DNA from: Synechococcus sp. SynAce01
GTDB taxonomy: Bacteria > Cyanobacteriota > Cyanobacteriia > PCC-6307 > Cyanobiaceae
Reading direction: 5' to 3'
DNA length: 64,000 bases
Assembly: GCF_001885215.1 (NCBI RefSeq)
Contig: NZ_CP018091.1
Coordinates: 186,001-250,000, forward strand
Part shown: in pieces, positions 1-64,000 of the stretch
Layout: each line of letters begins with the position of its first letter
Numbering within the stretch: position 1 is the first letter of the stretch
Position numbers and translations under genes: made by a program
The notes under the pieces: model-generated
Seen by the model: the letters and a program-made list of their open reading frames with translations, nothing else
Told to the model about the DNA's origin: nothing
The model's database searches: none

Positions 1-748
1 AGCCCTCATCAGCGCCATGGCTGGCCTGGTAGTTGAGCAGCTCCTGCCAGATCCGCCGCACCGAGAGCGACCCGATCGCCAGGAAGGGGGAGAACTTCGA
101 GGAGAACTCCGTGCCCACCAGTTCGTTGCGGCTGGCCTTGTAGTCGCGAAGGCCGGTGGAGTCGAACACGTAGTGCTGCAGCCGGGCGAGGGCCGTGGCT
201 TCATCGCCGCAGAAGGGGAAGGCGCTGCGTGGATCGCATGCGCTGGGCTCGGGCGCTGGGATTGGCTGCTGCGGCTGCAGCCAGGCCTGGGGCCAAGCCT
301 CCAGCCCAGCGCCGAGGCCTGTGAGATCGGCTGGCGGCAGCGGTGGCTGCGGAGCCTGCTGCAAGCCGCGACGGAACTCCGCAAACACCCGCGGAAACGT
401 TTCGGCCGGGATCGGCCAATCGGCAAAAAGCCGGCTCTCCTGGCCCTGCAGCACCACAGCGGGGACGACCAGGCCACGGATCGTTTCGAGCGCTTCGGCG
501 GTGGTGCTCTGCGGGAACTGGAGCAGGGGAATGGCCACCGCCGCCAGGTTGGCCTGCAGTGAGGCCATGGCCTCTCGCTCCAGCCGTTGTTGGTGGGGAC
601 CCCGCAGCCGCTGGCCCTCGCGCCGGCAGACCAGCACGATCAGGCGCTCACCATGCTGGCGGGCTAGGGCCGCAGCCTCGTGGAAGGCGGGCTGGTCATC
701 GAGGCGCAGCTGCCCTTCGAGAGCCACCGCGATGGTGGTCTCACTCAC
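1..748 (-). CDS. Cry-DASH type cryptochrome/photolyase, partial at left edge
   Basis: About 249 codons are visible and the C-terminal end lies outside the window. The GTG start at 746-748 is the first start after an in-frame TAA. The N-terminal half has photolyase antenna-domain character (LRLDDQPAFHEA). A proline/glutamine-rich linker leads into a segment like the start of the FAD-binding domain (LRDYKASRNELVG, then SSKFSPFLAIGSLSVRRIW), which matches Cry-DASH proteins. Such proteins use FAD and an antenna pterin to repair cyclobutane dimers or act as blue-light receptors. The gene lies 6 bp behind the DUF3598 gene and is probably cotranscribed. Family assignment is good; repair versus signalling cannot be decided from this part. 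Confidence 0.8.
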   Translation of the reverse strand, partial: MSETTIAVALEGQLRLDDQPAFHEAAALARQHGERLIVLVCRREGQRLRGPHQQRLEREAMASLQANLAAVAIPLLQFPQSTTAEALETIRGLVVPAVVLQGQESRLFADWPIPAETFPRVFAEFRRGLQQAPQPPLPPADLTGLGAGLEAWPQAWLQPQQPIPAPEPSACDPRSAFPFCGDEATALARLQHYVFDSTGLRDYKASRNELVGTEFSSKFSPFLAIGSLSVRRIWQELLNYQASHGADEG

Positions 749-754
749 CGGGGG

Positions 755-1411
755 TTACCAAGGTTTTGGACCGAGGTGATCCAGCCTGGCAAGCACAGCC
801 GGCTGCGCTTGGGGCAGGCCGTTGGCGCCATAGCCACGCTCGATCACCAGCCTCCGGCCCGGCTCGGGCTGCCAGCAAAGCTTGACCGCCAAGGGATCGC
901 CGAAGCGCCGCTCCAGCGCAGTGGTGAGGGTGAGGTCGGCGGTGAGCTGCCAGGAGCAACTGGCAGGGGCTTCGTCACCCTCCACCAACACAGCTCGCAG
1001 GGGCTGCGCCGGAGCGGGATCGGCAACTCCGGGACGGGCCTCCACCACGACAACCACGCTCTCAAGTCGTTCGGCGCCATGACGCACCACCACCCGGCGG
1101 CGGCGCTCGCCATCCACCAGGCAGAGCTCCATCACGGCTGGCCAGGGGCCAGTTTTGTCGGGGCCGAGGCTCCAGTGGCCCTCGGGGCTGATTGTCATCA
1201 AGTCCGGTGGGTCAACGAAACGCATCGTCGCCACCTTGCCGGTGTTCAGGTAAGTGAGAGCCGCTTCGATCTGGCCGTCTAATTCCTGCACGTGCAGGCG
1301 TGTACCGAAGCGCTCGCTCTCGAGGCCCTGGCCATCCAGGCGGATGAAGCTGCCTTCCCAGTGGCCGGCATTGTGGTCCAGCAAGTTGGCTCGGCGATTG
1401 GAGCTGGGCAC
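755..1411 (-). CDS. DUF3598 family protein
   Basis: 218 residues opening with a segment typical of the cyanobacterial DUF3598 family (NLLDHNAGHWEGSFIRLDG). That family is a calycin-like beta-barrel related to the CpeT/CpcT lyase fold. No signal peptide or membrane segment is visible. The acidic and aromatic strands (ISPEGHWSLGPDKTGPWPAV) fit a barrel. Function is unknown; a ligand-carrying role is only inferred from the fold. It is followed after 6 bp by the photolyase gene on the same strand, so the two probably form an operon. Confidence 0.7.
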   Translation of the reverse strand: MPSSNRRANLLDHNAGHWEGSFIRLDGQGLESERFGTRLHVQELDGQIEAALTYLNTGKVATMRFVDPPDLMTISPEGHWSLGPDKTGPWPAVMELCLVDGERRRRVVVRHGAERLESVVVVVEARPGVADPAPAQPLRAVLVEGDEAPASCSWQLTADLTLTTALERRFGDPLAVKLCWQPEPGRRLVIERGYGANGLPQAQPAVLARLDHLGPKPW

Positions 1412-1480
1412 TGGTTGGCGTAAGGCAGAGGGCCCTCGATGCTGGCAACCGGATGGACTCCAGCGTGGCTGGCGCAGGCA

Positions 1481-2335
1481 TCAGCTGAGGAAAGGATCCA
1501 GGAAGCTGAGCGGCCTGGCCATCGTGGCCGAAAAGCCGAGGATGCCCGCGTCCCGATGGCTGTAGAGCAGGGTGTCGTCGACGCCCAACAGGAAGGTGCC
1601 GCCCCGCTGGGTGAGGAAGTCATCCCGTGGGACGTAGGTGCGCCAATGGCCCAGCACCTCAGCCATGTTGCGCAGCCGCATCGTGGCCAGCTCAAACGGT
1701 CGCTGGAACCCGCTCCCGCCCGCTTTGGCAAAGAAGGAACCCTTGATCGGCGGCAGCGGGCCCGCCTGGATGGTGTCGTCGTCGGCGATGCGCTGGGGAG
1801 CGCTGCGATCGCCCGTGTAACCACGCAGCACCTCGGCCAAGGTGCCCGGTGAGCCAATGCCGGCGCACATCAACAACAGGTTCGGCCAGGCACCGCCCGG
1901 CTGCTGCAAGCCTTCGTAGAGCCCCAGGGCTCGATGCAGCTGGGGTTCGGCGTTCACCAGCAGGTTCTGCAGGGGGAACCCGGTGAAGGCGCAGAACCGC
2001 TTCCGGCCCGCCTCCGCGCCGATGCCGATCGCCAGCACGGCAATGCCGGCAGACTCCAGCCGCGGCAAGGCGGGCACCAGGGCCTGGGCGTATTCGAGGC
2101 TGTCAAAATCGCCCAGCTGGGGCAGCAGCAGCACAAGCCGGCGGCGGCCCGATCCCATCCCCTCCACCTGCGCCAGCAGCTCCAGCAAGGCAGGGACCGC
2201 AACAGGCCAAGCCTCGGCCAAAGCGGGATCGACGGTGGACACGGGGCTCGGCGCACGCATGAAGCGTCCATCGTGGCGCGCCAAAGAAAGGCTGCCGCGA
2301 TAGCGGCGTTGTTCCGGCAGCCTGGTGCGTACCAC
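1481..2335 (-). CDS. AhpC/TSA-like (peroxiredoxin-like) family protein
   Basis: About 284 residues with the pattern of the cyanobacterial AhpC/TSA antioxidant family: QLGDFDSLEYAQAL, then a thioredoxin-like core with RKRFCAFTGFP, then MCAGIGSPGTLAEVLRGYTG and a C-terminal GGTFLLGVDDTLLYSHRD. The role is presumed thiol redox chemistry; the substrate is unknown. Start choice: an ATG at 2260 would give 259 residues. A GTG at 2335 adds a segment (YRGSLSLARHDGRF) that I recall as conserved in relatives, so the longer form is preferred. The frame stays open further upstream, but that part is the antisense shadow of the P450 gene, which starts divergently at 2348. Confidence 0.7.
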   Translation of the reverse strand: MVRTRLPEQRRYRGSLSLARHDGRFMRAPSPVSTVDPALAEAWPVAVPALLELLAQVEGMGSGRRRLVLLLPQLGDFDSLEYAQALVPALPRLESAGIAVLAIGIGAEAGRKRFCAFTGFPLQNLLVNAEPQLHRALGLYEGLQQPGGAWPNLLLMCAGIGSPGTLAEVLRGYTGDRSAPQRIADDDTIQAGPLPPIKGSFFAKAGGSGFQRPFELATMRLRNMAEVLGHWRTYVPRDDFLTQRGGTFLLGVDDTLLYSHRDAGILGFSATMARPLSFLDPFLS

Positions 2336-2347
2336 GAGCGACTTTGA

Positions 2348-3751
2348 TTGGCCCTCGACCCTGGATTGCCCCCCGATCCCGCCAGCCTCCGGCCCCTGCC
2401 CACCACACCCGCCGTGAGCGGGGTGCTCGAGACCCTCTCGTTTCTGCGTGATCCCGGTTTTGCCCGCTCGCGCTTTGAGCGCTACGGCGATGTCTATGGC
2501 ACCACCCTGCTTGGGCAGCGCACCGTGTTCATCCGGGGGGAGAAGGCGATCAGCGACCTGTTCGCCGGCGGCGATGCCCTCGAAGGCTGGTGGCCAGACA
2601 GTGTGCGCAAGCTGCTGGGCCCCCTGTCGCTGGCCAACCGCAACGGCGCCGATCACAAGGCCCGCCGCCGGGTGGTGGGACAGCTGTTCGCCGCGTCTGC
2701 TCTCAAGCGCTACAGCCCGGCAATCGTGGCGTTGGTCGATGACCTCAACAACGAGCTTCTCAGCGAAGAAGCGCCGCTGGCGCTGGTGCCCAAGCTGAGG
2801 CGCTTTGCCTTCAGCGTGATCGCCAGCACGGTGCTGGGGCTTGATCCCGTTGATCGCGATGCCCTGTTCGGCGATTTCGAGACCTGGTGCCAGGGCCTGT
2901 TCTCCCTGCCGTTCGCCCTGCCAGGCAGCCCCTACGCCAAAGCCCTTCAGGCCCGTCAGCGCCTGCTGCGCCGCCTCGGCGCGGTGCTCAAGAAGGCGCA
3001 AAGTGCCGCTGCAGCTGGTGAGCCTCTTGCCGCTGGCGGGCTTGATCTGCTCGCCGGTGGCCTCGATGAAGCCGGCCTACCCCTTGGCGATGACGACGTG
3101 GCCGAGCAGCTGTTGCTGTTGCTTTTTGCCGGCTATGAGACCACCGCCTCGTCCCTGAGCTGCCTGCTGCTGAGCCTTCTGCAGCATCCAGCCGAGCTGG
3201 CCTGGCTGCAGCAAGAGCTTGACGGCCTGCCCTGGCCTCCTGCGCAGGCTGAGGCCGTAACCGCCTACGACGCCAGCCGTGCGCCACGGCTCGATGCCGT
3301 GGTGAAAGAGGTGATGCGCCTGACCCCGCCGGTGGGGGGCTTCTTCCGCCGCACCCGCAAGCCGCTTGCCCTGGCGGATGTGCTGGTTCCAGCCGATCAG
3401 GTGGTGCAGGTGAGCATCACCGCCAGCCACCGGCAAGGAAGCGGCAACGAAGATCTGGAGGTCTTCCGGCCGCAGCGCCATCTCTCGGGAACCTGCACCG
3501 CCACCCTGCTGCCGTTCGGTGGCGGAGAGCGGGTCTGCCTGGGTAAGGCGCTGGCCGAACTGGAGATCAGGCTGCTTGCGGTGGGGCTGCTCAAGCAGCT
3601 GAGCTTGGCGCTGGAGCCCGATCAGGACTTCACCCTCAGGGTCATTCCCAGCCCCTCCCCAAAGGACGGCCTTTTGGTTCGGCCACACAGGCGGGCCGCC
3701 ATTCTTGAAAAGGGAGCTGAACTTGGAGCGGCTGCGCTTGATGCTGACTGA
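2348..3751 (+). CDS. cytochrome P450, CYP120-like
   Basis: 467 residues from a TTG start. It has the full P450 signature: I-helix FAGYETTASS, K-helix ExxR (KEVMR), and the heme-thiolate loop FGGGERVCLG with its cysteine near the C-terminus. It is soluble, with no membrane anchor. The N-terminus resembles the CYP120 group of cyanobacteria, whose Synechocystis member hydroxylates retinoids. A heme monooxygenase acting on a hydrophobic terpenoid-like substrate is therefore likely; the real substrate is unknown. No redox partner gene is adjacent. Confidence 0.88.
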   Translation: MALDPGLPPDPASLRPLPTTPAVSGVLETLSFLRDPGFARSRFERYGDVYGTTLLGQRTVFIRGEKAISDLFAGGDALEGWWPDSVRKLLGPLSLANRNGADHKARRRVVGQLFAASALKRYSPAIVALVDDLNNELLSEEAPLALVPKLRRFAFSVIASTVLGLDPVDRDALFGDFETWCQGLFSLPFALPGSPYAKALQARQRLLRRLGAVLKKAQSAAAAGEPLAAGGLDLLAGGLDEAGLPLGDDDVAEQLLLLLFAGYETTASSLSCLLLSLLQHPAELAWLQQELDGLPWPPAQAEAVTAYDASRAPRLDAVVKEVMRLTPPVGGFFRRTRKPLALADVLVPADQVVQVSITASHRQGSGNEDLEVFRPQRHLSGTCTATLLPFGGGERVCLGKALAELEIRLLAVGLLKQLSLALEPDQDFTLRVIPSPSPKDGLLVRPHRRAAILEKGAELGAAALDAD

Positions 3752-3820
3752 GTATCGATGGCTTGCTCTGCTTTGTGGTCAGCGGCGGCGATGATTTGGA
3801 TTGGCTGATGGCCTCGGATC

Positions 3821-3856
3821 GGGCGAAGGCCTTGGCTTGGGCGAAGGCCTTGGCTT
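3821..3856 (+). repeat. two perfect 18-bp tandem repeats
   Basis: The unit gggcgaaggccttggctt occurs twice head to tail between the P450 gene and a small secreted-protein gene. A partial variant (ttgggcttgg) follows. No open frame of interest crosses it. The rest of 3752-4042 shows no gene. Confidence 0.85.
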
Positions 3857-4042
3857 GAATGTTGGGCTTGGCATTCTTGCTTGTAACTAGAAATCATCGC
3901 TAATGAGACTCTTAAAAGCAGGATCAATAGGATTTTGCTATTGCCTAATCGCGACCGAGCAAACCTCGTGGTTTCGATAATTTAAGCCAAGTAGGCATGT
4001 CAGTGGATTTGAGCTACAATGGTGATGAGTATATTTTGACCC

Positions 4043-4240
4043 ATGCGAATTCTTCTCCTGGCTGGCGCGCTCCTCCTCTCCTCCCTGGCCCCGGTGGCAG
4101 AGGCAAAAACAACCAGGACTTTCTCCGGAGGAGCCCCCGCCGATGTCGAGAAGAACGCCAAGAGAGCAGGATTTGACTATCCCGACGGAGAGATGAAGTG
4201 TTCTTCAACACAATGCACGCAACGCTGGGCCCAAGAATGA
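4043..4240 (+). CDS. small secreted protein, unknown function
   Basis: 65 residues. Residues 1-21 form a good signal peptide (MRILLLAGALLLSSLAPVAEA) with cleavage expected after AEA. The mature part is about 44 residues and has two cysteines (CSSTQC) that could form a disulfide. It is preceded by an AT-rich stretch that could carry a promoter. I do not recognise the family. It is convergent with the LprI-like gene. Confidence 0.5.
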   Translation: MRILLLAGALLLSSLAPVAEAKTTRTFSGGAPADVEKNAKRAGFDYPDGEMKCSSTQCTQRWAQE

Positions 4241-4285
4241 TTGGAGCCAGCGTGCCGTTACAACAAAGCCCTGATCAGGTTGGCT

Positions 4286-4732
4286 TCAAGGCCGGAATTG
4301 ATCAAGCATCGTCTTGCTCAGTTCAATCTCACAGGATGTGGTGAAGATGCCATAGCCACTGCCCTGAAAGCTCAATGATTTGGCATAGGCGCAGACCTTG
4401 CGCCGTTCGCGGCGAAAGGCCTCTGCCTGCCTGATCGGATCAGGGCTGGTGCGGAAGACGTTCCTGAGGTTGTCGCGCCAGAGGCCCTGGAAATCATCTT
4501 CAGGCACGGCTTGCGCCTGTTTGGCAACGCCGCCCAAGGCCTCTTCCAGCTCCTGGTCCAGCTTCCTGAGAACCTTGACCAGACAGCGGCTTGTTTCGAC
4601 CGTGGTCATGGCATCGCTGCAGGCGTCCTGTTCTGCATGGGCTGCTCCCTGCAGCGGCGGCAACAGGGCCACAAGCGTTCCGAGCAGCAGCACAAGGGGC
4701 TTCAAAGGTAGAGAGAATTTCATCAAGGCCAT
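4286..4732 (-). CDS. secreted LprI/DUF1311-like protein
   Basis: 148 residues with a signal peptide (LLLGTLVALLPPLQGAAHA). The mature part follows the lysozyme-inhibitor LprI / DUF1311 pattern: a first cysteine (QDACSDAMTTVETSRC), a helical region with paired charges, and later cysteines at VCAYAKS and TTSCEIEL, giving four cysteines in the mature protein. It is probably periplasmic. A lysozyme-inhibitor role is known for some family members only and is not established here. ATG at 4732 or the in-frame ATG three codons later could be the start. Confidence 0.6.
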   Translation of the reverse strand: MALMKFSLPLKPLVLLLGTLVALLPPLQGAAHAEQDACSDAMTTVETSRCLVKVLRKLDQELEEALGGVAKQAQAVPEDDFQGLWRDNLRNVFRTSPDPIRQAEAFRRERRKVCAYAKSLSFQGSGYGIFTTSCEIELSKTMLDQFRP

Positions 4733-4759
4733 TCAGCGGGTCTGTCAGCGGGGCTGGTT

Positions 4760-5908
4760 TTATCCTGGGGCATCGCAGCTGGCAGCGACCCGCGTAGAAC
4801 CACCGGGTGATCGCGGGCGCCGAAGACTGAACAGAACGGCCAACCCAAAGCCACCCAGCTGCATGGGCAACGCGTAGGACAGTCCGGCCAGCTGGGCCAG
4901 CAACCCCATACCCAAGCTGCCGGCCAAACCTCCCACACTCCCGGAGCGCTCCAGGCGGTCCCAGCCCATCGCCTTGTCCTCAGCATCGATGCTCTCGGCC
5001 AGCCCATGATCGCTTGCGGCGGCCACTCCACCCAAGGGCAGAAACAGCGCCACGGCGCCCCAGCCCGGCACAAATTGGGTGGCGAGCAACAAGGCGGCCA
5101 TCAGGCCATAGCGGCCGGGAGGCGCCAAGCCAACGAACAAGCGACGCAGCGATCGGCCCAGAAGATAGGCGCTGAGAACCATGCCGAAGTCGAAGCAATT
5201 GCCGCTCCCCAACTCGCGCACCCAGAGGGCGATCATCGCGAACAGCCCCCCGAACAACATCCCCTGACCCAGGGAGGCGGCATGCAACTGATCCTGATGG
5301 GGACGCGAGCGCTGGTCCAGCTCCTGAGGAACCGGCTCTTCTGGCATCCCCGCCTCGGCCCCAGGCTCAGCACGCAGTGACACCAGCAACAGGGGCAGCA
5401 GCAGAAGCAAGGCGTTGACGTACTGGGCCAAGGCACGGCCCAACGGGAAAAGCACGCCCGTCAGCACCGTGCCGATCCATTGCCCCAGGTCACCACTCGA
5501 ACGCAACTGATTCACGCTGAGGTCCGAGCCCCTGAGCAAGGTCTGCTGCATGGGCAGAACGCTGATGCGTTCACCCAGGGCGAGCAGAACGGCAGCCAGC
5601 AGAACCCACAACGGTGAACGCCCAGGAATCCCGAGGCTGGCAAGCAACAACAGCAGTACGGCTACCAGCTTGAGCAGATAGCCCGACCGCCGCCGTGGCA
5701 ACGCAAACAGGGCCGGCACACTGCTGAGAGCCGGCAACATCGCGTTCATCAACGGCGATGGGGTCAGGCCACTCAGCAGCCAAGCGGTGGAGGCATAGCT
5801 CAGACTTCCTCCTGCGACAGCACTGGCCCAGAGCAGGGGACGAAATGCAGGTGACATCGCGTTAAAGTGAAACGGCGCTGAAGCCTTGGACGTTGACTTC
5901 TTCGCCAT
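4760..5908 (-). CDS. MFS-like integral membrane protein
   Basis: 382 residues with about ten to twelve hydrophobic segments and a charged central loop (about residues 180-215), as in major facilitator permeases. A glycine-rich helix pair (GSVGGLAGSLGMGLLAQLAG) lies near the C-terminus. It probably sits in the cytoplasmic or thylakoid membrane. No substrate-defining motif is recognised. It is followed after 27 bp by the LprI-like gene on the same strand. Confidence 0.6.
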   Translation of the reverse strand: MAKKSTSKASAPFHFNAMSPAFRPLLWASAVAGGSLSYASTAWLLSGLTPSPLMNAMLPALSSVPALFALPRRRSGYLLKLVAVLLLLLASLGIPGRSPLWVLLAAVLLALGERISVLPMQQTLLRGSDLSVNQLRSSGDLGQWIGTVLTGVLFPLGRALAQYVNALLLLLPLLLVSLRAEPGAEAGMPEEPVPQELDQRSRPHQDQLHAASLGQGMLFGGLFAMIALWVRELGSGNCFDFGMVLSAYLLGRSLRRLFVGLAPPGRYGLMAALLLATQFVPGWGAVALFLPLGGVAAASDHGLAESIDAEDKAMGWDRLERSGSVGGLAGSLGMGLLAQLAGLSYALPMQLGGFGLAVLFSLRRPRSPGGSTRVAASCDAPG

Positions 5909-5923
5909 AGCGAAAAGTAACCG

Positions 5924-6172
5924 TCAGATCATCCTGTACCTGCCAATCTGGATTTTCTCTTCAATTTTTATGGTTTTATTATAAAGATCGATACCTTCCA
6001 CAGAAGCCACTTCTCCCTGAATGCCTTGGGCTGCCATCTGCTCAACAAGTTGCTTGATGAAGGCTTCTTCAACTTTATTTTGATCAAAGCCGCTTGGAGT
6101 TAGCTTCGCAAAGAAGCGACCAATCCTTGATGCCACCACAGAACTAGGATTGCTGATTTTAATCAAGATCAT
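5924..6172 (-). CDS. conserved small cyanobacterial protein, unknown function
   Basis: 82 residues, soluble, no signal peptide. The sequence (KISNPSSVVASRIGRFFAKL, then KQLVEQMAAQGIQGEVASVE) resembles small hypothetical proteins I associate with cyanobacteria, with an alpha-beta pattern. It lies just upstream of the MFS-like gene on the same strand (15 bp gap), so the two could be cotranscribed. Function is unknown. Codon use is more AT-rich than in its neighbours. Confidence 0.5.
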   Translation of the reverse strand: MILIKISNPSSVVASRIGRFFAKLTPSGFDQNKVEEAFIKQLVEQMAAQGIQGEVASVEGIDLYNKTIKIEEKIQIGRYRMI

Positions 6173-6525
6173 TGGATCTATGCAAAGCGGTTAGCGTGGA
6201 TCTTAACTCATTACTGAGCTAGTCATTGCCGGAGAGCGTTTAGCCTGTAGCGATACGCACAGATCGGCCGGCTCAGTCAAGCATTCTTGAGCGATAACAC
6301 AATAAAGACTGCCTTCTTTTGAGTGTATTGATAAAAAATACATTTACGGATATTTGTCACTGTTGCAGCAAATTATTCTGGTATTGAGCAAAGACACCAG
6401 GCCTGCATTGATGCGGCAATGCCAATCAAGTTGGCAGTTTTGCAAATAGCAAGAAGTAACAAGAGCAGGCTCTGATTCCAGTTCTGGACAACAACTCCTT
6501 CACAAAGAAGCTGATGCTGGTCAGC
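6173..6525. other. intergenic stretch without recognisable gene
   Basis: AT-rich spacer of about 350 bp between the 82-residue hypothetical gene and the 3' end of the sulfide operon. I see no convincing frame, RNA fold or repeat. It should hold the promoter of the leftward gene at 6172. Confidence 0.6.
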
Positions 6526-6975
6526 TCAAGCTTCAGCCAACTCCAAGCTGATGGCTTTCTCCACAGCAGCTGGCAGGTTGCGCGACACAGGGCAGAGCTT
6601 CATCCGCCGACTGATGAAGGCGATGGCCTCGTCATCGGCGCGGGCCAACTCCTCGGCGGGCGCTCCAGGATCAAGCGTCAGGCGGAAGTGGCCATTCACC
6701 TGCTCAAGAATCCAGTCAGAACTGGTGATCACCGTGAACGTCCCCTCCACCCGTTGCAAGGGAATGGCCCGCTCCTGGGCATTGGCCACCAGATAAAAGT
6801 GCTGGCAGAGCAACAACGAAAGCAGGTAGAGCCGGAACCCTGGTGTGCTGAGGCTTGGGTGTTGTGCTTGCCAGTCTCCGGAGTCAGCGTGGAATTCCAC
6901 CAGAAGTTCATCGCTGGCAGGGTCGGCAGCACCGTGGCTGCTGCACAGCCGGAACTCAAACGTGCGTGTGCTCAT
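6526..6975 (-). CDS. OsmC-like protein of the sulfide locus
   Basis: 149 residues resembling OsmC/Ohr proteins. A cysteine lies in a central helix (LLCQHFYLVANA), followed by a strand region (RVEGTFTVITS) and a C-terminal helix holding the second cysteine in the family context (RMKLCPVSRNLP). OsmC proteins reduce organic peroxides through two cysteines, and related forms occur in sulfur-transfer clusters. The start codon overlaps the stop of the TauE/SafE gene (ATGA), so translation is coupled. A role in persulfide or peroxide handling is inferred from position only. Confidence 0.62.
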   Translation of the reverse strand: MSTRTFEFRLCSSHGAADPASDELLVEFHADSGDWQAQHPSLSTPGFRLYLLSLLLCQHFYLVANAQERAIPLQRVEGTFTVITSSDWILEQVNGHFRLTLDPGAPAEELARADDEAIAFISRRMKLCPVSRNLPAAVEKAISLELAEA

Positions 6976-7826
6976 GGCATGGACCTCAGGGATAGGGGAG
7001 CAGAACGGAAGCTGATCGGCGCGGCACGTTGGGCGCTGGCGGTCTGGCGGCGAACAGCCTCCATGCCACTGAGCAGGGCCGAGCCGATCAGCAGGGCCGC
7101 GAAACCGCGCCGCAGCTTGCGGTCATTGAGCCGGGGGGCCAGCCACTGGCCCAGCCCGGCGCCGATCGCCCCGCCAGCCAGCAGGGGCAGCACCAGCGGC
7201 AGGCTGGCCGCCGGCCAGTGGCCCAGGGCTTCGAGGGCCACCAGGCTGTTGGTGATGATCAGCAGCAGGCTGGTGCCACTGGCCAGCGGCATCGGCAAAC
7301 CGGCCAGCAGCACCAGGGCCGGCACTAGCGCGAAGCCTCCACCAACGCCGGCAATGCCGGTAAGCAGACCCACCAACACCCCCTGGACGGCCAGGGCGGC
7401 TGGCCGGCGCAGCGTCCCGCTGGCTGAGTGGGTGCGATCATCTTCATCTGCGGCCGGGCCACGCCGGGTGAGCAGCCAGGAGGCGACCAGGGCCGCCACA
7501 GCGAAGATCCCCAGCTGCACCGGTTCGGAGATCAAGCCGGCCTTGACGAGGCTGCCGCCGATCCAGCTTCCCGCCAATGCCGGCACGCCCAACACCAGGG
7601 CGGGCCGGAGGGCCACCTGGCGGCGGCGCAGGTAAGGGCCGATGTTGGCCAGCGCCAACACAATCACAACAACCAGGGAAAGGGGAATGGCCTCCTTGGC
7701 CGGCAGCCCGGCACCGCTGATCAGCAGGGGTAACAACAGAATCGAACCACCAGCCCCGAGCACCGCCAGCAGGAAGCCGATCAGGGCTCCGCCGAGGATC
7801 AACAGCAGGGCGGTGGAGGTGATCAT
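6972..7826 (-). CDS. TauE/SafE family sulfite/anion exporter
   Basis: About 284 residues with eight or so membrane helices and the paired glycine-rich repeats of TauE/SafE permeases (LLAVLGAGGSILLLPLLI, then LTGIAGVGGGFALVPALVLL). Family members export sulfite, sulfoacetate or related anions. The ATG at 7826 overlaps the rhodanese stop (ATGA), and the 3' end overlaps the OsmC start, so it sits inside a translationally coupled operon. Next to a persulfide dioxygenase, which makes sulfite, export of sulfite is the simplest reading. Confidence 0.82.
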   Translation of the reverse strand: MITSTALLLILGGALIGFLLAVLGAGGSILLLPLLISGAGLPAKEAIPLSLVVVIVLALANIGPYLRRRQVALRPALVLGVPALAGSWIGGSLVKAGLISEPVQLGIFAVAALVASWLLTRRGPAADEDDRTHSASGTLRRPAALAVQGVLVGLLTGIAGVGGGFALVPALVLLAGLPMPLASGTSLLLIITNSLVALEALGHWPAASLPLVLPLLAGGAIGAGLGQWLAPRLNDRKLRRGFAALLIGSALLSGMEAVRRQTASAQRAAPISFRSAPLSLRSMP

Positions 7827-8332
7827 GCCCTCACCCGGTTCCAGGGCATGGCAGCAAGCAGGCGGGCCATGCCGCAGAAGCCGCTGACCCCGGCAAAAAC
7901 AAGGCCAGCCCCCACGAAGCCAGCCAGCCAGATCCATCCCGGTGCCACGGTGCTGAGGATCACACCGAGAAGCACCAGCCCCCCGGCCGCGATCTGCACC
8001 TGGCGCATCAGCGGCAGGGGAGCGCCGCTGCGTTTGTGGATCGGCAGCCCCGCCTGCTGCCAGGCGTCGATGCCGCCGCTGAGATCGGTGAGGCGATCAG
8101 GGTGTCCCCGCCGCAACAGCTCGGCCAGTCCCTTCGCGCTGCGGTTGCCGCTCTGGCAAACCAACACCAATGGTCCCTCGGGGAGGGAGGTGCGGCCCAG
8201 CCGGGAGAGGGGAATGTTGCGGCTGCCCGGGATCGATCCGCTGCTGAATTCAACCGGCTCGCGCACGTCGACGACGCTGATCGGGTCGCTCTTGAGCTGG
8301 TCGGCCAGCTGGCGTGGGGTTTGGGAGGTCAT
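7823..8332 (-). CDS. rhodanese domain plus DUF2892 membrane domain
   Basis: 169 residues from the ATG at 8332. The N-terminal half is a rhodanese domain with an active-site loop LVCQSGNRSAKG whose cysteine would carry the persulfide. The C-terminal half has two hydrophobic helices (QIAAGGLVLLGVILSTVAPG and WLAGFVGAGLVFAG) typical of DUF2892. This would hold sulfurtransferase activity at the membrane. It starts 11 bp after the dioxygenase gene and overlaps the TauE/SafE gene. Confidence 0.82.
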   Translation of the reverse strand: MTSQTPRQLADQLKSDPISVVDVREPVEFSSGSIPGSRNIPLSRLGRTSLPEGPLVLVCQSGNRSAKGLAELLRRGHPDRLTDLSGGIDAWQQAGLPIHKRSGAPLPLMRQVQIAAGGLVLLGVILSTVAPGWIWLAGFVGAGLVFAGVSGFCGMARLLAAMPWNRVRA

Positions 8333-8343
8333 GGCTCGTGTGG

Positions 8344-9507
8344 TCAAGGCAGTTGTGGTCGAGGCTGTGGGGATGAAGCGTCGGCGAAGTTGAGGGGGTA
8401 GCCATTGGCCTGCCAAGCACGCAGACCGCCGCGAAGGTTGGCCACCTGGGGACGTCCTGCCTTGAGCAGGAGCTGGGTCCCCAGAGCCGAGCGACTGCCG
8501 GAGTGGCAGAGCACCACGACGGGTTGATCCTTTGGGATCTCAGCGGTCCGTGCCTCCAGTTCGGGCAAGGGGATCAGCAGGCTGCCGGCGATGCGACCAT
8601 CGGGACCATCGAATTCCTCGGCCGAGCGCACATCCACCACCACCGCCTCGCCCCGATGGCTGGCGAGCCAGGCCGGCGGCAGCTCGGGCAGGCCGGCATA
8701 ACTGCGCTGGACCTGCGCCCAGGAGGCACCTCCGGCCGTTGAATCCTCGCGGGGTTTGCCGGAACGCAGATTGCCGGGCAGGGCGATGGCGATGCGGTGG
8801 GGGTGGGGCAATTTCATCGTCTCCATGTAGACGACGAAATCGCGTTCGTTGGCCTCGCCACCGAGGCGGGCGTTGAAGGCCTTCTCCTCAGCCACCGAGG
8901 TGACGCCTCGGCCGGTGTAGTCGTGGCCTGGATAAAGCAGGCAGGACTCCGGCAACGAGAGGAGTTGCTCGGTGATCGAGCGGTAGAGGGTATGGGCGTC
9001 GCCCTGCTGGAAGTCGCAGCGGCCGCAGCCCCGCACCAGCAGGGCGTCGCCACAGAAGGCCAGGCTGTGGTCGTCGAGTACAAAGCTGAGACAGCCATTG
9101 GTGTGCCCCGGTGTGGCGCGCACCTCCAGGGCCCGCTCTCCGAAGGCCACCCGATCACCGTGCTGCAGGGGCAGGCTCACGTGTTCCGCCCCGACGCTGG
9201 CGGCCAAACCGATGGCGCTGCCGGTGGCGGCGTGCATCAGCCAGCTGCCCGTCACGTGGTCGGCGTGGGCATGGGTGTCGAGGCAGGCCAGCAGCTCGAT
9301 GCCCAGTTCGCGGATCAAGGAGAGATCGCGGTCGTGCTGCTCGAAAACCGAATCGATCAGCAGGCCCTGGCGGCTGCTGACATCGGCGAGTAGGTAGGTG
9401 AAGGTGCCGGTGCCGGCGTCAAAGAGCTGGCGGAAGAGCAGGGGCTGACCACCGGCTGCAGCGGCCAGGGACAGGGCGGCAGACGCTGGAGCGCGAGCAA
9501 CGGCCAT
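8344..9507 (-). CDS. persulfide dioxygenase-rhodanese fusion
   Basis: 387 residues from the ATG at 9507. The N-terminal ~240 residues are an ETHE1-like metallo-beta-lactamase domain with the metal motif THAHADH, a downstream TPGHTNGC and the ETHE1-type FCGDALLVRGCGRCDFQQG. The C-terminal ~110 residues are a rhodanese domain with active-site loop VVLCHSGSRSALG. ETHE1 enzymes oxidise glutathione persulfide to sulfite with O2 and iron; rhodanese fusions also move sulfane sulfur to or from thiosulfate. It is the first gene of the leftward operon and is divergent from the ArsR regulator. Confidence 0.88.
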   Translation of the reverse strand: MAVARAPASAALSLAAAAGGQPLLFRQLFDAGTGTFTYLLADVSSRQGLLIDSVFEQHDRDLSLIRELGIELLACLDTHAHADHVTGSWLMHAATGSAIGLAASVGAEHVSLPLQHGDRVAFGERALEVRATPGHTNGCLSFVLDDHSLAFCGDALLVRGCGRCDFQQGDAHTLYRSITEQLLSLPESCLLYPGHDYTGRGVTSVAEEKAFNARLGGEANERDFVVYMETMKLPHPHRIAIALPGNLRSGKPREDSTAGGASWAQVQRSYAGLPELPPAWLASHRGEAVVVDVRSAEEFDGPDGRIAGSLLIPLPELEARTAEIPKDQPVVVLCHSGSRSALGTQLLLKAGRPQVANLRGGLRAWQANGYPLNFADASSPQPRPQLP

Positions 9508-9642
9508 GGGAGAGCAACGGCAACTGCTATGAGCATAACCGCATAAAGAGCTTAGAAGCGTTTTTTTTATGAGCGCAGTGGAGTTAGGCGCCAGGGTTGA
9601 CATGTTTTTGGCATAATGCTTTGAGCGTCATAAAGACCATTC
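9508..9642. promoter_or_regulatory. divergent control region of sulfide operon and arsR gene
   Basis: The 135-bp gap between the dioxygenase gene and the ArsR gene is AT-rich against its surroundings. CATAAAGA occurs twice (9542-9549 and 9629-9636), each preceded by GCATAA a few to about fifteen bases upstream. TATG and CATA also flank the first copy as a short inverted repeat. These are candidate operator elements for the ArsR protein. A TTGACA-like hexamer is at 9597-9602, but no well-spaced -10 follows it. Inference from position and repetition. Confidence 0.45.
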
Positions 9643-9984
9643 ATGGCCGCCGCCGATTCCATGCCCAGCCCCGAGCTCCTCGAAGAACTCAGCGGTTTCT
9701 TTCGGCTCCTGAGTGAACCGGCACGCCTGCAGTTGCTCTGCCAGCTCAAGCACGGCAAGGCCAGGGATGTGACCTCCCTGATCGAAGCCACGGGCTTCAG
9801 CCAGTCGCACATCAGCCGTCAGCTCGGCCAACTACAGCGTGCCGGCCTGATCCGTTGCGAACGTGATGGCACGCGCCTGATTTACACGGTGGCCGACCCG
9901 TTGGTGGAGGAACTCTGCAACCTGGTTCAGGGCCGCCTGAGGCAGCGCTTGGAGAAGCAACTTCGGCAGCTGCAGGCGGTCTGA
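9643..9984 (+). CDS. ArsR-family repressor, likely sulfide/persulfide responsive
   Basis: 113 residues with a winged helix-turn-helix of the ArsR type (recognition region SQSHISRQLGQLQRAGLI, wing CERDGTRLIYTV). Cysteines occur at 33 (LLCQLKHG, early helix), 72 (IRCERDG) and 92 (EELCNL, last helix). Persulfide sensors SqrR/BigR of this family use one cysteine in an early helix and one in the last helix. The positions here are similar but not proven equivalent. The gene is divergent from the persulfide dioxygenase operon and convergent with sqr, which fits a sulfide regulator. Confidence 0.8.
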   Translation: MAAADSMPSPELLEELSGFFRLLSEPARLQLLCQLKHGKARDVTSLIEATGFSQSHISRQLGQLQRAGLIRCERDGTRLIYTVADPLVEELCNLVQGRLRQRLEKQLRQLQAV

Positions 9985-9998
9985 TCACTCCGGCTTGA

Positions 9999-11291
9999 TC
10001 ACGGCTGCTGATGCGCCAGCCCCAGCCAGCGCACCAGCGGAGCCAACGGCTTGATGAAACGACTTTCGAGCAAGCGACCCTTCAGTACCCGATTCCAGTA
10101 CACCCAAGGGAACACCCGTGTTTCCACCAGCCACATGCTCCAGCGCTCCTTGGTTGGATCCACGAGGAAGGAGCTGACCGGCTGGAGCTGGTAGTCAAAT
10201 TCCGCCATCACCACGCGGCCAAAACCGGTGATCAACGGGCAGGCCGTATAGCCGTCGTACTGGGCCGGTAGGGGAGCAGCATCGAGCTGGGCCAGCAGGT
10301 TGGCCACCAACACCGGCGCCTGGCCACGGATGGCGGCCAGGCTCTTGGAGGTGGGCAGAGAGCTCACATCACCGAGGGCGAACACATCGGCAAAGCGCTT
10401 GTGCTGGCAAGTGAGCCTGTTCACGTCCACCCAGCCACCCGGTCCTTTGATGGCCAGGGGACTGGCGGCCATCACATCAGGGGCCGACATCGGCGGCACC
10501 ACATGCAAGAGGTCGAAGTGGATCGCCTCTTGCTGGGGCGGCTTACCTTCTGAGCTGACCTCGAAGATCGCCAGCTGTTCCTCGGCGCGCACCTCGATCA
10601 AGTTGTGGAGCAGACGGGTCTCGATCCCCCGGCGCGCCACGACGCGCTCAACCGTGGCGTTGTAGGCCTTCACCGGATAGAGATGGGCCAGGGCCGTGCA
10701 GAAGATCACCCGGGCGTTCACGCCCACACCGCTGGTGGCCTGGAAGATGTCATCGGCCAGATACATCACCTTCTGGGGAGCACCGCCGCATTTGATCGGG
10801 GTGGCAGGGTGGCTGAAAACAGCCGTACCACCCTTGAAGCTGCGGATCGCCTCCCAGGTGGTCGCGATGTGGGCGCGTGAGTAGTTGCTGATGATGCCGT
10901 AGCTGCCGAGTGCCTCCGGCAGCCCTTTGATCTGACTCCAATTGAGCTGGAGACCCATGGCCACCACCAGCACGTCGTAGCTGAGGGCTTCGCCGGCGGC
11001 CGTGATCACCCGGCGGGCCTGGGGTTCAAAACTTGCGGCGCTGCCCTGAATCCAGACAGCCCCAGCCGGGATCACGCTGGCCTCGGAACGGTGGGTCTGC
11101 TCGAGCGCCAACAGACCAGCTCCAGCCGGGATCCAGCCGGACTGGTACTCGTGGACGGCTGCGGGCTCCAGGATGGCCAGATCCAGGCCGGGCCGAGCCC
11201 GCAGCAACTGGGCCGCGACGATGAGCCCGCCGGAGCCGCCACCGACAATCAAAACCTGGAAGTGCCTTGCGCTGGAAGCAGATTCAGCCAT
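9999..11291 (-). CDS. sqr: sulfide:quinone oxidoreductase, type II
   Basis: 430 residues. An N-terminal FAD site (VLIVGGGSGGLIVAAQLL) is followed by the type II SQR hallmark HPATPIKCGGAPQKVMYLAD with its catalytic cysteine, and a C-terminal FAD-contact segment LGDVSSLPTSKS. The C-terminus has aromatic and basic residues for membrane docking. The enzyme oxidises sulfide to sulfane sulfur and reduces quinone. In human SQOR the second redox cysteine lies directly after GD; here that residue is valine, but a cysteine lies slightly upstream (LTCQHKRF). It is transcribed leftward towards the convergent ArsR gene. Confidence 0.87.
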   Translation of the reverse strand: MAESASSARHFQVLIVGGGSGGLIVAAQLLRARPGLDLAILEPAAVHEYQSGWIPAGAGLLALEQTHRSEASVIPAGAVWIQGSAASFEPQARRVITAAGEALSYDVLVVAMGLQLNWSQIKGLPEALGSYGIISNYSRAHIATTWEAIRSFKGGTAVFSHPATPIKCGGAPQKVMYLADDIFQATSGVGVNARVIFCTALAHLYPVKAYNATVERVVARRGIETRLLHNLIEVRAEEQLAIFEVSSEGKPPQQEAIHFDLLHVVPPMSAPDVMAASPLAIKGPGGWVDVNRLTCQHKRFADVFALGDVSSLPTSKSLAAIRGQAPVLVANLLAQLDAAPLPAQYDGYTACPLITGFGRVVMAEFDYQLQPVSSFLVDPTKERWSMWLVETRVFPWVYWNRVLKGRLLESRFIKPLAPLVRWLGLAHQQP

Positions 11292-11508
11292 CTCTCCATC
11301 CCGAGCTCGCCTTTAGCTCTAACCCGGCCTGGCGCGCCGTGCCGCCATTGGCACATCTGTTGATGCGTTTGTAGCCATAAGCGGGTAAGAGCCAGCCTGG
11401 CGCAGCACGGCGAAGACCAACAGCCCAGTCCCGATGCTTGCACTAGAATTGCTAGGCCTTTATGCGTTTAGAGCCATGAATTGCCTTGACCGGGGTGAGC
11501 TTCGTCCG

Positions 11509-11982
11509 ATGCAATGGTTGCTGGGCGTCCTGCCGCTGCTGATGGCGTTGTTGCTGGGAACGTCGCCAGCCCTTGCGGCGGATACCTGGTCGCTCAGCGA
11601 TCAGGCGGGCCATCGCCTCAGCGCCCAGGTCTTTGAGCAGCCTTTCCCGGAGTACCCCTCTGGCCTGCGCATCCGCTTCAACGCCCTGGATGCCAAAACA
11701 ACCCTGGATCACGGGACCGATCTGGTCTTGAGCGATTCGCTGGGTCAGGAGTGGAACCTGCCCAATCGCAGCGAAGAAATCGTGCCCAGCGATGGCTCAG
11801 TGGTTCCCGCCGGATCGGCCCAGTTCGATCTCGATGCCTTGATGCCACGGCCCAGTGAAGCCCTGCCCCTCCACGTCGCCGTTCCCAGCGGCCAAGGTGT
11901 TCTTGACTTCAACCTCAGCCCCGAGCAGGTGCTGGAACTCCACGCGATGGGATCGGTTCAGCGGCGCAGCGACCTGACCTGA
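11509..11982 (+). CDS. secreted DUF3122 protein (copy 1)
   Basis: 157 residues from the ATG at 11509, which has a purine-rich GGGGTGAG about nine bases upstream. ATGs at 11476 and 11434 are alternatives. The signal peptide (QWLLGVLPLLMALLLGTSPA) ends near ALA-AD. The mature domain matches the cyanobacterial DUF3122 family: WSLSDQAGHRLSAQVFEQPF, a central EEIVPSDGSVVPAGSAQFD and a C-terminal LSPEQVLELHAMG. A second copy lies at 51660-52208. It is divergent from sqr. Function is unknown; probably lumenal or periplasmic. Confidence 0.72.
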   Translation: MQWLLGVLPLLMALLLGTSPALAADTWSLSDQAGHRLSAQVFEQPFPEYPSGLRIRFNALDAKTTLDHGTDLVLSDSLGQEWNLPNRSEEIVPSDGSVVPAGSAQFDLDALMPRPSEALPLHVAVPSGQGVLDFNLSPEQVLELHAMGSVQRRSDLT

Positions 11983-11993
11983 GCACACCGGCA

Positions 11994-12021
11994 TGGAAGG
12001 CCCCAGCTCAGGAGCCTTCCA
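11994..12021 (+). terminator. possible hairpin between convergent genes
   Basis: TGGAAGGC at 11994-12001 and GCCTTCCA at 12014-12021 can pair as an 8-bp stem with a 12-base loop, just after the DUF3122 stop and before the convergent rhodanese gene. There is no U-tract, so it is only a weak terminator candidate. Confidence 0.3.
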
Positions 12022-12058
12022 GCCAACTGGGCTGATCAAACTCGATGGACTGATCCGC

Positions 12059-12601
12059 TCATGGCCAATTGTTCGCTGATGGGATCACAGCTTGTTCTGC
12101 GGCTTCCCAGCCAACGAAACCAGGCGGGAAACCCTTGACACGATCAAAGCCCTGCAGCTGAAGGGCCATCACGGCCATGGCCGCTCGATACCCGGTTGAG
12201 CAATACACAACGACGTCTTGATCGTGCGGAACGGCATCAAGATGCCGTTCCAAGTCGCTGAGCGGAAGATTGATCGCTCCAGGGATGTGACCAACCTCAT
12301 ACTCCGCTGGATTACGAACATCGATAAGCATAGAATTGCCAGCTTCGATCAGGCTCTTCATGGCTGGAACCGAGCCGATCGCATGAAAATTTGCGGGCAG
12401 GAGATCAAGGTAGTGACCAACAGCTGTTTCTATTGGGGTTGGATTCACTGAAGTTGTTGGCACTGTGGTTGCAGCCGCCGTGTTAGCAGCCATGGCGATT
12501 GGATGGCTACCAATGCCAAGCAGAATAAAAGCCATCAAGGCAACGCCAAAAAGCGCTGAGGTGATCGAAGCCCAGATTTTCTGGTGGGGAACAGTGTTCA
12601 T
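12059..12601 (-). CDS. secreted or membrane-anchored rhodanese
   Basis: 180 residues from the ATG at 12601. A hydrophobic N-terminal segment (ALFGVALMAFILLGIGSHPIA) acts as signal peptide or anchor. The rhodanese domain follows, with SMLIDVRNPAEYEVGHIPGA and active-site loop VVYCSTGYRAAMAV. It would give a sulfurtransferase outside the cytoplasm, complementing the cytoplasmic rhodanese domains at 7823-9507. It lies at the edge of the sulfide locus but is separated from it by convergent genes. Confidence 0.78.
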   Translation of the reverse strand: MNTVPHQKIWASITSALFGVALMAFILLGIGSHPIAMAANTAAATTVPTTSVNPTPIETAVGHYLDLLPANFHAIGSVPAMKSLIEAGNSMLIDVRNPAEYEVGHIPGAINLPLSDLERHLDAVPHDQDVVVYCSTGYRAAMAVMALQLQGFDRVKGFPPGFVGWEAAEQAVIPSANNWP

Positions 12602-12715
12602 GCGCTCAGCAACTTTTGAACATTGGCGAAGCCAGTAAAAGCCTGCCAGCGATTCCAGCAGCACCGCCCCACCCCCGTCAGCACGGGGTAGACAACGTTA
12701 AGGGCGAAAGGCATC
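12598..12715 (-). pseudogene. decayed 3' part of a DUF4079 gene
   Basis: Translating the minus strand gives a C-terminus (WQAFTGFANVQKLLSA) nearly identical to that of the intact DUF4079 gene at 30830-31234 (WQAFTAIAIVQKLLSA), and the DNA is similar over the last ~65 bp. The preceding hydrophobic core is missing. A 25-bp segment at 12795-12819 is also identical to one just upstream of the intact gene, suggesting that both ends of a duplicated gene survive around a deletion. Confidence 0.6.
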
Positions 12716-12794
12716 GGACTTGAGCGGAGGTCGTGGACCCGCAAAAGCGGCCTCCACCCGATTCTGGCTGGTAGATCCATCAAAATCCATCGCT

Positions 12795-12819
12795 GAATCG
12801 GCAGCGATCCTGGAGATCC
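12795..12819 (-). repeat. 25-bp perfect repeat shared with 31266-31290
   Basis: The segment gaatcggcag...gagatcc is identical at both places, and flanking bases also agree in part. At 31266-31290 it lies just 5' of the DUF4079 coding region; here it lies between DUF4079 and Rieske relics. This is best read as a leftover of a duplicated DUF4079 upstream region. Confidence 0.75.
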
Positions 12820-13124
12820 CCTCCTGCCAGGCCGGCATCGTCGTACTGGCTGCCGTGGCAAAGGCAGATGAACTTCCCTGGCGCCGAATCCCAAGGCACG
12901 ACGCAGCCCAGGTGGGTGCGGATGGCGTTGATGCCGTAGCCGTTGATGGCATCGCCGCCCTGATGGCTGTTGAGCCAGCCAGCGGCCGTGATTGGGCTAC
13001 CCAGCTCGTCGCGGACCATCACTCCCCCGCCGCCGGCCGCCGAACGGGGCGGAATGAAGAACCGGCCCGTGAGTTCAAAATCAGGTGGTGGTGGCGACCA
13101 CCGAAATCCAGCCACAGTGTCCAA
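12820..13124 (-). pseudogene. Rieske iron-sulfur protein (petC-like) relic
   Basis: The minus strand encodes a shortened Rieske domain: a hinge-like [14 protein letters not shown], then [14 protein letters not shown], then [16 protein letters not shown] and [14 protein letters not shown]. Compared with cyanobacterial PetC, the transmembrane N-terminus, about 15-20 residues before YGINA and the whole C-terminal part are missing. The first cluster cysteine (normally CTHLGC) is arginine, so no [2Fe-2S] cluster could form. The frame then runs into unrelated sequence containing the 25-bp repeat. Clear non-functional relic. Confidence 0.75.
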
Positions 13125-13143
13125 ACCTGACCAAATTGAACTG

Positions 13144-13818
13144 ATGAGCAGACCCCTGCCTACCTCACAGAACGTCCCGGGCCGTGCTTCCGCTCTGAGC
13201 TGCGATCCAGGGCGCTGGAACCAGCGCTACAGAGAAGGGGGTGATGGCTGGGAACTGGGCCAGCCAGCTCCGCCGTTGGAGAAATTTCTGCGTTGCCATC
13301 CCGAGTCACCTGCGCACAAAGGGAAAGTGCTGGTCCCTGGCTGCGGACGCGGGCATGAGGCAGCCCTGCTGGCTGAACTCGGGTTTTCGGCGGTGGCGCT
13401 GGACTTCAGCAGTGTGGCCATTCAGGAGGCGCGCCGGATTCATGGCCCCGATCGCTCCGAGTTGCGTTGGCTCCAGGCCGATCTGTTTGATGCGTCTGCG
13501 CTCAGCGCTGCCGGTCTGACCAAGGGAAGCTTGGATGGCGTGGTCGAGCACACCTGTTTCTGTGCCATCGATCCAGGTCTGCGCAAGGCCTACCTAGGCA
13601 CGATCCAAAGACTGCTCAAGCCAGGCGGCTGGCTGCTCGGCTTGCTGTTCTGCCAGAGCCGCGAAGGCGGCCCGCCCTTTGGCAGTGACCCGCAGGAGCT
13701 GGCCTGCCAATGGCGCCAGGCTGGTTTCGTCTCAGACATCTGGGAGCCGGCCCAGGGATCCGTGGCCCAGCGCCGTGAGGAGTGGCTGGGTCTTTGGCGA
13801 AAACCGAGTGGGTGCTGA
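13144..13818 (+). CDS. thiopurine S-methyltransferase (TPMT) family methyltransferase
   Basis: 224 residues from the ATG at 13144. SAM-binding class I fold: [15 protein letters not shown] near the N-terminus (TPMT hallmark), motif [20 protein letters not shown], acidic strand end AVALDFS, and [13 protein letters not shown] as the typical TPMT/halide-thiol methyltransferase segment. Relatives methylate thiols, sulfide, halides, tellurite or selenite. Close to the sulfide locus, thiol or sulfide methylation is a reasonable but unproven guess. The frame is open further upstream, but that part is antisense to the Rieske relic. Confidence 0.82.
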
Positions 13819-13947
13819 CCCTGATTGACGCAGGCGGCTTGTCCCGGGACCATCCCGCAGCCGTTGCCCCGTAACAGGCCCAGCGAATAAGGCATCCGAC
13901 TTCAGATTAATACAACGATATCAGGATAAAGACATTAGAATGACTCC

Positions 13948-14547
13948 ATGGTGAAGCCATCACCGGCAGCACCCGCTCTCTTGCCCGGCCGTTCTGCGGC
14001 CCGTGTGATGACTTCACTGACTGACGCCGAAATCCAGGCACTGCACGATGCTCTGAACGACGAGTATCACGCCTGGGCCACCTATACCCAGGTACTGGAG
14101 GACTTTGGGCCGGTACGCCCTTTTCAGCACATCCGCGATTCGGAGCAGCGCCATATTCAGGCCTTGCAGCATCTTTTTCACCGCTACAACCTCACCGTTC
14201 CTACCAATCCCTGGAGTGCGGTAAACCTGAGCCATTACGCCAGCGCGCAGGAGGCCTGTGAAGCCGGTGTGCAGGCAGAGATCGACAACGTTGATCTCTA
14301 CCAACGGATCCTGAGGGCTACCCAACGGCCAGAAATGCTACGGGTGTTTGAACGCCTGCGGTCGGCCTCCCAGAACCGCCACCTGGCTGCCTTTCAGCGT
14401 GCTGCAGCCCGGTTCAACTTCAACACAAATCCTGTGGCTGCCCAAGTGAACAATGCATGCCCAGGCGGTGGAGGCGGCGGTCGTCGAGGGCGAGGCCACT
14501 GCGGAAGGCAGCGGCATGGTCGAATGCCGCTGATACCTGAGCAATAA
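13948..14547 (+). CDS. DUF2202 ferritin-like protein
   Basis: 199 residues; an internal ATG at 14008 (MTSLTDAEIQAL) is a possible true start. The core is a four-helix ferritin-like domain with DEYHAWATYTQVLEDFG, then an EQRHIQALQHLFHRY helix carrying glutamate and histidine ligands, as in DUF2202. The tail is glycine, arginine and histidine rich with cysteines (CPGGGGGGRRGRGHCG), suggesting metal binding. A diiron oxidase or iron-storage role is inferred. An AT-rich upstream region (13890-13946) could contain the promoter. Confidence 0.72.
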   Translation: MVKPSPAAPALLPGRSAARVMTSLTDAEIQALHDALNDEYHAWATYTQVLEDFGPVRPFQHIRDSEQRHIQALQHLFHRYNLTVPTNPWSAVNLSHYASAQEACEAGVQAEIDNVDLYQRILRATQRPEMLRVFERLRSASQNRHLAAFQRAAARFNFNTNPVAAQVNNACPGGGGGGRRGRGHCGRQRHGRMPLIPEQ

Positions 14548-14686
14548 AGGCGGAAACCATCACGCACAGTTCTCTGTGCTTCAAGCCGACTATGCAATTG
14601 GGGTCAAGAGGTTGAGCTGCTGGCATGATTCGTAAAGTTATCAGGTCATAGCTATATATTCATCGATCATTCGAGGTCGCAATAGG

Positions 14687-15667
14687 CTAAAGCTCGGACT
14701 CGCTGAGAGTTTCAGGTAATGGCCCTGTGGGTTTGGCTGAATTCCACATGCGCGTGCTGAGATAACGCTCCCCACCACTCGGTTGGATGACAACAATACG
14801 TTGACCTTGAAACTCAGGTCTCCGTCCGATCTGCACCGCGGCATACACTGCCGCGCCTGTTGAAATACCACTCAAAATCCCTTCTTCCTGAGCTAGTTGC
14901 CGTCCAGTTTCATAGGCTTGAGCCTCGGTAACTGTAATGATCTCATCGATCAAATCAATTCTCAAGACATCAGGAATGAAGCCCGCCCCAAGGCCCTGAA
15001 GATCGTGTTGTCCTGCAGGTTGCCCACTTAGTATGGCGCTATGGGACGGTTCAACAGCAACAATCTTGAGAAGAGGGTTCTGCTGCTTGAGGTATTGTCC
15101 AGCTCCCGTGAGCGTACCGCCTGTTCCAACGCCAACGACGAAAACCCCAAAATCGCCATCGGTGTCTTCCCAGATTTCAGGACCGGTGGTTTCATAGTGA
15201 ATTTTAGGGTTGGCAGGATTGCTGAATTGATGCGGCGAAAAAGCATTCGTCAACGTTCCCAGCAGATAGTTGGCATGGGCAATCGCTCCAGGCATATCAG
15301 CTTGAGCAGCGGTCAAGATAACCTCAGCACCATAGGCACGTAAGATCTGTTGCCGCTCTCTGCTCATATGTTCAGGCATCGTCAGAATCAGCCGATAGCC
15401 CCTTGCCGCACAGACCATGGCAAGACCAATCCCGGTATTCCCAGAGGTTGCTTCAACAATGGTGGAGATCCCTGGTTGGATCAACCCAGCATTTTCCGCC
15501 TCCATAATCATGCTCGCCGCAATTCGATCTTTGACCGACTGGGCAGGATTGAGACCTTCAAGCTTTAAGACGATATCTGCGTCACAGCCCCACCTCCGCG
15601 GCAGCCGTTGAAGCTGCACCAGAGGCGTGCGTCCGATCACTTCAAGCACACTGGGATAGATCTTCAT
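14687..15667 (-). CDS. cysK: cysteine synthase (O-acetylserine sulfhydrylase)
   Basis: 326 residues from the ATG at 15667. PLP fold type II with the lysine in the context NPAQSVKDRIAASMI (the usual SSVKDR), substrate loop VEATSGNTGIGLA, PLP-phosphate loop VGTGGTLTGAG and a C-terminal GISTGAAVYAA. It makes cysteine from O-acetylserine and sulfide. It starts 19 bp after the stop of the large sensor-like gene at 15687 and is probably cotranscribed with it. Lower GC than nearby genes; together with the sensor gene it may have been acquired. Distinguishing it from CysM or cystathionine beta-synthase-like forms would need alignment. Confidence 0.88.
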   Translation of the reverse strand: MKIYPSVLEVIGRTPLVQLQRLPRRWGCDADIVLKLEGLNPAQSVKDRIAASMIMEAENAGLIQPGISTIVEATSGNTGIGLAMVCAARGYRLILTMPEHMSRERQQILRAYGAEVILTAAQADMPGAIAHANYLLGTLTNAFSPHQFSNPANPKIHYETTGPEIWEDTDGDFGVFVVGVGTGGTLTGAGQYLKQQNPLLKIVAVEPSHSAILSGQPAGQHDLQGLGAGFIPDVLRIDLIDEIITVTEAQAYETGRQLAQEEGILSGISTGAAVYAAVQIGRRPEFQGQRIVVIQPSGGERYLSTRMWNSAKPTGPLPETLSESEL

Positions 15668-15686
15668 GGTGTTTCTGATGGGTCGT

Positions 15687-18353
15687 TCAAACAATGAGCC
15701 AGAAGCCACCGACTGTTAGTCCAACCATCAAGAGAAGGTGGGGCAAGTTGCTCAGTAGCGTCCGTTTTGTGATTCTCAACAGCGGATAGAGGCTGAACAC
15801 CAGAGCTGCAAGCAATGTCACGCCCTGTATGAAGACGGCTACATCAGCGCTCCAGGTGAGAATGGGTAAACCAATCCCGCTGAATCCAAGGCTGCGGGCA
15901 AAAACTGGCACAATCTTCCCCGCTTCTGTCATCGCCGCAGGCACATAGTGAGCCAGATTAAGAGCCAGGGTGAAAGGAAGATAAGCGTAAATAGCCGTGA
16001 GATAGGGAGGCTGGTCGGGATCAAATCGGCGCGCGATCGCATGCGCCAGATAGGTCGCCAAAGCCGGAAGACTGAGCAAGAGCAGTGCAATCACGGCGCT
16101 GCTCCAAAAATGCTGGGCATCAACCGGTACAGCAGGGAATCCAAATGCAGAGAGGATTCTTTCGCTGTGGTGCATCAGTACACCGCCCAAAAGCAACAAC
16201 AGGAGGGCCACTTCAGCCCAGAATCCCTGGTGATTCTCCAGCAGATCTGTGGTGGGAAAGCGCAGATTAAGCTGAACCGAACGATTCGGGCAGGCTTTCA
16301 AGCAGGTCATGCACAGAACACAATCACGATTATCTTGAAGCTGTGCGGGATGTGAATAGAGCGGGCAGCCCCCCGTCGCCTGCCCTTCGCTAGCAAGCGA
16401 ATCGGCAAAAGTAACAGTCGTAGCGTCGCTCCCCTTGTAGCATCCAAAAGTGCTGCATTGGCTACCACACACCTGTTGATCTGAGCGCAACTCAACCATG
16501 GCGAGTTTGGCAAACATGCCATTCATGCCACCGATGGGGCAGAGATAGCGGCACCACAAACGCCGCTCGTAGATCAGGCTACAAATCACCGCTCCTGCGG
16601 TAATCGCCAGGAGCAGCCAGGCCGAGAGATAGGCACTGTTGGGCAAGTCCCAGAGCTTTTCCCATAGATAAATCACCACAAAGCCGCCGAATAGCACCCA
16701 CGCCCCCCAGCGATTGAGCCATTGGGTTGGCCACGGCAGCTGCTGGCGAGGGAATAACCACAGCGAGGCGCGTCGCAACCATTCCGCTGTGATCATAAAG
16801 GGACAAACTGCACACCACAGCCGGCCAATGAAAACAAACAACAGCAAATATCCCGGCCACCACCAAGCCCAAAAGAAATTCAAGGTCACACTGCTCTCTC
16901 GTGTTTGCGGCCCCAAAAATCCAGCCAGGGTTACGGGCACAAAAAGCGCCATCATCACGATCCACAGACCTTCGGGGTACCAGCGGCTCAGCAAAAGACC
17001 CCTTAGCCAGGGAATCTGGGTGAGCAGGTCGACGCGGAAGGCATTTCTTGGCGACTGCACCGACCAAAGAGCCTGCTCTGGAATGATCAACTGCCCGGCA
17101 GGTGACATAATCACTGCACGGTTAAGAATCGCCGCTAGCTCTATGATGTTGCCGGGATAGGCATAGCTGATCAGGCGGCGTAGATCCGACTGAGAGAGGG
17201 TCATCAGTGGACGACTCTGGGCTTGACAAGACTGCGCGAGGAAGTGACTAGTAAAGTCAGGAATATCAGCCTTTCGCTGGGAAAGACTGAACAGTTTGAT
17301 CGTCATACCCTCAAAGCCTGAAAGTACCAACTTTTCAGGAGATGTAAAAATGAGCCGTACCAACGACGGAAAAGTTTTGGGGGTACTATTGGACGCAACA
17401 TTGAGCTGAATGTTGCCAGTGTTGCAATAGGCAATCAGACGAGCTTGATCCTCCACACTGAGAACCTGGAGGTTGCTCAGCAACAACGTTCCACGCTCCA
17501 TTAGTTCAATGAGCCCGGCCTCAGACCCTTCACGGCCAAATAACAAATCTGTGTTGAGGGCACCATGTGCTGATCGAGGCAGCTGCCCACAGTCCAGTTC
17601 TGCAAAAGGTTGGTCTGCCAGGCCCGAGCGACTATGAATCAGCCCGGCAACGAAGGTCTTACCAGAGCCCTTCGGCCCGAGCAGGACGACCGGCTGGAGC
17701 AGCGTGGCAGCTTGGTCAATCGTGTCGTTCAGCTTCTGGCTGAATTTGCTGCTGCCCAGGATGGTCTCGCCTGCTGGCACCGAGCAGATGTAATCCCGCA
17801 ACCCTTGGACGCGTTGCTGTTCCCGGGCGATACGGGTGCTAAAGGCATTGAGATCTTCAGCCAGCACAGTATTGAACAGATGCTCAATCTCGGTGTACTG
17901 CTGCGTGAGCTGCCGCAACAGACGCTGGGGCAAAAACCAGATTTCACTGGCTGTCAGGGCGATGGCCTGCGTCTGGTGTTGGGCGCTGCCTGGATTGGCC
18001 AGGAGCGAAACGTAGCCAAAAAGCTCACCCGCACTGCGCTGACGAATGAGTGATTGACCGATCGGAGAAAGCCGCTGAATCTCTACGGCCCCCCACTTCA
18101 GCAGATACAATCCCAGTGACGATTGACCTTCACGGTAGATCAGCGTTCCAGCTTCAACCCTCAGCAGGTGTAGCGATCGCGCTAATTCTTTTCGGGCAAG
18201 ATCAGGTAGCTGCCCCCAGAGGCGATGGAATTGCAGCCAGTTTGAGTACTCTTGAATGCGGCTCTCCTCTTGGGCAGGCATTCCTTCAAGGCCCATTCCC
18301 AGAGGTCGATGATCGAGGCCTGAAGGGTGAGGGCTGGGGAAAACACTAACCAT
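15687..18353 (-). CDS. cNMP-binding / degenerate sigma54-type AAA+ / polyferredoxin membrane protein
   Basis: 888 residues with three parts. About 45-165: cyclic-nucleotide-binding (CRP/FNR-type) sensor domain (IYREGQSSLGLYLLKWGAVE). About 195-425: AAA+ domain derived from sigma54 enhancer-binding proteins, with Walker A GPKGSGKT (226-233) and YPGNIIEL near 400, but no GAFTGA loop and a Walker B region reading GTLLLSNLQ without its acidic residues. About 450-888: NosR/NapH-like membrane part with several helices, cysteine pairs WCAVCP and WCRYLCPIGG, CGSQCSTFGC, and a ferredoxin motif CVLCMTCLKACP (678-689). It looks like a redox sensor or electron-transfer protein rather than a DNA-binding activator; no HTH is seen. 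HIP1-type GCGATCGC sites occur inside the gene. Confidence 0.8.
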   Translation of the reverse strand: MVSVFPSPHPSGLDHRPLGMGLEGMPAQEESRIQEYSNWLQFHRLWGQLPDLARKELARSLHLLRVEAGTLIYREGQSSLGLYLLKWGAVEIQRLSPIGQSLIRQRSAGELFGYVSLLANPGSAQHQTQAIALTASEIWFLPQRLLRQLTQQYTEIEHLFNTVLAEDLNAFSTRIAREQQRVQGLRDYICSVPAGETILGSSKFSQKLNDTIDQAATLLQPVVLLGPKGSGKTFVAGLIHSRSGLADQPFAELDCGQLPRSAHGALNTDLLFGREGSEAGLIELMERGTLLLSNLQVLSVEDQARLIAYCNTGNIQLNVASNSTPKTFPSLVRLIFTSPEKLVLSGFEGMTIKLFSLSQRKADIPDFTSHFLAQSCQAQSRPLMTLSQSDLRRLISYAYPGNIIELAAILNRAVIMSPAGQLIIPEQALWSVQSPRNAFRVDLLTQIPWLRGLLLSRWYPEGLWIVMMALFVPVTLAGFLGPQTRESSVTLNFFWAWWWPGYLLLFVFIGRLWCAVCPFMITAEWLRRASLWLFPRQQLPWPTQWLNRWGAWVLFGGFVVIYLWEKLWDLPNSAYLSAWLLLAITAGAVICSLIYERRLWCRYLCPIGGMNGMFAKLAMVELRSDQQVCGSQCSTFGCYKGSDATTVTFADSLASEGQATGGCPLYSHPAQLQDNRDCVLCMTCLKACPNRSVQLNLRFPTTDLLENHQGFWAEVALLLLLLGGVLMHHSERILSAFGFPAVPVDAQHFWSSAVIALLLLSLPALATYLAHAIARRFDPDQPPYLTAIYAYLPFTLALNLAHYVPAAMTEAGKIVPVFARSLGFSGIGLPILTWSADVAVFIQGVTLLAALVFSLYPLLRITKRTLLSNLPHLLLMVGLTVGGFWLIV

Positions 18354-18448
18354 GCTTTCATGGTAATAGCTTCAAGGCTTAATAATTGACGACTTCCGTA
18401 AAGTTGCTGGTTTTTTTAAGTTTTGGTTGGCCTCGATTCAAGTCCGAC

Positions 18449-18664
18449 TCAAACAGCATGCCACGATGGCTCTAATGCTGCTACCCACGTTTGATATCCT
18501 CCAAGATCTTTATCGCACGTTTCACTCACATTCCACTCTGTTACGCTGCGAGCATGGCAGATCCCTCGGCAGTCGCCTAGAGCGGTCCCCCCCGACAGGC
18601 CGATGATGAGCACAACTCCCAGCAAGAAGGGACGAATACGAGGAAGGGTGAGGATCAGTGCCAT
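18449..18664 (-). CDS. possible small secreted protein after cydB
   Basis: 71 residues with a hydrophobic N-terminus (PFLLGVVLIIGLSGGTALG) followed by a cysteine-containing short mature part (DCRGIC, ETCDKD). It begins 41 bp after the cydB stop on the same strand and could be a third gene of that operon. The family is not recognised and it is much longer than CydX. May be a chance frame. Confidence 0.35.
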   Translation of the reverse strand: MALILTLPRIRPFLLGVVLIIGLSGGTALGDCRGICHARSVTEWNVSETCDKDLGGYQTWVAALEPSWHAV

Positions 18665-18705
18665 TCGTTGAATAGCTTTGCTTTATTCAGACCCATAGGC
18701 TGATC

Positions 18706-19707
18706 TCATTCGGTGCTCACCTTGCCACGGAAGGCAATATAGTTATAGATATTATAAAATAGCATGATTGGGATCAGTACACCAATAAAGGTGAGCATGA
18801 ACACCAGCGAACTCACCGACGCTGAGGCCTGAAAGATCGTGATCGACGGCGGAATCACCGCCGGGAAAACCATTACACCTAAGCCAGCAAAGCTAACGAC
18901 AAACAACAGAACGGTATAAACAAATGGCCATATCTCCTGCTCCATCGCCAAGCTGCGGAACAGCTGCACGATCAAGGCAATGCCCACGAGAGGCAACACC
19001 ACAAAAAAGGGCAGAAAGGAGGGATCGAACAGTCGTTCGCGTAGCGACTCCGACACGAAGGGTGCCGTGACCGTGATCAGCAGGGCCCCACCAAGGGTGG
19101 TGGCAGCCGCCAGACGGGCGGTGCGAACGTGGAGCCGCTGCAGTTCACCGCTGGTTTTAAGGATCAGGTAAGTGGAACCGATCAGAACGTAGCCCTGGAT
19201 GAGCGTAATAGCCACCAGCAGGCTGCTGGGGTTGACCCAGATCCAGACGGAGCCGGTGAAGTGGCCAGCGGCATCGGTGGGGATGCCGGAGAGAACGGTG
19301 CCAAGGCAGATGCCCTGAGAGGCGGCAGCCACCAAGCTGCCGATGCCGAACATCAGATTCCAGGGACGCTTATTGATGGAGTTCTCGCGGAATTCAAAAG
19401 CGACGGCCCGCAGGATCAGTCCCAGGATCATCAGATAGATGGGGCCATAGAGCGCCTTGAGGATGGTGCCGTAGGCCAGCGGAAAGGCCCCAAATAGAGC
19501 ACCGCCCATCAGCACCAGCCAGGTTTCGTTGGCATCCCAGACATTGCCGAGGCTGGTCATCAGCACGCTGCGCTGGGTCTCACCCGTTGAGGTAAGCGAC
19601 AGGATGCCCACCCCCAGATCAAAGCCATCGAGAATCACATAGAGCAGCAGGAACAGGGCCAGGATCACGAACCAGACCGTGGGCATGAACCATTCGAGGA
19701 AGTCCAT
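18706..19707 (-). CDS. cydB: cytochrome bd oxidase subunit II
   Basis: 333 residues with about eight membrane helices and the CydB hallmarks: LLLYVILDGFDLGVGIL near the N-terminus (quinol oxidase subunit II signature), then GNVWDANETWLVLMGGALFGAFP. It forms the bd-type quinol oxidase with CydA. Start ATG at 19707, 2 bp after the cydA stop. bd oxidases tolerate sulfide and have high oxygen affinity, which suits the neighbouring sulfide genes. Confidence 0.93.
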   Translation of the reverse strand: MDFLEWFMPTVWFVILALFLLLYVILDGFDLGVGILSLTSTGETQRSVLMTSLGNVWDANETWLVLMGGALFGAFPLAYGTILKALYGPIYLMILGLILRAVAFEFRENSINKRPWNLMFGIGSLVAAASQGICLGTVLSGIPTDAAGHFTGSVWIWVNPSSLLVAITLIQGYVLIGSTYLILKTSGELQRLHVRTARLAAATTLGGALLITVTAPFVSESLRERLFDPSFLPFFVVLPLVGIALIVQLFRSLAMEQEIWPFVYTVLLFVVSFAGLGVMVFPAVIPPSITIFQASASVSSLVFMLTFIGVLIPIMLFYNIYNYIAFRGKVSTE

Positions 19708-19709
19708 GC

Positions 19710-21119
19710 TCAGGCGCTCGGGGTGGGGTTGGCAAGAACGCTGGCCCCTCCACCATTCGGGGGCTCGAGGCTGAGATTCGGGCCCTTGGCAATGATTTGG
19801 GAACCGAAGTAGAGCGCAAAGATCAGTAGCACCGTGTAGATCACGGCGAAACCGCTCAAGCTGGTGAGCACCTCTGCGGCGGGCAGGACCGAGGCCGCGT
19901 CAGCGGTGCGCAGCTGGCCATAGACGGTCCAGGGCTGGCGGCCCACGCAACGCACCACCCAGCCCGATTCGATCGCCAGGTAGCCGGCCGGGGCCGAGAG
20001 GATCCAGGCCCAGCTGAACCAGGGCCACTGGCCTAAGCTGTCGGCGCTGAGGCGGCCGCGCCACCAGAACAGCAGGCTGAGGGCCATCAGGGCCGCTGCT
20101 GCCAGGCCGATCGCCACCATCACCCGGAAGGAATAGAAGAGCAGCCCCACCATGTGCGGCCGTTGGTCGGCGGGCCAGCTATTGAGACCCCGCAACGGCT
20201 GGCTGAGCTGGGGCCGTGTTTCCAGGATCCAGCTGAAGGCTCCAGGCAGCGCCAGGCTCCAGCGGTTGCTGCCGCTAGCCTCATCAGGGGCTGCCAGCAC
20301 GCTCCAGGCGGGGGAGCTGCCGGCGGCCTGATCGTCCCAGAGGGCCTCGATTGCCGCCAGTTTGGTGGGCTGGTATTCGGCCACCTGCACAGCGCTTTCG
20401 TGGCCGGCCAGAATCTGCAGCGGCGCTACCGCCAGCAGGATCACCAGCGCCAGCTTGAAGGAGAACAGGAAAAACTCCGGCGCCTTGCTGCGCATCAGCG
20501 ACCAGGCACTGATCGCCGCCACTACGAGCATCGAAGTTTCCAGCGTGGCCAGGGCCATGTGGATCACACTTTTGACCATGAAGGGGTTATTGATCGCAGC
20601 AAAATAGTTCTGCACCTGGAAGTGACCATCGGAGAAGGTGCCGCCCGATGGGGTCTGCAGCCAGGAGTTGGCGCTGAGGATCCAGAACACCGAGAGGTTG
20701 GCGCCGAAGGCCACCATCACCGTGGAGAGGAAGTGGATGGCCGGCGGCACCCGCGTCCAGCCGTACAGCATGATCCCGAGAAAACCGGCCTCGAGCATGA
20801 AGGCCATCGCCCCCTCAAAGCCCAGCACTGAGCCGAAGAAATCACCGGCGAATTCGGATAGGGGCGCCCAGTTGGTGCCGAACTGGAACTCCATCGGCAG
20901 CCCCGAGGCCACGCCGATGCCGAAGTTGAGCACGTAGAGCTTTGCCCAGAAGCGGCACTGGTGGTAATACAGGGGGTTGCGTGTGCGCAGCCAGATGGCT
21001 TCGAGTACCACCAGATAGATCGCCAGCCCAGTGGAGAGAACGGGCCAGAGCATGTGAAAGATCGCCGTCAGGGCGAACTGCAGCCGTGAGAGGACGATGG
21101 TGTCGGCAAGCCAGTTCAT
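19710..21119 (-). CDS. cydA: cytochrome bd oxidase subunit I
   Basis: 469 residues from the ATG at 21119 (MNWLADTIVLSRLQFALTA). Contains the low-spin/high-spin heme ligand helices (FHMLWP with His22; GLPMEFQFGTNW; FEGAMAFMLEAGFLG) and the conserved GRQPW motif, with a short periplasmic quinol loop of the kind found in CIO-like and cyanobacterial enzymes. Quinol oxidation coupled to O2 reduction without proton pumping. Upstream lies a 320-bp spacer that must carry the promoter; any link to the ArsR or polyferredoxin protein is unknown. Confidence 0.94.
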   Translation of the reverse strand: MNWLADTIVLSRLQFALTAIFHMLWPVLSTGLAIYLVVLEAIWLRTRNPLYYHQCRFWAKLYVLNFGIGVASGLPMEFQFGTNWAPLSEFAGDFFGSVLGFEGAMAFMLEAGFLGIMLYGWTRVPPAIHFLSTVMVAFGANLSVFWILSANSWLQTPSGGTFSDGHFQVQNYFAAINNPFMVKSVIHMALATLETSMLVVAAISAWSLMRSKAPEFFLFSFKLALVILLAVAPLQILAGHESAVQVAEYQPTKLAAIEALWDDQAAGSSPAWSVLAAPDEASGSNRWSLALPGAFSWILETRPQLSQPLRGLNSWPADQRPHMVGLLFYSFRVMVAIGLAAAALMALSLLFWWRGRLSADSLGQWPWFSWAWILSAPAGYLAIESGWVVRCVGRQPWTVYGQLRTADAASVLPAAEVLTSLSGFAVIYTVLLIFALYFGSQIIAKGPNLSLEPPNGGGASVLANPTPSA

Positions 21120-21440
21120 GGAGAAGCTGCGGCGGAGAGGTGCGGGAGCGACACCGTGACAACAAGCCGGCCAGCTTGCCAAGCTTTGATAGTGGCACCA
21201 GTCTGTGGCAAGCTAGGACAAGCCGTGGGGGTGCAATGGAATGTTGCAATCACCATTCTGTTGCTGGCGAATTCACAAAGGGGATGTTTCCACCCTTTGC
21301 TGGCCCTTTGCGGCCGTGGCCCGTTCCGCGGAGTCTGCATAGGCTGCCTTTGACGCTTGTTGGTCGACCTCATACCCCAACCATCCACGGCGCGCAGGTT
21401 CTGCGCTTTGCTCTGCAGCATTGCCCTGAGCGGCCTGGTG
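21120..21440. other. spacer upstream of cydAB, no gene seen
   Basis: About 320 bp between the cydA start and the IS630 relic. No convincing frame or RNA was recognised. The cydAB promoter should lie in the left part. The right part may be degraded insertion-sequence DNA. Confidence 0.5.
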
Positions 21441-21790
21441 GGGCGGTGGAACGTGACCGGCATGGGGGTCACGTCACCACCGGATCGTCGACAACTACGC
21501 CACGCATAAGCACGCCAAAGTCCGCACCTGGCTGGCCCAGCGGACCCGTTTCCCTATCCACTACACCCCCACCTACGCCTCCTGGCTTAACCAGGTGGAG
21601 CGTTGGTTTGGAATCATCACGCAGCGGGCGATCCGCCGCGGCAACATCTCCAGCATCAAGGAGCTGATCGGCAAAATCAAGCAATTCATCGCCGCCTACA
21701 ACTAGACCAAGGCCCCGTTCAGCTGGACGGCTACGGCGGTTTCAATCCTGGAGAAGCTCCAAAGACTTTGCTCGCATATTTCCTGTATTC
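21441..21790 (+). pseudogene. IS630-family transposase C-terminal relic
   Basis: From about 21479 the plus strand reads VDNYATHKHAKVRTWLAQR, then HYTPTYASWLNQVERWFG with the last catalytic acidic residue of the DDE triad, then a stop (TAG) at 21703-21705 where relatives have Gln. Homology resumes directly (TKAPFSWTATAVSILEKLQ). The N-terminal two thirds are absent. So this is a truncated, stop-containing fragment unable to make transposase. Confidence 0.75.
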
Positions 21791-21955
21791 CACAATCTGC
21801 CTGCACAAAGCGCACTGTTCTGGCTCAGCTTGCCATGCCTGCTGAAAAATTGCTGCTCGCAGGGATGGGGGCCGCGCTCGATCGCGCCTTTGGCAGGCTA
21901 TCGCCACATGGCACCACTTACCATGACGAAAAACAAGAGCATCTACATGGTGATG

Positions 21956-22798
21956 CTACAAACCTGGTTGGACCGGTGACTTGGTGGCATCCAACAACTT
22001 ATCGGCTAGGGCCTGCTTCATGGATTTCAAGAGGGAATGAGCTGATTCCAGGGTGCAGACGTTCCTGCAGAAGAAACAGACACCTCTAGGACTTCGCTTC
22101 TCCATACGGACGAGGTCAGCGCCAGCCGCTGAGTTGAAGGCCTCCGCCTTCTTCTGCAAGCTGCTGCAGGGCATACTCAGATCACGTGAAGCATAAGTAT
22201 TCACTTCCTGCCATAGATCCCGAAACACGGCAAACATCCTTGCCGCCCTATCTGCCCGTTTGATGATCGGCGCCGAACTACCTGCAGCCTTTGCTCCCGA
22301 GAGCGCGCCTAAGAATTTCTGAAAGGCAGTGCTGGTGTCGGGCAGATTGTTTTTCAGCTGCCCCTTGTCACGGAGAAAGGCTCCTGTGTGGCGCATGGCG
22401 ATAGCGAGAATATCCTCTTCAGGACTGGTATTCACCAATCCTCGCCGCCACGCGTGTGTGTAGTACATGCGCTCGGACACGACGAGCGGAGCGCCGACCA
22501 CCAGCCCGGCAGCACCTTGCGGCGTATTAGGAATCTCGCATCCTATGGGCGATCCACTGGCAGGAGGTTGACAAGGAATGAAGCGCAGGCTTCGATCAGG
22601 CCCTATGGGGAAACCATAGTGTGGTACTTCGGCGACCGGTCTGATCTCCCCCTGAAAGCGCACCCGGATCCAGGGGTCGTCGTCATTGCTCCATCGGATC
22701 AGAGCTTTATCCAGATCCACGAGCAGCGACCCCTGGGCAGGAAGCATCCAGAGGGTGGATACCAGCAGGGAAACCAGATGGCTTTTGTTCAGGTGCAT
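21956..22798 (-). CDS. secreted protein of unknown function
   Basis: 280 residues with a signal peptide (SHLVSLLVSTLWMLPAQGS). The mature part contains RWSNDDDPWIRVRFQGEIRP near the N-terminus, a central helical region and a C-terminal cysteine cluster (CFFCRNVC). No family recognised. It lies between the IS630 relic and the N-ATPase operon, divergent from atpD. Codon use is less GC-rich than core genes, so it could belong to the same acquired segment as the ATPase. Confidence 0.55.
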   Translation of the reverse strand: MHLNKSHLVSLLVSTLWMLPAQGSLLVDLDKALIRWSNDDDPWIRVRFQGEIRPVAEVPHYGFPIGPDRSLRFIPCQPPASGSPIGCEIPNTPQGAAGLVVGAPLVVSERMYYTHAWRRGLVNTSPEEDILAIAMRHTGAFLRDKGQLKNNLPDTSTAFQKFLGALSGAKAAGSSAPIIKRADRAARMFAVFRDLWQEVNTYASRDLSMPCSSLQKKAEAFNSAAGADLVRMEKRSPRGVCFFCRNVCTLESAHSLLKSMKQALADKLLDATKSPVQPGL

Positions 22799-22884
22799 GT
22801 GCTCAGAGGGCAGAAGCCCACCCCAGAAGGCTAGAAAAAAGGAGAATGGTTGTCCACCGGACCTGGCGGCAACCAGGGAAATGA

Positions 22885-24278
<1,394 letters not shown>

Positions 24279-24279
<1 letters not shown>

Positions 24280-24668
24280 TGGAGTTGCAGGTGCTGGCGC
24301 CCTTTGAGGAGATCCTTCGGGCCGATGTCGTTAAGGTGCTGGCGGAGAGCCAAAGCGGATACTTCGCTCTGCTTCCGCATCATGCCGATCTGGTGAGCAC
24401 CCTGGTCCCAGGGATTCTTTCATATGAATACTTAGATGGTCGCGATGGATTCGTGGCAGTGGACGAGGGACTTCTGCTCAAGAGAGGGAGTCAGTTGATG
24501 GTCACAGTTCGTCAAGGCGTGGCAGGAGGATCCCTGGAGACGTTGCAAAAGACAGTGGTGGAAAAGTTTCAGGCCCTTGATGTGCGGGAAGAGCAGGCTC
24601 GTGCCGTACTGGCGAGACTAGAAGCCAGCTTTGTGCATGGCCTGGCGGGGCTGGGAGAGTGGGGATGA
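24279..24668 (+). CDS. atpC: N-ATPase epsilon subunit
   Basis: 129 residues. Beta-sandwich N-terminal domain (LQVLAPFEEILRADV, then GYFALLPHHADLVSTLVPGIL) as in F-type epsilon, followed by a short helical tail. Central-stalk subunit. Overlaps atpD at its start and atpQ at its stop, so expression is coupled. Confidence 0.88.
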
Positions 24669-24985
24669 GACCGACTAGCGGCAAGAGTTTCCGACCCCGG
24701 CAAAAGCCACCATCGCTTGCCTCTCAAGTGCGGTATAAGGCCGAAAGTCGGCTTCGCGCCAAGGCTGAGGGTGATCGGAACATCGTGATTAGGGGGCTTG
24801 GTCTATCTGGAATGGTGGGCTGGTCTGTAACCCTGCCGGCACTGCTTGGTCTTGCGCTGGGGATGTGGATTGACAGGCGTTTCCCCAACTCCTATTCATG
24901 GACATTAATGTTCTTAATACTCGGAATCGTGCTGGGCTGTTGGAACGCCTGGCGATGGATGCAACAGCAGCAGGACGAGCCATAA
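24665..24985 (+). CDS. atpQ: N-ATPase AtpQ (AtpI-like membrane protein)
   Basis: 106 residues from the ATG at 24665 overlapping the atpC stop (ATGA); a GTG at 24659 is possible. A basic cytoplasmic N-terminus precedes two membrane helices (LPALLGLALGMWIDRRFPN and LMFLILGIVLGCWNAWRWM), as in AtpI/AATPase gene 1 proteins. AtpQ is a constant member of N-ATPase operons and is thought to help assemble the c-ring or handle cations. Confidence 0.83.
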   Translation: MRPTSGKSFRPRQKPPSLASQVRYKAESRLRAKAEGDRNIVIRGLGLSGMVGWSVTLPALLGLALGMWIDRRFPNSYSWTLMFLILGIVLGCWNAWRWMQQQQDEP

Positions 24986-24997
24986 TGGTCAGGTCCT

Positions 24998-25324
24998 TTG
25001 TCTCTGAATTCTAGCGTGGCAGCACTTCTCGCTAACGTTTCACTTCTGATAGCCCTGCTTGTCGGGTTTGTACTGGGTCTGTGCTTTTTCACCTCTCTAT
25101 GGCTCACAGTGCGCCATCTACCTCGCTCCTCCAATCCGGTGCTACTGATGCTTGGAAGCGGGCTGGCAAGGGTTGCCATAGCAGTTCCTGTTTTCTATTT
25201 TGTGGCCGCAGGCCAGTGGCAACGTGTGGCTGCCGCCCTACTGGGTTTTGTACTCGCCCGCTCTCTGCTGATCCTCCGCTGGCGCCCCATCCCTTCAACA
25301 GAGCCTACTTTTCTGGATGACTAA
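24998..25324 (+). CDS. atpR: N-ATPase AtpR
   Basis: 108 residues from TTG at 24998, with an in-frame GTG at 25016 as alternative. Three membrane helices, the second with LLMLGSGLARVAIAVPVFYF carrying an intramembrane arginine, typical of N-ATPase AtpR. AtpR is found only in N-ATPase operons and is proposed to interact with the c subunit glutamates. Only 3 bp separate its stop from atpB. Confidence 0.83.
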   Translation: MSLNSSVAALLANVSLLIALLVGFVLGLCFFTSLWLTVRHLPRSSNPVLLMLGSGLARVAIAVPVFYFVAAGQWQRVAAALLGFVLARSLLILRWRPIPSTEPTFLDD

Positions 25325-25327
25325 GGC

Positions 25328-26041
25328 ATGCAGCTAAGCCCCGATACGAACGTGATTGCAAGCTGGGGGCCTTGGACACTCAGTGCCACCATAGTCTTCA
25401 CCTGGCTCACGATAGCCGTGCTGGTCGGCTTCTCCCTGTGGTTAGGGCGAGGCCTAAGCGCCGAAGGCATTCCCTCCCACGTGCAATCTATTGTTGAGAC
25501 TATTGTTGAGGAAATCTGCCAACAAATTGAGGATGTTACACAGCAAGATCCAACTCTTTACCTACCCTTCGTTGGTAGCCTATTTTTATTCATTGTAACC
25601 GCCAACATTCTGACAATCATTCCCGGCTTCGAGCCGCCAACCGGTTCACTTTCGACTACCGTAGCACTTTCGATTTGTGTATTTTTTGCGGTTCCCATTT
25701 ATGGCATTGGTCATTTAGGCTTGCGCCGCTACCTACTCTCCTACTTGAAGCCAACACCGCTGATGTTGCCCTTTCAGATCATCGGTGAGTTCTCTCGAAC
25801 GGTTGCGCTTGCAATGCGTCTGTTTGGCAATATAATGAGCGGAAGCCTGATCACAGCTATCCTTCTGTCCATTGTGCCGTTCTTTATCCCGGCTCTGATG
25901 CAGGCGATGGGACTTGTTTTTGGAGTGATTCAGGCCTATGTCTTCGCGGTGCTTTCGTTGGTCTATATCTCATCAGCGGCTAGCATTAGTGATGAATCCC
26001 GGGGTTACTCCCCCGTCAAAAAAACTGGAGCCCCCCCATGA
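25328..26041 (+). CDS. atpB: N-ATPase a subunit
   Basis: 237 residues, five to six membrane helices. Contains the essential arginine helix (EFSRTVALAMRLFGNIMSG) and a C-terminal YVFAVLSLVYISSA. Forms the ion half-channels at the c-ring interface. Overlaps atpE by 4 bp. Confidence 0.92.
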   Translation: MQLSPDTNVIASWGPWTLSATIVFTWLTIAVLVGFSLWLGRGLSAEGIPSHVQSIVETIVEEICQQIEDVTQQDPTLYLPFVGSLFLFIVTANILTIIPGFEPPTGSLSTTVALSICVFFAVPIYGIGHLGLRRYLLSYLKPTPLMLPFQIIGEFSRTVALAMRLFGNIMSGSLITAILLSIVPFFIPALMQAMGLVFGVIQAYVFAVLSLVYISSAASISDESRGYSPVKKTGAPP

Positions 26042-26307
26042 GTGACCTCGCCCTAATAGGCATAGCCTCCATCGCTGGAGCCGCCTTTACGATGGCCGTG
26101 GGCTCGATTGGCCCTGCCCTGGGGGAAGGCTGGGCGGTTGCACGCGCTTTGGGAGCGTTGGCCCAGCAGCCTGATAAGGCCAATGTAATTACCCGCACCC
26201 TCTTTGTTGGGCTGGCGATGGTTGAGTCAACCGCCATTTATTGCCTGGTTGTAGCGATGGTCCTGATTTTCGTTAATCCATTTTGGATTTATTTCAAAGG
26301 ACTCTGA
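26038..26307 (+). CDS. atpE: N-ATPase c subunit with Na+-type ion site
   Basis: 89 residues, two helices. Helix 1 has GSIGPALGEGWA with Glu30. Helix 2 has LAMVESTAIY with Val62, Glu63, Ser64, Thr65 and Tyr68. The ES(T) motif and nearby tyrosine are the set seen in Na+-binding c-rings, and the extra glutamate in helix 1 is characteristic of N-ATPases. Ordinary cyanobacterial H+ c subunits lack this combination. Na+ specificity is inferred from these residues. Confidence 0.92.
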   Translation: MSDLALIGIASIAGAAFTMAVGSIGPALGEGWAVARALGALAQQPDKANVITRTLFVGLAMVESTAIYCLVVAMVLIFVNPFWIYFKGL

Positions 26308-26308
26308 C

Positions 26309-27103
26309 ATGCTTGTTGACTGGTTTATTGTTGCGGCCCAGATTTTTAATTTTTTACTCCTTGTAGCCCTGCTTCGCTGGGTTCTCTACGATCCAATCCG
26401 CAATGTAATTCGAAAGCGTCGGGATCGAATCATGCACGACATCGAGAAAGCAAAAGAATTTCAGCAAACGGCCCAGGGGGAAATGGAGGAGCAGCAGCGC
26501 CTCCGCCGTGATCTTGAAGCGCATCATCAGCAGCTCCTCGCCGAGGCCAATGCCGACGTGCAGGCGCAGCGTAATGATCAGCTCAGTCGCATGCGCAATG
26601 AGCTGGATGAGCTACGCCATCGCAGTTATCTGTCGCTCAAAGAAGAGAAGGAGGCCTGCCTCCTGACTGTGAGTCAGCGAGTCCTTCAGGAGAGTCAGTC
26701 CATTGCACGCAAGGCGCTAAAGGATCTAGCCAACGCCAATCTTGAGCATCAGATTGTGGATGTGTTTCTCGATAGGCTGAAGCATCTTGAGCCCTTCGAG
26801 CGAAATTCAATTCAGGTAAAGGATGGGAAAAGTAATGGACCTATCACGGTCCGTACCTCATTCCCCCTTTCAGCGGAACTCCGTCAGGCTCTGATTGATC
26901 AGTTGCTTGCGTCTCTCGCTTGCAACGGATGTGTAACATTCATCGATGATCCCCTGTTCCCCATTGGCATCCAGCTTGGGATTGAAGGGAAAGCGATCCG
27001 CTGGACGCTGGATCACTACCTTAGCGATCTCGATCAACATCTAACCAAGGCCCTCCTTCCGAACAGCGGCTCCCTTCATGACTCAGCGACAACATCAGCT
27101 TGA
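26309..27103 (+). CDS. atpF: N-ATPase b subunit (long, includes delta-like role)
   Basis: 264 residues, longer than a usual b subunit. One N-terminal membrane helix ([20 protein letters not shown]), a long coiled-coil stalk (about 40-160), and a C-terminal globular part (about 170-250). There is no separate atpH (delta), so the C-terminal part probably takes its place, as in other N-ATPase operons. Starts 1 bp after atpE. Confidence 0.87.
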
Positions 27104-28634
27104 AGCTGCTTTGCTCGGGGCGCTGGATTCGCTGAGTCGTTCCGTCGCCGTGTTCTGCCCGGCCCTTTCCGTACAGGAGATTGGCGTCACCCTTTCTGTA
27201 CGAGGTGGAATTGCTCAAGTGAGTGGACTTCCTAATGTGCGATCTGATGAACTCGTCAGTTTCTCTTGCCAGGATGAGCGATCAGGCACGTCATCCCTTC
27301 TTGGAATCGCCTTCAATCTCGACCCTGAGGAAGTAGGAGTGGTCCTGCTGGGGGACGGTCGTCATCTCAGTGCCGGGGATCCGGTCGTTCGAACAGGCCG
27401 GGTCGTGGAGGTGCCGGTTGGTGAGGGTCTGCTGGGCCGCACGATCACGGCCTTAGGTGAACCACTTGACGGATTGGGAGCCGTCGAATTCAGCGCGATG
27501 CGCCCAATCGAACGCGAAGGTCCGGCGATCCTGGAGCGGGCGGCAGTAACGGTGCCACTTCAGACCGGCTGGAAAGTTGTTGATGCACTGATTCCGATCG
27601 GCCGAGGCCAGAGGGAGCTCATCATCGGAGATCGTCAGACAGGAAAGACTCTGCTGGCTATTGATACGATACTCAATCAGAAAGGCAAGGACGTTATATG
27701 CATTTACTGCGCGATGGGACAGCGTTCAGCCTCCATCGCGAACGTGATTGCGACCCTCTCAAAATATGGCGCAATGGAGTATAGCATCGTAATTGTTGCC
27801 TCGGGACAGGATTCACCAGGGCTGCGCTATGTTACACCTTATGCCGCTACCACGATGGCAGAATACTTTATGGAGAAGGGGCGTGATGTGCTGATTGTTT
27901 ATGATGATCTCACCCACCACGCACGCACGTATCGGGAGATCTCCCTTCTGCTGCGGCGAACCCCGGGACGTGAAGCTTATCCTGGGGATATCTTCTATCT
28001 GCATTCGCGCTTACTGGAGCGGGCTACTCACCTTTCAACCGCCCTGGGCGGGGGATCTCTTACTGCGCTGCCAATCATCGAAACCCAGGCACAGAATATC
28101 TCAGCTTACGTCCCAACCAATCTAATTTCTATTACCGACGGGCAAATATATCTCTCTTCTGAACTGTTCCAAATGGGAATCTTCCCAGCTGTGGACGTTG
28201 GTAAATCGGTCTCCCGAGTCGGCTCAAAAACCCAGCTCGCCTCCCTTCGGGAGATTAGTCCTGGCCTGCGCTTAGCCTATGCCCAGTATCAGGAGATACA
28301 ACTCTTCACTCGTTTTGGAACCCAACTTGATTCCAGTACCCGTGAAATCTTGCAGCGAGGGCACCAGATCCGGGATGTGCTCCGGCAGGGGCTGCACAAC
28401 CCCTTGTCAGTGTCTGACCAAGTTGCCATGTTGTTTGGGACGGATGCGGGGCTCTTTGACGAGCTGCCGAAGATGAGTCTGCAACAAAAGGAAGCGAGTA
28501 TTCTGAGCCATGTGCGTCAGGAGCTCGATGCCCTTTGCCAGAGGATTGATGCCGGCGAGCCCCTCACGGCAGACGATCGTGAGGCACTCTGCGTGACGAT
28601 TGGCTCCGCCATTGGCGGAGCCTCAAAGCCATAA
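27078..28634 (+). CDS. atpA: N-ATPase alpha subunit
   Basis: 518 residues. Walker A GDRQTGKT, then [12 protein letters not shown], then a Walker B-type [13 protein letters not shown] and the alpha-specific [16 protein letters not shown]. Non-catalytic nucleotide-binding subunit. Overlaps the 3' end of atpF by 26 bp. Confidence 0.93.
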
Positions 28635-28638
28635 AAGC

Positions 28639-29607
28639 ATGCAGACGCTTGAGGAGTTGCGAGCAATGATTCGCACGACAACAGAGCTTCAGTCGGTGGT
28701 ACGAACAATGAAGGCACTGGCTATGGCGGGTACGCGACAGTCTCAGTTGGCGCGGGAATCACTCGTCGCCTATACCGCTAATGTGGAGCAGGCCCTGCAG
28801 GCTGTGCTGCGGTTGCAGCGCTTTGACGCCGGCCCTTCTTCTCTGACTTCTTTATTGCCTTCTGTCTCCTCCACTGGGGATGTGGGAGTGATTCTTTATG
28901 GATCTAGCCACGGACTTTGTGGTCCGTTCAACGAACAGATCGTGACCTTCACTGTTGAGGAACTACGGCGCCTTGGCATCGCCGACCAGCGATGCAGGAT
29001 GGCGGTGGTTGGAGACCGCCTCTCCACCCTGCTGGATGGTGGCCCCCTACCGATTGAGGCACGTTTTTCACTGCCCAGTTCGCTGGAGGCGGCTTCAGCA
29101 CTGCTTCAGGAACTCCTCCCGTTGATCGAAGGCTGGCGATTCCCTGATTCAACCGCTGGGGCAATGAAGGCAGGTCCCGAATGGGCCGATATGGAGCATT
29201 CGAGCACCTGTGTCGTACGGATCTTGCTTGTGTACCAGAGTTATCTTGCTGCGACGACCCATCAGCCCACGGTGCGGCAGCTCCTGCCCCTTAATCCCTC
29301 TTGGCTGGCGAATCTGCAATGGCGTGAGTGGGAATCGTGCGGTGAGCCGATGAGCAACCAGCCGCTGCCCGGCCTTTTCGCAGACATCGTGCAGGAGTAT
29401 CTCCACCTCTCCCTATTCCGGGCCGCGGTTGAATCGTTGGCCAGCGAGAATGCTGCTCGACTCGCAGCCATGCACGCTGCGGGAGAACACATCGAGGAGC
29501 GCCTCTATGACTTGAATGCTATGCACCGACAGCAGCGGCAGAATGCGATCACCGGTGAACTCCTCGACATCGTTTCTGGTTTCGAAGCTCTTCGGCAGAG
29601 AGAGTGA
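28639..29607 (+). CDS. atpG: N-ATPase gamma subunit
   Basis: 322 residues from the ATG at 28639. The N-terminal helix (ELRAMIRTTTELQSVVRTMK) and C-terminal helix (LNAMHRQQRQNAITGELLDI) form the coiled-coil rotor shaft; a Rossmann-like middle contains YGSSHGLCGPFNEQI. Last gene of the N-ATPase operon, completing all subunits. The operon shows no internal stops and looks functional. Confidence 0.9.
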   Translation: MQTLEELRAMIRTTTELQSVVRTMKALAMAGTRQSQLARESLVAYTANVEQALQAVLRLQRFDAGPSSLTSLLPSVSSTGDVGVILYGSSHGLCGPFNEQIVTFTVEELRRLGIADQRCRMAVVGDRLSTLLDGGPLPIEARFSLPSSLEAASALLQELLPLIEGWRFPDSTAGAMKAGPEWADMEHSSTCVVRILLVYQSYLAATTHQPTVRQLLPLNPSWLANLQWREWESCGEPMSNQPLPGLFADIVQEYLHLSLFRAAVESLASENAARLAAMHAAGEHIEERLYDLNAMHRQQRQNAITGELLDIVSGFEALRQRE

Positions 29608-29867
29608 ACCGATTTGTGCCAGTGGAATAAAGTTTTCGCTATTGCTTCTTGATTTCAGTAACCACGGATAGGACGAGTTCTCGTTCATGCGTTTCCCGCT
29701 TTGCAGAAGATGACACCCCTCTCATCCACAACTCAAGGGCCCTGATGCGAGACATTTGATGAAACAGATCAAGGCGTCGTTGTACGAGATGGGCTAGCCG
29801 AAGGTTTCTACGAAGCAGTTGGCTGATGCCCGCCAATCACCTAGGGGCTCTTGTTGAAGGGGGCTGT
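29608..29867. other. spacer after the N-ATPase operon
   Basis: A 260-bp gap. A 65-codon minus-strand frame exists (29639-29836), but it has no recognisable family, start context or neighbour logic. No terminator hairpin with U-tract was found by eye. Confidence 0.45.
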
Positions 29868-30740
29868 TCAATGTATTGCCGTTGCTAGCGACTTGGAATC
29901 AACTAACATTTGCATGCCCATCGGCTGGTTGACAAGATTGGCTATCACAAGACATTTGACCTTGAACAAGAAAAAGATATTACCTGGTGCGTCACTGAGA
30001 GTCTCAAAGTTTCCTTGCCCTTTAGCAATAATTAGATCGGCAGTCTCAAATCTGTCGCGAAGATCTTGATTGCATTCCGTCAGGATGGTTCCTGGAGCGT
30101 CTGAACCATTGTCCATAACCTCAACAATTTGATCAAGCCCCACCGTTCGCGCATCCGCAAGCGTGGCATCATTCAGGACTGGCGCACCGCGCACAACAAA
30201 AGTAAGCCGGATCGGAAGAAGTTGTTCAACCAGAAGTCGATCAAAGGCAATTTCACCGGCATTATCAGATAAATACTAGATGGATTGAGCTTGGGTGATC
30301 GCCTGACGAAACCTCTCCTGCTCTCCAGAGAATGGGTCTGTCAGAGCTTGGTTCAAAGTTTGCCGCACATCTGCCTCTGTCAAGCTGCTATTACTGCCCA
30401 TATCGATGACATTTCCAGCGATCGCCAGACGAGTTGCCATGAACAAGGGATCGCTGGCAGCTTCAACCTCAGCGCGGAACATCGGGATCAACTCCATCGC
30501 AACGCGATTTTGCCAGTCCTTCGTTGCACGGTAAGGGTCAGCGACCCCCGTAATTTCGCGCAACCGTCGATGGATGCGTTGCGCCATTGCTGGAGGTGAT
30601 TGATTGAGGTCCATGTCTCCAGCCCAGCTCAGCGCATCACGTAGAATGCGCTCATGAACTAACGGATTTGTGGACACCAACCTGGCTGCATCCAAAGATT
30701 GACGCAAGAGACAGGGAATGCAATCTAACGAAGTCTTCAC
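29868..30740 (-). pseudogene. DUF89/ARMT1-like phosphatase gene with one in-frame amber stop
   Basis: The frame starts at 30740 (MKTSLDCIPCLLRQSLDAAR, the family's paired N-terminal cysteines) and runs about 154 codons to a TAG at 30276-30278. It then continues in the same frame with the expected core (YLSDNAGEIAFDRLLVEQLL, RGAPVLNDATLADA, IAKGQGNFETLSD) to 29868. Full length would be about 290 residues, normal for the metal-dependent DUF89 damage-control phosphatases, and the metal-ligand motifs DNAGE and N-D-x-T are intact. Relatives have a hydrophobic residue at the stop. One substitution (for example TTG to TAG) explains it. Lower GC than neighbours. Confidence 0.85.
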
Positions 30741-30829
30741 GATGGTTGCTCAATTCGATTGCAAGCTACGCGCTCTTCTGAAATCACTCCGGCCGAACGG
30801 TGCAGCTACCACTCAGCTGCACCGTTCGA

Positions 30830-31234
30830 TCAGGCACTCAGCAGCTTTTGAACGATGGCGATGGCTGTGAAGGCCTGCCAGTCGAATAGCAGCAGCACTA
30901 CCCCATTGATCGACACGTGCAGAACGCGCGCCCAGTTTTTGCCCTTCTGAAGCGATGACCCCAGGAAGGCTGTGGCGATCACCAGCACGGCCACACCCAG
31001 CCCAACGAAGAGGTGGGGGCCAATGATCAGCTTGCCATTTTTAAGGAAGGTGACGGCCATTCCAGCAGCAGCCCCCAGCAGCGTGACGCCCAGGATCACC
31101 GTACCCAATTGGGCATGACGCTGGCCGTATTGCAAGGGAATCATTGCCTTGCGTTCCTCGGCGCTCAGCTTGCGGATCAAGCTGGCCATGTAGCCGAGAT
31201 AGCCCGAATAGAGCATCAAGCCAAGCAGCGGCAT
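30830..31234 (-). CDS. DUF4079 membrane protein
   Basis: 134 residues from the ATG at 31234, with four membrane helices (MPLLGLMLYSGYLGYM, TVILGVTLLGAAAGMAV, PHLFVGLGVAVLVIATAF and a final VLHVSINGVVLLLFDWQAF). Conserved histidines and the SAEERK/QYGQRHAQLG loop suit the cyanobacterial DUF4079 family, which resembles cytochrome b561-like bundles. Function unknown. The same frame is open upstream ([13 protein letters not shown]), where the 25-bp repeat lies. A decayed paralogue is at 12598. Confidence 0.68.
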   Translation of the reverse strand: MPLLGLMLYSGYLGYMASLIRKLSAEERKAMIPLQYGQRHAQLGTVILGVTLLGAAAGMAVTFLKNGKLIIGPHLFVGLGVAVLVIATAFLGSSLQKGKNWARVLHVSINGVVLLLFDWQAFTAIAIVQKLLSA

Positions 31235-31265
31235 CTCTACAAGTTTGGCCAGGATGTTGGCCGCA

Positions 31266-31290
31266 GAATCGGCAGCGATCCTGGAGATCC
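31266..31290 (-). repeat. 25-bp perfect repeat shared with 12795-12819
   Basis: Second copy of the repeat described at 12795-12819, here immediately 5' to the DUF4079 coding region on the same strand. Confidence 0.75.
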
Positions 31291-31310
31291 AGCCCTGCAG
31301 GGCCGCGGTG

Positions 31311-31991
31311 TTAGGGCGCCAACCGCTCGATGCACCAGGCAACATCCGCACCAGCAGCTGAGCCCGCCTGATCCCCGGCGGGCCGATAGCGAAAGCGATC
31401 GTGCAGGCGGTTCTGTCGCCCCTGCCAGAACTCGAACTCGAATGGCAGCACGCGCAGGCCACCCCAGGCCGGCGGCAGTGGCACCTCACCACCGGCAAAG
31501 CGGCGTTTCATGGCTTCCAATTGGCTTTCGAGGATCGAGCGCGAGCCGATCACGGTGCTCTGCTGCGACACCCAAGCCCCCAGCCGGCTTCCGAACGGAC
31601 GCGAGAGGAAATAGCTGAGTGATTCGGCTGCGCTGATCCGCTCGGCCCGGCCCAGGATCGCCACCTGGCGCTCCAACCCATACCAGGGAAAGAGCAGGCT
31701 CACCTCCGGGTGGGCAGCGATCTCGTTGGCCTTGCGGCTCTCGTAGTGCGTGAAGAAGACGAAGCCCCGCGCGTCAAAGGCCTTGAGCAACACGGTGCGG
31801 GCGCTGGGGCGGCAGCCATCGCTGCTGCCGAGCACCATGGCGTTGGGCTCGTTCAGCTCTGAGGCCACGGCCTGATCGAACCAGCGGCGGAATTGCGTCA
31901 CCGGATCGGCCGCCAGATCGGCCCGCCGCAAGGCCGCGCTGCGGTAGTCGCGACGCAGCTGGGCGGGATCAATGGGGGCGGCGGGTGGCAT
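31311..31991 (-). CDS. pdxH: pyridoxamine 5'-phosphate oxidase
   Basis: 226 residues. FMN-binding split barrel with [23 protein letters not shown] split over two strands, [13 protein letters not shown], the helix [17 protein letters not shown], and the C-terminal [18 protein letters not shown] that closes the active site. Converts pyridoxine or pyridoxamine 5'-phosphate to PLP with O2. The PLP product serves CysK among others, but no operon link is visible. Confidence 0.93.
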
Positions 31992-32076
31992 GGGCGGTTA
32001 GGCAGGGCCCCATCCAACAGGGCCGCAGCCTTCAGCCTGACGCGTTGCCACCGGGGCTTGCGCCAGGATCAAAGCC

Positions 32077-32478
32077 ATGGCCGAACCTGCGCTGACCCTT
32101 CTGTACGACGGGGCCTGTCCCCTCTGCCGCCGCGAGGTGGACACCTTGCAGGGGCGCGATCGCGGCCGGGGCCTGATTCGTTTTGTCGACATTGATGCGC
32201 CGGATTACGATCCCGCTGCCCATGGCGGCATCAGCTACCGCGAGGCGATGGGAAGCATGCGCGGCCTCGGCGCCGATGGCCGCGTGATCAAGGATGTGGC
32301 CGTGTTCCGAGAGGCCTACCGCTTGGTGGGACTGGGCTGGCTGTATGCCCCCACCGCCTGGCCCGTGATCGGCCCGTTGGTGGATGCGCTCTATGGCGTC
32401 TGGGCCAGCTGGCGCCTACGGCTGACTGGCCGGGGCGACCTGGAAATGCTCTGCCGGGGAAGGGGAGCGAGCGGATGA
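32077..32478 (+). CDS. DCC-family thiol-disulfide protein (DUF393)
   Basis: 133 residues. N-terminal LLYDGACPLCRREVDTLQGR gives the family DxxCxxC motif with a CPLC pair; the later GSMRGLGADGRVIKDVAVFR region and a hydrophobic C-terminal segment are also typical. Predicted thioredoxin-like oxidoreductase. Its stop overlaps the start of the HD gene (ATGA). Confidence 0.82.
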   Translation: MAEPALTLLYDGACPLCRREVDTLQGRDRGRGLIRFVDIDAPDYDPAAHGGISYREAMGSMRGLGADGRVIKDVAVFREAYRLVGLGWLYAPTAWPVIGPLVDALYGVWASWRLRLTGRGDLEMLCRGRGASG

Positions 32479-33143
32479 CCCAAAAGCTGGCCCATAGCGA
32501 GCGCTACACCGCCGCCCTCAGCTGGGCCACCCAGCTGCACCGCTTCCAAACCCGCAAGGGCAAAACCGTGCCCTACATCTCCCACCTGATCGCCGTGAGC
32601 GGCCTGGTCTGGGAAGACGGCGGCAGCGAAAACGAGGCGATCGCCGCCCTGCTGCACGATGCCATCGAGGACGCAGGCCAGACCTACGACAGCATCGCGG
32701 CCGCCTTCGGGGTGGAGGTGGCCGGCATCGTGCGCGACTGCACCGACACCAGCGAGGGCCTCAGCGGCGACAACAAGGAGCCCTGGCTGCTGCGCAAAAC
32801 GCGCTATCTGGCTTCCCTTGAGCGCAAACCCGAGAGCTCGCTACGGGTGACGGCAGCCGACAAGGCCCACAACGCCCGCGACATGGTGCTCGACGCCCGC
32901 CGCGATCCAAACAGCTGGGATCGCTTCAAGGCCGGCCTCGACGGCAGCGCCTGGTATTTGCTGCGGATGCACCAGACCCTCAGCCACCGCCTGCCCGGCA
33001 GCCGCTCCAGCGAGCTGCTGGGAAGATCCGTGCGGGAGATCCTCGCCAGCGAGGCCTACCTACGGCTGACGCCCACCGGCATCGCCCCGGCGGTGTGGGC
33101 GGCGGGCTACGCGGAGCGATCGATGGGGCAGTTGCAGGGCTGA
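32475..33143 (+). CDS. HD-domain phosphohydrolase
   Basis: 222 residues. HD motif set: H-x at RKGKTVPYISHLIAV, then AIAALLHDAIEDAGQTY (HD pair), then a distal aspartate in VTAADKAHNARDMV. This matches the hydrolase half of RelA/SpoT-like and related small HD enzymes. Substrate unknown; hydrolysis of a nucleotide or alarmone is possible but not shown. Translationally coupled to the DUF393 gene. Confidence 0.82.
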   Translation: MTQKLAHSERYTAALSWATQLHRFQTRKGKTVPYISHLIAVSGLVWEDGGSENEAIAALLHDAIEDAGQTYDSIAAAFGVEVAGIVRDCTDTSEGLSGDNKEPWLLRKTRYLASLERKPESSLRVTAADKAHNARDMVLDARRDPNSWDRFKAGLDGSAWYLLRMHQTLSHRLPGSRSSELLGRSVREILASEAYLRLTPTGIAPAVWAAGYAERSMGQLQG

Positions 33144-33144
33144 G

Positions 33145-33290
33145 GCTGGCCCTGGCTTGATCGAGGCAGCGCAGCAGGATCACCTGAAGAGAGAGGTTGG
33201 ACGTATTCCCCACCCGAAGCCAAGGTTTCTGACCGAGAACGCCTCGATGTCGGGGAAGCGACTACTGATCCAAGGGGAGAGCGACTTCCC
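33145..33290 (-). pseudogene. DUF5615 (PIN-like) toxin relic
   Basis: The minus strand shows two pieces of a DUF5615 toxin in different frames: FPDIEAFSVRNLGFG (N-terminal part) and GNTSNLSLQVILLRCLDQA (C-terminal part). The catalytic middle, including KDSDF, is deleted. It overlaps the end of the DUF433 gene, its usual antitoxin partner. Non-functional. Confidence 0.6.
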
Positions 33291-33522
33291 GTGCCGCGTA
33301 ACGAAGAGCTGCTGGTAGATCCTCCGCTTCAAGATCGGGGAGCTCAGCGAGGATCTGTTCGCTGCTGAGCCCGGCGGCATAGAGATCGAGCACATCACTC
33401 ACCCGGATGCGCATACCCCGGATGCATGGCTTGCCACCACACAACGCCACGGCCACCTCCGGATCGCAGCCTTCTCCGCGACGACCCATCGGTAAGCGAT
33501 GAACCGCTGGCCTAACCCTCAA
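33262..33522 (-). CDS. DUF433 antitoxin-like protein
   Basis: Up to 86 residues; an internal ATG after eleven codons (MGRRGEG) is a likely start. The core [20 protein letters not shown] and [20 protein letters not shown] is the DUF433 helix-turn-helix domain used by antitoxins paired with DUF5615 toxins. The N-terminus does not look like the family, and the adjacent toxin is decayed, so this may be an orphan or itself degraded. Confidence 0.65.
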
Positions 33523-33575
33523 AACTGCCCCACCTCAGGCAGACTCCCTGCAGCGCCGCCCAACCCGCTCCATCC

Positions 33576-35388
<1,813 letters not shown>

Positions 35389-35399
<11 letters not shown>

Positions 35400-36711
35400 G
35401 TGGGAAGATCTAACTCTCGGTGATTTGGGACGAGTCATTACGGGCAAGACACCACTGACTGCGATCGAAGGAAACTTCGGTGGTCAGATTCCATTCGTCA
35501 CCCCATCAGACATGGACGGAAGGAAGACCATCAGCACGACCGCACGCCACCTCACTGAAATAGGCGCGGAATCAGTTAGAAGCTCAAAGATTCCCGCGGG
35601 TTCCGTTATGGTTTCGTGCATCGGCTCCGACATGGGGAAGGCCGTTATCGCTGGCCGCGATTGCATCACCAATCAGCAAATTAATTCAATCGTCGTGGAC
35701 GACCGATTCAGCAGCGAGTTCATCTACTACAACCTCAGCACGCGCAAAAATGAGATTCGACACCAAGCAGCAGGCGGTTCAGCGCAACCAATTCTGAATA
35801 AAGGACATTTCTCGCAGCTTGAAATCGCGCTACCACCCCTCGCCGAGCAACAAGCCATCGCGGCGGTGCTTGGGGCGCTGGACGACAAGATCGAGTTGAA
35901 CCGGCGGATGAACGCGACGCTGGAGGCGATGGCGCGGGCGCTGTTCCAGAGCTGGTTCGTGGATTTCGATCCTGTGCGAGCCACGCTGGATGGGCGGGAG
36001 CCTGTTGGGCTCGATCAAGACACTGCTGCCAGGTTCCCCGATCACTTAGAAGATTCACCGCTCGGAGACATTCCAAAGGGATGGCAAGTCAAGCGAATCA
36101 GCGAAGTTGTTGAAGAAGTCTTTGATGGCCCACACGCTACACCACCCAATGCGGAGGAAGGCCCTGTCTTCCTTGGGATCAAGAACCTTACCGGAACGGC
36201 TCTTGATCTCAGCGAAATAAGGCATATCAGTGAATCAGACTGGTTCCATTGGACGAAACGCGTAACTCCAAGGCCGCTTGATATTGTATTCAGTTATGAA
36301 GCAACACTTGGATTCTTTACCCTAATCCCCCCAGGACTGAGATGTTGCCTCGGACGCAGGCTGGCGCTGATTCGGCCAAGAACTGAGAACGGCCACGCTC
36401 ACTTTTGGTTTCACCAGTTCATCGGCCCAGAATTCCAGCGATACCTTATGCAGCATTCTGTTCAGGGCGCTACCGTGGATCGAATCCCTCTGACTCAATT
36501 CCCTAACTACTTGGTACTCAATCCGCCCACAGCTTTGAAGAAAACCTTTGAGGTCCGTGTAGCTCCACTTTGGGACAAAATCCACTCCAACGCAAACCAA
36601 TCCGGCACCCTTGCCAACCTGCGCAACACGTTGCTTCCGAAGCTTCTGAGCGGGGAGCTGAGGCTGGCGGGCGACGGATGGCTTGCCGAAGAAGCATCCG
36701 CCACCCTGTAA
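35389..36711 (+). CDS. hsdS: type I restriction-modification specificity subunit
   Basis: 440 residues with the two-TRD HsdS layout: TRD1 (about 1-150), conserved helix 1 ([20 protein letters not shown]), TRD2 (about 225-380) and conserved helix 2 near the end ([17 protein letters not shown]). TRD2 in particular is AT-richer than hsdM and hsdR, as expected for exchanged recognition domains. Determines the target sequence, which cannot be read from sequence alone. Confidence 0.92.
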
Positions 36712-37157
36712 TCTCATTCCATAATGCCCAGTGCAATTTATAGGATTGAGTCAGTCGGACGCCAGCTAGGGATTGGCGTTGCTGGAAGTCGCTATGTGTA
36801 TTTAAGCGCAGTTGCGAAAGAGAACAGCGCGGCGGTGGCTCCTTACTGCATCCCGAACGAATTGATTTGTGGCGAACTCGGACGCTTTCTCCGCCTGCCC
36901 GTTCCTCCAGTGGGAATAGTTTCGCAGGCGAGTGGCGGGCCTCTTTTCGCTTCGCTGGACTTCAACTTAACCGGGAATACACTGCCGCCGGTGAATGTGG
37001 CGAATTGCGTGAGGGTTTTGCCGTCATTGTCAGCGGGGTTACTACTCTTTGACATTTGGATAGCGAACTGTGACCGGCATGCGGAGAACTTCTCAGTGGA
37101 TTTCTACGGCATTCCATTGCAAATGAACATCTTTGACCACAGTCACGCTCTCTTAGG

Positions 37158-38201
37158 TGTGTAGTCCCACCACGTTGTTCAGCTGACAAGGGGGTGTGAG
37201 GTCGCCAGGGTCGGAGTGTCACCACCGTCCCAAGACCTCACACACCATGCATAGCCACCCTCTGGCCCGACTGACACCCATCAGTCGGGAACGGCTCATC
37301 CGCCGGCATCTCGATGAAGGCGTGCCACTCAAAGCCCTTGCAGCACAAGCCGGGATCAGCCTGCGTACGGCCTACAAGTGGCTCTCCAGGTTTCGAGCAG
37401 GCGGCGTAGCGGCACTGGCGGATCGACGGAGTGTTCGCCGCACCCAGCGGCGGACGCTCGATCCGCAGCAACTCCAGCAGGCTGTAGACCTGCGGCACCA
37501 GCGCTGCACGCTCCGCCGCATCGCCAGGGCTCTCTGTGCGCCCCTCTCCACCGTTGGTCGGCTCATGAAGGGCCTGGGTCTGGGACGACTGAAGAACCTT
37601 GACCCCAAACGTCTTGTTCGTCGCTACCAGTGGGAGCGCCCCGGGGACATGATCCATGTCGACATCAAACAGCTGGCCAGGTTTGAGCGGGTCGGCCACC
37701 GCATCACCGGCGACCGTCGTCAAGGCTCCTCCCGAGGTGCCGGCTACGAAAGGTGCACGTCGCGATCGACGACGCCACCCGCCTGGCCTACGTCGAAGTG
37801 CTGGCTGATGAGCAGAAGGAGACGACCGTTGGATTCCTGGCCCGTGCCGTCGGCTGGTTCTCTGAGCAGGGGATCACCTGTCGGCGGATCCTCTCAGACA
37901 ACGGCCCCTCCTACCGCTCTGGAGACTGGCGAAAAGCCTGTCGCGCCTTGGATCTCAAGCCCATCCGCACCAAGCCCTACACGCCGCAGACCAACGGGAA
38001 GGCCGAACGGTTCATCAAAACCATCCTGGCGGAATGGGCTTACGTGATCGCCTACCAAACATCGGATGAACGCAACCGCTGGCTACCCCGCTATCTGGGG
38101 ATCTATAACGGCAGCAGGTGCCACATGGCTCTCGGTGGCCTCACGCCTCAGCAATGCCTCCAGCGGCTGCTGATCGCTGAATGACCTGGTGAGAAAGCAC
38201 A
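37158..38201 (+). mobile_element. IS481-family insertion element with 6-bp target duplication
   Basis: Ends TGTGTAGTCCCACCACGTTG (left) and, read inward on the other strand, TGTGCTTTCTCACCAGGTCA (right) are imperfect inverted repeats. CTTAGG flanks both sides (37152-37157 and 38202-38207). The element carries one transposase gene, which has a frameshift. The clean duplication shows a fairly recent insertion. Confidence 0.85.
37247..38184 (+). pseudogene. IS481-family transposase, frameshifted
   Basis: N-terminal HTH (LKALAAQAGISLRTAYKWLS), Mu-type helix (RRIARALCAPLSTVGRLMKG) and start of the DDE core (GDMIHVDIKQLARF) are in one frame. At about 37750 the frame shifts by one (missing base in ...GGCTACGAAAGGTGCAC...) and the core continues with HVAIDDATRLAYVEVLAD, RILSDNGPSYRSGDW and TPQTNGKAERFIKT. 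All three acidic residues exist but not in one frame. The element is probably immobile now, unless frameshifting occurs at the A-run. Confidence 0.85.
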
Positions 38202-38546
38202 CTTAGGCTACGCCGCAGGACAGGGCGAGACACGCTTGACGACGCTGCGCGACCGGCTAGGAATTTCCTGGACGACGAATAATCCAGTGGACTCTGGTCA
38301 ACACCGGCATTGCTTGCTCGATGCCGTGAACGATGACTATTACTTTGATTACTGGCTCAGGAGAATCAGGGCAACGCCGGATTTCTATATCGAAGAAGTC
38401 TGCGAAGACGCCAAGCCTTACGGACTAACGGCACAAGAAGTCGCCGCTGCGATTGACTTTTTGAAGGCAAGGCGAGATAATATGAAAGATATCATCAGCA
38501 ACAACCAGGCCGAGTTTTCGGCCATCCAGGCTTGGAGGCTGCCATT

Positions 38547-39413
38547 ATGAACACGACCAAGTACCTGCTTGCAAAATACATCCCCGACTTGCACCGGTTC
38601 GAGCCGCGCAACATCGGCGTCATCGTCTGGTCGCTACTCGGCATTGAGGCGCGTTTTCTTGCAGAGTACTCTGATCGCCCGGGAGAAGTGGATGGTCGCT
38701 CCATTCCCAGCTTCGTGACTTCCGCCAGTGCCTATCGGCAATGGATTCGCTATTGGCGGGATGCAGTCGTGGGAACGAGCATGCGACCTTTGGGCGGCGG
38801 TGACGTGGTGTCGTCAAGTTCTCCGGGCTTTATTGAGGTGTTGCAACAGACGGCGCGCGGCAATTTCGTCGTGGTGGATTCAGGTTCTGTGCTTGATGAC
38901 ATCAGCGAGGAGGAGCTACCGGCGGTGGCGGATCAGCTTTTCGCGCAACTTATCGAGGCGAACACCGCTGAGGAACCACGCGATATTGGGTTCGACGAAT
39001 TGTGTGATTCACTGATGACTCTAACTCAACTCAAGGATCATCGCAACTTCTACGATAGGTATCCTGTGAGGTGCACCGTCCGTGGCGTTGATGAGGAGTT
39101 TTTCTTCAGCCACGCCATTGCCAACGGTACGCTTGAACGAGCTTATCAACGCTTTCCGATTCCCAAACGAAAGTCTCAGATCCAGAAGAATAGGGACTCA
39201 ACGGCTTGGATGCTTGAGAGCATATTGAATGCCAAACTTATTACTTCCGATCACACAGTGTTGTTGGTGAATGCGACGCCTGAGCAGCTTTCGCAAGCCG
39301 AAGTGGACAAATCGATCCGTTTACTTGGCTCCATGTCGCGGGTCGTGAATATCCTTGATGAGGCAGAGGCCTTGGCAGAGTTTGGTGCCGCTGCTCAATT
39401 GCCTGCACACTAA
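38547..39413 (+). CDS. DUF3037 family protein, partner of the HipA-like kinase
   Basis: 288 residues from the ATG at 38547 overlapping the kinase stop. N-terminal TTKYLLAKYIPDLHRFEPRN matches DUF3037 proteins, which often follow HipA-like kinase genes and are thought to act as their partner. Intact frame, but its upstream partner is disrupted by the IS element, so it may now be an orphan with reduced expression. Confidence 0.68.
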   Translation: MNTTKYLLAKYIPDLHRFEPRNIGVIVWSLLGIEARFLAEYSDRPGEVDGRSIPSFVTSASAYRQWIRYWRDAVVGTSMRPLGGGDVVSSSSPGFIEVLQQTARGNFVVVDSGSVLDDISEEELPAVADQLFAQLIEANTAEEPRDIGFDELCDSLMTLTQLKDHRNFYDRYPVRCTVRGVDEEFFFSHAIANGTLERAYQRFPIPKRKSQIQKNRDSTAWMLESILNAKLITSDHTVLLVNATPEQLSQAEVDKSIRLLGSMSRVVNILDEAEALAEFGAAAQLPAH

Positions 39414-39445
39414 ACAATTCCTCCATTGTTATCCCCGGCCCACAT

Positions 39446-39929
39446 TTGGCAGTACAGGAAGCCATCCCCACCCCAGACGACGTTTTTGGCCCTATTCCCC
39501 GAATTTCGGTGCCGAGCTCCCCGAATTTGGGCTCCAGCTCCCCGAATTTGAGTGCCAGCTCCTCGAATTTGACCGAGCAGCGCGACCTTGAGGATTGCTT
39601 GGTGTCAGGCCAGCTGCCATTTCCTATGGTGGATGATCTGGCGCCGCTCTCAGAGGCTTTGCGCTCCCGTTTGGAAGCAATGGCATTAGAGCCCCGAACC
39701 AAGAGAAAGGTGGATCGCCAGGTGCTGATCGATGTCGTCCTGGACCTTTGCGAAGGACGGTTCATCACCCTCCGCTGACTGGCAGAACTGGTGAATCGGA
39801 AGCCCGACACCCTCCGGGATCAGTACCTCAAGGTGCTCGTCCGCCAGCGGGAACTGAGCCTTGCGTTCCCGAAAACGCCCAACCATGAACGGCAGGCGTA
39901 CACCGCCGTCAAGGTGTCCAACCCATGAC
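39446..39929 (+). pseudogene. C-terminal relic of an AlbA_2/RecG-like ATP-binding protein
   Basis: A low-complexity segment (SSPNLGSSSPNLSASSSNLT) is followed by a helical region and a winged-helix tail (LAELVNRKPDTLRDQYLKVL, then LAFPKTPNHERQAY) typical of the C-terminus of AAA_4/AlbA_2 domain proteins. An in-frame TGA at 39776-39778 breaks it, and the N-terminal ATP-binding part is absent. Relic. Confidence 0.7.
39496..39573 (+). repeat. about four imperfect 21-bp tandem repeats
   Basis: Units of the form agctccCCGAATTTGggctcc repeat with small changes and encode SSPNL-type peptides. Such serine/asparagine repeats are common in the linker of this protein family. Confidence 0.7.
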
Positions 39930-40584
39930 CACCACCCGCCCTTTCGCCTTGCGCTTGTTCGTGCCCTCTGGCCTGCCGGAAGGGATGCGAATCGTGGAGA
40001 GGACGAACTGGAGCGGCATCGGCTACGTGATCCCTCGCTCCCAGCTCAAGGAGTTCACCCAGAGGCCTGAGGCCGGTCGTCCTGGCGTGTACAGGTGTAC
40101 ATGTTGACGGCGGCCCTGAGGACGGCGGCGTCGACATCGCCTACATCGGGGAGGCGGACCCCCTCGCGTGGCGCCTGGAGCAGCACCAGGCCAAGGAGTT
40201 ATGGACTACCGCCTACGCCTTCACCTTCAAGGACGGCCACCTGAACAAGGCCCACGCCCAGCGCCTGGAGACCCTGCTGATCGGCCTGGGTTCACCGTCC
40301 TCAAGGGGGCCAGGGGGCGCCGGGACTTCACCGCCAGCGCCCCCAACGCACTGATGCGCACGCGGTAGCAACTCATCCGGCAAGGCGTCCACGCCAGGCA
40401 GGACAACCAGGTGGCACTGCTCCAGGACTACGAGTTCAAGTCGCCGTCCCAGGCGGCGGCTCTATTGCTCGCCCGCAGTGCCAACGGCCGGCTTGAGTGG
40501 AAGGATGCCGCGTGGATCACCCTCAAGGAGCACCAGGAGCGAGCGGCGGCGGTCTCCGAGTTGGTTGAGACATACAGGCCCTAA
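39925..40584 (+). pseudogene. GIY-YIG nuclease/DUF4357 protein relic
   Basis: Starts ATG at 39925 with LFVPSGLPEGMRIVERTNWS as in GIY-YIG/DUF4357 proteins, reaches GRPGVY and hits a stop at about 40105. Another frame continues with DIAYIGEADPLAWRLEQHQA and LNKAHAQRLETLLIG, then breaks again. The final part has the DUF4357 domain (SPSQAAALLLARSANGRLEW). At least two frameshifts; non-functional. It follows directly on the AlbA_2 relic, so a whole defence-type module has decayed here. Confidence 0.7.
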
Positions 40585-40591
40585 TTCCCGC

Positions 40592-41017
40592 TCAGGAACG
40601 TGCCGGTACAAACAGACGTGGCGCGAGATTGAGCTGGCGACTGCGCCGAACGAAACCGCGATCATCAAACGACGCCATCGCCTCGCAGCTGCGGCAGCTG
40701 GCATGGTGCAGGGCATCGGCGAAGTCGAGCCCATTGCCCACCCCGGCCACGGCCTGCTCCAGGGCTGGCCGGTCTTCTGCCGTGAGGCCGGGATGGGCCA
40801 GCAAGTGGTCGAACACCTGCAGCACCTTCTCCACCGGGAAGCCGTAGTAGCCACGCAGCACCCACTCCAGTTCCAGGGCCACGGTTTTGGCCAGGAACAG
40901 CGGCTGGCCGGATTCGATCAGATCGCGGGCAGCCCGGTGCTGGCGTTCCGTGGCCGCACCGGCATCGTCCTCCGCTACGAAGTAGCGGGCCAGCACATTG
41001 GTGTCCACGCCAATCAC
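40592..41017 (-). CDS. PIN-domain toxin (VapC-type)
   Basis: 141 residues from GTG at 41017. PIN motifs: DTNVLARYF with the first aspartate, KTVALELEWVL with the glutamate, FADALHHA with the third acidic residue and a final SFDDRGF. RNase toxin of a VapBC pair. Its start overlaps the AbrB-type antitoxin stop (GTGA), so the pair is coupled. Intact. Confidence 0.87.
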   Translation of the reverse strand: MIGVDTNVLARYFVAEDDAGAATERQHRAARDLIESGQPLFLAKTVALELEWVLRGYYGFPVEKVLQVFDHLLAHPGLTAEDRPALEQAVAGVGNGLDFADALHHASCRSCEAMASFDDRGFVRRSRQLNLAPRLFVPARS

Positions 41018-41268
41018 GGGCGCAGCAGGCTCGCGGGGTCAAAGTCAGCCGGCACGGCTGGCCGGCTGGTCTTCAGCAATCCGAACCCGCTCTCAGGCAG
41101 TGGCTGCTCCGGCTTCCAGGGGCGCAGCTCGATGTGATCCCCCACTAACGCGAAACGCACGCGGCTGCCCCTGGCCAGCCCGAACTGCTGACGCAACGCC
41201 TTGGGGATGGTGACCTGCCCCTTGCTGGTGATCGAGCTGGTGGCGGCATCGGCAGAGTCCATCGACAC
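41014..41268 (-). CDS. AbrB/MazE-like antitoxin (VapB-type)
   Basis: 84 residues. SpoVT/AbrB swapped-hairpin domain: SITSKGQVTIPKALRQQFGL and GSRVRFALVGDHIELRP. C-terminal tail should wrap the PIN toxin. Overlaps the toxin by 4 bp. Binds its own promoter in related systems. Confidence 0.87.
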   Translation of the reverse strand: MSMDSADAATSSITSKGQVTIPKALRQQFGLARGSRVRFALVGDHIELRPWKPEQPLPESGFGLLKTSRPAVPADFDPASLLRP

Positions 41269-41350
41269 TCGCTCCTGGGCTGGGTATTACCTGGTAAGGA
41301 TAGGTGTGGGACGCTCCCATGGGCATGCCTGCCTCGTTCAGCCACGAGCA

Positions 41351-41431
41351 GGGTCATCTGTCTTTTGGAGCTCACCCCATCGTCCGCAGGATGTCCTTCA
41401 TCAGCAGCACCAGGTGCAATGGGTCGGTGGG
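41351..41431. repeat. about 82-bp direct repeat, copy 1 (partner 42852-42933)
   Basis: This segment, covering the last codons and 3' flank of the GNAT toxin gene, is repeated with roughly 85% identity at 42852-42933. Shared runs include gggtcatctgtc, ttcatcagcag and ccaggtgcaa. Confidence 0.75.
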
Positions 41432-41890
41432 GGAGGGCTCGAATTCCGGGATGAGATGCAGATAGAATGCTCGCGCCGATGTGCTCTCGGCATGGACGAG
41501 CAATCCCCGGCAACCAACTTCTGAGCCGATCTGTGCCGTGCGGCCGATCACATCCGCCAGCAGAGCGGCACCGAGGCCCCGACCTTCATGGTGAAGGTCA
41601 ACCCCCAGGCGAGCCAGCAGGGCAACGGGCTGGGGATAGCGGCCGGCGCCCTTTTGAAGCCGCAGCGGAGCCTGCGCCGGAGTGATGCTGGCCATGCACC
41701 AGGCGTAGTAGGCCACCACATCAATGCTGCCCGCTTCGGTGACCACGAACACCCTGCTGGTGCCGCCAGGGGCATGGGCCTGGCGGGCATGCTTTCGCAA
41801 CCAGATCGTCTGCTCCTCGGACCGGCATTCGAAACCGTCGAGGCGATCGGCGGAGGCCAGCAGCCGGGGCGACTTGTAGCCGGCGCTCAC
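41372..41890 (-). CDS. GNAT acetyltransferase toxin (TacT/AtaT-like)
   Basis: 172 residues from GTG at 41890. GNAT fold with acetyl-CoA loop around HHEGRGLGAALLADVIGR, plus FVVTEAGSIDVVAYYAW and SARAFYLHLIPEFEPS near the end. Paired with a DUF1778 antitoxin, this type acetylates aminoacyl-tRNA to stop translation. Start overlaps the antitoxin stop (GTGA). Intact. Confidence 0.86.
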   Translation of the reverse strand: MSAGYKSPRLLASADRLDGFECRSEEQTIWLRKHARQAHAPGGTSRVFVVTEAGSIDVVAYYAWCMASITPAQAPLRLQKGAGRYPQPVALLARLGVDLHHEGRGLGAALLADVIGRTAQIGSEVGCRGLLVHAESTSARAFYLHLIPEFEPSPTDPLHLVLLMKDILRTMG

Positions 41891-42171
41891 TCCTGAAACG
41901 GTGAGGGCCGATCCATCAGCGCACGCAGACCCTTCAGCGAACGGGCCGGCCGTTGGTTGGCGTGCTCCCAGGCGTCGAGCGCCTCGGGGTCGAGGCGGAA
42001 TCCGTCGCGGTCGGCCAGCACCTGCTGGGCGGCCAGGCGGAGATGGGTGATCACGAACCGGGTGAGATCGGTGCCGGAAGCGGTGACAGCCCGATCAATC
42101 AGTTGGCGATCCTCGGCTGTGGCCCGTACTTCGATGCGTCGATTGCGGGAACGGGTGCTGGCGGGGTCCAA
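41887..42171 (-). CDS. DUF1778 antitoxin
   Basis: 94 residues. Ribbon-helix-helix N-terminus (RRIEVRATAEDRQLIDRAV) and the DUF1778 helix SGTDLTRFVITHLRLAAQQV, with a C-terminal toxin-binding tail ending in RALMDRPSPFQE. Coupled to the GNAT toxin downstream. Likely autorepressor. Confidence 0.87.
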   Translation of the reverse strand: MDPASTRSRNRRIEVRATAEDRQLIDRAVTASGTDLTRFVITHLRLAAQQVLADRDGFRLDPEALDAWEHANQRPARSLKGLRALMDRPSPFQE

Positions 42172-42267
42172 AGGCCTGCCTCGGTGTCCGGCAATTGTAC
42201 GGCCACCAAGATCCTTGGCCCGCCTAGGCTGATGACATCAGGCACACAGCCTCCCTAGGCTTGCCTG

Positions 42268-42786
42268 ATGAAGCCCTTCGCGTGGAGCCCTGAGAAAAAT
42301 GCTCAACTCCTGGCCGAGCGGCAGCTGTGCTTCGAAGCAGTGGTGGTGGCGATTGAGGCGGGCGATCTGCTCGACGTGTTGGAGCACCCCAACCAGCAGC
42401 GCTATCCAGGGCAGCGCATCCTCGTGGTGCGGCTCCATGGCTACGTCCACCTGGTGCCGATGATCGAAACCGAAGAGCATCTGTTAGCGAGAACGATCAT
42501 CCCCTCCCCGCCTGAACTGGAGCCTGCAGAGCAGCAGCTTCTCACTGAATTCGAGGCCGGTGAACTGCGCAGTGTGGCCACGCCGGCTCTTCTCAGTCAG
42601 CTCCAGGAAGCAGCGAAGACAACGGGCCAGAAAGACCAGCGGATCAACATCCGTCTTTCCAGCGGTGACCTCCAGGCCCTCCGCACCCGTGCCATGCAGG
42701 AAGGCATTCCTTATCAAACGCTGATCAGCAGCGTGCTGCACAAGTACGTGAGCGGCACGTTGCAGGAGCGCACCACGGTGAGCTGA
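42268..42786 (+). CDS. BrnT-type toxin fused to CopG/BrnA-type antitoxin
   Basis: 172 residues. Residues 1-80 match a BrnT/BrnT-like toxin (FAWSPEKNAQLLAERQLCFE, LLDVLEHPNQQRYPGQRI, ending in LARTIIPS). Residues 85-172 match the antitoxin usually encoded by the next gene (AEQQLLTEFEAGELRSVATP, INIRLSSGDLQALRTRA, IPYQTLISSVLHKYVSG). The toxin's normal SRKATxxY tail and the antitoxin start are lost and the two are joined in one frame. Either a self-neutralised relic or a true fused regulator. Confidence 0.8.
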   Translation: MKPFAWSPEKNAQLLAERQLCFEAVVVAIEAGDLLDVLEHPNQQRYPGQRILVVRLHGYVHLVPMIETEEHLLARTIIPSPPELEPAEQQLLTEFEAGELRSVATPALLSQLQEAAKTTGQKDQRINIRLSSGDLQALRTRAMQEGIPYQTLISSVLHKYVSGTLQERTTVS

Positions 42787-42851
42787 TGGCGATGCGTGAA
42801 GCCGCCAGCAACTCGAATCTCCCGGGACTGCCCCGTGCCAGCGACGGCCAT

Positions 42852-42933
42852 GGGTCATCTGTCCTGCGGGAGCTCACCGCAAGGTCGGAAGGATGACCTT
42901 CATCAGCAGCGCCAGGTGCAACGGGTCGGTGGG
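42852..42933 (-). pseudogene. GNAT toxin 3' end fragment (repeat copy 2)
   Basis: Read on the minus strand this encodes the end of a GNAT toxin (DPLHLALLMKVILPTLR) like that at 41372 (DPLHLVLLMKDILRTMG). The rest of that gene is missing. It marks a former second GNAT module or a recombination scar. Confidence 0.65.
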
Positions 42934-43006
42934 ACTGACAGCAGGTCTGACAGTCGTTCAGGAACCGCTTAGCCTCTGGCTGGCAAGCAAACGAGTTGCC
43001 GGGACG

Positions 43007-43357
43007 ATGCTGAGCAAGGACCTCACCGGCAAGCCTTGGGCGGTGACCCCCGAGAAGATCGCGGAGGCCGTGCGCCGGTTGGTTGCCGCAGCCGCACCCA
43101 CGCGCCTGATCGCCTTTGGTTCCGCTGCCGCAGGGGATCTCAGCGTTGCCAACGTCCTTGACCTTCTGGTGGTGGAAGCCCAGGTGGCCGACCGCTACCA
43201 GGAAATGCTGCGCCTGCGCCGTGTCCTGCGCGGGCTGTTGATGCCGATCGACCTGATCGTGACGAGCCAGGCCCTCTACGACTCCCGCGCCCAGGTGCCA
43301 GGCACTGTGGAGTTCGCGGCTCGCACACAAGGCCGGGTGCTGTATGCGGGCGATTGA
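43007..43357 (+). CDS. MNT-like nucleotidyltransferase antitoxin, catalytic site altered
   Basis: 116 residues from the ATG at 43007. Nucleotidyltransferase (Pol beta-like minimal) pattern LIAFGSAAAGDLSVANVLDLLVV: the GS motif is present, but the usual first aspartate of D-x-D (for example SDLDLLVV) is valine here. The arginine often found after GS is also missing. No HEPN partner gene is adjacent. Probably an orphan, catalytically dead remnant of an MNT/HEPN module. Confidence 0.7.
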   Translation: MLSKDLTGKPWAVTPEKIAEAVRRLVAAAAPTRLIAFGSAAAGDLSVANVLDLLVVEAQVADRYQEMLRLRRVLRGLLMPIDLIVTSQALYDSRAQVPGTVEFAARTQGRVLYAGD

Positions 43358-43432
43358 GCAGGCCACTTGCATGGTGCCACAAACAACCGTTGCAGAATCT
43401 GCAACAGTTCACTCCGGAAGCTGGCTGAACTC

Positions 43433-44482
43433 ATGAGCGACGAAGTCTTGCCCGATTCCGAACTCATCCTCTACCAGACAGAAGATGGCCGCACACGCAT
43501 CCAATGTCGATTAGAAGATGAAACCCTGTGGCTGACCCAGGCACAGATGGCCGAGCTGTTTGAAACAACTCCCCAGAACGTGACCCTGCATTTGAAAAGC
43601 ATCTTTTCTGAGGGTGAGCTGGTCGAATCGGCAACTTGTAAGAACTACTTACAGGTTCGTTTGGAGGGTGGGCGCGAAGTCTCGCGCAAGCTTCGCCATT
43701 ATCGGCTTGAAGCGGTTTTGGCGGTCGGTTTCCGCGTGCGCAGCCATCGAGGCACTCAGTTCCGCCAGTGGGCCATTGGCTGCTTAAACGAGTATCTGGT
43801 GAAAGGCTTCACCATTGACGACGAGCGGCTGAAGAATCCCCCAGGAAAGGGTCAGAGAGACTATTTTGACGAGCTTCTCGATCGCATCCGCGACATCCGC
43901 TCGTCGGAACGTCGCTTCTATCAGAAGGTACTGGATATCTACGCAACGAGTGTGGACTACACGCCGGATGCGGAAACCACCCAGCAGTTCTTCGCCACTG
44001 TGCAGAACAAGATGCATTGGGCGGCCCATGGCCATACAGCCGCTGAGGTCATCGCCGAGCGGGTGGACGCGACAAAGCCATTCATGGGCTTGCAGACCAC
44101 ACGACCCAGCGGCATCGTGCGCAAAGGTGACATATCTGTCGCCAAGAACTACCTCTCCGCAGATGAACTTCAGGTCTTGAACCGTATCGTTAGCCTCTAC
44201 ATCGAATATGCGGAGCTCCAGGCGTTGGAGCGCAGGCCGATGACGATGCGAGACTGGATCAAGAAGCTGGATGAGTTTCTGGCCATCTCCGGACGTGATG
44301 TACTGGACAATGCAGGAAGCGTTTCTGCTGAGTCTGCCAGGAGGAAAGCTGAGTTGGAATATGGCCGCTATCGGGCGCTGCTCGATGCGCAACCTCAGCC
44401 TATCGATGTGGAGTTTGAGAAGGCTGCCAAAGACTTGAAGAACTTACCGACGCCGAAGAAGCCCAAACCGCCGAAGCCATGA
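43433..44482 (+). CDS. rhuM: RhuM family protein
   Basis: 349 residues from the ATG at 43433. N-terminal helix-turn-helix ([20 protein letters not shown]) with the RhuM/Fic-linked pattern [20 protein letters not shown], then [20 protein letters not shown] and the C-terminal part ([17 protein letters not shown]). RhuM genes often sit inside type I restriction loci, as here between hsdS and hsdR. Its stop overlaps the hsdR start (ATGA), so expression is tied to hsdR. Function is still unclear; a DNA-binding toxin or regulator is inferred. Confidence 0.87.
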
Positions 44483-47400
44483 CCCTCACCGAAGCCCTCA
44501 TCGAAGAGGCGGCCCTTGGCTGGTTCCAGGAGCTGGGCTATGTGGTGCGCCATGGCCCTGATCTCGCCCCCGGCGAACCGGCGGCGGAGCGGCAGTCGTT
44601 CGGCGATGTGGTGCTGGTGGGCCGGCTGCGCGAAGCTACTCGCCGGCTCAACCCAGCCATCCCCGATGACGCCCGTGAGGAAGCCCTGCGCAAGCTGTTG
44701 CGCCTGGCCACCCCGTCGCTGGTACAGACCAACAGCGCCTTCCACCGCCTGCTGCGTGAGGGCGTACCGGTGGAGTATCCCCGCCCCGATGGCAGCATCG
44801 CCGGCGACCATGTACGGCTGGTCGACTTCGCCGACGCCAGTGCCAACGACTGGCTGGTGGTGAACCAGTTCAGCGTCAGCGACGGCCAACACAACCGCCG
44901 GCCCGACCTGGTCGTGTTCCTCAACGGCCTGCCCCTGGGCCTGATTGAGCTCAAGAACGCCGCCGTTGAAGGCGCCACCATCTGGAGCGCCTACGCCCAG
45001 CTGCAGACCTACAAAGCTGAGATTCCTTCGCTGCTTCAGTACAACGCCGCCCTGGTGGTGAGCGATGGGCTGCAGGCCCGCATCGGCTCGATCACCGCCA
45101 ACCAGGAGTGGTTCAAGCTGTGGCGCAGCATTGATGGCGAAACCGACGCCCCCGCCACAGCCCTGGAGCTGGAAACGCTGATCCGTGGTGTGTTCGAGCC
45201 GCAGCGGTTCCTCGATCTGCTGCAGCATTTCATCGTCTTTGAGGAAGACCCTGATTCGGGAGCCCTCCACAAGATCATTGCCGGCTACCACCAATTCCAC
45301 GCCGTGAATGCGGCCGTGCAGGAAACCGTGCGCGCCAGCGGCATGGGGCCCGCCGCCCGCAGCTTGGGCGGCAGGCCGGGCGACCGTCGCGCCGGCGTGG
45401 TGTGGCACACCCAGGGCAGCGGCAAGAGCTTTTCGATGCTCTTCTATGCCGCCCGCATCGTGCGCTATCCAGCGATGGCCAATCCCACCCTGGTGGTGCT
45501 CACCGATCGCAACGACCTCGATGATCAGCTCTTCGGGCAGTTCCAGCGCTGCGCCGACATCCTCGGGCAAACGCCGCTGCAGGCCGCCAATCGTGAGCAG
45601 TTGCGCGAGCTGCTCAACCGCGCCAGTGGCGGCGTGGTGTTCACCACCATCCAGAAGTTCATGCCCGAAAAGGGTGCGCCGATGCCCGAGCTCAGCGCCC
45701 GCCGCAACATCGTGGTGATCGCCGATGAAGCGCACCGCAGCCAGTATGGCTTCGGCGGCAAGGTGAATGAGAAGACCGGCGCGATGACCTACGGCTTCGC
45801 CAGCAACCTGCGCGATGCCCTGCCCAACGCCTCCTTTATCGGCTTCACAGGCACGCCGATCGAGCAGACCGACGCCAACACCCGCGCCGTGTTCGGCGAT
45901 TACATCTCCATCTACGACATCCAGCGCGCCGTGGCCGATCGGGCCACCGTGCCGATCTACTACGAGAGCCGCATCTCCAAGCTCTCCCTGAACGCCGCCG
46001 CGTTGCCTGGTCTTGATGCCGAATTCGAGGAAATCACCGAAGGCGAAGAGCAAACCAGCAAGGAAAAGCTGAAAACCAAGTGGGCCGCCCTCGAAGCCTT
46101 GGTTGGCGATCCCCAGCGCCTCGCCCTGGTGGCCGCCGATCTGGTGGCGCATGTGGAGAAACGCCTGGAGGCGATGGATGGCAAGGCGATGGTCGTCTGC
46201 ATGAGCCGCCGCATCTGCGTCGATCTCTACAACGCTTTGATTCAGCTGAGGCCCGAATGGGCGACTGACACCCTCAAGGTGGTGATGACCGGCAGCGCCG
46301 ATGACGGCCCCGACTGGCAGCCCCACATCCGCAGCAAGGAGGCCCGCCGCCAGCTGGCCAACCGCTTCAAGGATGCCAACGATTCCTTCAAGATCGTGAT
46401 CGTGCGTGACATGTGGCTCACGGGCTTCGATGCCCCCTGTCTGCACACCATGTATGCCGACAAGCCGATGCAGGGCCACGGGCTGATGCAGGCGATCGCC
46501 CGCGTCAACCGCGTCTTCCGCGACAAGCCCGGCGGTCTGGTGGTGGATTATCTCGGCCTCGCCGATCAGCTCAAGCGGGCCCTGGCCACCTACACAGAAA
46601 GCGGCGGCAAAGGCGACCCCACCTTCGACACCGCCGGCGCCATCGCCGTGATGCTCGAAAAACACGGCATCGCCTCGGATCTCCTGCACGGGTTTGACTG
46701 GTCGGCCTGGACCAGCGGCACCCCCACCGAGCGCCTGCAGCTCCTTCCCGCAGGCCAGGAGCACATCCTGTTTCAGGAGAACGGCAAGCAGCGCTGGCTG
46801 CAGGTGGTGGCCGAACTCTCCCGCGCCTTCGCCCTATGCTCCGCCAGCGACGAAGCCGCCGAGATCCGCGACGACGTGAGTTTCTTTCAGGCGTTGCAGG
46901 CTGCCCTCTCCAAGCAAACCAGCTCCACCAGCCGATCACCTGAGCAGATCGACGCCGCCATCCGCCAGCTGGTGAGTCAGGCGATCAGCACCGACGGCCA
47001 GGTGATCGACGTGTTCACCGCAGCCGGCCTGCCAAGGCCCGACATTTCGATCCTCAGCGATCAGTTCCTCGCCGAGGTGCGTGGCCTTAAGCATAAGAAT
47101 GTGGCCGCGGAGTTGCTGGAAAAACTACTCAAAGATGAGCTCAAAGTGCGCTCAAAACGCAACCTGGTACAGAGCCAGGTGTTCTCCGAGAAGCTCAAAA
47201 AAACCCTTAATGCTTACCACAACCGCGCCATCACCACCGCCGAGGTGATCGAGGAGCTCATCTCGCTCGCCAAAGAGCTCGATGCCGCCAGCAAACGCGG
47301 CGAAGACCTCGGCCTCTCCGACGACGAAGTCGCCTTCTACGACGCCCTCGCTGCCAACGACAGCGCCGTTGAAGCCATGGGTGACGCCAAGCTCAAACTG

Positions 47401-47595
47401 ATCGCCGCCGAACTCATCACCCAGGTGAAAAAGAGCGTGTCGATCGACTGGACCCTGCGCGAAAGTGCCCGCGCCAAGATCCGCGTGATGGTGAAACGCA
47501 TCCTCAACCGCTACGGCTACCCACCTGATCTACAGGACGCCGCTGTGCAAACCGTGCTGGCTCAGGCGGAGCTGTTGTGTTCGGCCTGGGTGTAA
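44479..47595 (+). CDS. hsdR: type I restriction-modification endonuclease subunit
   Basis: 1038 residues. N-terminal nuclease domain with [18 protein letters not shown] (PD-(D/E)xK core), motor Walker [16 protein letters not shown]-type box [28 protein letters not shown], and helicase motif VI-like [18 protein letters not shown]-terminal helical HsdM-contact region. Cleaves unmodified DNA after ATP-driven translocation. Frame intact, so the system is probably active. Confidence 0.94.
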
Positions 47596-47662
47596 GTGGT
47601 TGCATTGCGGAGCTACCGTTGATCCAGCGCATCAACCACTCCCGCCCGATCCAAGTAGGCCC

Positions 47663-48484
47663 ATGAGCAAGAAGCAACGTCTATCACCCGTCGAGACAAT
47701 TGAGGAGATGCAGAACAATCTTCCCTACGACAAACCGATCGACAAGAAAGACTACAAACAAGACCTCGAAGTGCTTCAGATCGAACTGCTCAAGGCTCAG
47801 CGCCATATCAAGGCTGTCGGACAGCGCGTGGTGATCCTGTTCGAAGGTCGCGATGCGGCAGGCAAAGGCGGATCAATCAAGCGCTTCCGCGAACACCTGA
47901 ACCCTCGCGGCAGTGAACATGTGGCGCTACTTAAGCCCAACGATGCCGAAGCGACCCAGTGGTACTTCCAGCGCTATGTTCCGCACCTGCCATCGGCCGG
48001 CGAAATCACGATGTTCGACAGGTCGTGGTACAACCGGGCAGGCGTTGAGAAGGTGATGGAGTTCTGCACACCGCAGGAACACGCTTTGTTCCTGCGCCAG
48101 GTTCCTGGCTTCGAACAGTCACTCGTCAGCAGTGGAATTCTATTATTCAAGCTCTGGTTTGCCGTGTCAGAAGCCCGCCAGAAGCTGCGTTTCAAAGACC
48201 GGCGCGAGGATCCACTCAAGCAGTGGAAGTTGTCGCCCATCGACGAGGTGAGCGTGGAGAAGTATGGCGAGTACACCGAAGCTCGCAATGAGATGCTGCT
48301 CGCCACCGACACCCTCGTGGCGCCTTGGACCATCGTTAACTCGAACGAGAAGAAACGGGCCCGTCTTGGCGCCATCCGCAGCGTTCTCCACGCCCTTAAC
48401 TACGAGCTCAAAGACCACGACGCCGTCGGTGAGCCCGATCCACGGGTTGTGCGTACAGCCCATTCACTGTTCATCGACAACTGA
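47663..48484 (+). CDS. ppk2: polyphosphate kinase 2
   Basis: 273 residues from the ATG at 47663. Walker A FEGRDAAGKGGSIKRF, Walker B-type ITMFDRSWYNRAGVEKVM, and lid EARQKLRFKDRREDPLKQWK. One-domain PPK2, which moves phosphate between polyphosphate and nucleotides. Starts 67 bp after hsdR. An unrelated metabolic gene at the edge of the defence island. Confidence 0.9.
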   Translation: MSKKQRLSPVETIEEMQNNLPYDKPIDKKDYKQDLEVLQIELLKAQRHIKAVGQRVVILFEGRDAAGKGGSIKRFREHLNPRGSEHVALLKPNDAEATQWYFQRYVPHLPSAGEITMFDRSWYNRAGVEKVMEFCTPQEHALFLRQVPGFEQSLVSSGILLFKLWFAVSEARQKLRFKDRREDPLKQWKLSPIDEVSVEKYGEYTEARNEMLLATDTLVAPWTIVNSNEKKRARLGAIRSVLHALNYELKDHDAVGEPDPRVVRTAHSLFIDN

Positions 48485-48614
48485 GCTGGTCGCCTTGCGC
48501 CGGTCTGGGTTTTTTGGACGTCACCTCAGGACTGGCCAGGGTCACCACAGTTTGTCCATCAGCCCAGACATGTGAGACGCCTGGGGCACTGATCAGTACA
48601 GCCGCCCCACCGCC

Positions 48615-48998
48615 TTGGCCACCCGCGCAGTTTATTCCTTCAGAGGCTTTCCAGGCGCTCCGATCCGCCATCTCTACCTGCACCACGATGGCTACCCGAC
48701 CGGAGCCGCCTGGCGCTTCGCCATGGCCCGCCGCCACAACCCCAGCTCCGCTGGTTTTCTTAACGCCTTCCTGGAAACTCAGCCGCGAGCGGAACCCCTG
48801 GCCACTCCAGATCAATCTGCAGATGCTGAATACCGCTATGGACTGGAGCTACTCGCTGGGGATGATTCCCATCTACAGGTGCAGTACTGGCGGCGAATGC
48901 CTGGGGGAACCAGCTGGCAGCCCCGTTGCGGACCGATCACCTTGGAGAAGTTCATCCAGCGCTTCCTGCCCGGTGAACCCCTTGAATCCGCTCAGTAA
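48615..48998 (+). CDS. conserved hypothetical protein (HHDGYPTGAA motif)
   Basis: 127 residues from a TTG start. RAVYSFRGFPGAPIRHLYLHH and the following HHDGYPTGAAWRF resemble small phage and bacterial proteins that share a 'YKHHDGYPxG' motif. No signal peptide or membrane segment. Function unknown. Confidence 0.6.
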   Translation: MATRAVYSFRGFPGAPIRHLYLHHDGYPTGAAWRFAMARRHNPSSAGFLNAFLETQPRAEPLATPDQSADAEYRYGLELLAGDDSHLQVQYWRRMPGGTSWQPRCGPITLEKFIQRFLPGEPLESAQ

Positions 48999-49155
48999 CT
49001 CGGGCCATATCTGCATCACAGGGAAACGTGACTTTTAGCTTATAGAGAAGCCACTAGACAACTTCTCAGCTGGTCCATGACAAGGATTCCTTGCCAGTTG
49101 TTTATAAAATAGACAGCAGGATTTAATACCACCAACTGTCACGAACTGGATAAGC

Positions 49156-49695
49156 TCAGGATGCTCCGCTGCCTCGCCTCAGAAACCGCCGCACCTGGCC
49201 CGGCCAGTCGCCAGGAAGGTCGCCTTTTTTGACGGCGGGATTGGTCATCGAGGCCAGCAGCGGCCAGCCGCCCAGTTGCAGGCTGGCGCCAACGTGAACC
49301 AGCACAGTGAGGGCGATCAGCAGCCAGGCCAGCAGGTGCAGGGAATAGGCGAGGTGGTTCAGCTCTCCCTGCCTGAGCCAGTCCTCCTGCATCAACTTGC
49401 CCGTGCCGATGGCCAGGGCCAGGGCCACAAGGGCCACGGAATTGGCTGATCGCCGCAGGCGTGAGCGGCCCAGGCTCAAGGAGTAGGCCAGGAAGGGCAC
49501 AGCGAGCAGCAACAGCAACACGCCGATCTGACCGTGGAGGTCAATCCAGTGGCCTGCTGGGGTGAAGGGAAGTCGCCCCCAGCGGCCGTCATAGCGGCTG
49601 TAAACGATCAGGCCGCTGATCCAGCAACCCAGCACCGCCAGGGCCGTGCCGCCATGGAGCAAGCGCAGCAAGGACGGTTGATAGGGGCGGGGCAT
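49156..49695 (-). CDS. cytochrome b561-type membrane protein
   Basis: 179 residues, four membrane helices with histidines placed to bind two hemes: LLHGGTALAVLGCWISGLIV, GHWIDLHGQIGVLLLL, NHLAYSLHLLAWLLIALTVL and VHVGASL. Bacterial b561/diheme quinol-linked protein. It lies 57 bp after the Tll0287-like heme protein, so electron transfer between quinone and that protein is plausible. Confidence 0.85.
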   Translation of the reverse strand: MPRPYQPSLLRLLHGGTALAVLGCWISGLIVYSRYDGRWGRLPFTPAGHWIDLHGQIGVLLLLLAVPFLAYSLSLGRSRLRRSANSVALVALALAIGTGKLMQEDWLRQGELNHLAYSLHLLAWLLIALTVLVHVGASLQLGGWPLLASMTNPAVKKGDLPGDWPGQVRRFLRRGSGAS

Positions 49696-49752
49696 CCAGA
49701 TGGCTGCAGATGGGAAAAGCTTGCCTCAGGCGGCGTCAGCCAGCAGCACCAG

Positions 49753-50370
49753 TTAGTTCTGTGCTTCCGCCAACGCCTGTTGCAGCTCGGGGATGAACAC
49801 GGCGTACATGCCGCGCAGGTCCCCCACGTTGAAATCGAAGGCCTTATCGGCGGGGTAGTTGTCTTTGACGAAGGAAGGCCGGCTGGCTTTGCTGCCGTGG
49901 CAGGCCAGGCAGCTGGGCTCCACGTTGATACGGCGGTAATAGTTCACGCCGCTCGCCTGCTCGGCGCCAGCCGGCTGCCACAGTCCGGTGATCGCCGGCT
50001 GGCGATGGAACAGATCGAGCACCTGCCGCTCCTGGGCCGTGGCGGGCGCATGGTCGGGATTACGAAACTTGCTGGCCACCTGGCGCACCTGCCAGCCGTT
50101 CTCCTTACCGATCGCCATCGCCCGCAGGCCCACCGGTTTGCAGACCTCCTTCATCGTTTGCAGCGTTGGCTCCTCGCTGCTGCCCTCAAGCGTGGAGGCC
50201 AGGCTCACGCGCATCCGATCGAGCTGCTCCATCTCCGCCACAGCCCGGGCCAGCTCAGCTGGTTCGACGGCAGAGCGGGTCGGCGGCCGATCGCTTTGGG
50301 CAGCCCAAGCCGCTGGGGGCGTGAGGCTCAGCAGCAAGGCGGCAAGCAGCGCGAAGAGAAAGGACGTCAT
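49753..50370 (-). CDS. Tll0287-like c-type heme protein (DUF3365)
   Basis: 205 residues from the ATG at 50370. Signal peptide SFLFALLAALLLSLTPPAAWA. Heme c motif CLACH at 154-158 near the C-terminus; Cys77 (MKEVCKPVG) matches the position of the unusual axial cysteine in this family. Tll0287 of Thermosynechococcus was found with the psbA2-type D1 and has His/Cys heme ligation and a PAS-like fold. Here the gene follows a D1'-type psbA by 82 bp, the same association. Lumenal redox or sensing role inferred. Confidence 0.85.
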   Translation of the reverse strand: MTSFLFALLAALLLSLTPPAAWAAQSDRPPTRSAVEPAELARAVAEMEQLDRMRVSLASTLEGSSEEPTLQTMKEVCKPVGLRAMAIGKENGWQVRQVASKFRNPDHAPATAQERQVLDLFHRQPAITGLWQPAGAEQASGVNYYRRINVEPSCLACHGSKASRPSFVKDNYPADKAFDFNVGDLRGMYAVFIPELQQALAEAQN

Positions 50371-50452
50371 GGGCTGGACTCCAGGCAAGAGAGCGGGGCG
50401 AGCAGGCGGTGGGCGCCGTCCTGGGATCGACTGGGCGGGGGTCAAAGTCCCA

Positions 50453-51532
50453 CTAACCGATCGCTGGTGCCGTCAGGGCCACGGGGGTGCTGGCGCTGGT
50501 GGCCAGATCAAGCGGGAAGTTGTGCACGTTGCGCTCGTGCATCGCCTCGATGCCCAGGCCACCCCGGTTGAGCACATCGGCCCAGGTGTTGATCACCCGG
50601 CCTTGGTGATCCAGCACGGAGTGGTTGAAGTTGAGGCCGTTGAGGTTGAACGAGAAGCTGGCCACGGCCAGGGCCGCGAACCAGATGCCCACCACCGGCC
50701 AGGCGGCCAGCAAGAAGTGCAGGCTGCGGCTGTTGTTGAAGGAGGCGTACTGGAAGATCAGACGGCCAAAGTAGCCGTGGGCGGCCACGATGTTGTACGT
50801 CTCTTCTTCCTGGCCGAACTTGTAGCCGTGGTTGAGGGATTCGGTTTCGGTGGACTCCCGCACCAGTGAACTGGTGACGAGTGAGCCGTGCATGGCGGCG
50901 AATAGGGCCCCGCCGAAGACACCGGTGACTCCCAGCATGTGGAAGGGGTGCATCAGCACGTTGTGCTCAGCCTGGAGCACCAGCATGAAGTTGAAGGTGC
51001 CGGAGATGCCCAAGGGCATGCCATCGGAGAAGGAGCCCTGGCCCACCGAATAGACCAGCAGCACGGCGGTGGCAGCAGCCACTGGGGCTGAGTAGGCCAC
51101 AGCGATCCAAGGACGCATGCCCAGCCTGTAGCTGAGCTCCCACTCTCGTCCCATCCAGCAGAAAATGCCAATCAAAAAGTGGAAGATGATCAGCTGATAG
51201 GGGCCGCCGTTGTAGAGCCACTCATCCAGGCTGGAGGCGGCCCAGATCGGGTAAAAGTGCAGGCCGATCGCGTTACTGGAGGGAACAACCGCGGCGGTGA
51301 TGATGTTGTTGCCATAGAGCAGACCACCGGAAACAGGCTCGCGAACGCCATCGATGTCAACGGGGGGCGCGCCGATGAAGGCGACCACGAAACAGCTGGT
51401 GGCAACCAGCAGGGTGGGAATCATCAACACCCCGAACCAGCCCACATAGAGGCGGTTCTCGGTGCTGGTGACCCAGTCGGTGAAGCGATTCCAGGGATTG
51501 CCCCGGGAGCGCTTGAAGGTGGTTGACGTCAT
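50453..51532 (-). CDS. psbA: photosystem II D1 protein, D1' (low-oxygen) type
   Basis: 359 residues, full length. Tyr161, His190, His215, His272, Ser264 and the Mn ligands Asp170, Glu189, His332, Glu333, Asp342 and Ala344 are all present. It differs from common D1 at Ala80, Leu158 and Ala286, the three substitutions (G80A, F158L, T286A) that define D1' copies induced under low oxygen. Position 130 is Glu. Followed on the same strand by a Tll0287-like heme protein and a b561. Regulation probably by oxygen or redox state; a palindrome CGATATATCG lies about 100 bp upstream. Confidence 0.96.
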
Positions 51533-51628
51533 GGTGAGACCTCAGAAGACAGGAGTCGGAGCGGGACGAGCTGGCCTGGCCAGAGCGAACATTCGGCAAA
51601 AGCCCTCCCGACCCTCCTACAATACTAA

Positions 51629-51638
51629 CGATATATCG
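51629..51638. promoter_or_regulatory. 10-bp palindrome in the psbA/DUF3122 divergent region
   Basis: CGATATATCG is a perfect palindrome between the divergent psbA and DUF3122 genes, in the only AT-rich part of the spacer. It is a candidate regulator site. Evidence is position and symmetry only. Confidence 0.35.
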
Positions 51639-51659
51639 GCCTAGGTCGCACATGCTGCT

Positions 51660-52208
51660 ATGAGTCATTCTGCTCCGATCCTCCAGTCACAACAGCCGCC
51701 GACGACGCCTGGGCCACAGCGGCGTTGGCGAGCCCGCCTGCTCAGCCTTCTGGTCGCCCTGCTATTGGCCGCCCCCGTGCTGGCCTTTGCCGTGCCAGTC
51801 CAGGCTGCAGCTGAGATTCAGCGCTGGTCACTGGCCGATACCAACGGCGATGGCTGGGCGATCAGCCTGTTTGAGCAACCCGACCCGGATTTTCCGAAGG
51901 GCTGGCGCCTGCGCCTGACGGCCCTGGCTCTCGGTGAGCAGCTCGACCACCAACGCGGCCTCGAACTCGAAGACAGCCAGGGGAGCCACTGGCAACTGGC
52001 TAACCACAGCGAGGAACAGGTGCCGGCAGGCGATCCAGCCGTTCCAGCCAGTTCGGCCCAGTTCGATCTGGCCAGGCTGCAGCCCAGGCCCAGCGCGATC
52101 TTGCCCCTGCGACTGGCGATTCCGCTCCAGAACGGGACCGATCAGGCGCTGATGCTCTCACCGGAGATCGTTGAAGCCATCGGCCTCAAGGCTGGGCAGG
52201 GAAGCTGA
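51660..52208 (+). CDS. secreted DUF3122 protein (copy 2)
   Basis: 182 residues; signal peptide RLLSLLVALLLAAPVLAFAV ending near QAAA. Mature domain is paralogous to the one at 11509: RWSLADTNGDGWAISLFEQP, HSEEQVPAGDPAVPASSAQF and LSPEIVEAIGLKAG. It is divergent from psbA, as the first copy is from sqr. Likely lumenal; function unknown. Confidence 0.72.
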   Translation: MSHSAPILQSQQPPTTPGPQRRWRARLLSLLVALLLAAPVLAFAVPVQAAAEIQRWSLADTNGDGWAISLFEQPDPDFPKGWRLRLTALALGEQLDHQRGLELEDSQGSHWQLANHSEEQVPAGDPAVPASSAQFDLARLQPRPSAILPLRLAIPLQNGTDQALMLSPEIVEAIGLKAGQGS

Positions 52209-52280
52209 TCGGGCGCGCTGAGGTCTGCTGCGGCGGAAGTCCCAGGGGCGTCGATGCAAGCGCTGGCGTCAATGCATTGC

Positions 52281-52670
52281 TCAGGAGGGATTCTCCAGGC
52301 CCTCCAGAGCCGTTCGCAGATCTCCCATGAACGCCTCATCGAGCTCAGTGGCGGTGATCTCTTCTCCCACCAGGTCCTGGATCAGGGGGTAAAAGCGCAC
52401 CTCAAACCACTTGCGAAACACCGAATAGGTGTGCTCCGCCGGCCAGGTGCCGCTGTCGCGATTCCAGAAGTCGAGCTCCGCCTCAAAGATCGCCTCGTAG
52501 ATCTCCTTGAGGATCTCTTCGGCTTCGTCGTTCGTCTCGAAATCGGGGATCAGATACAGACAGGGCTCCCGGGCTCCACCCGCCGTGGTGTCGAGATCCA
52601 GCCGCTCGGCCCAGGCGAGCAGATGGGCGGCGGGGTAGATCCCGACGGCGCAGCGATTGACGATGGCCAT
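52281..52670 (-). CDS. conserved hypothetical protein
   Basis: 129 residues, acidic, no signal peptide. LYLIPDFETNDEAEEILKEI and FEAELDFWNRDSGTWPAE suggest an alpha-helical cytoplasmic protein. I do not recognise a named family. Overlaps no other gene and has typical codon use, so it is likely real. Confidence 0.55.
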   Translation of the reverse strand: MAIVNRCAVGIYPAAHLLAWAERLDLDTTAGGAREPCLYLIPDFETNDEAEEILKEIYEAIFEAELDFWNRDSGTWPAEHTYSVFRKWFEVRFYPLIQDLVGEEITATELDEAFMGDLRTALEGLENPS

Positions 52671-52829
52671 GGCGCTGCCTGCAGGTCTGCTGGAACCCTA
52701 GACAGAGCCATCCGGTGCTCCAAGCCACGGAGTTGGCCAGGTGGTGGTGATAGGTTAAAAAATCGCTTCAGATTCAGCCGGGATTTGCACCGGCACTCGC
52801 ACAGGATTTGGCTCAGCCAGAACATCGCA

Positions 52830-53714
52830 ATGGAAAAACTCACGGCCGAAGGGCTTGAAGTCGTCAACGACTTGGCCCAGCGCTATGGCTTCAGCCAGGA
52901 CGCCGTGCTGCACATGACCTTCGCGGTGCTTAAGGGGCGTGGCGGCATGGCCCAGTTCAATCACCCCGAATTCGCCGGCTCCGGCCAATGGATGAACGGC
53001 GGCATGATGATGCTGGGTGACATGTTCAACCAGGGGCTCAAGGCCCGCGTCGATGGGCTCTGCCAGGGATTGGCCGCAGCCGTCGCCAGCCAGCCCGACC
53101 TCTTTCCAAAGGGAAGCTTCCAGTCGCAGAGCCAGAGCGGCGGCGGCAGCCAGCAGATGCAGGTGGGCGGTGGCATGCAGATGGCCACGGGCATGCAGCC
53201 GATGAGCTTTGGCTCCGGCGCGCTATTCAGCGCCGACCCCCAGGACAGCTGGTGGCCAGCAGGTCTCGGCGCCCCAAGCTCCAGCGGCTCCCAGAACGAC
53301 ATGCACTACGCCTATTTCCCGGCCGCCGGCCGGCTGGCGGTGAAGGTCAACGGCAACGTCAGTGTCTACGACACCAGCGGCCACCAGATCTCCGGCCTCT
53401 CCCAGCAGCAGTCGTCCGGTGGCGGCGTGGTGTTTAGCACCGGCACCGGCAGCATCAGCCTCACCCACCTGCCAGCGGTGAACGTCACAGCAGCCCCCAC
53501 GGCCACTCCTGCAGCCGCCCAGGCTGAGCCTCAAGCACCGAGCGCTGCAGTTGCCGCTCCATCCAGCTCTGCACCATCGAACCCGGCGGCCAGCAAGGCC
53601 AGCAGTACCGATGTCTTCGCCACCCTGGAGCGTCTCGGGGAGCTCATGCAGAAAGGCATCCTCACCGAGGACGAGTTCACAGCCAAAAAGGCCGAGCTGC
53701 TCAGCCGCCTCTAG
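52830..53714 (+). CDS. SHOCT-domain protein
   Basis: 294 residues from the ATG at 52830. N-terminal helical region (TAEGLEVVNDLAQRYGFSQD), a glycine/glutamine/methionine-rich middle (about 90-130), a beta region, an alanine/proline linker, and a C-terminal SHOCT domain (FATLERLGELMQKGILTEDE). SHOCT domains help oligomerisation or anchoring. Role unknown. The middle repeat-like part could bind nucleic acid or another protein. Confidence 0.75.
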   Translation: MEKLTAEGLEVVNDLAQRYGFSQDAVLHMTFAVLKGRGGMAQFNHPEFAGSGQWMNGGMMMLGDMFNQGLKARVDGLCQGLAAAVASQPDLFPKGSFQSQSQSGGGSQQMQVGGGMQMATGMQPMSFGSGALFSADPQDSWWPAGLGAPSSSGSQNDMHYAYFPAAGRLAVKVNGNVSVYDTSGHQISGLSQQQSSGGGVVFSTGTGSISLTHLPAVNVTAAPTATPAAAQAEPQAPSAAVAAPSSSAPSNPAASKASSTDVFATLERLGELMQKGILTEDEFTAKKAELLSRL

Positions 53715-53729
53715 GAACAACCCCAGCCC

Positions 53730-54395
53730 TCACCAGGGCAAGAGCTGGCCATTGGCATGCCAGAAGCTACCGGAGGTCTCCAGGCTGAGCGCGTCGATGC
53801 GGGCGAGCAGGCCCGTCACCGCCTGCTCAGCTGTGATGCCTTGCTCGCTGAAGCCGGTCATGCGGGTGCTCACCAGGCCGGGATGGAGCAGGGCAACGGC
53901 AATCCCCCGGGGCTTGAGATCGATCGCCATCGACTTGCCGGCCATGCAGAGCGCCACCTTCGACATCCGGTAGCCGTAGGAGCCGCCCGAGGTGTTGTCG
54001 TCGATAGAGCCCATGCGGCTGGTCATCAGGATCACCTTGGCGCCTGGATGCAGCTGGCCCAGCAAGGCACTGGTGAGCTCCAGAGGGGCGATGGCGTTCA
54101 CCTCGAACTGGCGCCGCAGACTGCCGGCATCGAGGTGCTCCAGGTTGGTGCGCTCGACGATGCCGGCGTTATGGATCAGCCCATCGATCGGCAGCCCATC
54201 GAGCCGCTCCACCAGGCCGGCTATCGCTTCGCCGGAGGTGAGCTCCAGCCCCGCCTCCAGGCGCACACCCAGGCTCTCCAGCTCCGGCGATGGCTGGCGG
54301 CAGGCCGCCACAACCAGCTCACCGCGGGCCTGCAGCTGACGGCAATACTCCAGGCCGATGCCGCGGTTGGCGCCGGTGATCAGGTAAGTGGCCAT
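53730..54395 (-). CDS. short-chain dehydrogenase/reductase
   Basis: 221 residues. NAD(P) motif TGANRGIGLEY, NAG at IHNAGIVERTNLE, catalytic Ser in VILMTSRMGSI and YGYRMSK (Y-x3-K). Short classical SDR related to C-factor/sniffer types. Substrate unknown. Convergent with the SHOCT gene (15 bp between the stops). Confidence 0.85.
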   Translation of the reverse strand: MATYLITGANRGIGLEYCRQLQARGELVVAACRQPSPELESLGVRLEAGLELTSGEAIAGLVERLDGLPIDGLIHNAGIVERTNLEHLDAGSLRRQFEVNAIAPLELTSALLGQLHPGAKVILMTSRMGSIDDNTSGGSYGYRMSKVALCMAGKSMAIDLKPRGIAVALLHPGLVSTRMTGFSEQGITAEQAVTGLLARIDALSLETSGSFWHANGQLLPW

Positions 54396-54451
54396 GGGCT
54401 GAAGAGCTGCTGCTGCCAGTCGTTGGAGCGTAGGAAGTCAGGCGCGTGCGC

Positions 54452-54841
54452 TCACACCTGAAGGTTTGGGCAGATCAGCTCCGCTTCCCTGGCCGGATGG
54501 CTCTGCCAGCCCGCCAGCAGCCCCTGCAGTTCCTGGCGAAGCTGGCGCAGCTCCTTGATCTGGCCATCGATCCGCTCGATCTGGCGCCCCAGCTGGATCG
54601 CAATGTCGCCGCAGGGCAAATCACCGGCGTCATGAACCGCCAGCGATCCCTGGATTTCTTCGAGGCTGAGCCCAAGGGTCTTGAGACGGCGAATGAACTC
54701 CAGACGCCGCAGGCTGTCTTCGGCGAACAGGCGATAGCCCCCCTGGCTGCGGCCGATCGCCGGCAGCAGGCCCAGCTCTTCGTAGTAGCGCAACGTTTTG
54801 ACCGGCAGACCACTGCGGGCCGCCAGCACACCGATCTTCAT
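54452..54841 (-). CDS. MerR-family metal-responsive regulator
   Basis: 129 residues from the ATG at 54841 (an ATG at 54892 is possible). HTH IGVLAARSGLPVKTLRYYEE, dimer helix, and C-terminal cysteines (LPCGD and ELICPN) where CueR/ZntR-type proteins bind metal. Divergent from the copper ATPase, whose promoter carries a MerR-type box with a 20-bp spacer. Most likely a Cu(I) sensor. The same box precedes the DUF305 gene, so both are probable targets. Confidence 0.87.
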   Translation of the reverse strand: MKIGVLAARSGLPVKTLRYYEELGLLPAIGRSQGGYRLFAEDSLRRLEFIRRLKTLGLSLEEIQGSLAVHDAGDLPCGDIAIQLGRQIERIDGQIKELRQLRQELQGLLAGWQSHPAREAELICPNLQV

Positions 54842-54897
54842 GCCGGCCTGCTTACCGGCCTGCAGGCCGGTCTTCTTCACAACGACTTCCACAAGGG

Positions 54898-54929
54898 TTG
54901 ACTCTCCACCTAGATGGAGACTCTAAGGT
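54898..54929 (+). promoter_or_regulatory. MerR-type promoter of the copper ATPase
   Basis: -35 TTGACT (54898-54903), 20-bp spacer containing the inverted repeat TCTCCA/TGGAGA, -10 TAAGGT (54924-54929). The long spacer is the hallmark of MerR-activated promoters. Transcription would begin near 54936, at or next to the upstream TTG start codon. Closely matches the box upstream of the DUF305 gene. Confidence 0.8.
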
Positions 54930-54955
54930 AAAGGTTGGCCTTTGCTCCTGATTCC

Positions 54956-57039
<2,084 letters not shown>

Positions 57040-57043
<4 letters not shown>

Positions 57044-57645
57044 TCACGATCCTGCTGGCTGTGGCTTTGCCGGTAGCAGTGGCTTTGCCGGTGGCGATGG
57101 CCTCCGAACCGGCCTCGCTCCCATCCTCCAGACAGCTGCTGGCCCAAAAGCCGATCGCCGTCGAGCGCTTTGAAGCCAGCGGTACACAGGCCGCTGGCAT
57201 GGAGGCCGTCATGCAGACCGGGCCGTGGCGGCGCACCGCCCAGCCCCTGGGCCTGCAGCTGCTGGTGGCCAGCGGCGGGCTGGGCCTGATCCTGCTGGAG
57301 CTGTGGTGGTTTCTGGGGGCGAGCAAACCGGCGACGCTGGCGGCCTCCAGGGGAGATGGGATCCAGCAGATCACCATCACCGTCGATGGCGGCTACGAGC
57401 CAAGGCGGATCAGGGTGCGGGCAGGACAGCCCGTGCGGCTTGCCTTCCACCGCCTCGATCCCAGCAGTTGCGTGGCCCAGGTGCTCTTCCCCGACTTTCA
57501 GCGCGTTCTCGATCTCCCCGTCGGCGACACCACGGTGCTGGAGCTGCTGCCGGAGAAGCCGGGGCGCTACCCCTTCCACTGCGGCATGAACATGGTGCGC
57601 GGCGAGCTTGAAGTGGTGGAGCGAGACGCGCCGCCAGGAGAATGA
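57040..57645 (+). CDS. membrane-anchored cupredoxin-domain protein
   Basis: 201 residues. N-terminal signal-like segment, a second hydrophobic helix (LGLQLLVASGGLGLILLELW), then a cupredoxin-like domain (about 105-195): GGYEPRRIRVRAGQPVRL, SSCVAQVLFPDF and the copper-site loop YPFHCGMNMV. Probably takes copper from or protects the CopA pump at the outer face. Overlaps copA by ATGA, so coexpressed. Confidence 0.83.
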
Positions 57646-57652
57646 GCCTCGC

Positions 57653-58369
57653 TCAAAGGGCAAAGAGATTGTCGAACTTGTAGTAGGCGGGTTTGCGTAA
57701 TCCTTCCACCGCCAGCATCCGCCGCAGCGCGATGATCTCGGCCCGCTGGGCCACGATCACCTGCCGCGCAAAGCGACGAATCGTGGTGTTGGAGCTCTTG
57801 GCGAGGGCATCGTGGGCCATCATCAACGCCCCGCCGTGATGCTCAAGCATCCCCTCGAGAAACCAGACCACCCGGTTCTCCCTGGTGGGGCCCTCGCCCA
57901 TCATGCGCATGCCCTCGATCTGGGCCTGGCTCATGCGGATGAGGCCCGAGAGGCTGTCTGGATCGGCACCGGGAGCCAGGGCTACGGGGTAGGCGGGGGC
58001 CTCGGGATACCAGGCCTTTCGCCACAGCCCCATCGCCCGGATTTCAGCGGCTTGCTCGCGCCAGATCGAATTGGCCAGGGCGCCAACGCCCGGCTCGCCA
58101 ATCCCGAACACAAATTCGCTCATCCGCAACGCCCCGGTGTGGTGCTGCACCATCCCGTCGAGGAAGCGCAGGTCGAAGGTGGCTCCGGCCGGGCCAACGT
58201 CATGGGCGTGGGCACCGTGATCCATCGGTGCCGCATGGTCCATCGGTGCCGTGTGGTCCATCGGTGCCGTGTGGTGATGGTGAGGATCCATCTGGGCACG
58301 GGCCTCCGGCACGGAAGCGGCGAAACCACTGAGGCCGATCCATACACCAAGGAGAAAGAAAGGACGCAT
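57653..58369 (-). CDS. DUF305 protein with His/Met-rich N-terminal repeats
   Basis: 238 residues. Signal peptide ends near ARA. Mature N-terminus has DPHHHHTAPMDHTAPMDHAA, repeating units of APMDH coded by 18-bp DNA repeats (about 58219-58274), good for copper binding. DUF305 core twice shows the FLDGMVQHHTGALRMS / FLEGMLEHHGGALMMA helix pair. Copper-storage-like protein of the copper regulon. Its own MerR-type promoter lies 20-50 bp upstream. Confidence 0.85.
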   Translation of the reverse strand: MRPFFLLGVWIGLSGFAASVPEARAQMDPHHHHTAPMDHTAPMDHAAPMDHGAHAHDVGPAGATFDLRFLDGMVQHHTGALRMSEFVFGIGEPGVGALANSIWREQAAEIRAMGLWRKAWYPEAPAYPVALAPGADPDSLSGLIRMSQAQIEGMRMMGEGPTRENRVVWFLEGMLEHHGGALMMAHDALAKSSNTTIRRFARQVIVAQRAEIIALRRMLAVEGLRKPAYYKFDNLFAL

Positions 58370-58392
58370 GCCAGGGGATCAGGAGTCCACTC

Positions 58393-58424
58393 ACCGTATG
58401 GTCTCCCCTCAACTGGAGAGTCAA
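58393..58424 (-). promoter_or_regulatory. MerR-type promoter of the DUF305 gene
   Basis: On the minus strand: TTGACT (58424-58419), 20-bp spacer beginning CTCC and containing GGAGAC, -10 TACGGT (58398-58393). Same -35, spacer length, and arms as the copA promoter at 54898. It supports one shared MerR regulator. Confidence 0.78.
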
Positions 58425-58587
58425 GGACTAGGGGAACAGTGCCATCGGCGCAAGCCGGCTAACAAGTCCATCGGTCGACGAGCTGATCAGCAACTCTTCC
58501 ACTTGCCTCAATTCATCGATGGGGGAGGCGTTGCTGCGATTTCCTGGGAATGATGGAGGTGGTGTCCTCGGGCCGATCAAGCCAGCC

Positions 58588-58800
58588 TCACTGCCTGGCC
58601 TGGAAAAGCAAGCGGTTCTTGCCGGCCCCGCCTTGAAGCAGAAGGCTGCGACGGTCGATGCTGCAGCGCCGCACGCCTTCAAGCGCCGTGCCGAAACAGA
58701 GGCGATCACCCTCGAGCTCGATGCCGCCAATCAGGCGATTGCAACCACCATTGCCAGAGAAGTGCAATGGACCGCACTCTGCGAAGAAGGGGCGCACCCT
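58588..58800 (-). pseudogene. META-domain (HslJ-like) relic
   Basis: The minus strand encodes PLHFSGNGGCNRLIGGIELE and the following GDRLCFGTALEGVRRC, the core of a META/HslJ domain. The segment jumps directly to the end (SLLLQGGAGKNRLLF), losing the middle. No start codon or signal peptide is in place. Relic in the 560-bp spacer between DUF305 and hli; the rest of that spacer shows no gene. Confidence 0.5.
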
Positions 58801-58933
58801 GGCAAAGGCTGCAAATGCTGCAGGCGCCAACTTGAAAAGCAAGAGGCGAAACCGGGCAGGCCCAATAGCCGAAAGGAAGTGACACATTGCTTCATAGGCT
58901 GTTACACTTCTTGCAGTTACCACCACCAGCACC

Positions 58934-59077
58934 ATGGCTGACTCCACCTCCCGCTTTGGCTTCGTTGATTTCGCTGAAACCTGGAATGGCCGCATGGCCA
59001 TGCTCGGCTTCGTGATCGGCTTGGGCACCGAGCTGCTCACCGGCCAGGGAATCCTCTCCCAGATCGGCCTCGGCTGA
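58934..59077 (+). CDS. hli: high-light-inducible protein (Hli/SCP)
   Basis: 47 residues. One membrane helix with the LHC motif AETWNGRMAMLGFVIGLGTE, including the Glu-Asn-Arg chlorophyll ligands. ATG at 58934. Such proteins bind chlorophyll and carotenoid, form dimers and protect photosystem II assembly under stress. Single gene with its own terminator. Confidence 0.92.
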   Translation: MADSTSRFGFVDFAETWNGRMAMLGFVIGLGTELLTGQGILSQIGLG

Positions 59078-59149
59078 TTCAGAGCGCCAGTCGTTCTCCT
59101 GAAATCTGAACCAGACGTCCGATCGGTCTTTTCGGATTCAGGTTTTTTT

Positions 59150-59182
59150 ACCCGGATGGACCACCATCCGGGTTTTGTTTTT
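59150..59182 (+). terminator. rho-independent terminator of hli
   Basis: ACCCGGATGG (59150-59159), four-base loop, CCATCCGGGT (59164-59173), then TTTGTTTTT. Perfect 10-bp stem with U-tract, 72 bp after the hli stop. Confidence 0.93.
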
Positions 59183-59207
59183 GGCTCTTCTCCATCAGGA
59201 TTGCTGA

Positions 59208-59939
59208 ATGGCTTTTGCAATCATTTTCGTGCTGGCCGCCGAAGCGGACCTGCCTGGTGAGAATCCCGATTGGGACGCCTTGCTGACAGCGCAGCACAAG
59301 GGAATCAGCGGTGGCGTTGCCCTGCGGATCTTCAAGGTCCCCAAGGAGGAGACCAAAACCCTGGATGAACTGGTGTCTGAAGGGCTGGCCGTCCTGGCTG
59401 GAGCCGATCCGTTGCCAGGTGTTGCCGATGAATCGGGAAGTGACCGGATCTGTGATGCGACGGTGCCCCATCTCGAACCCCGTTCCCGCTGGCTCGCGGT
59501 TTACGAACTGAGCGGAGCGGCCGCTGTGGCTGTCTCAGGCCATCCAGCCCTCCAGATGGAGATCGAGGCTTGCCGCTGCCTCGACCGTTTCCCCCTGCGC
59601 GAAGCCGCAAACGAAACCTGTTGGTTCTATCCCACCGAGAACGGCCGCTATCTCTGCTGGGAGAACCAACGCCAGCTGCAAAGCCTGCCGGGCTTCCTGC
59701 CCGACCAACCGGTCGAAGCCAAACCGGTGAGCTACGACCGTCAGGACGTGCATGTGCTTTGGTCATTGATGGCCGACGACCAGGCCCTCACCTGCGTGGG
59801 ACTGACCTATCAGGGGCGACAGATTGAGTGGAGCACCACGCCGACAAAGTCGGAAAACTGGGCCACCTGGACGTCATTCGAGGTGGACACAATGGCCGAC
59901 GAGGCCTACAAAGAAATCACCACCTTGACGGTGTTCTGA
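59208..59939 (+). CDS. hypothetical protein
   Basis: 243 residues, acidic, no signal peptide. Contains YELSGAAAVAVSGHPALQME and VDTMADEAYKEITTLTVF; aromatic-rich middle (CWFYPTENGRYLCWENQ). No family recognised. Starts with ATG 26 bp after the hli terminator. Typical codon use suggests a real gene. Confidence 0.55.
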   Translation: MAFAIIFVLAAEADLPGENPDWDALLTAQHKGISGGVALRIFKVPKEETKTLDELVSEGLAVLAGADPLPGVADESGSDRICDATVPHLEPRSRWLAVYELSGAAAVAVSGHPALQMEIEACRCLDRFPLREAANETCWFYPTENGRYLCWENQRQLQSLPGFLPDQPVEAKPVSYDRQDVHVLWSLMADDQALTCVGLTYQGRQIEWSTTPTKSENWATWTSFEVDTMADEAYKEITTLTVF

Positions 59940-59960
59940 CCCCTGCAGCACCCACCTCGA

Positions 59961-60044
59961 TCAGATCAGCAGACCGATCGTGAGGCTCACCAAAGCCAGA
60001 CCAGCCAGGCCTGTGGCAGCGAGAAGGGGAATCGAGGTTGCCAT
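59961..60044 (-). CDS. possible 27-residue membrane peptide
   Basis: ATG at 60044, stop at 59961, encoding a short peptide with one helix (LAATGLAGLALVSLTIGLL). Similar in size to small photosynthetic subunits (PetL, PsbX type), but I cannot match it to any. It may be spurious; the long upstream spacer would allow its own promoter. Confidence 0.35.
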   Translation of the reverse strand: MATSIPLLAATGLAGLALVSLTIGLLI

Positions 60045-60338
60045 GGAGAAGCCCTGCAAGCCGCAAATCTAAAGCAATCCTTAAGCCCACCAAGGCTGCG
60101 GGCGGAGGAGCGGCGCAATCCGTAATGCTGAGCCAGTGAAGCCAGCCGTCAAGAAGCAACTTCAAAGCAAAAAGTCTGATCAGCGTTTAAGGCTGCCAAG
60201 GGAGAAGGTCAACGCTTCATTGGAACGCCTCGTCAATCTATGGCTTCCACGATCCATTTCCAGGTTTGGCCTCAACTCGGGATAGTTTCCGATGCTTAGA
60301 TAGTCCAAAACAACAGAAAACATGACTCCAAAAAAAAC
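60045..60338. other. spacer downstream of the desaturase terminator
   Basis: About 290 bp with no recognisable gene. If the 27-residue frame at 59961-60044 is real, its promoter lies here. An AT-rich part occurs around 60280-60330. Confidence 0.45.
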
Positions 60339-60377
60339 GACCTGTGCCACCGTTCAATCAGAACGAGTGCGCAGGTC
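60330..60377 (-). terminator. rho-independent terminator after the desaturase gene
   Basis: Stem GACCTGTGC (60339-60347) with GCGCAGGTC (60369-60377) plus an inner perfect stem CGTTC/GAACG around a five-base loop. On the minus strand it is followed by a run of T (A-run at about 60330-60337). It terminates the leftward desaturase transcript, 130 bp after its stop. Confidence 0.85.
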
Positions 60378-60510
60378 ATCATGAACGGTAGCGGGCTTGT
60401 CTCAGCACCCGATTGACATAGAATCTATTCAACAACCAGATCAGACATGACTGAATCGTACTGATCAGACCAAACAAGGCCTGATCAAACAGATCTAATC
60501 ACAGTTGCAA

Positions 60511-61665
60511 TCATCTGTAGTAATAGCCCCCGTCGGCTGGATTGCGTGTCACGTAGCTGCACTGACGGCCAATTCTCCAGAGAGCAAGATGAATCGGTGT
60601 GGGGTCGTAGCGGACAACTTCGGGGAATGCTTCGCGGATCAATTCAGTGGCACGCCAGGCGTTGTAGTGGGGAATGCGTGAGCTGAGGTGGTGAGCCACG
60701 TGGGTGGAGCCGATACCGTGGTGCAGAAAATTCAACAACGGTCCATAGGGACGGTCAACGGTCTGCAGGGCTCCCTTCGCCCAGTTCCACTCGTCAGCCG
60801 TGAAATGGGGAATGTCGGTGTCGGTGTGCTGCAGCCAGGTGTAGCAAACCAACCAAGCATTGATCACCAGGTAAGGCAACCCATACACGCAAAGCACCCG
60901 CAGCAGCGACGTTTGCATGGCCCAGAAGACCATGAGCGAAAACACCACAACCAGGCCGATGTTGGACATCTGCACCAGGCCTTTCCAGCGACCTGGAAAC
61001 AACTCACGGCTTCCGGGGCTGACCTGGGGGATGGGAATGAAATGGGAGGTGGGAAAACCCTGCGCTGGCCCACCGGTGATGCCAAACATCAAATAGAGCG
61101 GCCAGCCGACTAGCAGGTGGACAACAACAGAAACGACTCCATAGGCCGATTCGCCCAACACACCTTTGAACCAGAGGCTGAACGATCCCCACGCCGATTC
61201 GAGCAGGGAAGGAACATGGGTTTCGCCAGCTTCGAGATGGTTGCAATTGGCGTGGTGAACCGCATGGCTGCGCAGCCAGGAGAAATAGGGCACAAGCAGC
61301 AAGCTGTGCAGCACCAGCCCGACAGCGTTCTCCACCGTGCGGTTGGGATGGAAGGCGTTATGGCCGCATTCATGGGCCAGCACCCAGCAGCCGCCTGCCA
61401 AGGTTCCAGTGATCACGGCATAGAGCAACCAGACCGGAGCAAACACCCACTGCAGTGGAATCAGGCAGCCAACGCCATAGGCCAGAAGAGACGTGGACAA
61501 CGAAAAAGCAAGGCATCTCCAGGCCTTTCCGGTGTCTATTTCACTGATCTCCTCAGGGAGGCAAGCCAGCAATTGTTGTTTGGTGGGCCAGGAACGGGGC
61601 CCGGAATGTTCAGAAGTGGAAGCTGGAACTTGGTCTGCAGGCGAGAGAAAAACAGCTTGGCTCAT
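60511..61665 (-). CDS. desA: acyl-lipid fatty-acid desaturase (DesA-like, delta-12 type)
   Basis: 384 residues. Three histidine boxes of membrane desaturases: HECGH, HAVHH (SHAVHHANCNHLEAGETH) and HVAHH near the C-terminus (GIGSTHVAHHLSS). Four or more membrane helices (LLYAVITGTLAGGCWVLAH and others). DesA-type residues TDIPHF and the FLHHGIGSTHVAHH box support delta-12. Introduces double bonds in membrane lipids with ferredoxin, often cold-induced. Regiospecificity not proven. Confidence 0.88.
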   Translation of the reverse strand: MSQAVFLSPADQVPASTSEHSGPRSWPTKQQLLACLPEEISEIDTGKAWRCLAFSLSTSLLAYGVGCLIPLQWVFAPVWLLYAVITGTLAGGCWVLAHECGHNAFHPNRTVENAVGLVLHSLLLVPYFSWLRSHAVHHANCNHLEAGETHVPSLLESAWGSFSLWFKGVLGESAYGVVSVVVHLLVGWPLYLMFGITGGPAQGFPTSHFIPIPQVSPGSRELFPGRWKGLVQMSNIGLVVVFSLMVFWAMQTSLLRVLCVYGLPYLVINAWLVCYTWLQHTDTDIPHFTADEWNWAKGALQTVDRPYGPLLNFLHHGIGSTHVAHHLSSRIPHYNAWRATELIREAFPEVVRYDPTPIHLALWRIGRQCSYVTRNPADGGYYYR

Positions 61666-61699
61666 AAATCAATCAAAACCACCAAGCACACTCCTCGAA

Positions 61700-62790
61700 C
61701 GAATCATGGATTGAGGCGAAATCTAACCGCCGACTGGCCCACCTGTGGCACCCCTCGAGCATCGATTCACTCGATTAGGTAGCAAACTCCGCACACCTCA
61801 GGAGTCGTTCCGGCCGTGCTTGACAGCTGCAGATGGCATGAACCACACGCTCGGTCATTGCCGCCAGATTGAACCGCCGATTGAAGCGGTAGCTGAAGGC
61901 GCCCAAGTAGCGATCAGCGTACTTTTCGAAGCGAAGGGCATGGAAGCTGCCGCTGAAGCTGGTTTTCAAGTTGCTGAGCACCGTGTTAATCCAACGGAAT
62001 TCTGGTAATTCATTGGGATGACGACCCTTTACGACCACAGGATGATGGAAGCAACCGACTTCTGCAACGGCGCGAAAGCAAGCCAGCCCATCGGAGATCA
62101 CTTCACAGCCTATCGCCAGTGAATCTTGGGCCCAATCAGCAATAGCGGCAAAAGAGAACGTGGGCACGGTGGCAAGTTTTATATACCGGGGGTGGCCCGC
62201 CTCATCGACAGAGACGGCTGCCACGACCGGCACCTTGTTCTCCGATCCACGACCAGGCTTGCCACCACAGCGTTCTCCGCCAAGGTAGGCATCATCCACC
62301 TGCACCCTTCCTCTGAGGACATAGGCGCCATCACGTTCTTTCATTGCCTGCATGATCTTGTTCTGAAGCAACCATGCCGTTCGGTAGTTCACACCGAGAT
62401 GACGCCTCAGAGCTAGTGAGGAGATTCCTGTCTTGGCTTGGCCGACGAGGTAGAAGGCAAGGAACCAGGTGGTCAGAGGTAACTTTGTTGCCTCCAAGAT
62501 GGTACCGGCCGTGAGGGTGGCTTGATGACGACAGCTCCGGCACTGATAGCGCTTGTGGCGCCTGCCAATGATGAGCCCGTACTCCTTGCCCTCACAACGT
62601 GGGCAACGGAAACCATCAGGCCAGCGCGCCTGTTCCAGGGCAACTTCACATTTTTGCTCGGTTCCGTAGAGCTCAATAAACTGGGGCAGCGACAGGCTGG
62701 CCTGGAACTGGATCCGATTCATAGCCATGGCAGTGACGACTGGTATATGCGTACCAGCCTAGGTCCCAAAAGGGCTGCCTGCGGAGCTTG
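61700..62790 (-). mobile_element. IS1595-type insertion element (approximate limits)
   Basis: Limits are only estimated around the transposase gene. It separates the desaturase gene from the ABC permease pair. No matching end repeats were found by eye. Confidence 0.4.
61775..62728 (-). CDS. IS1595-family transposase
   Basis: 317 residues. Zinc ribbon CPRCEG...YQCRSC (two CxxC pairs, residues ~42-70), helix WFLAFYLVGQAKTGISSLAL and DDE-type core: VQVDDAYLGGERCGGKPG, then VISDGLACFRAV, then RWINTVLSNLKTSFSGSFHA. Frame intact. Typical of IS1595 ISPna2-like elements. I could not define terminal inverted repeats or a target duplication; 61666-61774 and 62729-62790 should hold the ends. Confidence 0.88.
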   Translation of the reverse strand: MAMNRIQFQASLSLPQFIELYGTEQKCEVALEQARWPDGFRCPRCEGKEYGLIIGRRHKRYQCRSCRHQATLTAGTILEATKLPLTTWFLAFYLVGQAKTGISSLALRRHLGVNYRTAWLLQNKIMQAMKERDGAYVLRGRVQVDDAYLGGERCGGKPGRGSENKVPVVAAVSVDEAGHPRYIKLATVPTFSFAAIADWAQDSLAIGCEVISDGLACFRAVAEVGCFHHPVVVKGRHPNELPEFRWINTVLSNLKTSFSGSFHALRFEKYADRYLGAFSYRFNRRFNLAAMTERVVHAICSCQARPERLLRCAEFAT

Positions 62791-62929
62791 CTGCCTAATC
62801 AAGTCGATTCAAGCCAAAACTCGTAGCACACGACAGCTCCTGGGTTTTCAATCGCAGCGGGGATCGGAATGCAACAAGTTCAAACCCTGACCCAGAGAGA
62901 ACTGCAGCCGCTTGAACCCAGGCTGGCGA

Positions 62930-63715
62930 TCAACTCGATGCCGAGGTGTAAAAGCGCAGGGCGAACTGCCAGAACTTGCGGCTGCCCAAGAGGCAGAACG
63001 CCGCCACCGCGAGGGAGGCGAGCAGCCAGGGAGCCGAGCCACGGCCGAGAATCGCCTCAGCCGGCACGGTTGTGAGGAAAGCCACCGGCAGGACAAAGGT
63101 GAAAAACGTGCGCAAGGCCACGGGATAGGCGCTGACCGGGTAGCGGCCTGCCACCAGGGCGGCGCGCAGCACCTCGGTGGCGTTCCAGACCTTCACGAAC
63201 CAGATGCTGGTGGCCGCCAGCACGAACCAGAGGCTGTAAAGGATCAAGGTGCTGCTGAGCAACAGCACCAGGGCCGCGACGACGCTGGCGCCATCGGGCC
63301 TGGCGCCAGCCTGGGCGGCGGCCACCACGATCAGAGCAAGACCGGCAGCCACCCCCGGCAGCCCCCAGGGGGAGAAGGTGCGCGCCGAGAGCCAGAACTG
63401 GCTGTCGACCGGCTTGAGCAGCACGAAATCGAGGGTGCCCTCCCGCACGTGCGTGACGATCGTGCTGAGGTTCGGCTGCAGCACCGTGCTGGTGATGCCG
63501 TCAAGCAGGGTGTAGAGGCCGAGAACCACCAGGGCCTCCTCCCAGCTCCAGCCGCCCAGGCTGCCGCCCTGGCCGAACAGCAGCGAGAGCACGAACAGGC
63601 TGCCGGCCAGGTTGCCGCCCACGGCCAGCAACTCGATCAGCACGTTCACCTGGTATTCCAGGTCAGCGGCCAGAGATGTGGCCCAGAACCGCCGCAACAG
63701 CCGCAGGTTTCGCAT
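62930..63715 (-). CDS. ABC-2 type permease (ABC transporter membrane subunit)
   Basis: 261 residues from the ATG at 63715. About six membrane helices; ADLEYQVNVLIELLAVGGNL and STIVTHVREGTLDFVLLKPV are typical of the ABC-2 family paired permeases (DUF990-like). A second permease lies just upstream, 2 bp away. The ATPase gene must lie beyond the window. Substrate unknown. Confidence 0.83.
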   Translation of the reverse strand: MRNLRLLRRFWATSLAADLEYQVNVLIELLAVGGNLAGSLFVLSLLFGQGGSLGGWSWEEALVVLGLYTLLDGITSTVLQPNLSTIVTHVREGTLDFVLLKPVDSQFWLSARTFSPWGLPGVAAGLALIVVAAAQAGARPDGASVVAALVLLLSSTLILYSLWFVLAATSIWFVKVWNATEVLRAALVAGRYPVSAYPVALRTFFTFVLPVAFLTTVPAEAILGRGSAPWLLASLAVAAFCLLGSRKFWQFALRFYTSASS

Positions 63716-63717
63716 CC

Positions 63718-64000
63718 TCAGGCCCCCATCGCCGAATAGCGGCGCAGGCCCGCCTGCCAAAGCCAGAGGGCGAGGGGCAGCAGCAGAGCCGCCCAGACGC
63801 CGATTGTGATCAGGCCACCGGCCAGATCCACCGGTTCACCGGCGAGCAACTGGGCCGGAAACGACAGCATCGCCGGGAAAGGGGTGAGCAAGGCGAAGGC
63901 ACGCACCCCCTCCGGGAAAGCCTCCAGGGGCGCCACCAGACCAGAGAGAAACAGGTACGGAATCAGCAAGAGCCGCTCCAGTGCAGCGGCGCGCTCGGTC
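63718..64000 (-). CDS. ABC-2 type permease, partial at right edge
   Basis: C-terminal ~93 codons. RLLLIPYLFLSGLVAPLEAF, then FPAMLSFPAQLLAGEPVDLA and a final helix (IGVWAALLLPLALWLWQAGL) ending RRYSAMGA. This is the end of a DUF990/ABC-2 family permease, paired with the gene at 62930. Confidence 0.8.
   Translation of the reverse strand, partial: TERAAALERLLLIPYLFLSGLVAPLEAFPEGVRAFALLTPFPAMLSFPAQLLAGEPVDLAGGLITIGVWAALLLPLALWLWQAGLRRYSAMGA

Follow-up and report, generated by a model that had tools for sequence, protein, structure and literature searches.

A conserved operator-like element and a putative ArsR-family repressor at a sulfide and persulfide oxidation locus of Synechococcus sp. SynAce01

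The window analysed here is a stretch of 64,000 nt from contig NZ_CP018091.1 of Synechococcus sp. SynAce01 and contains the genes and DNA elements listed in Table 1. Six genes had been placed at this locus by the original prediction, and all six were confirmed: osmC-like, tauE, a rhodanese gene with a YgaP-like transmembrane segment and a persulfide dioxygenase-rhodanese gene (PDO) run leftward, divergent from arsR, and the gene for a type II sulfide:quinone oxidoreductase (SQR) is convergent with arsR. The leftward genes had also been described as one overlapping operon, wording that is correct for only three of the four (osmC, tauE and the rhodanese gene, with osmC/tauE and tauE/rhodanese overlaps of 4 nt each) because 11 nt part the rhodanese gene from PDO. 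The start of PDO is most likely at 9510 rather than at an upstream ATG at 9603, since a predicted operator and a -10-like element sit at 9528-9548. A scan with the sigma-70 consensus found no promoters.

Table 1. Genes and predicted DNA elements of the locus, in window coordinates.
Feature	Position	Strand	Remark
OsmC-like protein	6526-6975	(-)	ends the leftward operon; Pfam OsmC match of 21.2 bits, under the cut-off
TauE/SafE family anion exporter (export predicted)	6972-7826	(-)	Pfam TauE 144 bits
Rhodanese fused to YgaP-like TM (DUF2892)	7823-8332	(-)	Pfam Rhodanese and YgaP-like_TM above cut-off
Persulfide dioxygenase (ETHE1 type) with C-terminal rhodanese	8344-9510	(-)	nearest solved structure BpPRF
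Predicted operator, PDO promoter, CTTTATGCGGTTATGCTCATA	9528-9548	(-)	second-ranked PWM match in window
Predicted operator over -10-like CATAAT of arsR, CATAATGCTTTGAGCGTCATA	9612-9632	(+)	top PWM match in window
ArsR/SmtB-family repressor (putative)	9643-9984	(+)	NCBIfam metalloregulator ArsR/SmtB above cut-off
Type II sulfide:quinone oxidoreductase (SQR)	9999-11291	(-)	human SQOR match
Predicted operator upstream of SQR, TGATGCGTTTGTAGCCATA	11361-11379	(+)	one of four locus-pattern matches in genome
DUF3122 protein, possible extra regulon member	11434-11982	(+)	Pfam DUF3122
Second element in SQR-DUF3122 interval, overlapping possible DUF3122 start codon	11460-11478	(+)	PWM and genome pattern match

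All catalytic residues that were checked are present in the enzymes of the locus. The closest solved structure to PDO-rhodanese is BpPRF (E 1.6e-118), and as judged from the alignment the window protein has the predicted ETHE1 iron ligands, glutathione-site arginine and C-terminal rhodanese cysteine: H80, H82, D84, H136, D155, H196, R164 and the rhodanese C335 were invariant in 59/59 aligned sequences. By the usual assignment in ETHE1 proteins, H80, H136 and D155 would be iron ligands and R164 the glutathione-site arginine. The protein scored 86.1 bits against the curated Blh model NCBIfam NF040641, far below the cut-off of 625. Cys59 of the YgaP-like rhodanese was found in 57 of 58 rows, the remaining row being a gap, and tauE holds the same place in most relatives. 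The OsmC-like protein matches Pfam OsmC weakly (cut-off 27.5 bits); it keeps both OsmC cysteines, and Cys57, Cys128, Arg48, Glu68 and Arg124 were invariant (28/28 aligned).

The SQR is, by sequence and structure comparison, nearer the human and staphylococcal type than type I. Human SQOR was found by phmmer at E 1e-108 compared to 7e-8 for the A. aeolicus enzyme, and VIA structure comparison gave Z 51.4 over 403 residues for human SQOR and Z 36 for A. aeolicus SQR. Cys168 and Cys351 correspond to human Cys201 and Cys379 and were invariant (40/40); the type II Sqr of S. saprophyticus carries the same redox pair. Human Cys337 (GDC) was considered as the second redox cysteine, which would have meant its loss from the window SQR, and was dropped, as the staphylococcal Sqr and explicit numbering align Cys379 with Cys351. 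An additional cysteine, Cys295, is peculiar to the linked SQR clade (20/20). With both redox cysteines in place and human SQOR far ahead, the earlier type II call is upheld, the activity being predicted. The proposed route from sulfide to persulfide, sulfite and export is supported as far as the enzymes and the likely order of steps go; its last step, export of sulfite by TauE, is presumed.

Our survey did not bear out the suggestion that such a set is rare among oxygenic unicellular cyanobacteria. About one third of the sampled Cyanobiaceae have it: PDO was present in 111 and ArsR in 107 of 300 genomes, and 103 had both (Fisher p 6e-65, uncorrected for phylogeny). PDO was found in 55 of the 116 cyanobacterial genera sampled, and a 2020 paper reports that 54 of 130 cyanobacterial genomes have both SQR and PDO (PMC7042703). 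The order arsR-PDO-rhodanese-tauE(-osmC) is repeated at dozens of loci. Because of this recurrence and the co-occurrence of PDO and ArsR in 103 genomes, the arrangement is not due to chance. The enzymes are of a known and common kind, while the repressor and its DNA site appear to be undescribed.

ArsR has three cysteines (Cys33, Cys72 and Cys92). Cys33 and Cys92 are invariant in 37 sequences from across the phylum, the others of which share 33-83% identity with the window protein, and account for two of only 11 invariant columns. The predicted model of the protein has pLDDT 90. Cys33 matches the alpha-2 cysteine of the SqrR/BigR/YgaV/HlyU dithiol group: it aligns with the ILCML of YgaV and, by residue ranges, with BigR Cys42 and SqrR Cys41. 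The end of alpha-5, where BigR has Cys108 and SqrR has Cys107, holds approximately Arg100 instead of cysteine; Cys92 is an invariant alpha-5 cysteine 8 residues (two helical turns) ahead of that position. A Cys33-Cys92 crosslink therefore stays a candidate, since Cys92 is off the position of the second cysteine in SqrR and BigR. Against the curated BigR model NCBIfam NF040642 the protein scored 35.9 bits (cut-off 155).

An operator-like element, ATGCG-N6-(C/G)NCAT, overlaps the arsR and PDO promoters and also lies upstream of the linked SQR. For ranking in the window, the PWM was built without the window sites; the sites upstream of SQR scored weaker than those of arsR and PDO. Across 300 genomes the arsR-side pattern had 53 matches, every one of them 10-54 nt before a homologue of arsR, and the reversed control had none. 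The PDO-side element precedes 63 of 64 PDO genes (45/46 adjoining arsR and 18/18 without an adjacent arsR), compared to a chance expectation of 0.0024 per 300 nt of coding sequence. Sites were found upstream of 17/19 SQR genes of the linked clade vs. 4/19 other SQRs, and the dyad sits 70-115 nt upstream of SQR. All four locus-pattern matches in the organism's own 2.75-Mb genome fall within this locus, a count that is partly circular because the pattern was derived from those four sites; the data from relatives are free of this. The element at 11460-11478 is kept only in the closest relatives. The DUF3122 gene is often near SQR or arsR, mostly without a site of its own.

The short palindrome ATGCG-N6-CGCAT alone was unspecific, with three places in the own genome and none at the locus, and a relaxed PDO-side pattern (3 mismatches) did no better than its reversed control. 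In other cyanobacterial families the operator was not seen in the arsR-PDO regions searched, which have a TACTATA-like dyad instead. The dedicated ArsR regulator of the original prediction gains support, and the predicted operators would extend its reach to SQR.

These results suggest that the locus is probably a persulfide-inducible sulfide detoxification regulon under ArsR derepression. When reactive sulfane sulfur is low, an ArsR dimer would occupy the elements over the arsR and PDO operon promoters and upstream of SQR and block transcription. Persulfide or polysulfide would react with Cys33 and/or Cys92 and release ArsR. SQR would then oxidise sulfide at Cys168/Cys351, pass electrons to the quinone pool and make persulfide; PDO-rhodanese and the YgaP-like rhodanese may process persulfide and sulfite or thiosulfate, TauE may export the oxidised sulfur (sulfite or thiosulfate), and OsmC would probably reduce persulfides or peroxides. 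More tentatively, the cyanobacterial ArsR clade, paired with PDO across many families, could be an independently evolved persulfide switch using Cys33 and the displaced alpha-5 Cys92, which in Cyanobiaceae would command a small regulon (arsR, the PDO operon and SQR) through its distinct operator. In Synechococcus PCC 7002, in keeping with this regulon, polysulfide induced pdo, rhod and tauE, but sqr went down (PMC12466478). Control of sqr may therefore differ, because sqr fell there while pdo rose, the SQR of that strain being of type I.

Other explanations were weighed against this regulon. ArsR might sense a metal or metalloid (arsenite, antimonite or a thiophilic metal), with incidental induction of the sulfur genes; the arsenic-related sqr clusters in Synechocystis PCC 6803 would be a parallel. 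The protein is of the ArsR/SmtB family by model, its nearest solved structures include SmtB, CzrA and AntR, whose Z values equal or nearly equal those of SqrR and BigR, and arsenic-related sqr clusters do occur in cyanobacteria (PMC11304991). We nevertheless consider a metal sensor unlikely: neither arsenic nor metal genes were found in the operon, the genes that recur nearby are sulfur genes, the operator is limited to arsR, PDO and SQR, and the homologous genes of PCC 7002 respond to polysulfide. A general oxidant (e.g. peroxide) sensor, forming a Cys33-Cys92 disulfide in an oxidative-stress module, is slightly less probable again. Its model would be Nostoc RexT, a cyanobacterial ArsR redox sensor, and it would suit the two invariant cysteines and the OsmC-like thiol protein in the operon, but the RexT pair is vicinal (Cys40-Cys41 on alpha-3; PMC8960804), and such a pair is absent from the window ArsR. 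The remaining operon genes are sulfur-specific and, in PCC 7002, the reported H2O2 response named genes other than the polysulfide-induced pdo, rhod and tauE (PMC12466478).

It is highly improbable that the conserved element is a mere core promoter, with CATAAT as its -10, rather than an ArsR operator. Although a -10-like hexamer does lie inside the element near the arsR start codon, conservation extends past it over ~21 nt with the ATGCG...CAT dyad, and the same dyad recurs 70-115 nt upstream of SQR. An ordinary promoter is disfavoured because it would not be confined to arsR in 300 genomes, as the arsR-side form is.

Freshwater picocyanobacteria are usually regarded as strictly oxygenic. The persulfide-responsive regulon proposed here points to widespread sulfur-specific control of sulfide handling among them. 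We found no regulator named for the polysulfide induction of cyanobacterial PDO genes in the literature searched; the window ArsR is a concrete candidate, with two candidate cysteines and exact predicted DNA sites. If its cysteine geometry differs from that of SqrR and BigR, it would offer one more illustration of the way in which ArsR proteins distinguish persulfides from oxidants and metals.

Among known systems, Synechococcus PCC 7002 has a comparable and already demonstrated SQR and PDO pathway (PMC7042703, PMC12466478), and its two enzymes, when placed in E. coli, yield sulfite and thiosulfate (PMC7042703); it differs in having a type I SQR, and the accessible parts of the two reports describe no regulator or operator that we could find (PMC7042703, PMC12466478). 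BpPRF of Burkholderia phytofirmans is a PDO-rhodanese fusion of the same domain order from another phylum. In Rhodobacter capsulatus, sqr and a rhodanese are controlled by SqrR, an ArsR-family protein that responds to persulfide and whose Cys41 aligns with Cys33 (PMC9995734). However, SqrR Cys107 aligns with approximately Arg100 and not with Cys92, identity is low at 22-24% by structural alignment, and the operator here is the ATGCG...CAT dyad. The BigR operon of Xylella fastidiosa and Agrobacterium tumefaciens (BigR, Blh, TauE) shares an ArsR-family repressor over the -10, a PDO-sulfurtransferase fusion and a TauE exporter (PMC5823870), but Blh is DUF442-ETHE1 whereas the window PDO is ETHE1-rhodanese, the window ArsR falls short of the BigR model and PDO of the Blh model, the second cysteine is shifted by 8 residues and SQR is added. 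The cst operon of Staphylococcus (CstR, TauE, CstA, CstB, SQR) is likewise a persulfide-responsive set, with SQR, a PDO-sulfurtransferase, a further sulfurtransferase and TauE, although CstR is of the CsoR family and not ArsR. By analogy, our best reading is that the circuit would work in the manner of BigR/Blh/TauE and CstR/CstB/SQR, its sensor being non-orthologous.

The reading frames and protein families of the original prediction at 6526-11291 agree with the gene and domain calls in this complete 2.75 Mb genome, whose named relatives (Synechococcus, Cyanobium and Vulcanococcus strains) are Cyanobiaceae. The leftward genes had been read as one overlapping operon; two of the joints do overlap by 4 nt, while the third is an 11-nt gap.

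Features of the sulfur locus and its surroundings (window positions)
Feature	Position	Strand	Remark
OsmC-like	6526-6975	-	Pfam OsmC 21.2 bits, under the cut-off of 27.5
TauE	6972-7826	-	
Rhodanese-YgaP-TM	7823-8332	-	
PDO-rhodanese	8344-9510	-	
arsR	9643-9984	+	
SQR	9999-11291	-	convergent with arsR
DUF3122 protein	11434-11982	+	
Single-domain rhodanese	12059-12664	-	N-terminal hydrophobic stretch
Short ORF	12780-13124	-	Rieske-like motif, early end, no Pfam match
Fusion protein	15687-18353	-	888 aa

The enzymes retain every catalytic residue checked. Human SQOR matched the SQR with an E-value of 1e-108, and the predicted SQR model superposed on it over 403 residues (Z 51.4, rmsd 1.8). Both redox cysteines are kept, Cys168 (human Cys201) and Cys351 (human Cys379), and were invariant in 40/40 aligned sequences; staphylococcal Sqr was used to settle the equivalences. 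A further cysteine, Cys295 (TCQH), was present in all 20 SQRs of the locus-linked clade and missing from the other SQRs examined. The PDO is nearest to the Burkholderia phytofirmans fusion BpPRF (E 1.6e-118), and H80, H82, D84, H136, D155, H196, R164 and the rhodanese C335 were invariant in 59/59 sequences; the ligand roles of these PDO residues are presumed from ETHE1. Cys59 is retained in the YgaP-like rhodanese, as are Cys57 and Cys128 in the OsmC-like protein.

The regulator passes the general ArsR/SmtB model and scored 35.9 bits on the BigR model against a cut-off of 155. When it was aligned phylum-wide (37 sequences, the others 33-83% identical to it), just 11 columns were invariant, Cys33 and Cys92 among them. 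The predicted model (pLDDT 90) places Cys33 within helix 26-38 and Cys92 within helix 86-112. By sequence alignment and structural ranges Cys33 corresponds to the cysteine that YgaV, BigR and SqrR carry in alpha-2, whereas their alpha-5 cysteine falls near Arg100, eight residues past Cys92. Cys72 was found in 41/46 Cyanobiaceae proteins and was absent from the other families aligned.

Intergenic regions of relatives were poorly alignable apart from CATAATGCgT-tAtCG-CATA on the arsR side (38 loci) and CATwATGCGgcTATgcTCATA on the PDO side (22 loci). A matrix built without the window's own two sites ranked those sites first and second over the 64 kb (28.3 and 25.9); the third match, at the DUF3122 gene, scored 12.6, and the maximum in shuffled windows was 16.4. 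Three further tests rest on relatives rather than the window. GCATAATGNNNNNANCGNCATA has 53 matches in 300 genomes, each of them on the strand of an arsR homologue and 10-54 nt upstream of that gene. The pattern was derived from about 38 of the same or related loci, so that the force of this test lies in having no matches elsewhere. The PDO-side element lay at about -35 in 18/18 PDO genes without an adjoining arsR and in 45/46 with one (coding background 0.0024 per 300 nt). ATGC(G/T)-N6-(C/G)NCAT was found upstream of 17/19 linked-clade SQRs, mostly as a perfect ATGCG-N6-CGCAT, versus 4/19 other SQRs. Because the operator-bearing sequences share descent, these counts are not independent events. 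The locus pattern has four matches in its own genome, all at the sulfur locus; as it was written from those sites, this shows absence elsewhere, not discovery. Loci L153-L164, from other cyanobacterial families with the same arsR-PDO pair, have a TACTATA-like dyad in place of ATGCG...CAT; in those families an extra cysteine lies four residues past Cys92 in many of the ArsR proteins.

On the simplest account, ArsR would repress the PDO operon and SQR as well as its own gene until persulfide releases this repression; the ligand, the crosslink and export are what we infer. This account draws outside support from BigR, which covers the -10 region and is inactivated via Cys42-Cys108 (PMC5823870), from SqrR, where polysulfide links join Cys41 and Cys107 (PMC9995734), and from PCC 7002, in which pdo, rhod and tauE were strongly induced by polysulfide (PMC12466478). 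The same study reports decreased sqr under polysulfide, a caution for SQR control, yet that SQR is type I.

The suggestion that few oxygenic unicellular cyanobacteria carry such a set is unsupported because, at the thresholds used, PDO was found in 111, ArsR in 107 and SQR in 94 of 300 Cyanobiaceae genomes (PDO with ArsR in 103, all three in 85, none in 181), and PDO in 85/292 genomes, or 55/116 genera, of a phylum-wide sample. It also conflicts with a survey of 130 cyanobacterial genomes which lists SQR in 59 and PDO in 85, with 54 genomes having the two together, and describes sulfite and thiosulfate production by PCC 7002 SQR and PDO in E. coli (PMC7042703). An arsR match lay within 1 kb of PDO in 16 of the 85 PDO-bearing phylum genomes (hand count, E 1e-18). 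In 12 loci fetched from other families arsR and PDO are transcribed divergently, and rhodanese and tauE genes usually lie downstream.

In many relatives the DUF3122 gene adjoins SQR, arsR or PDO; in this genome and the ones nearest to it, two operator-like sites lie before or across the start of the gene. In relatives the neighboring single-domain rhodanese is often near DUF3122 and SQR, and the short ORF is possibly a degraded petC-like gene beside the sulfur genes. The 888-aa protein is an unusual fusion in which a cyclic nucleotide-binding and a sigma-54-activator-type AAA domain are joined to a 4Fe-4S (NapH-like) membrane part; a relative lies downstream of the sulfur operon in two of the comparison loci (L086 and L104).

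In a comparison that leaves out Synechocystis SuoR, three features appear to be undescribed in the openly searchable literature: this ArsR clade as the regulator in cyanobacteria, where its second cysteine lies, and the operator and regulon that belong to it. The sulfide/persulfide pathway itself is already known, as is control by thiol repressors, from BigR, SqrR and CstR.

Follow-up and report, generated by a model that had tools for sequence, protein, structure and literature searches.

A CRP-like/degenerate AAA+/Fe-S membrane protein and its linked cysteine synthase, often in cyanobacterial sulfide and low-oxygen islands

What might a membrane Fe-S protein that carries a CRP-like domain and a sigma54-type AAA+ domain do directly upstream of a cysteine synthase gene? 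The question is raised by a locus of Synechococcus sp. SynAce01, located in the window, the 64,000-nucleotide stretch of DNA analysed here (Table 1). We use CAF as a label for the CRP-like domain/AAA+/Fe-S membrane protein, CAF-A for the clade of the window's protein and clade B for its sister. CAF-A is a paralogue of a family that is widespread in cyanobacteria; in clade B of this family, the cysK link is absent. In the literature, we found no description of the pair formed with the linked gene (cysK*), nor of a function for the CAF family.

Table 1. Features of the CAF-A/cysK* locus and its surroundings (positions in the window).
Feature	Position	Strand	Basis or remark
CAF-A, 888 aa, ATG start	15687..18353	-	CRP-like + degenerate NtrC-fold AAA+ + membrane polyferredoxin
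cNMP/CRP-like domain, residues 65-153	17895..18161	-	Pfam PF00027, 1e-14
NtrC-fold AAA+ domain and lid, residues 198-422	17088..17762	-	Pfam; structural match to 1ny5_A
Walker A GPKGSGKT, residues 226-233	17655..17678	-	Lys retained in 51/51 aligned homologues
Walker B position, residues 288-295	17469..17492	-	Catalytic Glu in 0/51
Membrane polyferredoxin core, residues 440-888	15690..17036	-	Predicted: ~4 TM helices, Fe-S loop, ~5 TM helices
C514-x-x-C517-P motif	16803..16814	-	Cys invariant, 37/37
C601-x3-C605-P motif	16539..16553	-	Cys invariant, 37/37
Fe-S loop cysteines 629, 633, 638, 663 and 678, 681, 684, 688	16290..16469	-	Two predicted 4Fe-4S clusters
Spacer of 19 nt, CAF stop codon to cysK ATG	15668..15686	-	ATG at 15667
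cysK*, cysteine synthase A, 326 aa from ATG	14687..15667	-	TIGR01139; separate lineage
cydB, cytochrome bd oxidase subunit II	18706..19707	-	Upstream of CAF-A, same strand
cydA, cytochrome bd oxidase subunit I, approximate start codon	19710..21182	-	Below full-protein cut-offs of E. coli-type models
SQR-like flavoprotein (sulfide:quinone oxidoreductase type)	9999..11291	-	190.9 bits to SQR_III, cut-off 525
ArsR-family regulator, possible sulfide/persulfide sensor	9643..9984	+	Profile matches
Persulfide-dioxygenase-like metallo-beta-lactamase fused to rhodanese	8344..9603	-	Domains; ST/SDO Blh weak, 86 of 625 bits
Rhodanese	12059..12664	-	Pfam

Architecture of the CAF-A protein

The sequence-only reading had described an 888-residue protein joining a CRP-like domain, a sigma54-type AAA+ domain and a NosR/NapH-like 4Fe-4S membrane module, and this architecture was borne out by Pfam, by invariant cysteines and by a weak NapH match. 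Pfam placed cNMP_binding at residues 65-153, Sigma54_activat at 198-322, AAA_lid_14 at 359-422 and Fer4_5 at 578-617, all above the gathering cut-offs. The first of these is a cNMP-binding domain of the CRP/FNR kind; the AAA+ domain comes next, and Pfam found no HTH, including HTH_Crp, after the CRP-like domain. Contact of the phosphate-binding cassette with cAMP is made through a signature of Glu and Arg-Ser/Ala. In 36 aligned clade-A rows, these contact residues are not kept, the expected Glu being mostly Tyr and the expected Arg-Ser/Ala mostly [Tyr/His]-Gln-Thr.

The AAA+ domain has an NtrC-type fold (1ny5_A; Z 23.6, rmsd 2.3, 228 residues aligned, Foldseek/VIA). Motif conservation was examined in alignments (A2/A3) that comprised the window's protein, 35 clade-A proteins out of the 52 named ones with 800-940 aa, and every clade-B protein in this size range (15). 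CAF-A shares the fold and the Walker A Lys with the NtrC family of bacterial enhancer-binding proteins, but neither the catalytic Glu nor the GAFTGA σ54-contact motif occurs in any of the 51 sequences, so that the domain had rightly been called degenerate. The Glu position is occupied by Asn in 33/36 clade-A and 14/15 clade-B proteins (47/51 overall), and the window's protein reads Ser-Asn in place of Asp-Glu. Moreover, the σ54 profile PF04552 gave 0 matches in the SynAce01 genome; a control search recovered it from 4 of 14 genomes. The Pfam scan detected no DNA-binding domain in the head and, in CAF-A as a whole, no output domain (HTH, kinase, receiver, cyclase) and no FMN-binding domain. Judged by these motifs, the head is apparently a non-hydrolysing, degenerate AAA+ module, and nothing points to action on DNA or sigma54.

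The remaining half follows the broad NapH/NosR-like pattern, with CxxCP, CxxxCP and two sets of 4Fe-4S cysteines arranged in a predicted plan of TM helices and loop. All 12 polyferredoxin cysteines are invariant in the 37 aligned clade-A proteins (L074-L077 excluded from this count), and Fer4 matches to the Fe-S loop are weak, below cut-off. NapH and MauN are membrane proteins with CxxCP/CxxxCP and two 4Fe-4S motifs, which CAF-A shares; however, their model TIGR02163 (quinol dehydrogenase ferredoxin subunit) gives residues 505-695 only 36 bits against a cut-off of 213, and CAF-A differs from them by ~5 extra predicted C-terminal TM helices and a 440-residue head. NosR is a membrane polyferredoxin tied to quinones. 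CAF-A is likewise a membrane polyferredoxin, but it lacks the FMN-binding domain and matches the NosR model NF046105 with 20.4 bits, far under the cut-off of 1000. A search of the PDB with a model of the membrane core (pTM 0.80) returned no confident match; the top one (Z 5.5, rmsd 5.8 over 122 aligned residues) is not meaningful.

The linked cysteine synthase

Scanned from an upstream GTG, the neighbouring gene scores 421 bits against TIGR01139 (cut-off 351). This GTG, at 15709 in the ORF list, is probably not the true start, because the ATG at 15667 lies exactly 19 nt past the CAF-A stop codon, the distance given in the sequence-only reading, and because a spacing of +18/+19 recurs in L075, L078, L080, L084 and L092.

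The pairing might have been random or peculiar to this strain, and it proved to be neither. Of 69 testable clade-A loci, 42 have a cysK gene just downstream on the same strand (34 of 56 once near-duplicates at 92% DNA identity are merged), for example those of Nodosilinea nodulosa PCC 7104 (L082) and Pseudanabaena galeata CCNP1313, and none has one on the opposite strand; for clade-B genes the count is 0 of 15. These counts omit loci with <900 nt downstream (7/76 clade A, 1/16 clade B). Loci counted as not adjacent include the near-duplicates L128 and L132, with cysK pieces 1.5 kb downstream, and L079, with cysK* 10 kb upstream. As 27 of the 69 testable loci have no adjacent cysK, CAF-A can exist without it; 18 of these 27 group together in the tree, in a part with many Nostocales.

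The linked CysK belongs to a lineage of its own, which 29 of 388 genomes contain at E<=1e-121. Among the matches listed, all 29 fall within the 45 genomes with a recognised CAF-A, and cysK* without CAF-A occurs in none (Fisher 1.4e-32; this and the p-values below overstate independence, because the CAF-A loci are related by descent). At the threshold used, cysK* is absent from 16 of the 45 CAF-A genomes among the matches listed. One of the 45 (G061) holds a partial copy with an internal stop, and fragmentary copies may be missed since the 45 are read from the matches listed. The CAF-A and CysK* trees correlate (r=0.87, n=34; highest of 500 shuffles 0.23), and order and adjacency of the two genes persist while other neighbours shuffle. 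In the plasmids searched, the only two cysK matches of >60% identity adjoin the only two near-full-length CAF-A genes; around a CAF remnant on pPg_02, a plasmid of Pseudanabaena galeata, no cysK is annotated within the 16.7 kb viewed. Taken together, the gene data support cysK* as a dedicated partner enzyme of CAF-A.

Serine acetyltransferase docks CysK through a C-terminal Ile. Docking of this kind by CAF-A is unsupported, since the last residue is Ile in 13 of the 41 clade-A proteins whose gene has a cysK no more than 2.3 kb away and in 15 of the 31 others. The sulfur genes of pANL/srp, which we took as a possible relation of the pair, were set aside, as the plasmid collection searched yielded no CysK of >60% identity beyond the two CAF-A plasmids. 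Encapsulin Family 2, with its CRP-like domains and sulfur genes, concerns a different protein according to the portion of the source available.

Family distribution and sulfide/low-oxygen surroundings

Listed genomes of the class fall into groups of at least 56% and at most 45% identity, with named loci reaching down to 54.7%. Named loci were scanned for an exact YERRLWCR or LCPIGGMN stretch, which kept 80 of 460 relatives; the clade tree omits L075 and L076 as well as L123, L132, L135, L138 and L148 (<600 aa). The closest non-cyanobacterial relative is from Deinococcus ficus (32.6% identity), and one scan with a single protein confirmed no viral relatives.

We then turned to the genes around CAF-A. 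At least one sulfide/low-oxygen marker is present in 23 of 39 clade-A loci with at least 15 kb of flank, compared with 0 of 11 in clade B, the markers having been picked after the clade-A loci had been viewed; 16 of the 39 have none. This survey counts 43 adjacent cysK loci, as it includes L117 (622 nt downstream). At the genome level, an SQR of any type accompanies CAF-A in 40 of 45 genomes among the matches listed, against 108 of 343 others (p=8.6e-14), and five CAF-A genomes among the matches listed have no SQR match; the window-type SQR alone shows no association (p=0.14). The sulfur/redox link suggested by the sequence-only reading is thus supported by the sulfide/low-oxygen neighbours and by SQR co-occurrence.

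In the portion of Grim and Dick 2016 (PMC5061849) available, cyanobacterial sqr adjoins arsR and lies near micro-oxic psbA, a cluster whose genes overlap with the neighbourhoods of CAF-A; its main text contains none of the terms 'cysteine synthase', 'cyclic nucleotide' and '4Fe-4S'. In 11 of 76 clade-A loci, the stretch retrieved around CAF-A includes an ArsR gene. Within the window, ten stretches upstream of CAF, cydA, SQR and others revealed no common operator palindrome (9-base arms, <=1 mismatch, spacer <=8).

Proposed role and its alternatives

The sequence-only reading suggested that CAF-A might pass electrons or control cysteine synthesis at the membrane. We tentatively propose that CAF-A transfers electrons at the membrane and that its head senses ATP or redox state without hydrolysing ATP, the protein acting with its own cysteine synthase in sulfide/low-oxygen physiology, a reading that we consider quite possible. 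The polyferredoxin, distantly NapH/NosR/FtrD-like, would pass single electrons along 4Fe-4S clusters in the cytosol, with the plastoquinone pool as the probable donor or acceptor. The cytosolic head, with its putative ATP-binding Lys kept and its Glu lost, would serve as an allosteric or oligomerising sensor rather than as a transcription activator. Both genes may have been recruited, at least partly, via mobile sulfide/low-oxygen islands. At the membrane, CAF-A could then shift sulfur (or Fe-S/metal targets) to another redox state, and CysK*, perhaps coupled to it physically or metabolically, would trap the resulting sulfide as cysteine beside SQR and persulfide dioxygenase. A bolder version, which we hold with considerable doubt, is that the two form an undescribed sulfide-handling redox unit in which a Fe-S protein gated by its dead AAA+/CRP head links the quinone pool to cytosolic sulfur and CysK* fixes the sulfide.

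CAF-A might instead be a membrane redox/sulfide sensor and not an electron-transfer enzyme, its Fe-S clusters reporting the quinone or sulfide state to the head, which would signal by way of another protein; CysK* might moonlight as this transducer. The two regulatory-type modules of the head suit such a role, the kept Lys with a mostly Asn-substituted Glu resembles an ATP-locked switch, and the nearby ArsR genes imply that some islands are regulated. However, besides the missing output domain and the unconserved C-terminal Ile, the CRP-like part is lost from the clade-C copy and from three clade-A members in which the Fe-S core stays, so that sensing by this domain is dispensable; we regard a pure sensor as unlikely.

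Somewhat less probable is a role in metal handling, as for FtrD in the FtrABCD iron transport system: CAF-A would reduce or oxidise iron or another metal so that Fe-S enzymes stay supplied when sulfide precipitates metals. FtrD has a similar polyferredoxin membrane core, and two of the eight non-cyanobacterial relatives inspected, from Azospirillum (35% identity, covering one third of the core) and Rhizobium (24%), adjoin genes for FTR1 permease, cupredoxin and iron transport. We take these two to be FtrD (database records say '4Fe-4S binding protein'), but they match the Fe-S part of CAF-A alone, lacking the CRP/AAA head. One haloarchaeal relative is flanked by a metal cation transporter gene on one side and a P-type ATPase gene on the other. 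Synechocystis slr0593 is presumably a clade-B member. It declines under iron deprivation in the part of PMC3516471 available. On the other hand, the Deinococcus ficus relative has none of these metal-related genes within 6 kb, the contexts of other relatives vary (one with a TauE gene), and FeoB occurs in only 3 of 76 clade-A loci compared with CysK in 46.

It is more doubtful still that CAF-A and cysK* were merely co-inherited on a mobile island, both helping under sulfide with no mutual action. The islands do occur on plasmids, one predicted to be conjugative, gene order around the pair differs between loci, and some CAF-A genomes lack cysK*; over 14-20 kb GC amounts to 0.54-0.57, below the 0.60-0.66 of the preceding 10 kb, with comparably low stretches elsewhere in the window. 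Mere co-inheritance sits poorly, however, with the kept adjacency and with the confinement of cysK* to CAF-A genomes. Finally, some database names ('nitrogen assimilation regulatory protein' in Aulosira) and the AAA+ fold might suggest that CAF-A regulates transcription in the manner of sigma54-type or CRP-type proteins. This is highly improbable and is contradicted by the sequence, since Pfam detected no HTH, GAFTGA and the catalytic Glu are missing from all 51 aligned proteins, and no σ54 was detected in the genome.

Cyanobacterial photosynthesis under sulfide is relevant to early-Earth ecology, present mats and soda lakes, and the literature on it, in the portion available, centres on SQR and psbA. 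If the bolder version of our proposal is true, phototrophic life in the presence of sulfide would have a third route in CAF-A/CysK*, besides SQR and persulfide dioxygenase, with the widespread paralogue of clade B as the parent redox protein. The pair is a conserved, mobile and testable two-gene unit in many sulfide/low-oxygen islands; cysK* may be used as a marker for such islands and the pair as a direct knockout target, pointing to an unstudied part of how cyanobacteria cope with sulfide.

Domain architecture of CAF-A

The sequence-only reading had proposed a three-part protein with cysK 19 bp further on, and the open reading frame, the domain matches and the ATG spacing all bear this out.

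Features of the CAF-A–cysK* locus (window positions or CAF-A residues)
Feature	Position	Strand	Basis
CAF-A, 888 residues	15687-18353	minus	ORF and domain searches
CRP-like cNMP domain	CAF-A residues 65-153	minus	domain search
σ54-type AAA+ domain with lid	CAF-A residues 198-422	minus	domain search
Membrane polyferredoxin part	CAF-A residues about 440-888	minus	domain search
cysK	likely ATG at 15667, 19 nt past the CAF stop codon	minus, same as CAF-A	

Structure comparison revealed an NtrC fold in the AAA+ domain (1ny5_A, Z 23.6, rmsd 2.3, 228 aligned). In alignment columns, the Walker A Lys is present in 51/51 aligned homologues and the catalytic Walker B Glu in 0/51, its position being occupied by Asn in 33/36 clade-A and 14/15 clade-B rows. 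The preceding Asp is found in 22/36 clade-A rows, with Asn in 15/15 clade-B rows and Ser in the window protein. Since the Walker A Lys is kept and the catalytic Glu is gone, the head may bind ATP, while hydrolysis is unlikely. GAFTGA occurs in 0/51 aligned homologues, the domain search found no HTH in CAF-A, and σ54 was not detected in the window's genome (the control search was positive in 4/14 genomes). Moreover, the CRP-like domain diverges from the cAMP signature. This domain was not found in the shorter clade-C copy of the same genome (L077, G000:C1:337864-339948) nor in three clade-A members (L133, L134, L139), all four retaining the AAA+ lid and Fe-S parts; judging by the tree, the loss in the three clade-A members is separate from clade C. 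None of the larger genes around L077 grouped with neighbours of CAF-A loci.

The membrane part is predicted to comprise, in order, roughly four TM helices, the Fe-S loop, which would lie on the cytosolic side, and roughly five more TM helices. Twelve cysteines (514, 517, 601, 605, 629, 633, 638, 663, 678, 681, 684 and 688) are invariant in 37/37 aligned clade-A proteins, and the clade-C copy has them all. AlphaFold gave a mean pLDDT of 80.8 for full CAF-A (<50 at Fe-S loop residues 626-683) and a pTM of 0.80 for the membrane part alone; a structure search with the model yielded no confident PDB match for the membrane core. Scores against the NapH/MauN and NosR models were far below their cut-offs (36 bits against 213 and 20 bits against 1000, respectively). 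At the level of residues, these alignments show a degenerate regulatory head together with a complete set of Fe-S cysteines. Stand-alone relatives of the core (23-27% identity) lie in varied contexts on haloarchaeal plasmids (L160, L193, L194, L195).

Pairing of CAF-A with cysK*

A homologue at E<=1e-20 is present in 261/388 genomes of the class. Clade A (>=56% identity among class genomes) accounts for 45 genomes among the matches listed; clade B, separate in the tree and about 40% identical, is the common form, and clade C consists of shorter proteins within the window's own family. The closest named relative found was a Cyanobium sp. CZS48M MAG (83% identity).

Loci with at least 900 nt downstream were considered testable (69/76 in clade A, 15/16 in clade B). 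A same-strand cysK starts within 1.5 kb downstream in 42/69 testable clade-A loci, 29 of them within 100 nt, and in 34/56 when the loci are clustered at 92% DNA identity; an opposite-strand cysK was found in 0/76 clade-A loci within the locus DNA examined, and a downstream cysK in 0/15 testable clade-B loci. The CAF-A-linked proteins are 66-89% identical to the window's CysK, versus at most 60% for other CysK proteins among the matches listed in 40 relatives, two of these proteins being encoded in the window's genome. CysK*, the linked lineage (E<=1e-121), occurs in 29/388 genomes, and 29/29 carry CAF-A (Fisher 1.4e-32, shared ancestry ignored). CysK* falls below this threshold in 16 of the 45 CAF-A genomes among the matches listed, at least two of which (L059, L037) have a shortened or contig-truncated cysK adjoining CAF-A. 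The CAF-A and CysK* trees are correlated (r=0.87, n=34 of 45 pairs; maximum of 500 shuffles 0.23). A search of 72,556 plasmid records gave just two cysK matches above 60% identity. Each adjoins one of the only two near-full-length plasmid CAF-A genes, which are on Pseudanabaena galeata pPg_03 and on Aulosira laxa plasmid2, the latter predicted to be conjugative. Another P. galeata plasmid carries a CAF remnant, with no cysK annotated in the part examined. In distribution and phylogeny, CAF-A and CysK* thus behave as a dedicated pair.

Alternatively, the two genes could merely be co-inherited on a mobile island. GC content is 0.54-0.57 at 14-20 kb versus 0.60-0.66 over the preceding 10 kb, but it is also low at 22-30, 36-40 and 60-62 kb. 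Across most of 14000-30000 it is 0.53-0.57 (0.61 at 20-22 kb) versus 0.60-0.68 in the first 14 kb; the 14000-30000 stretch may be acquired DNA, although 36-40 and 60-62 kb are low as well. By eye, 22900-29607 near the island holds an ATP synthase-type operon, probably an N-ATPase (Na+ pump), and 33576-47595 type I restriction-modification-like genes, possibly split by inserted DNA.

Sulfide and low-oxygen surroundings

In the window, cydAB lies upstream of CAF-A. Genes for an SQR-like protein, ArsR, a fusion of a persulfide-dioxygenase-like part with rhodanese, and additional rhodaneses occur no more than 10 kb from cysK. Elsewhere, the pair's neighbours include SQR, TauE, heme oxygenase, HemN, PsbA, a Rieske protein, Tll0287-like proteins and a protein with a Rubrerythrin Pfam match, presumably AcsF-like. 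With at least 15 kb of flank, 23/39 clade-A loci carry one or more of ten strict markers versus 0/11 clade-B loci, a contrast biased in its favour because the markers were picked after viewing clade-A loci; among the clade-A loci, the markers occur in 18/23 with adjacent cysK and 5/16 without. Clade-B loci showed no recurrent context except one gene in 4/15. An SQR of any type is present in 40/45 CAF-A genomes (among the matches listed) versus 108/343 others (p=8.6e-14, shared ancestry ignored). This association comes from one SQR type, and the window's own type shows none across genomes (p=0.14). Gene content thus shows a sulfide/low-oxygen setting for many CAF-A loci.

The ArsR protein (9643-9984) has, by eye, cysteines at positions that resemble those of BigR/SqrR persulfide sensors. 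A DUF2202 ferritin-like gene (13948-14547) adjoins cysK, with related genes near two other CAF-A loci. At 49156-52208, a psbA gene adjoins Tll0287-like, cytochrome b561-like and DUF3122 genes, resembling psbA neighbourhoods of other CAF-A loci; its product has 359 aa and shares 81-82% identity with three further full-length PsbA copies of this genome. Yet another psbA copy (G000:C1:2611962-2613037) seems to be broken in two, with a stop codon inside one of the parts.

Possible role of the pair

The CAF-A–cysK* pair is real and conserved, and apparently undescribed: titles and abstract openings of the papers listed, with thin coverage of subscription journals, yielded no description of CAF-A or the pair. 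Membrane polyferredoxins as a kind are already known, as are, in part, sulfide islands as a setting. One study reports induction of pdo, rhod, tauE and cysK2 (the paper's gene name) by polysulfide in Synechococcus PCC 7002 (PMC12466478).

In the favoured reading, CAF-A would transfer electrons through its Fe-S loop, with quinone as the probable partner and with a head that senses ATP or redox state in control, and CysK* would take away sulfide as cysteine. As rival readings, CAF-A could be a metal-redox protein, because FTR1/cupredoxin genes adjoin 2/8 inspected non-cyanobacterial relatives, or it could act as a sensor.
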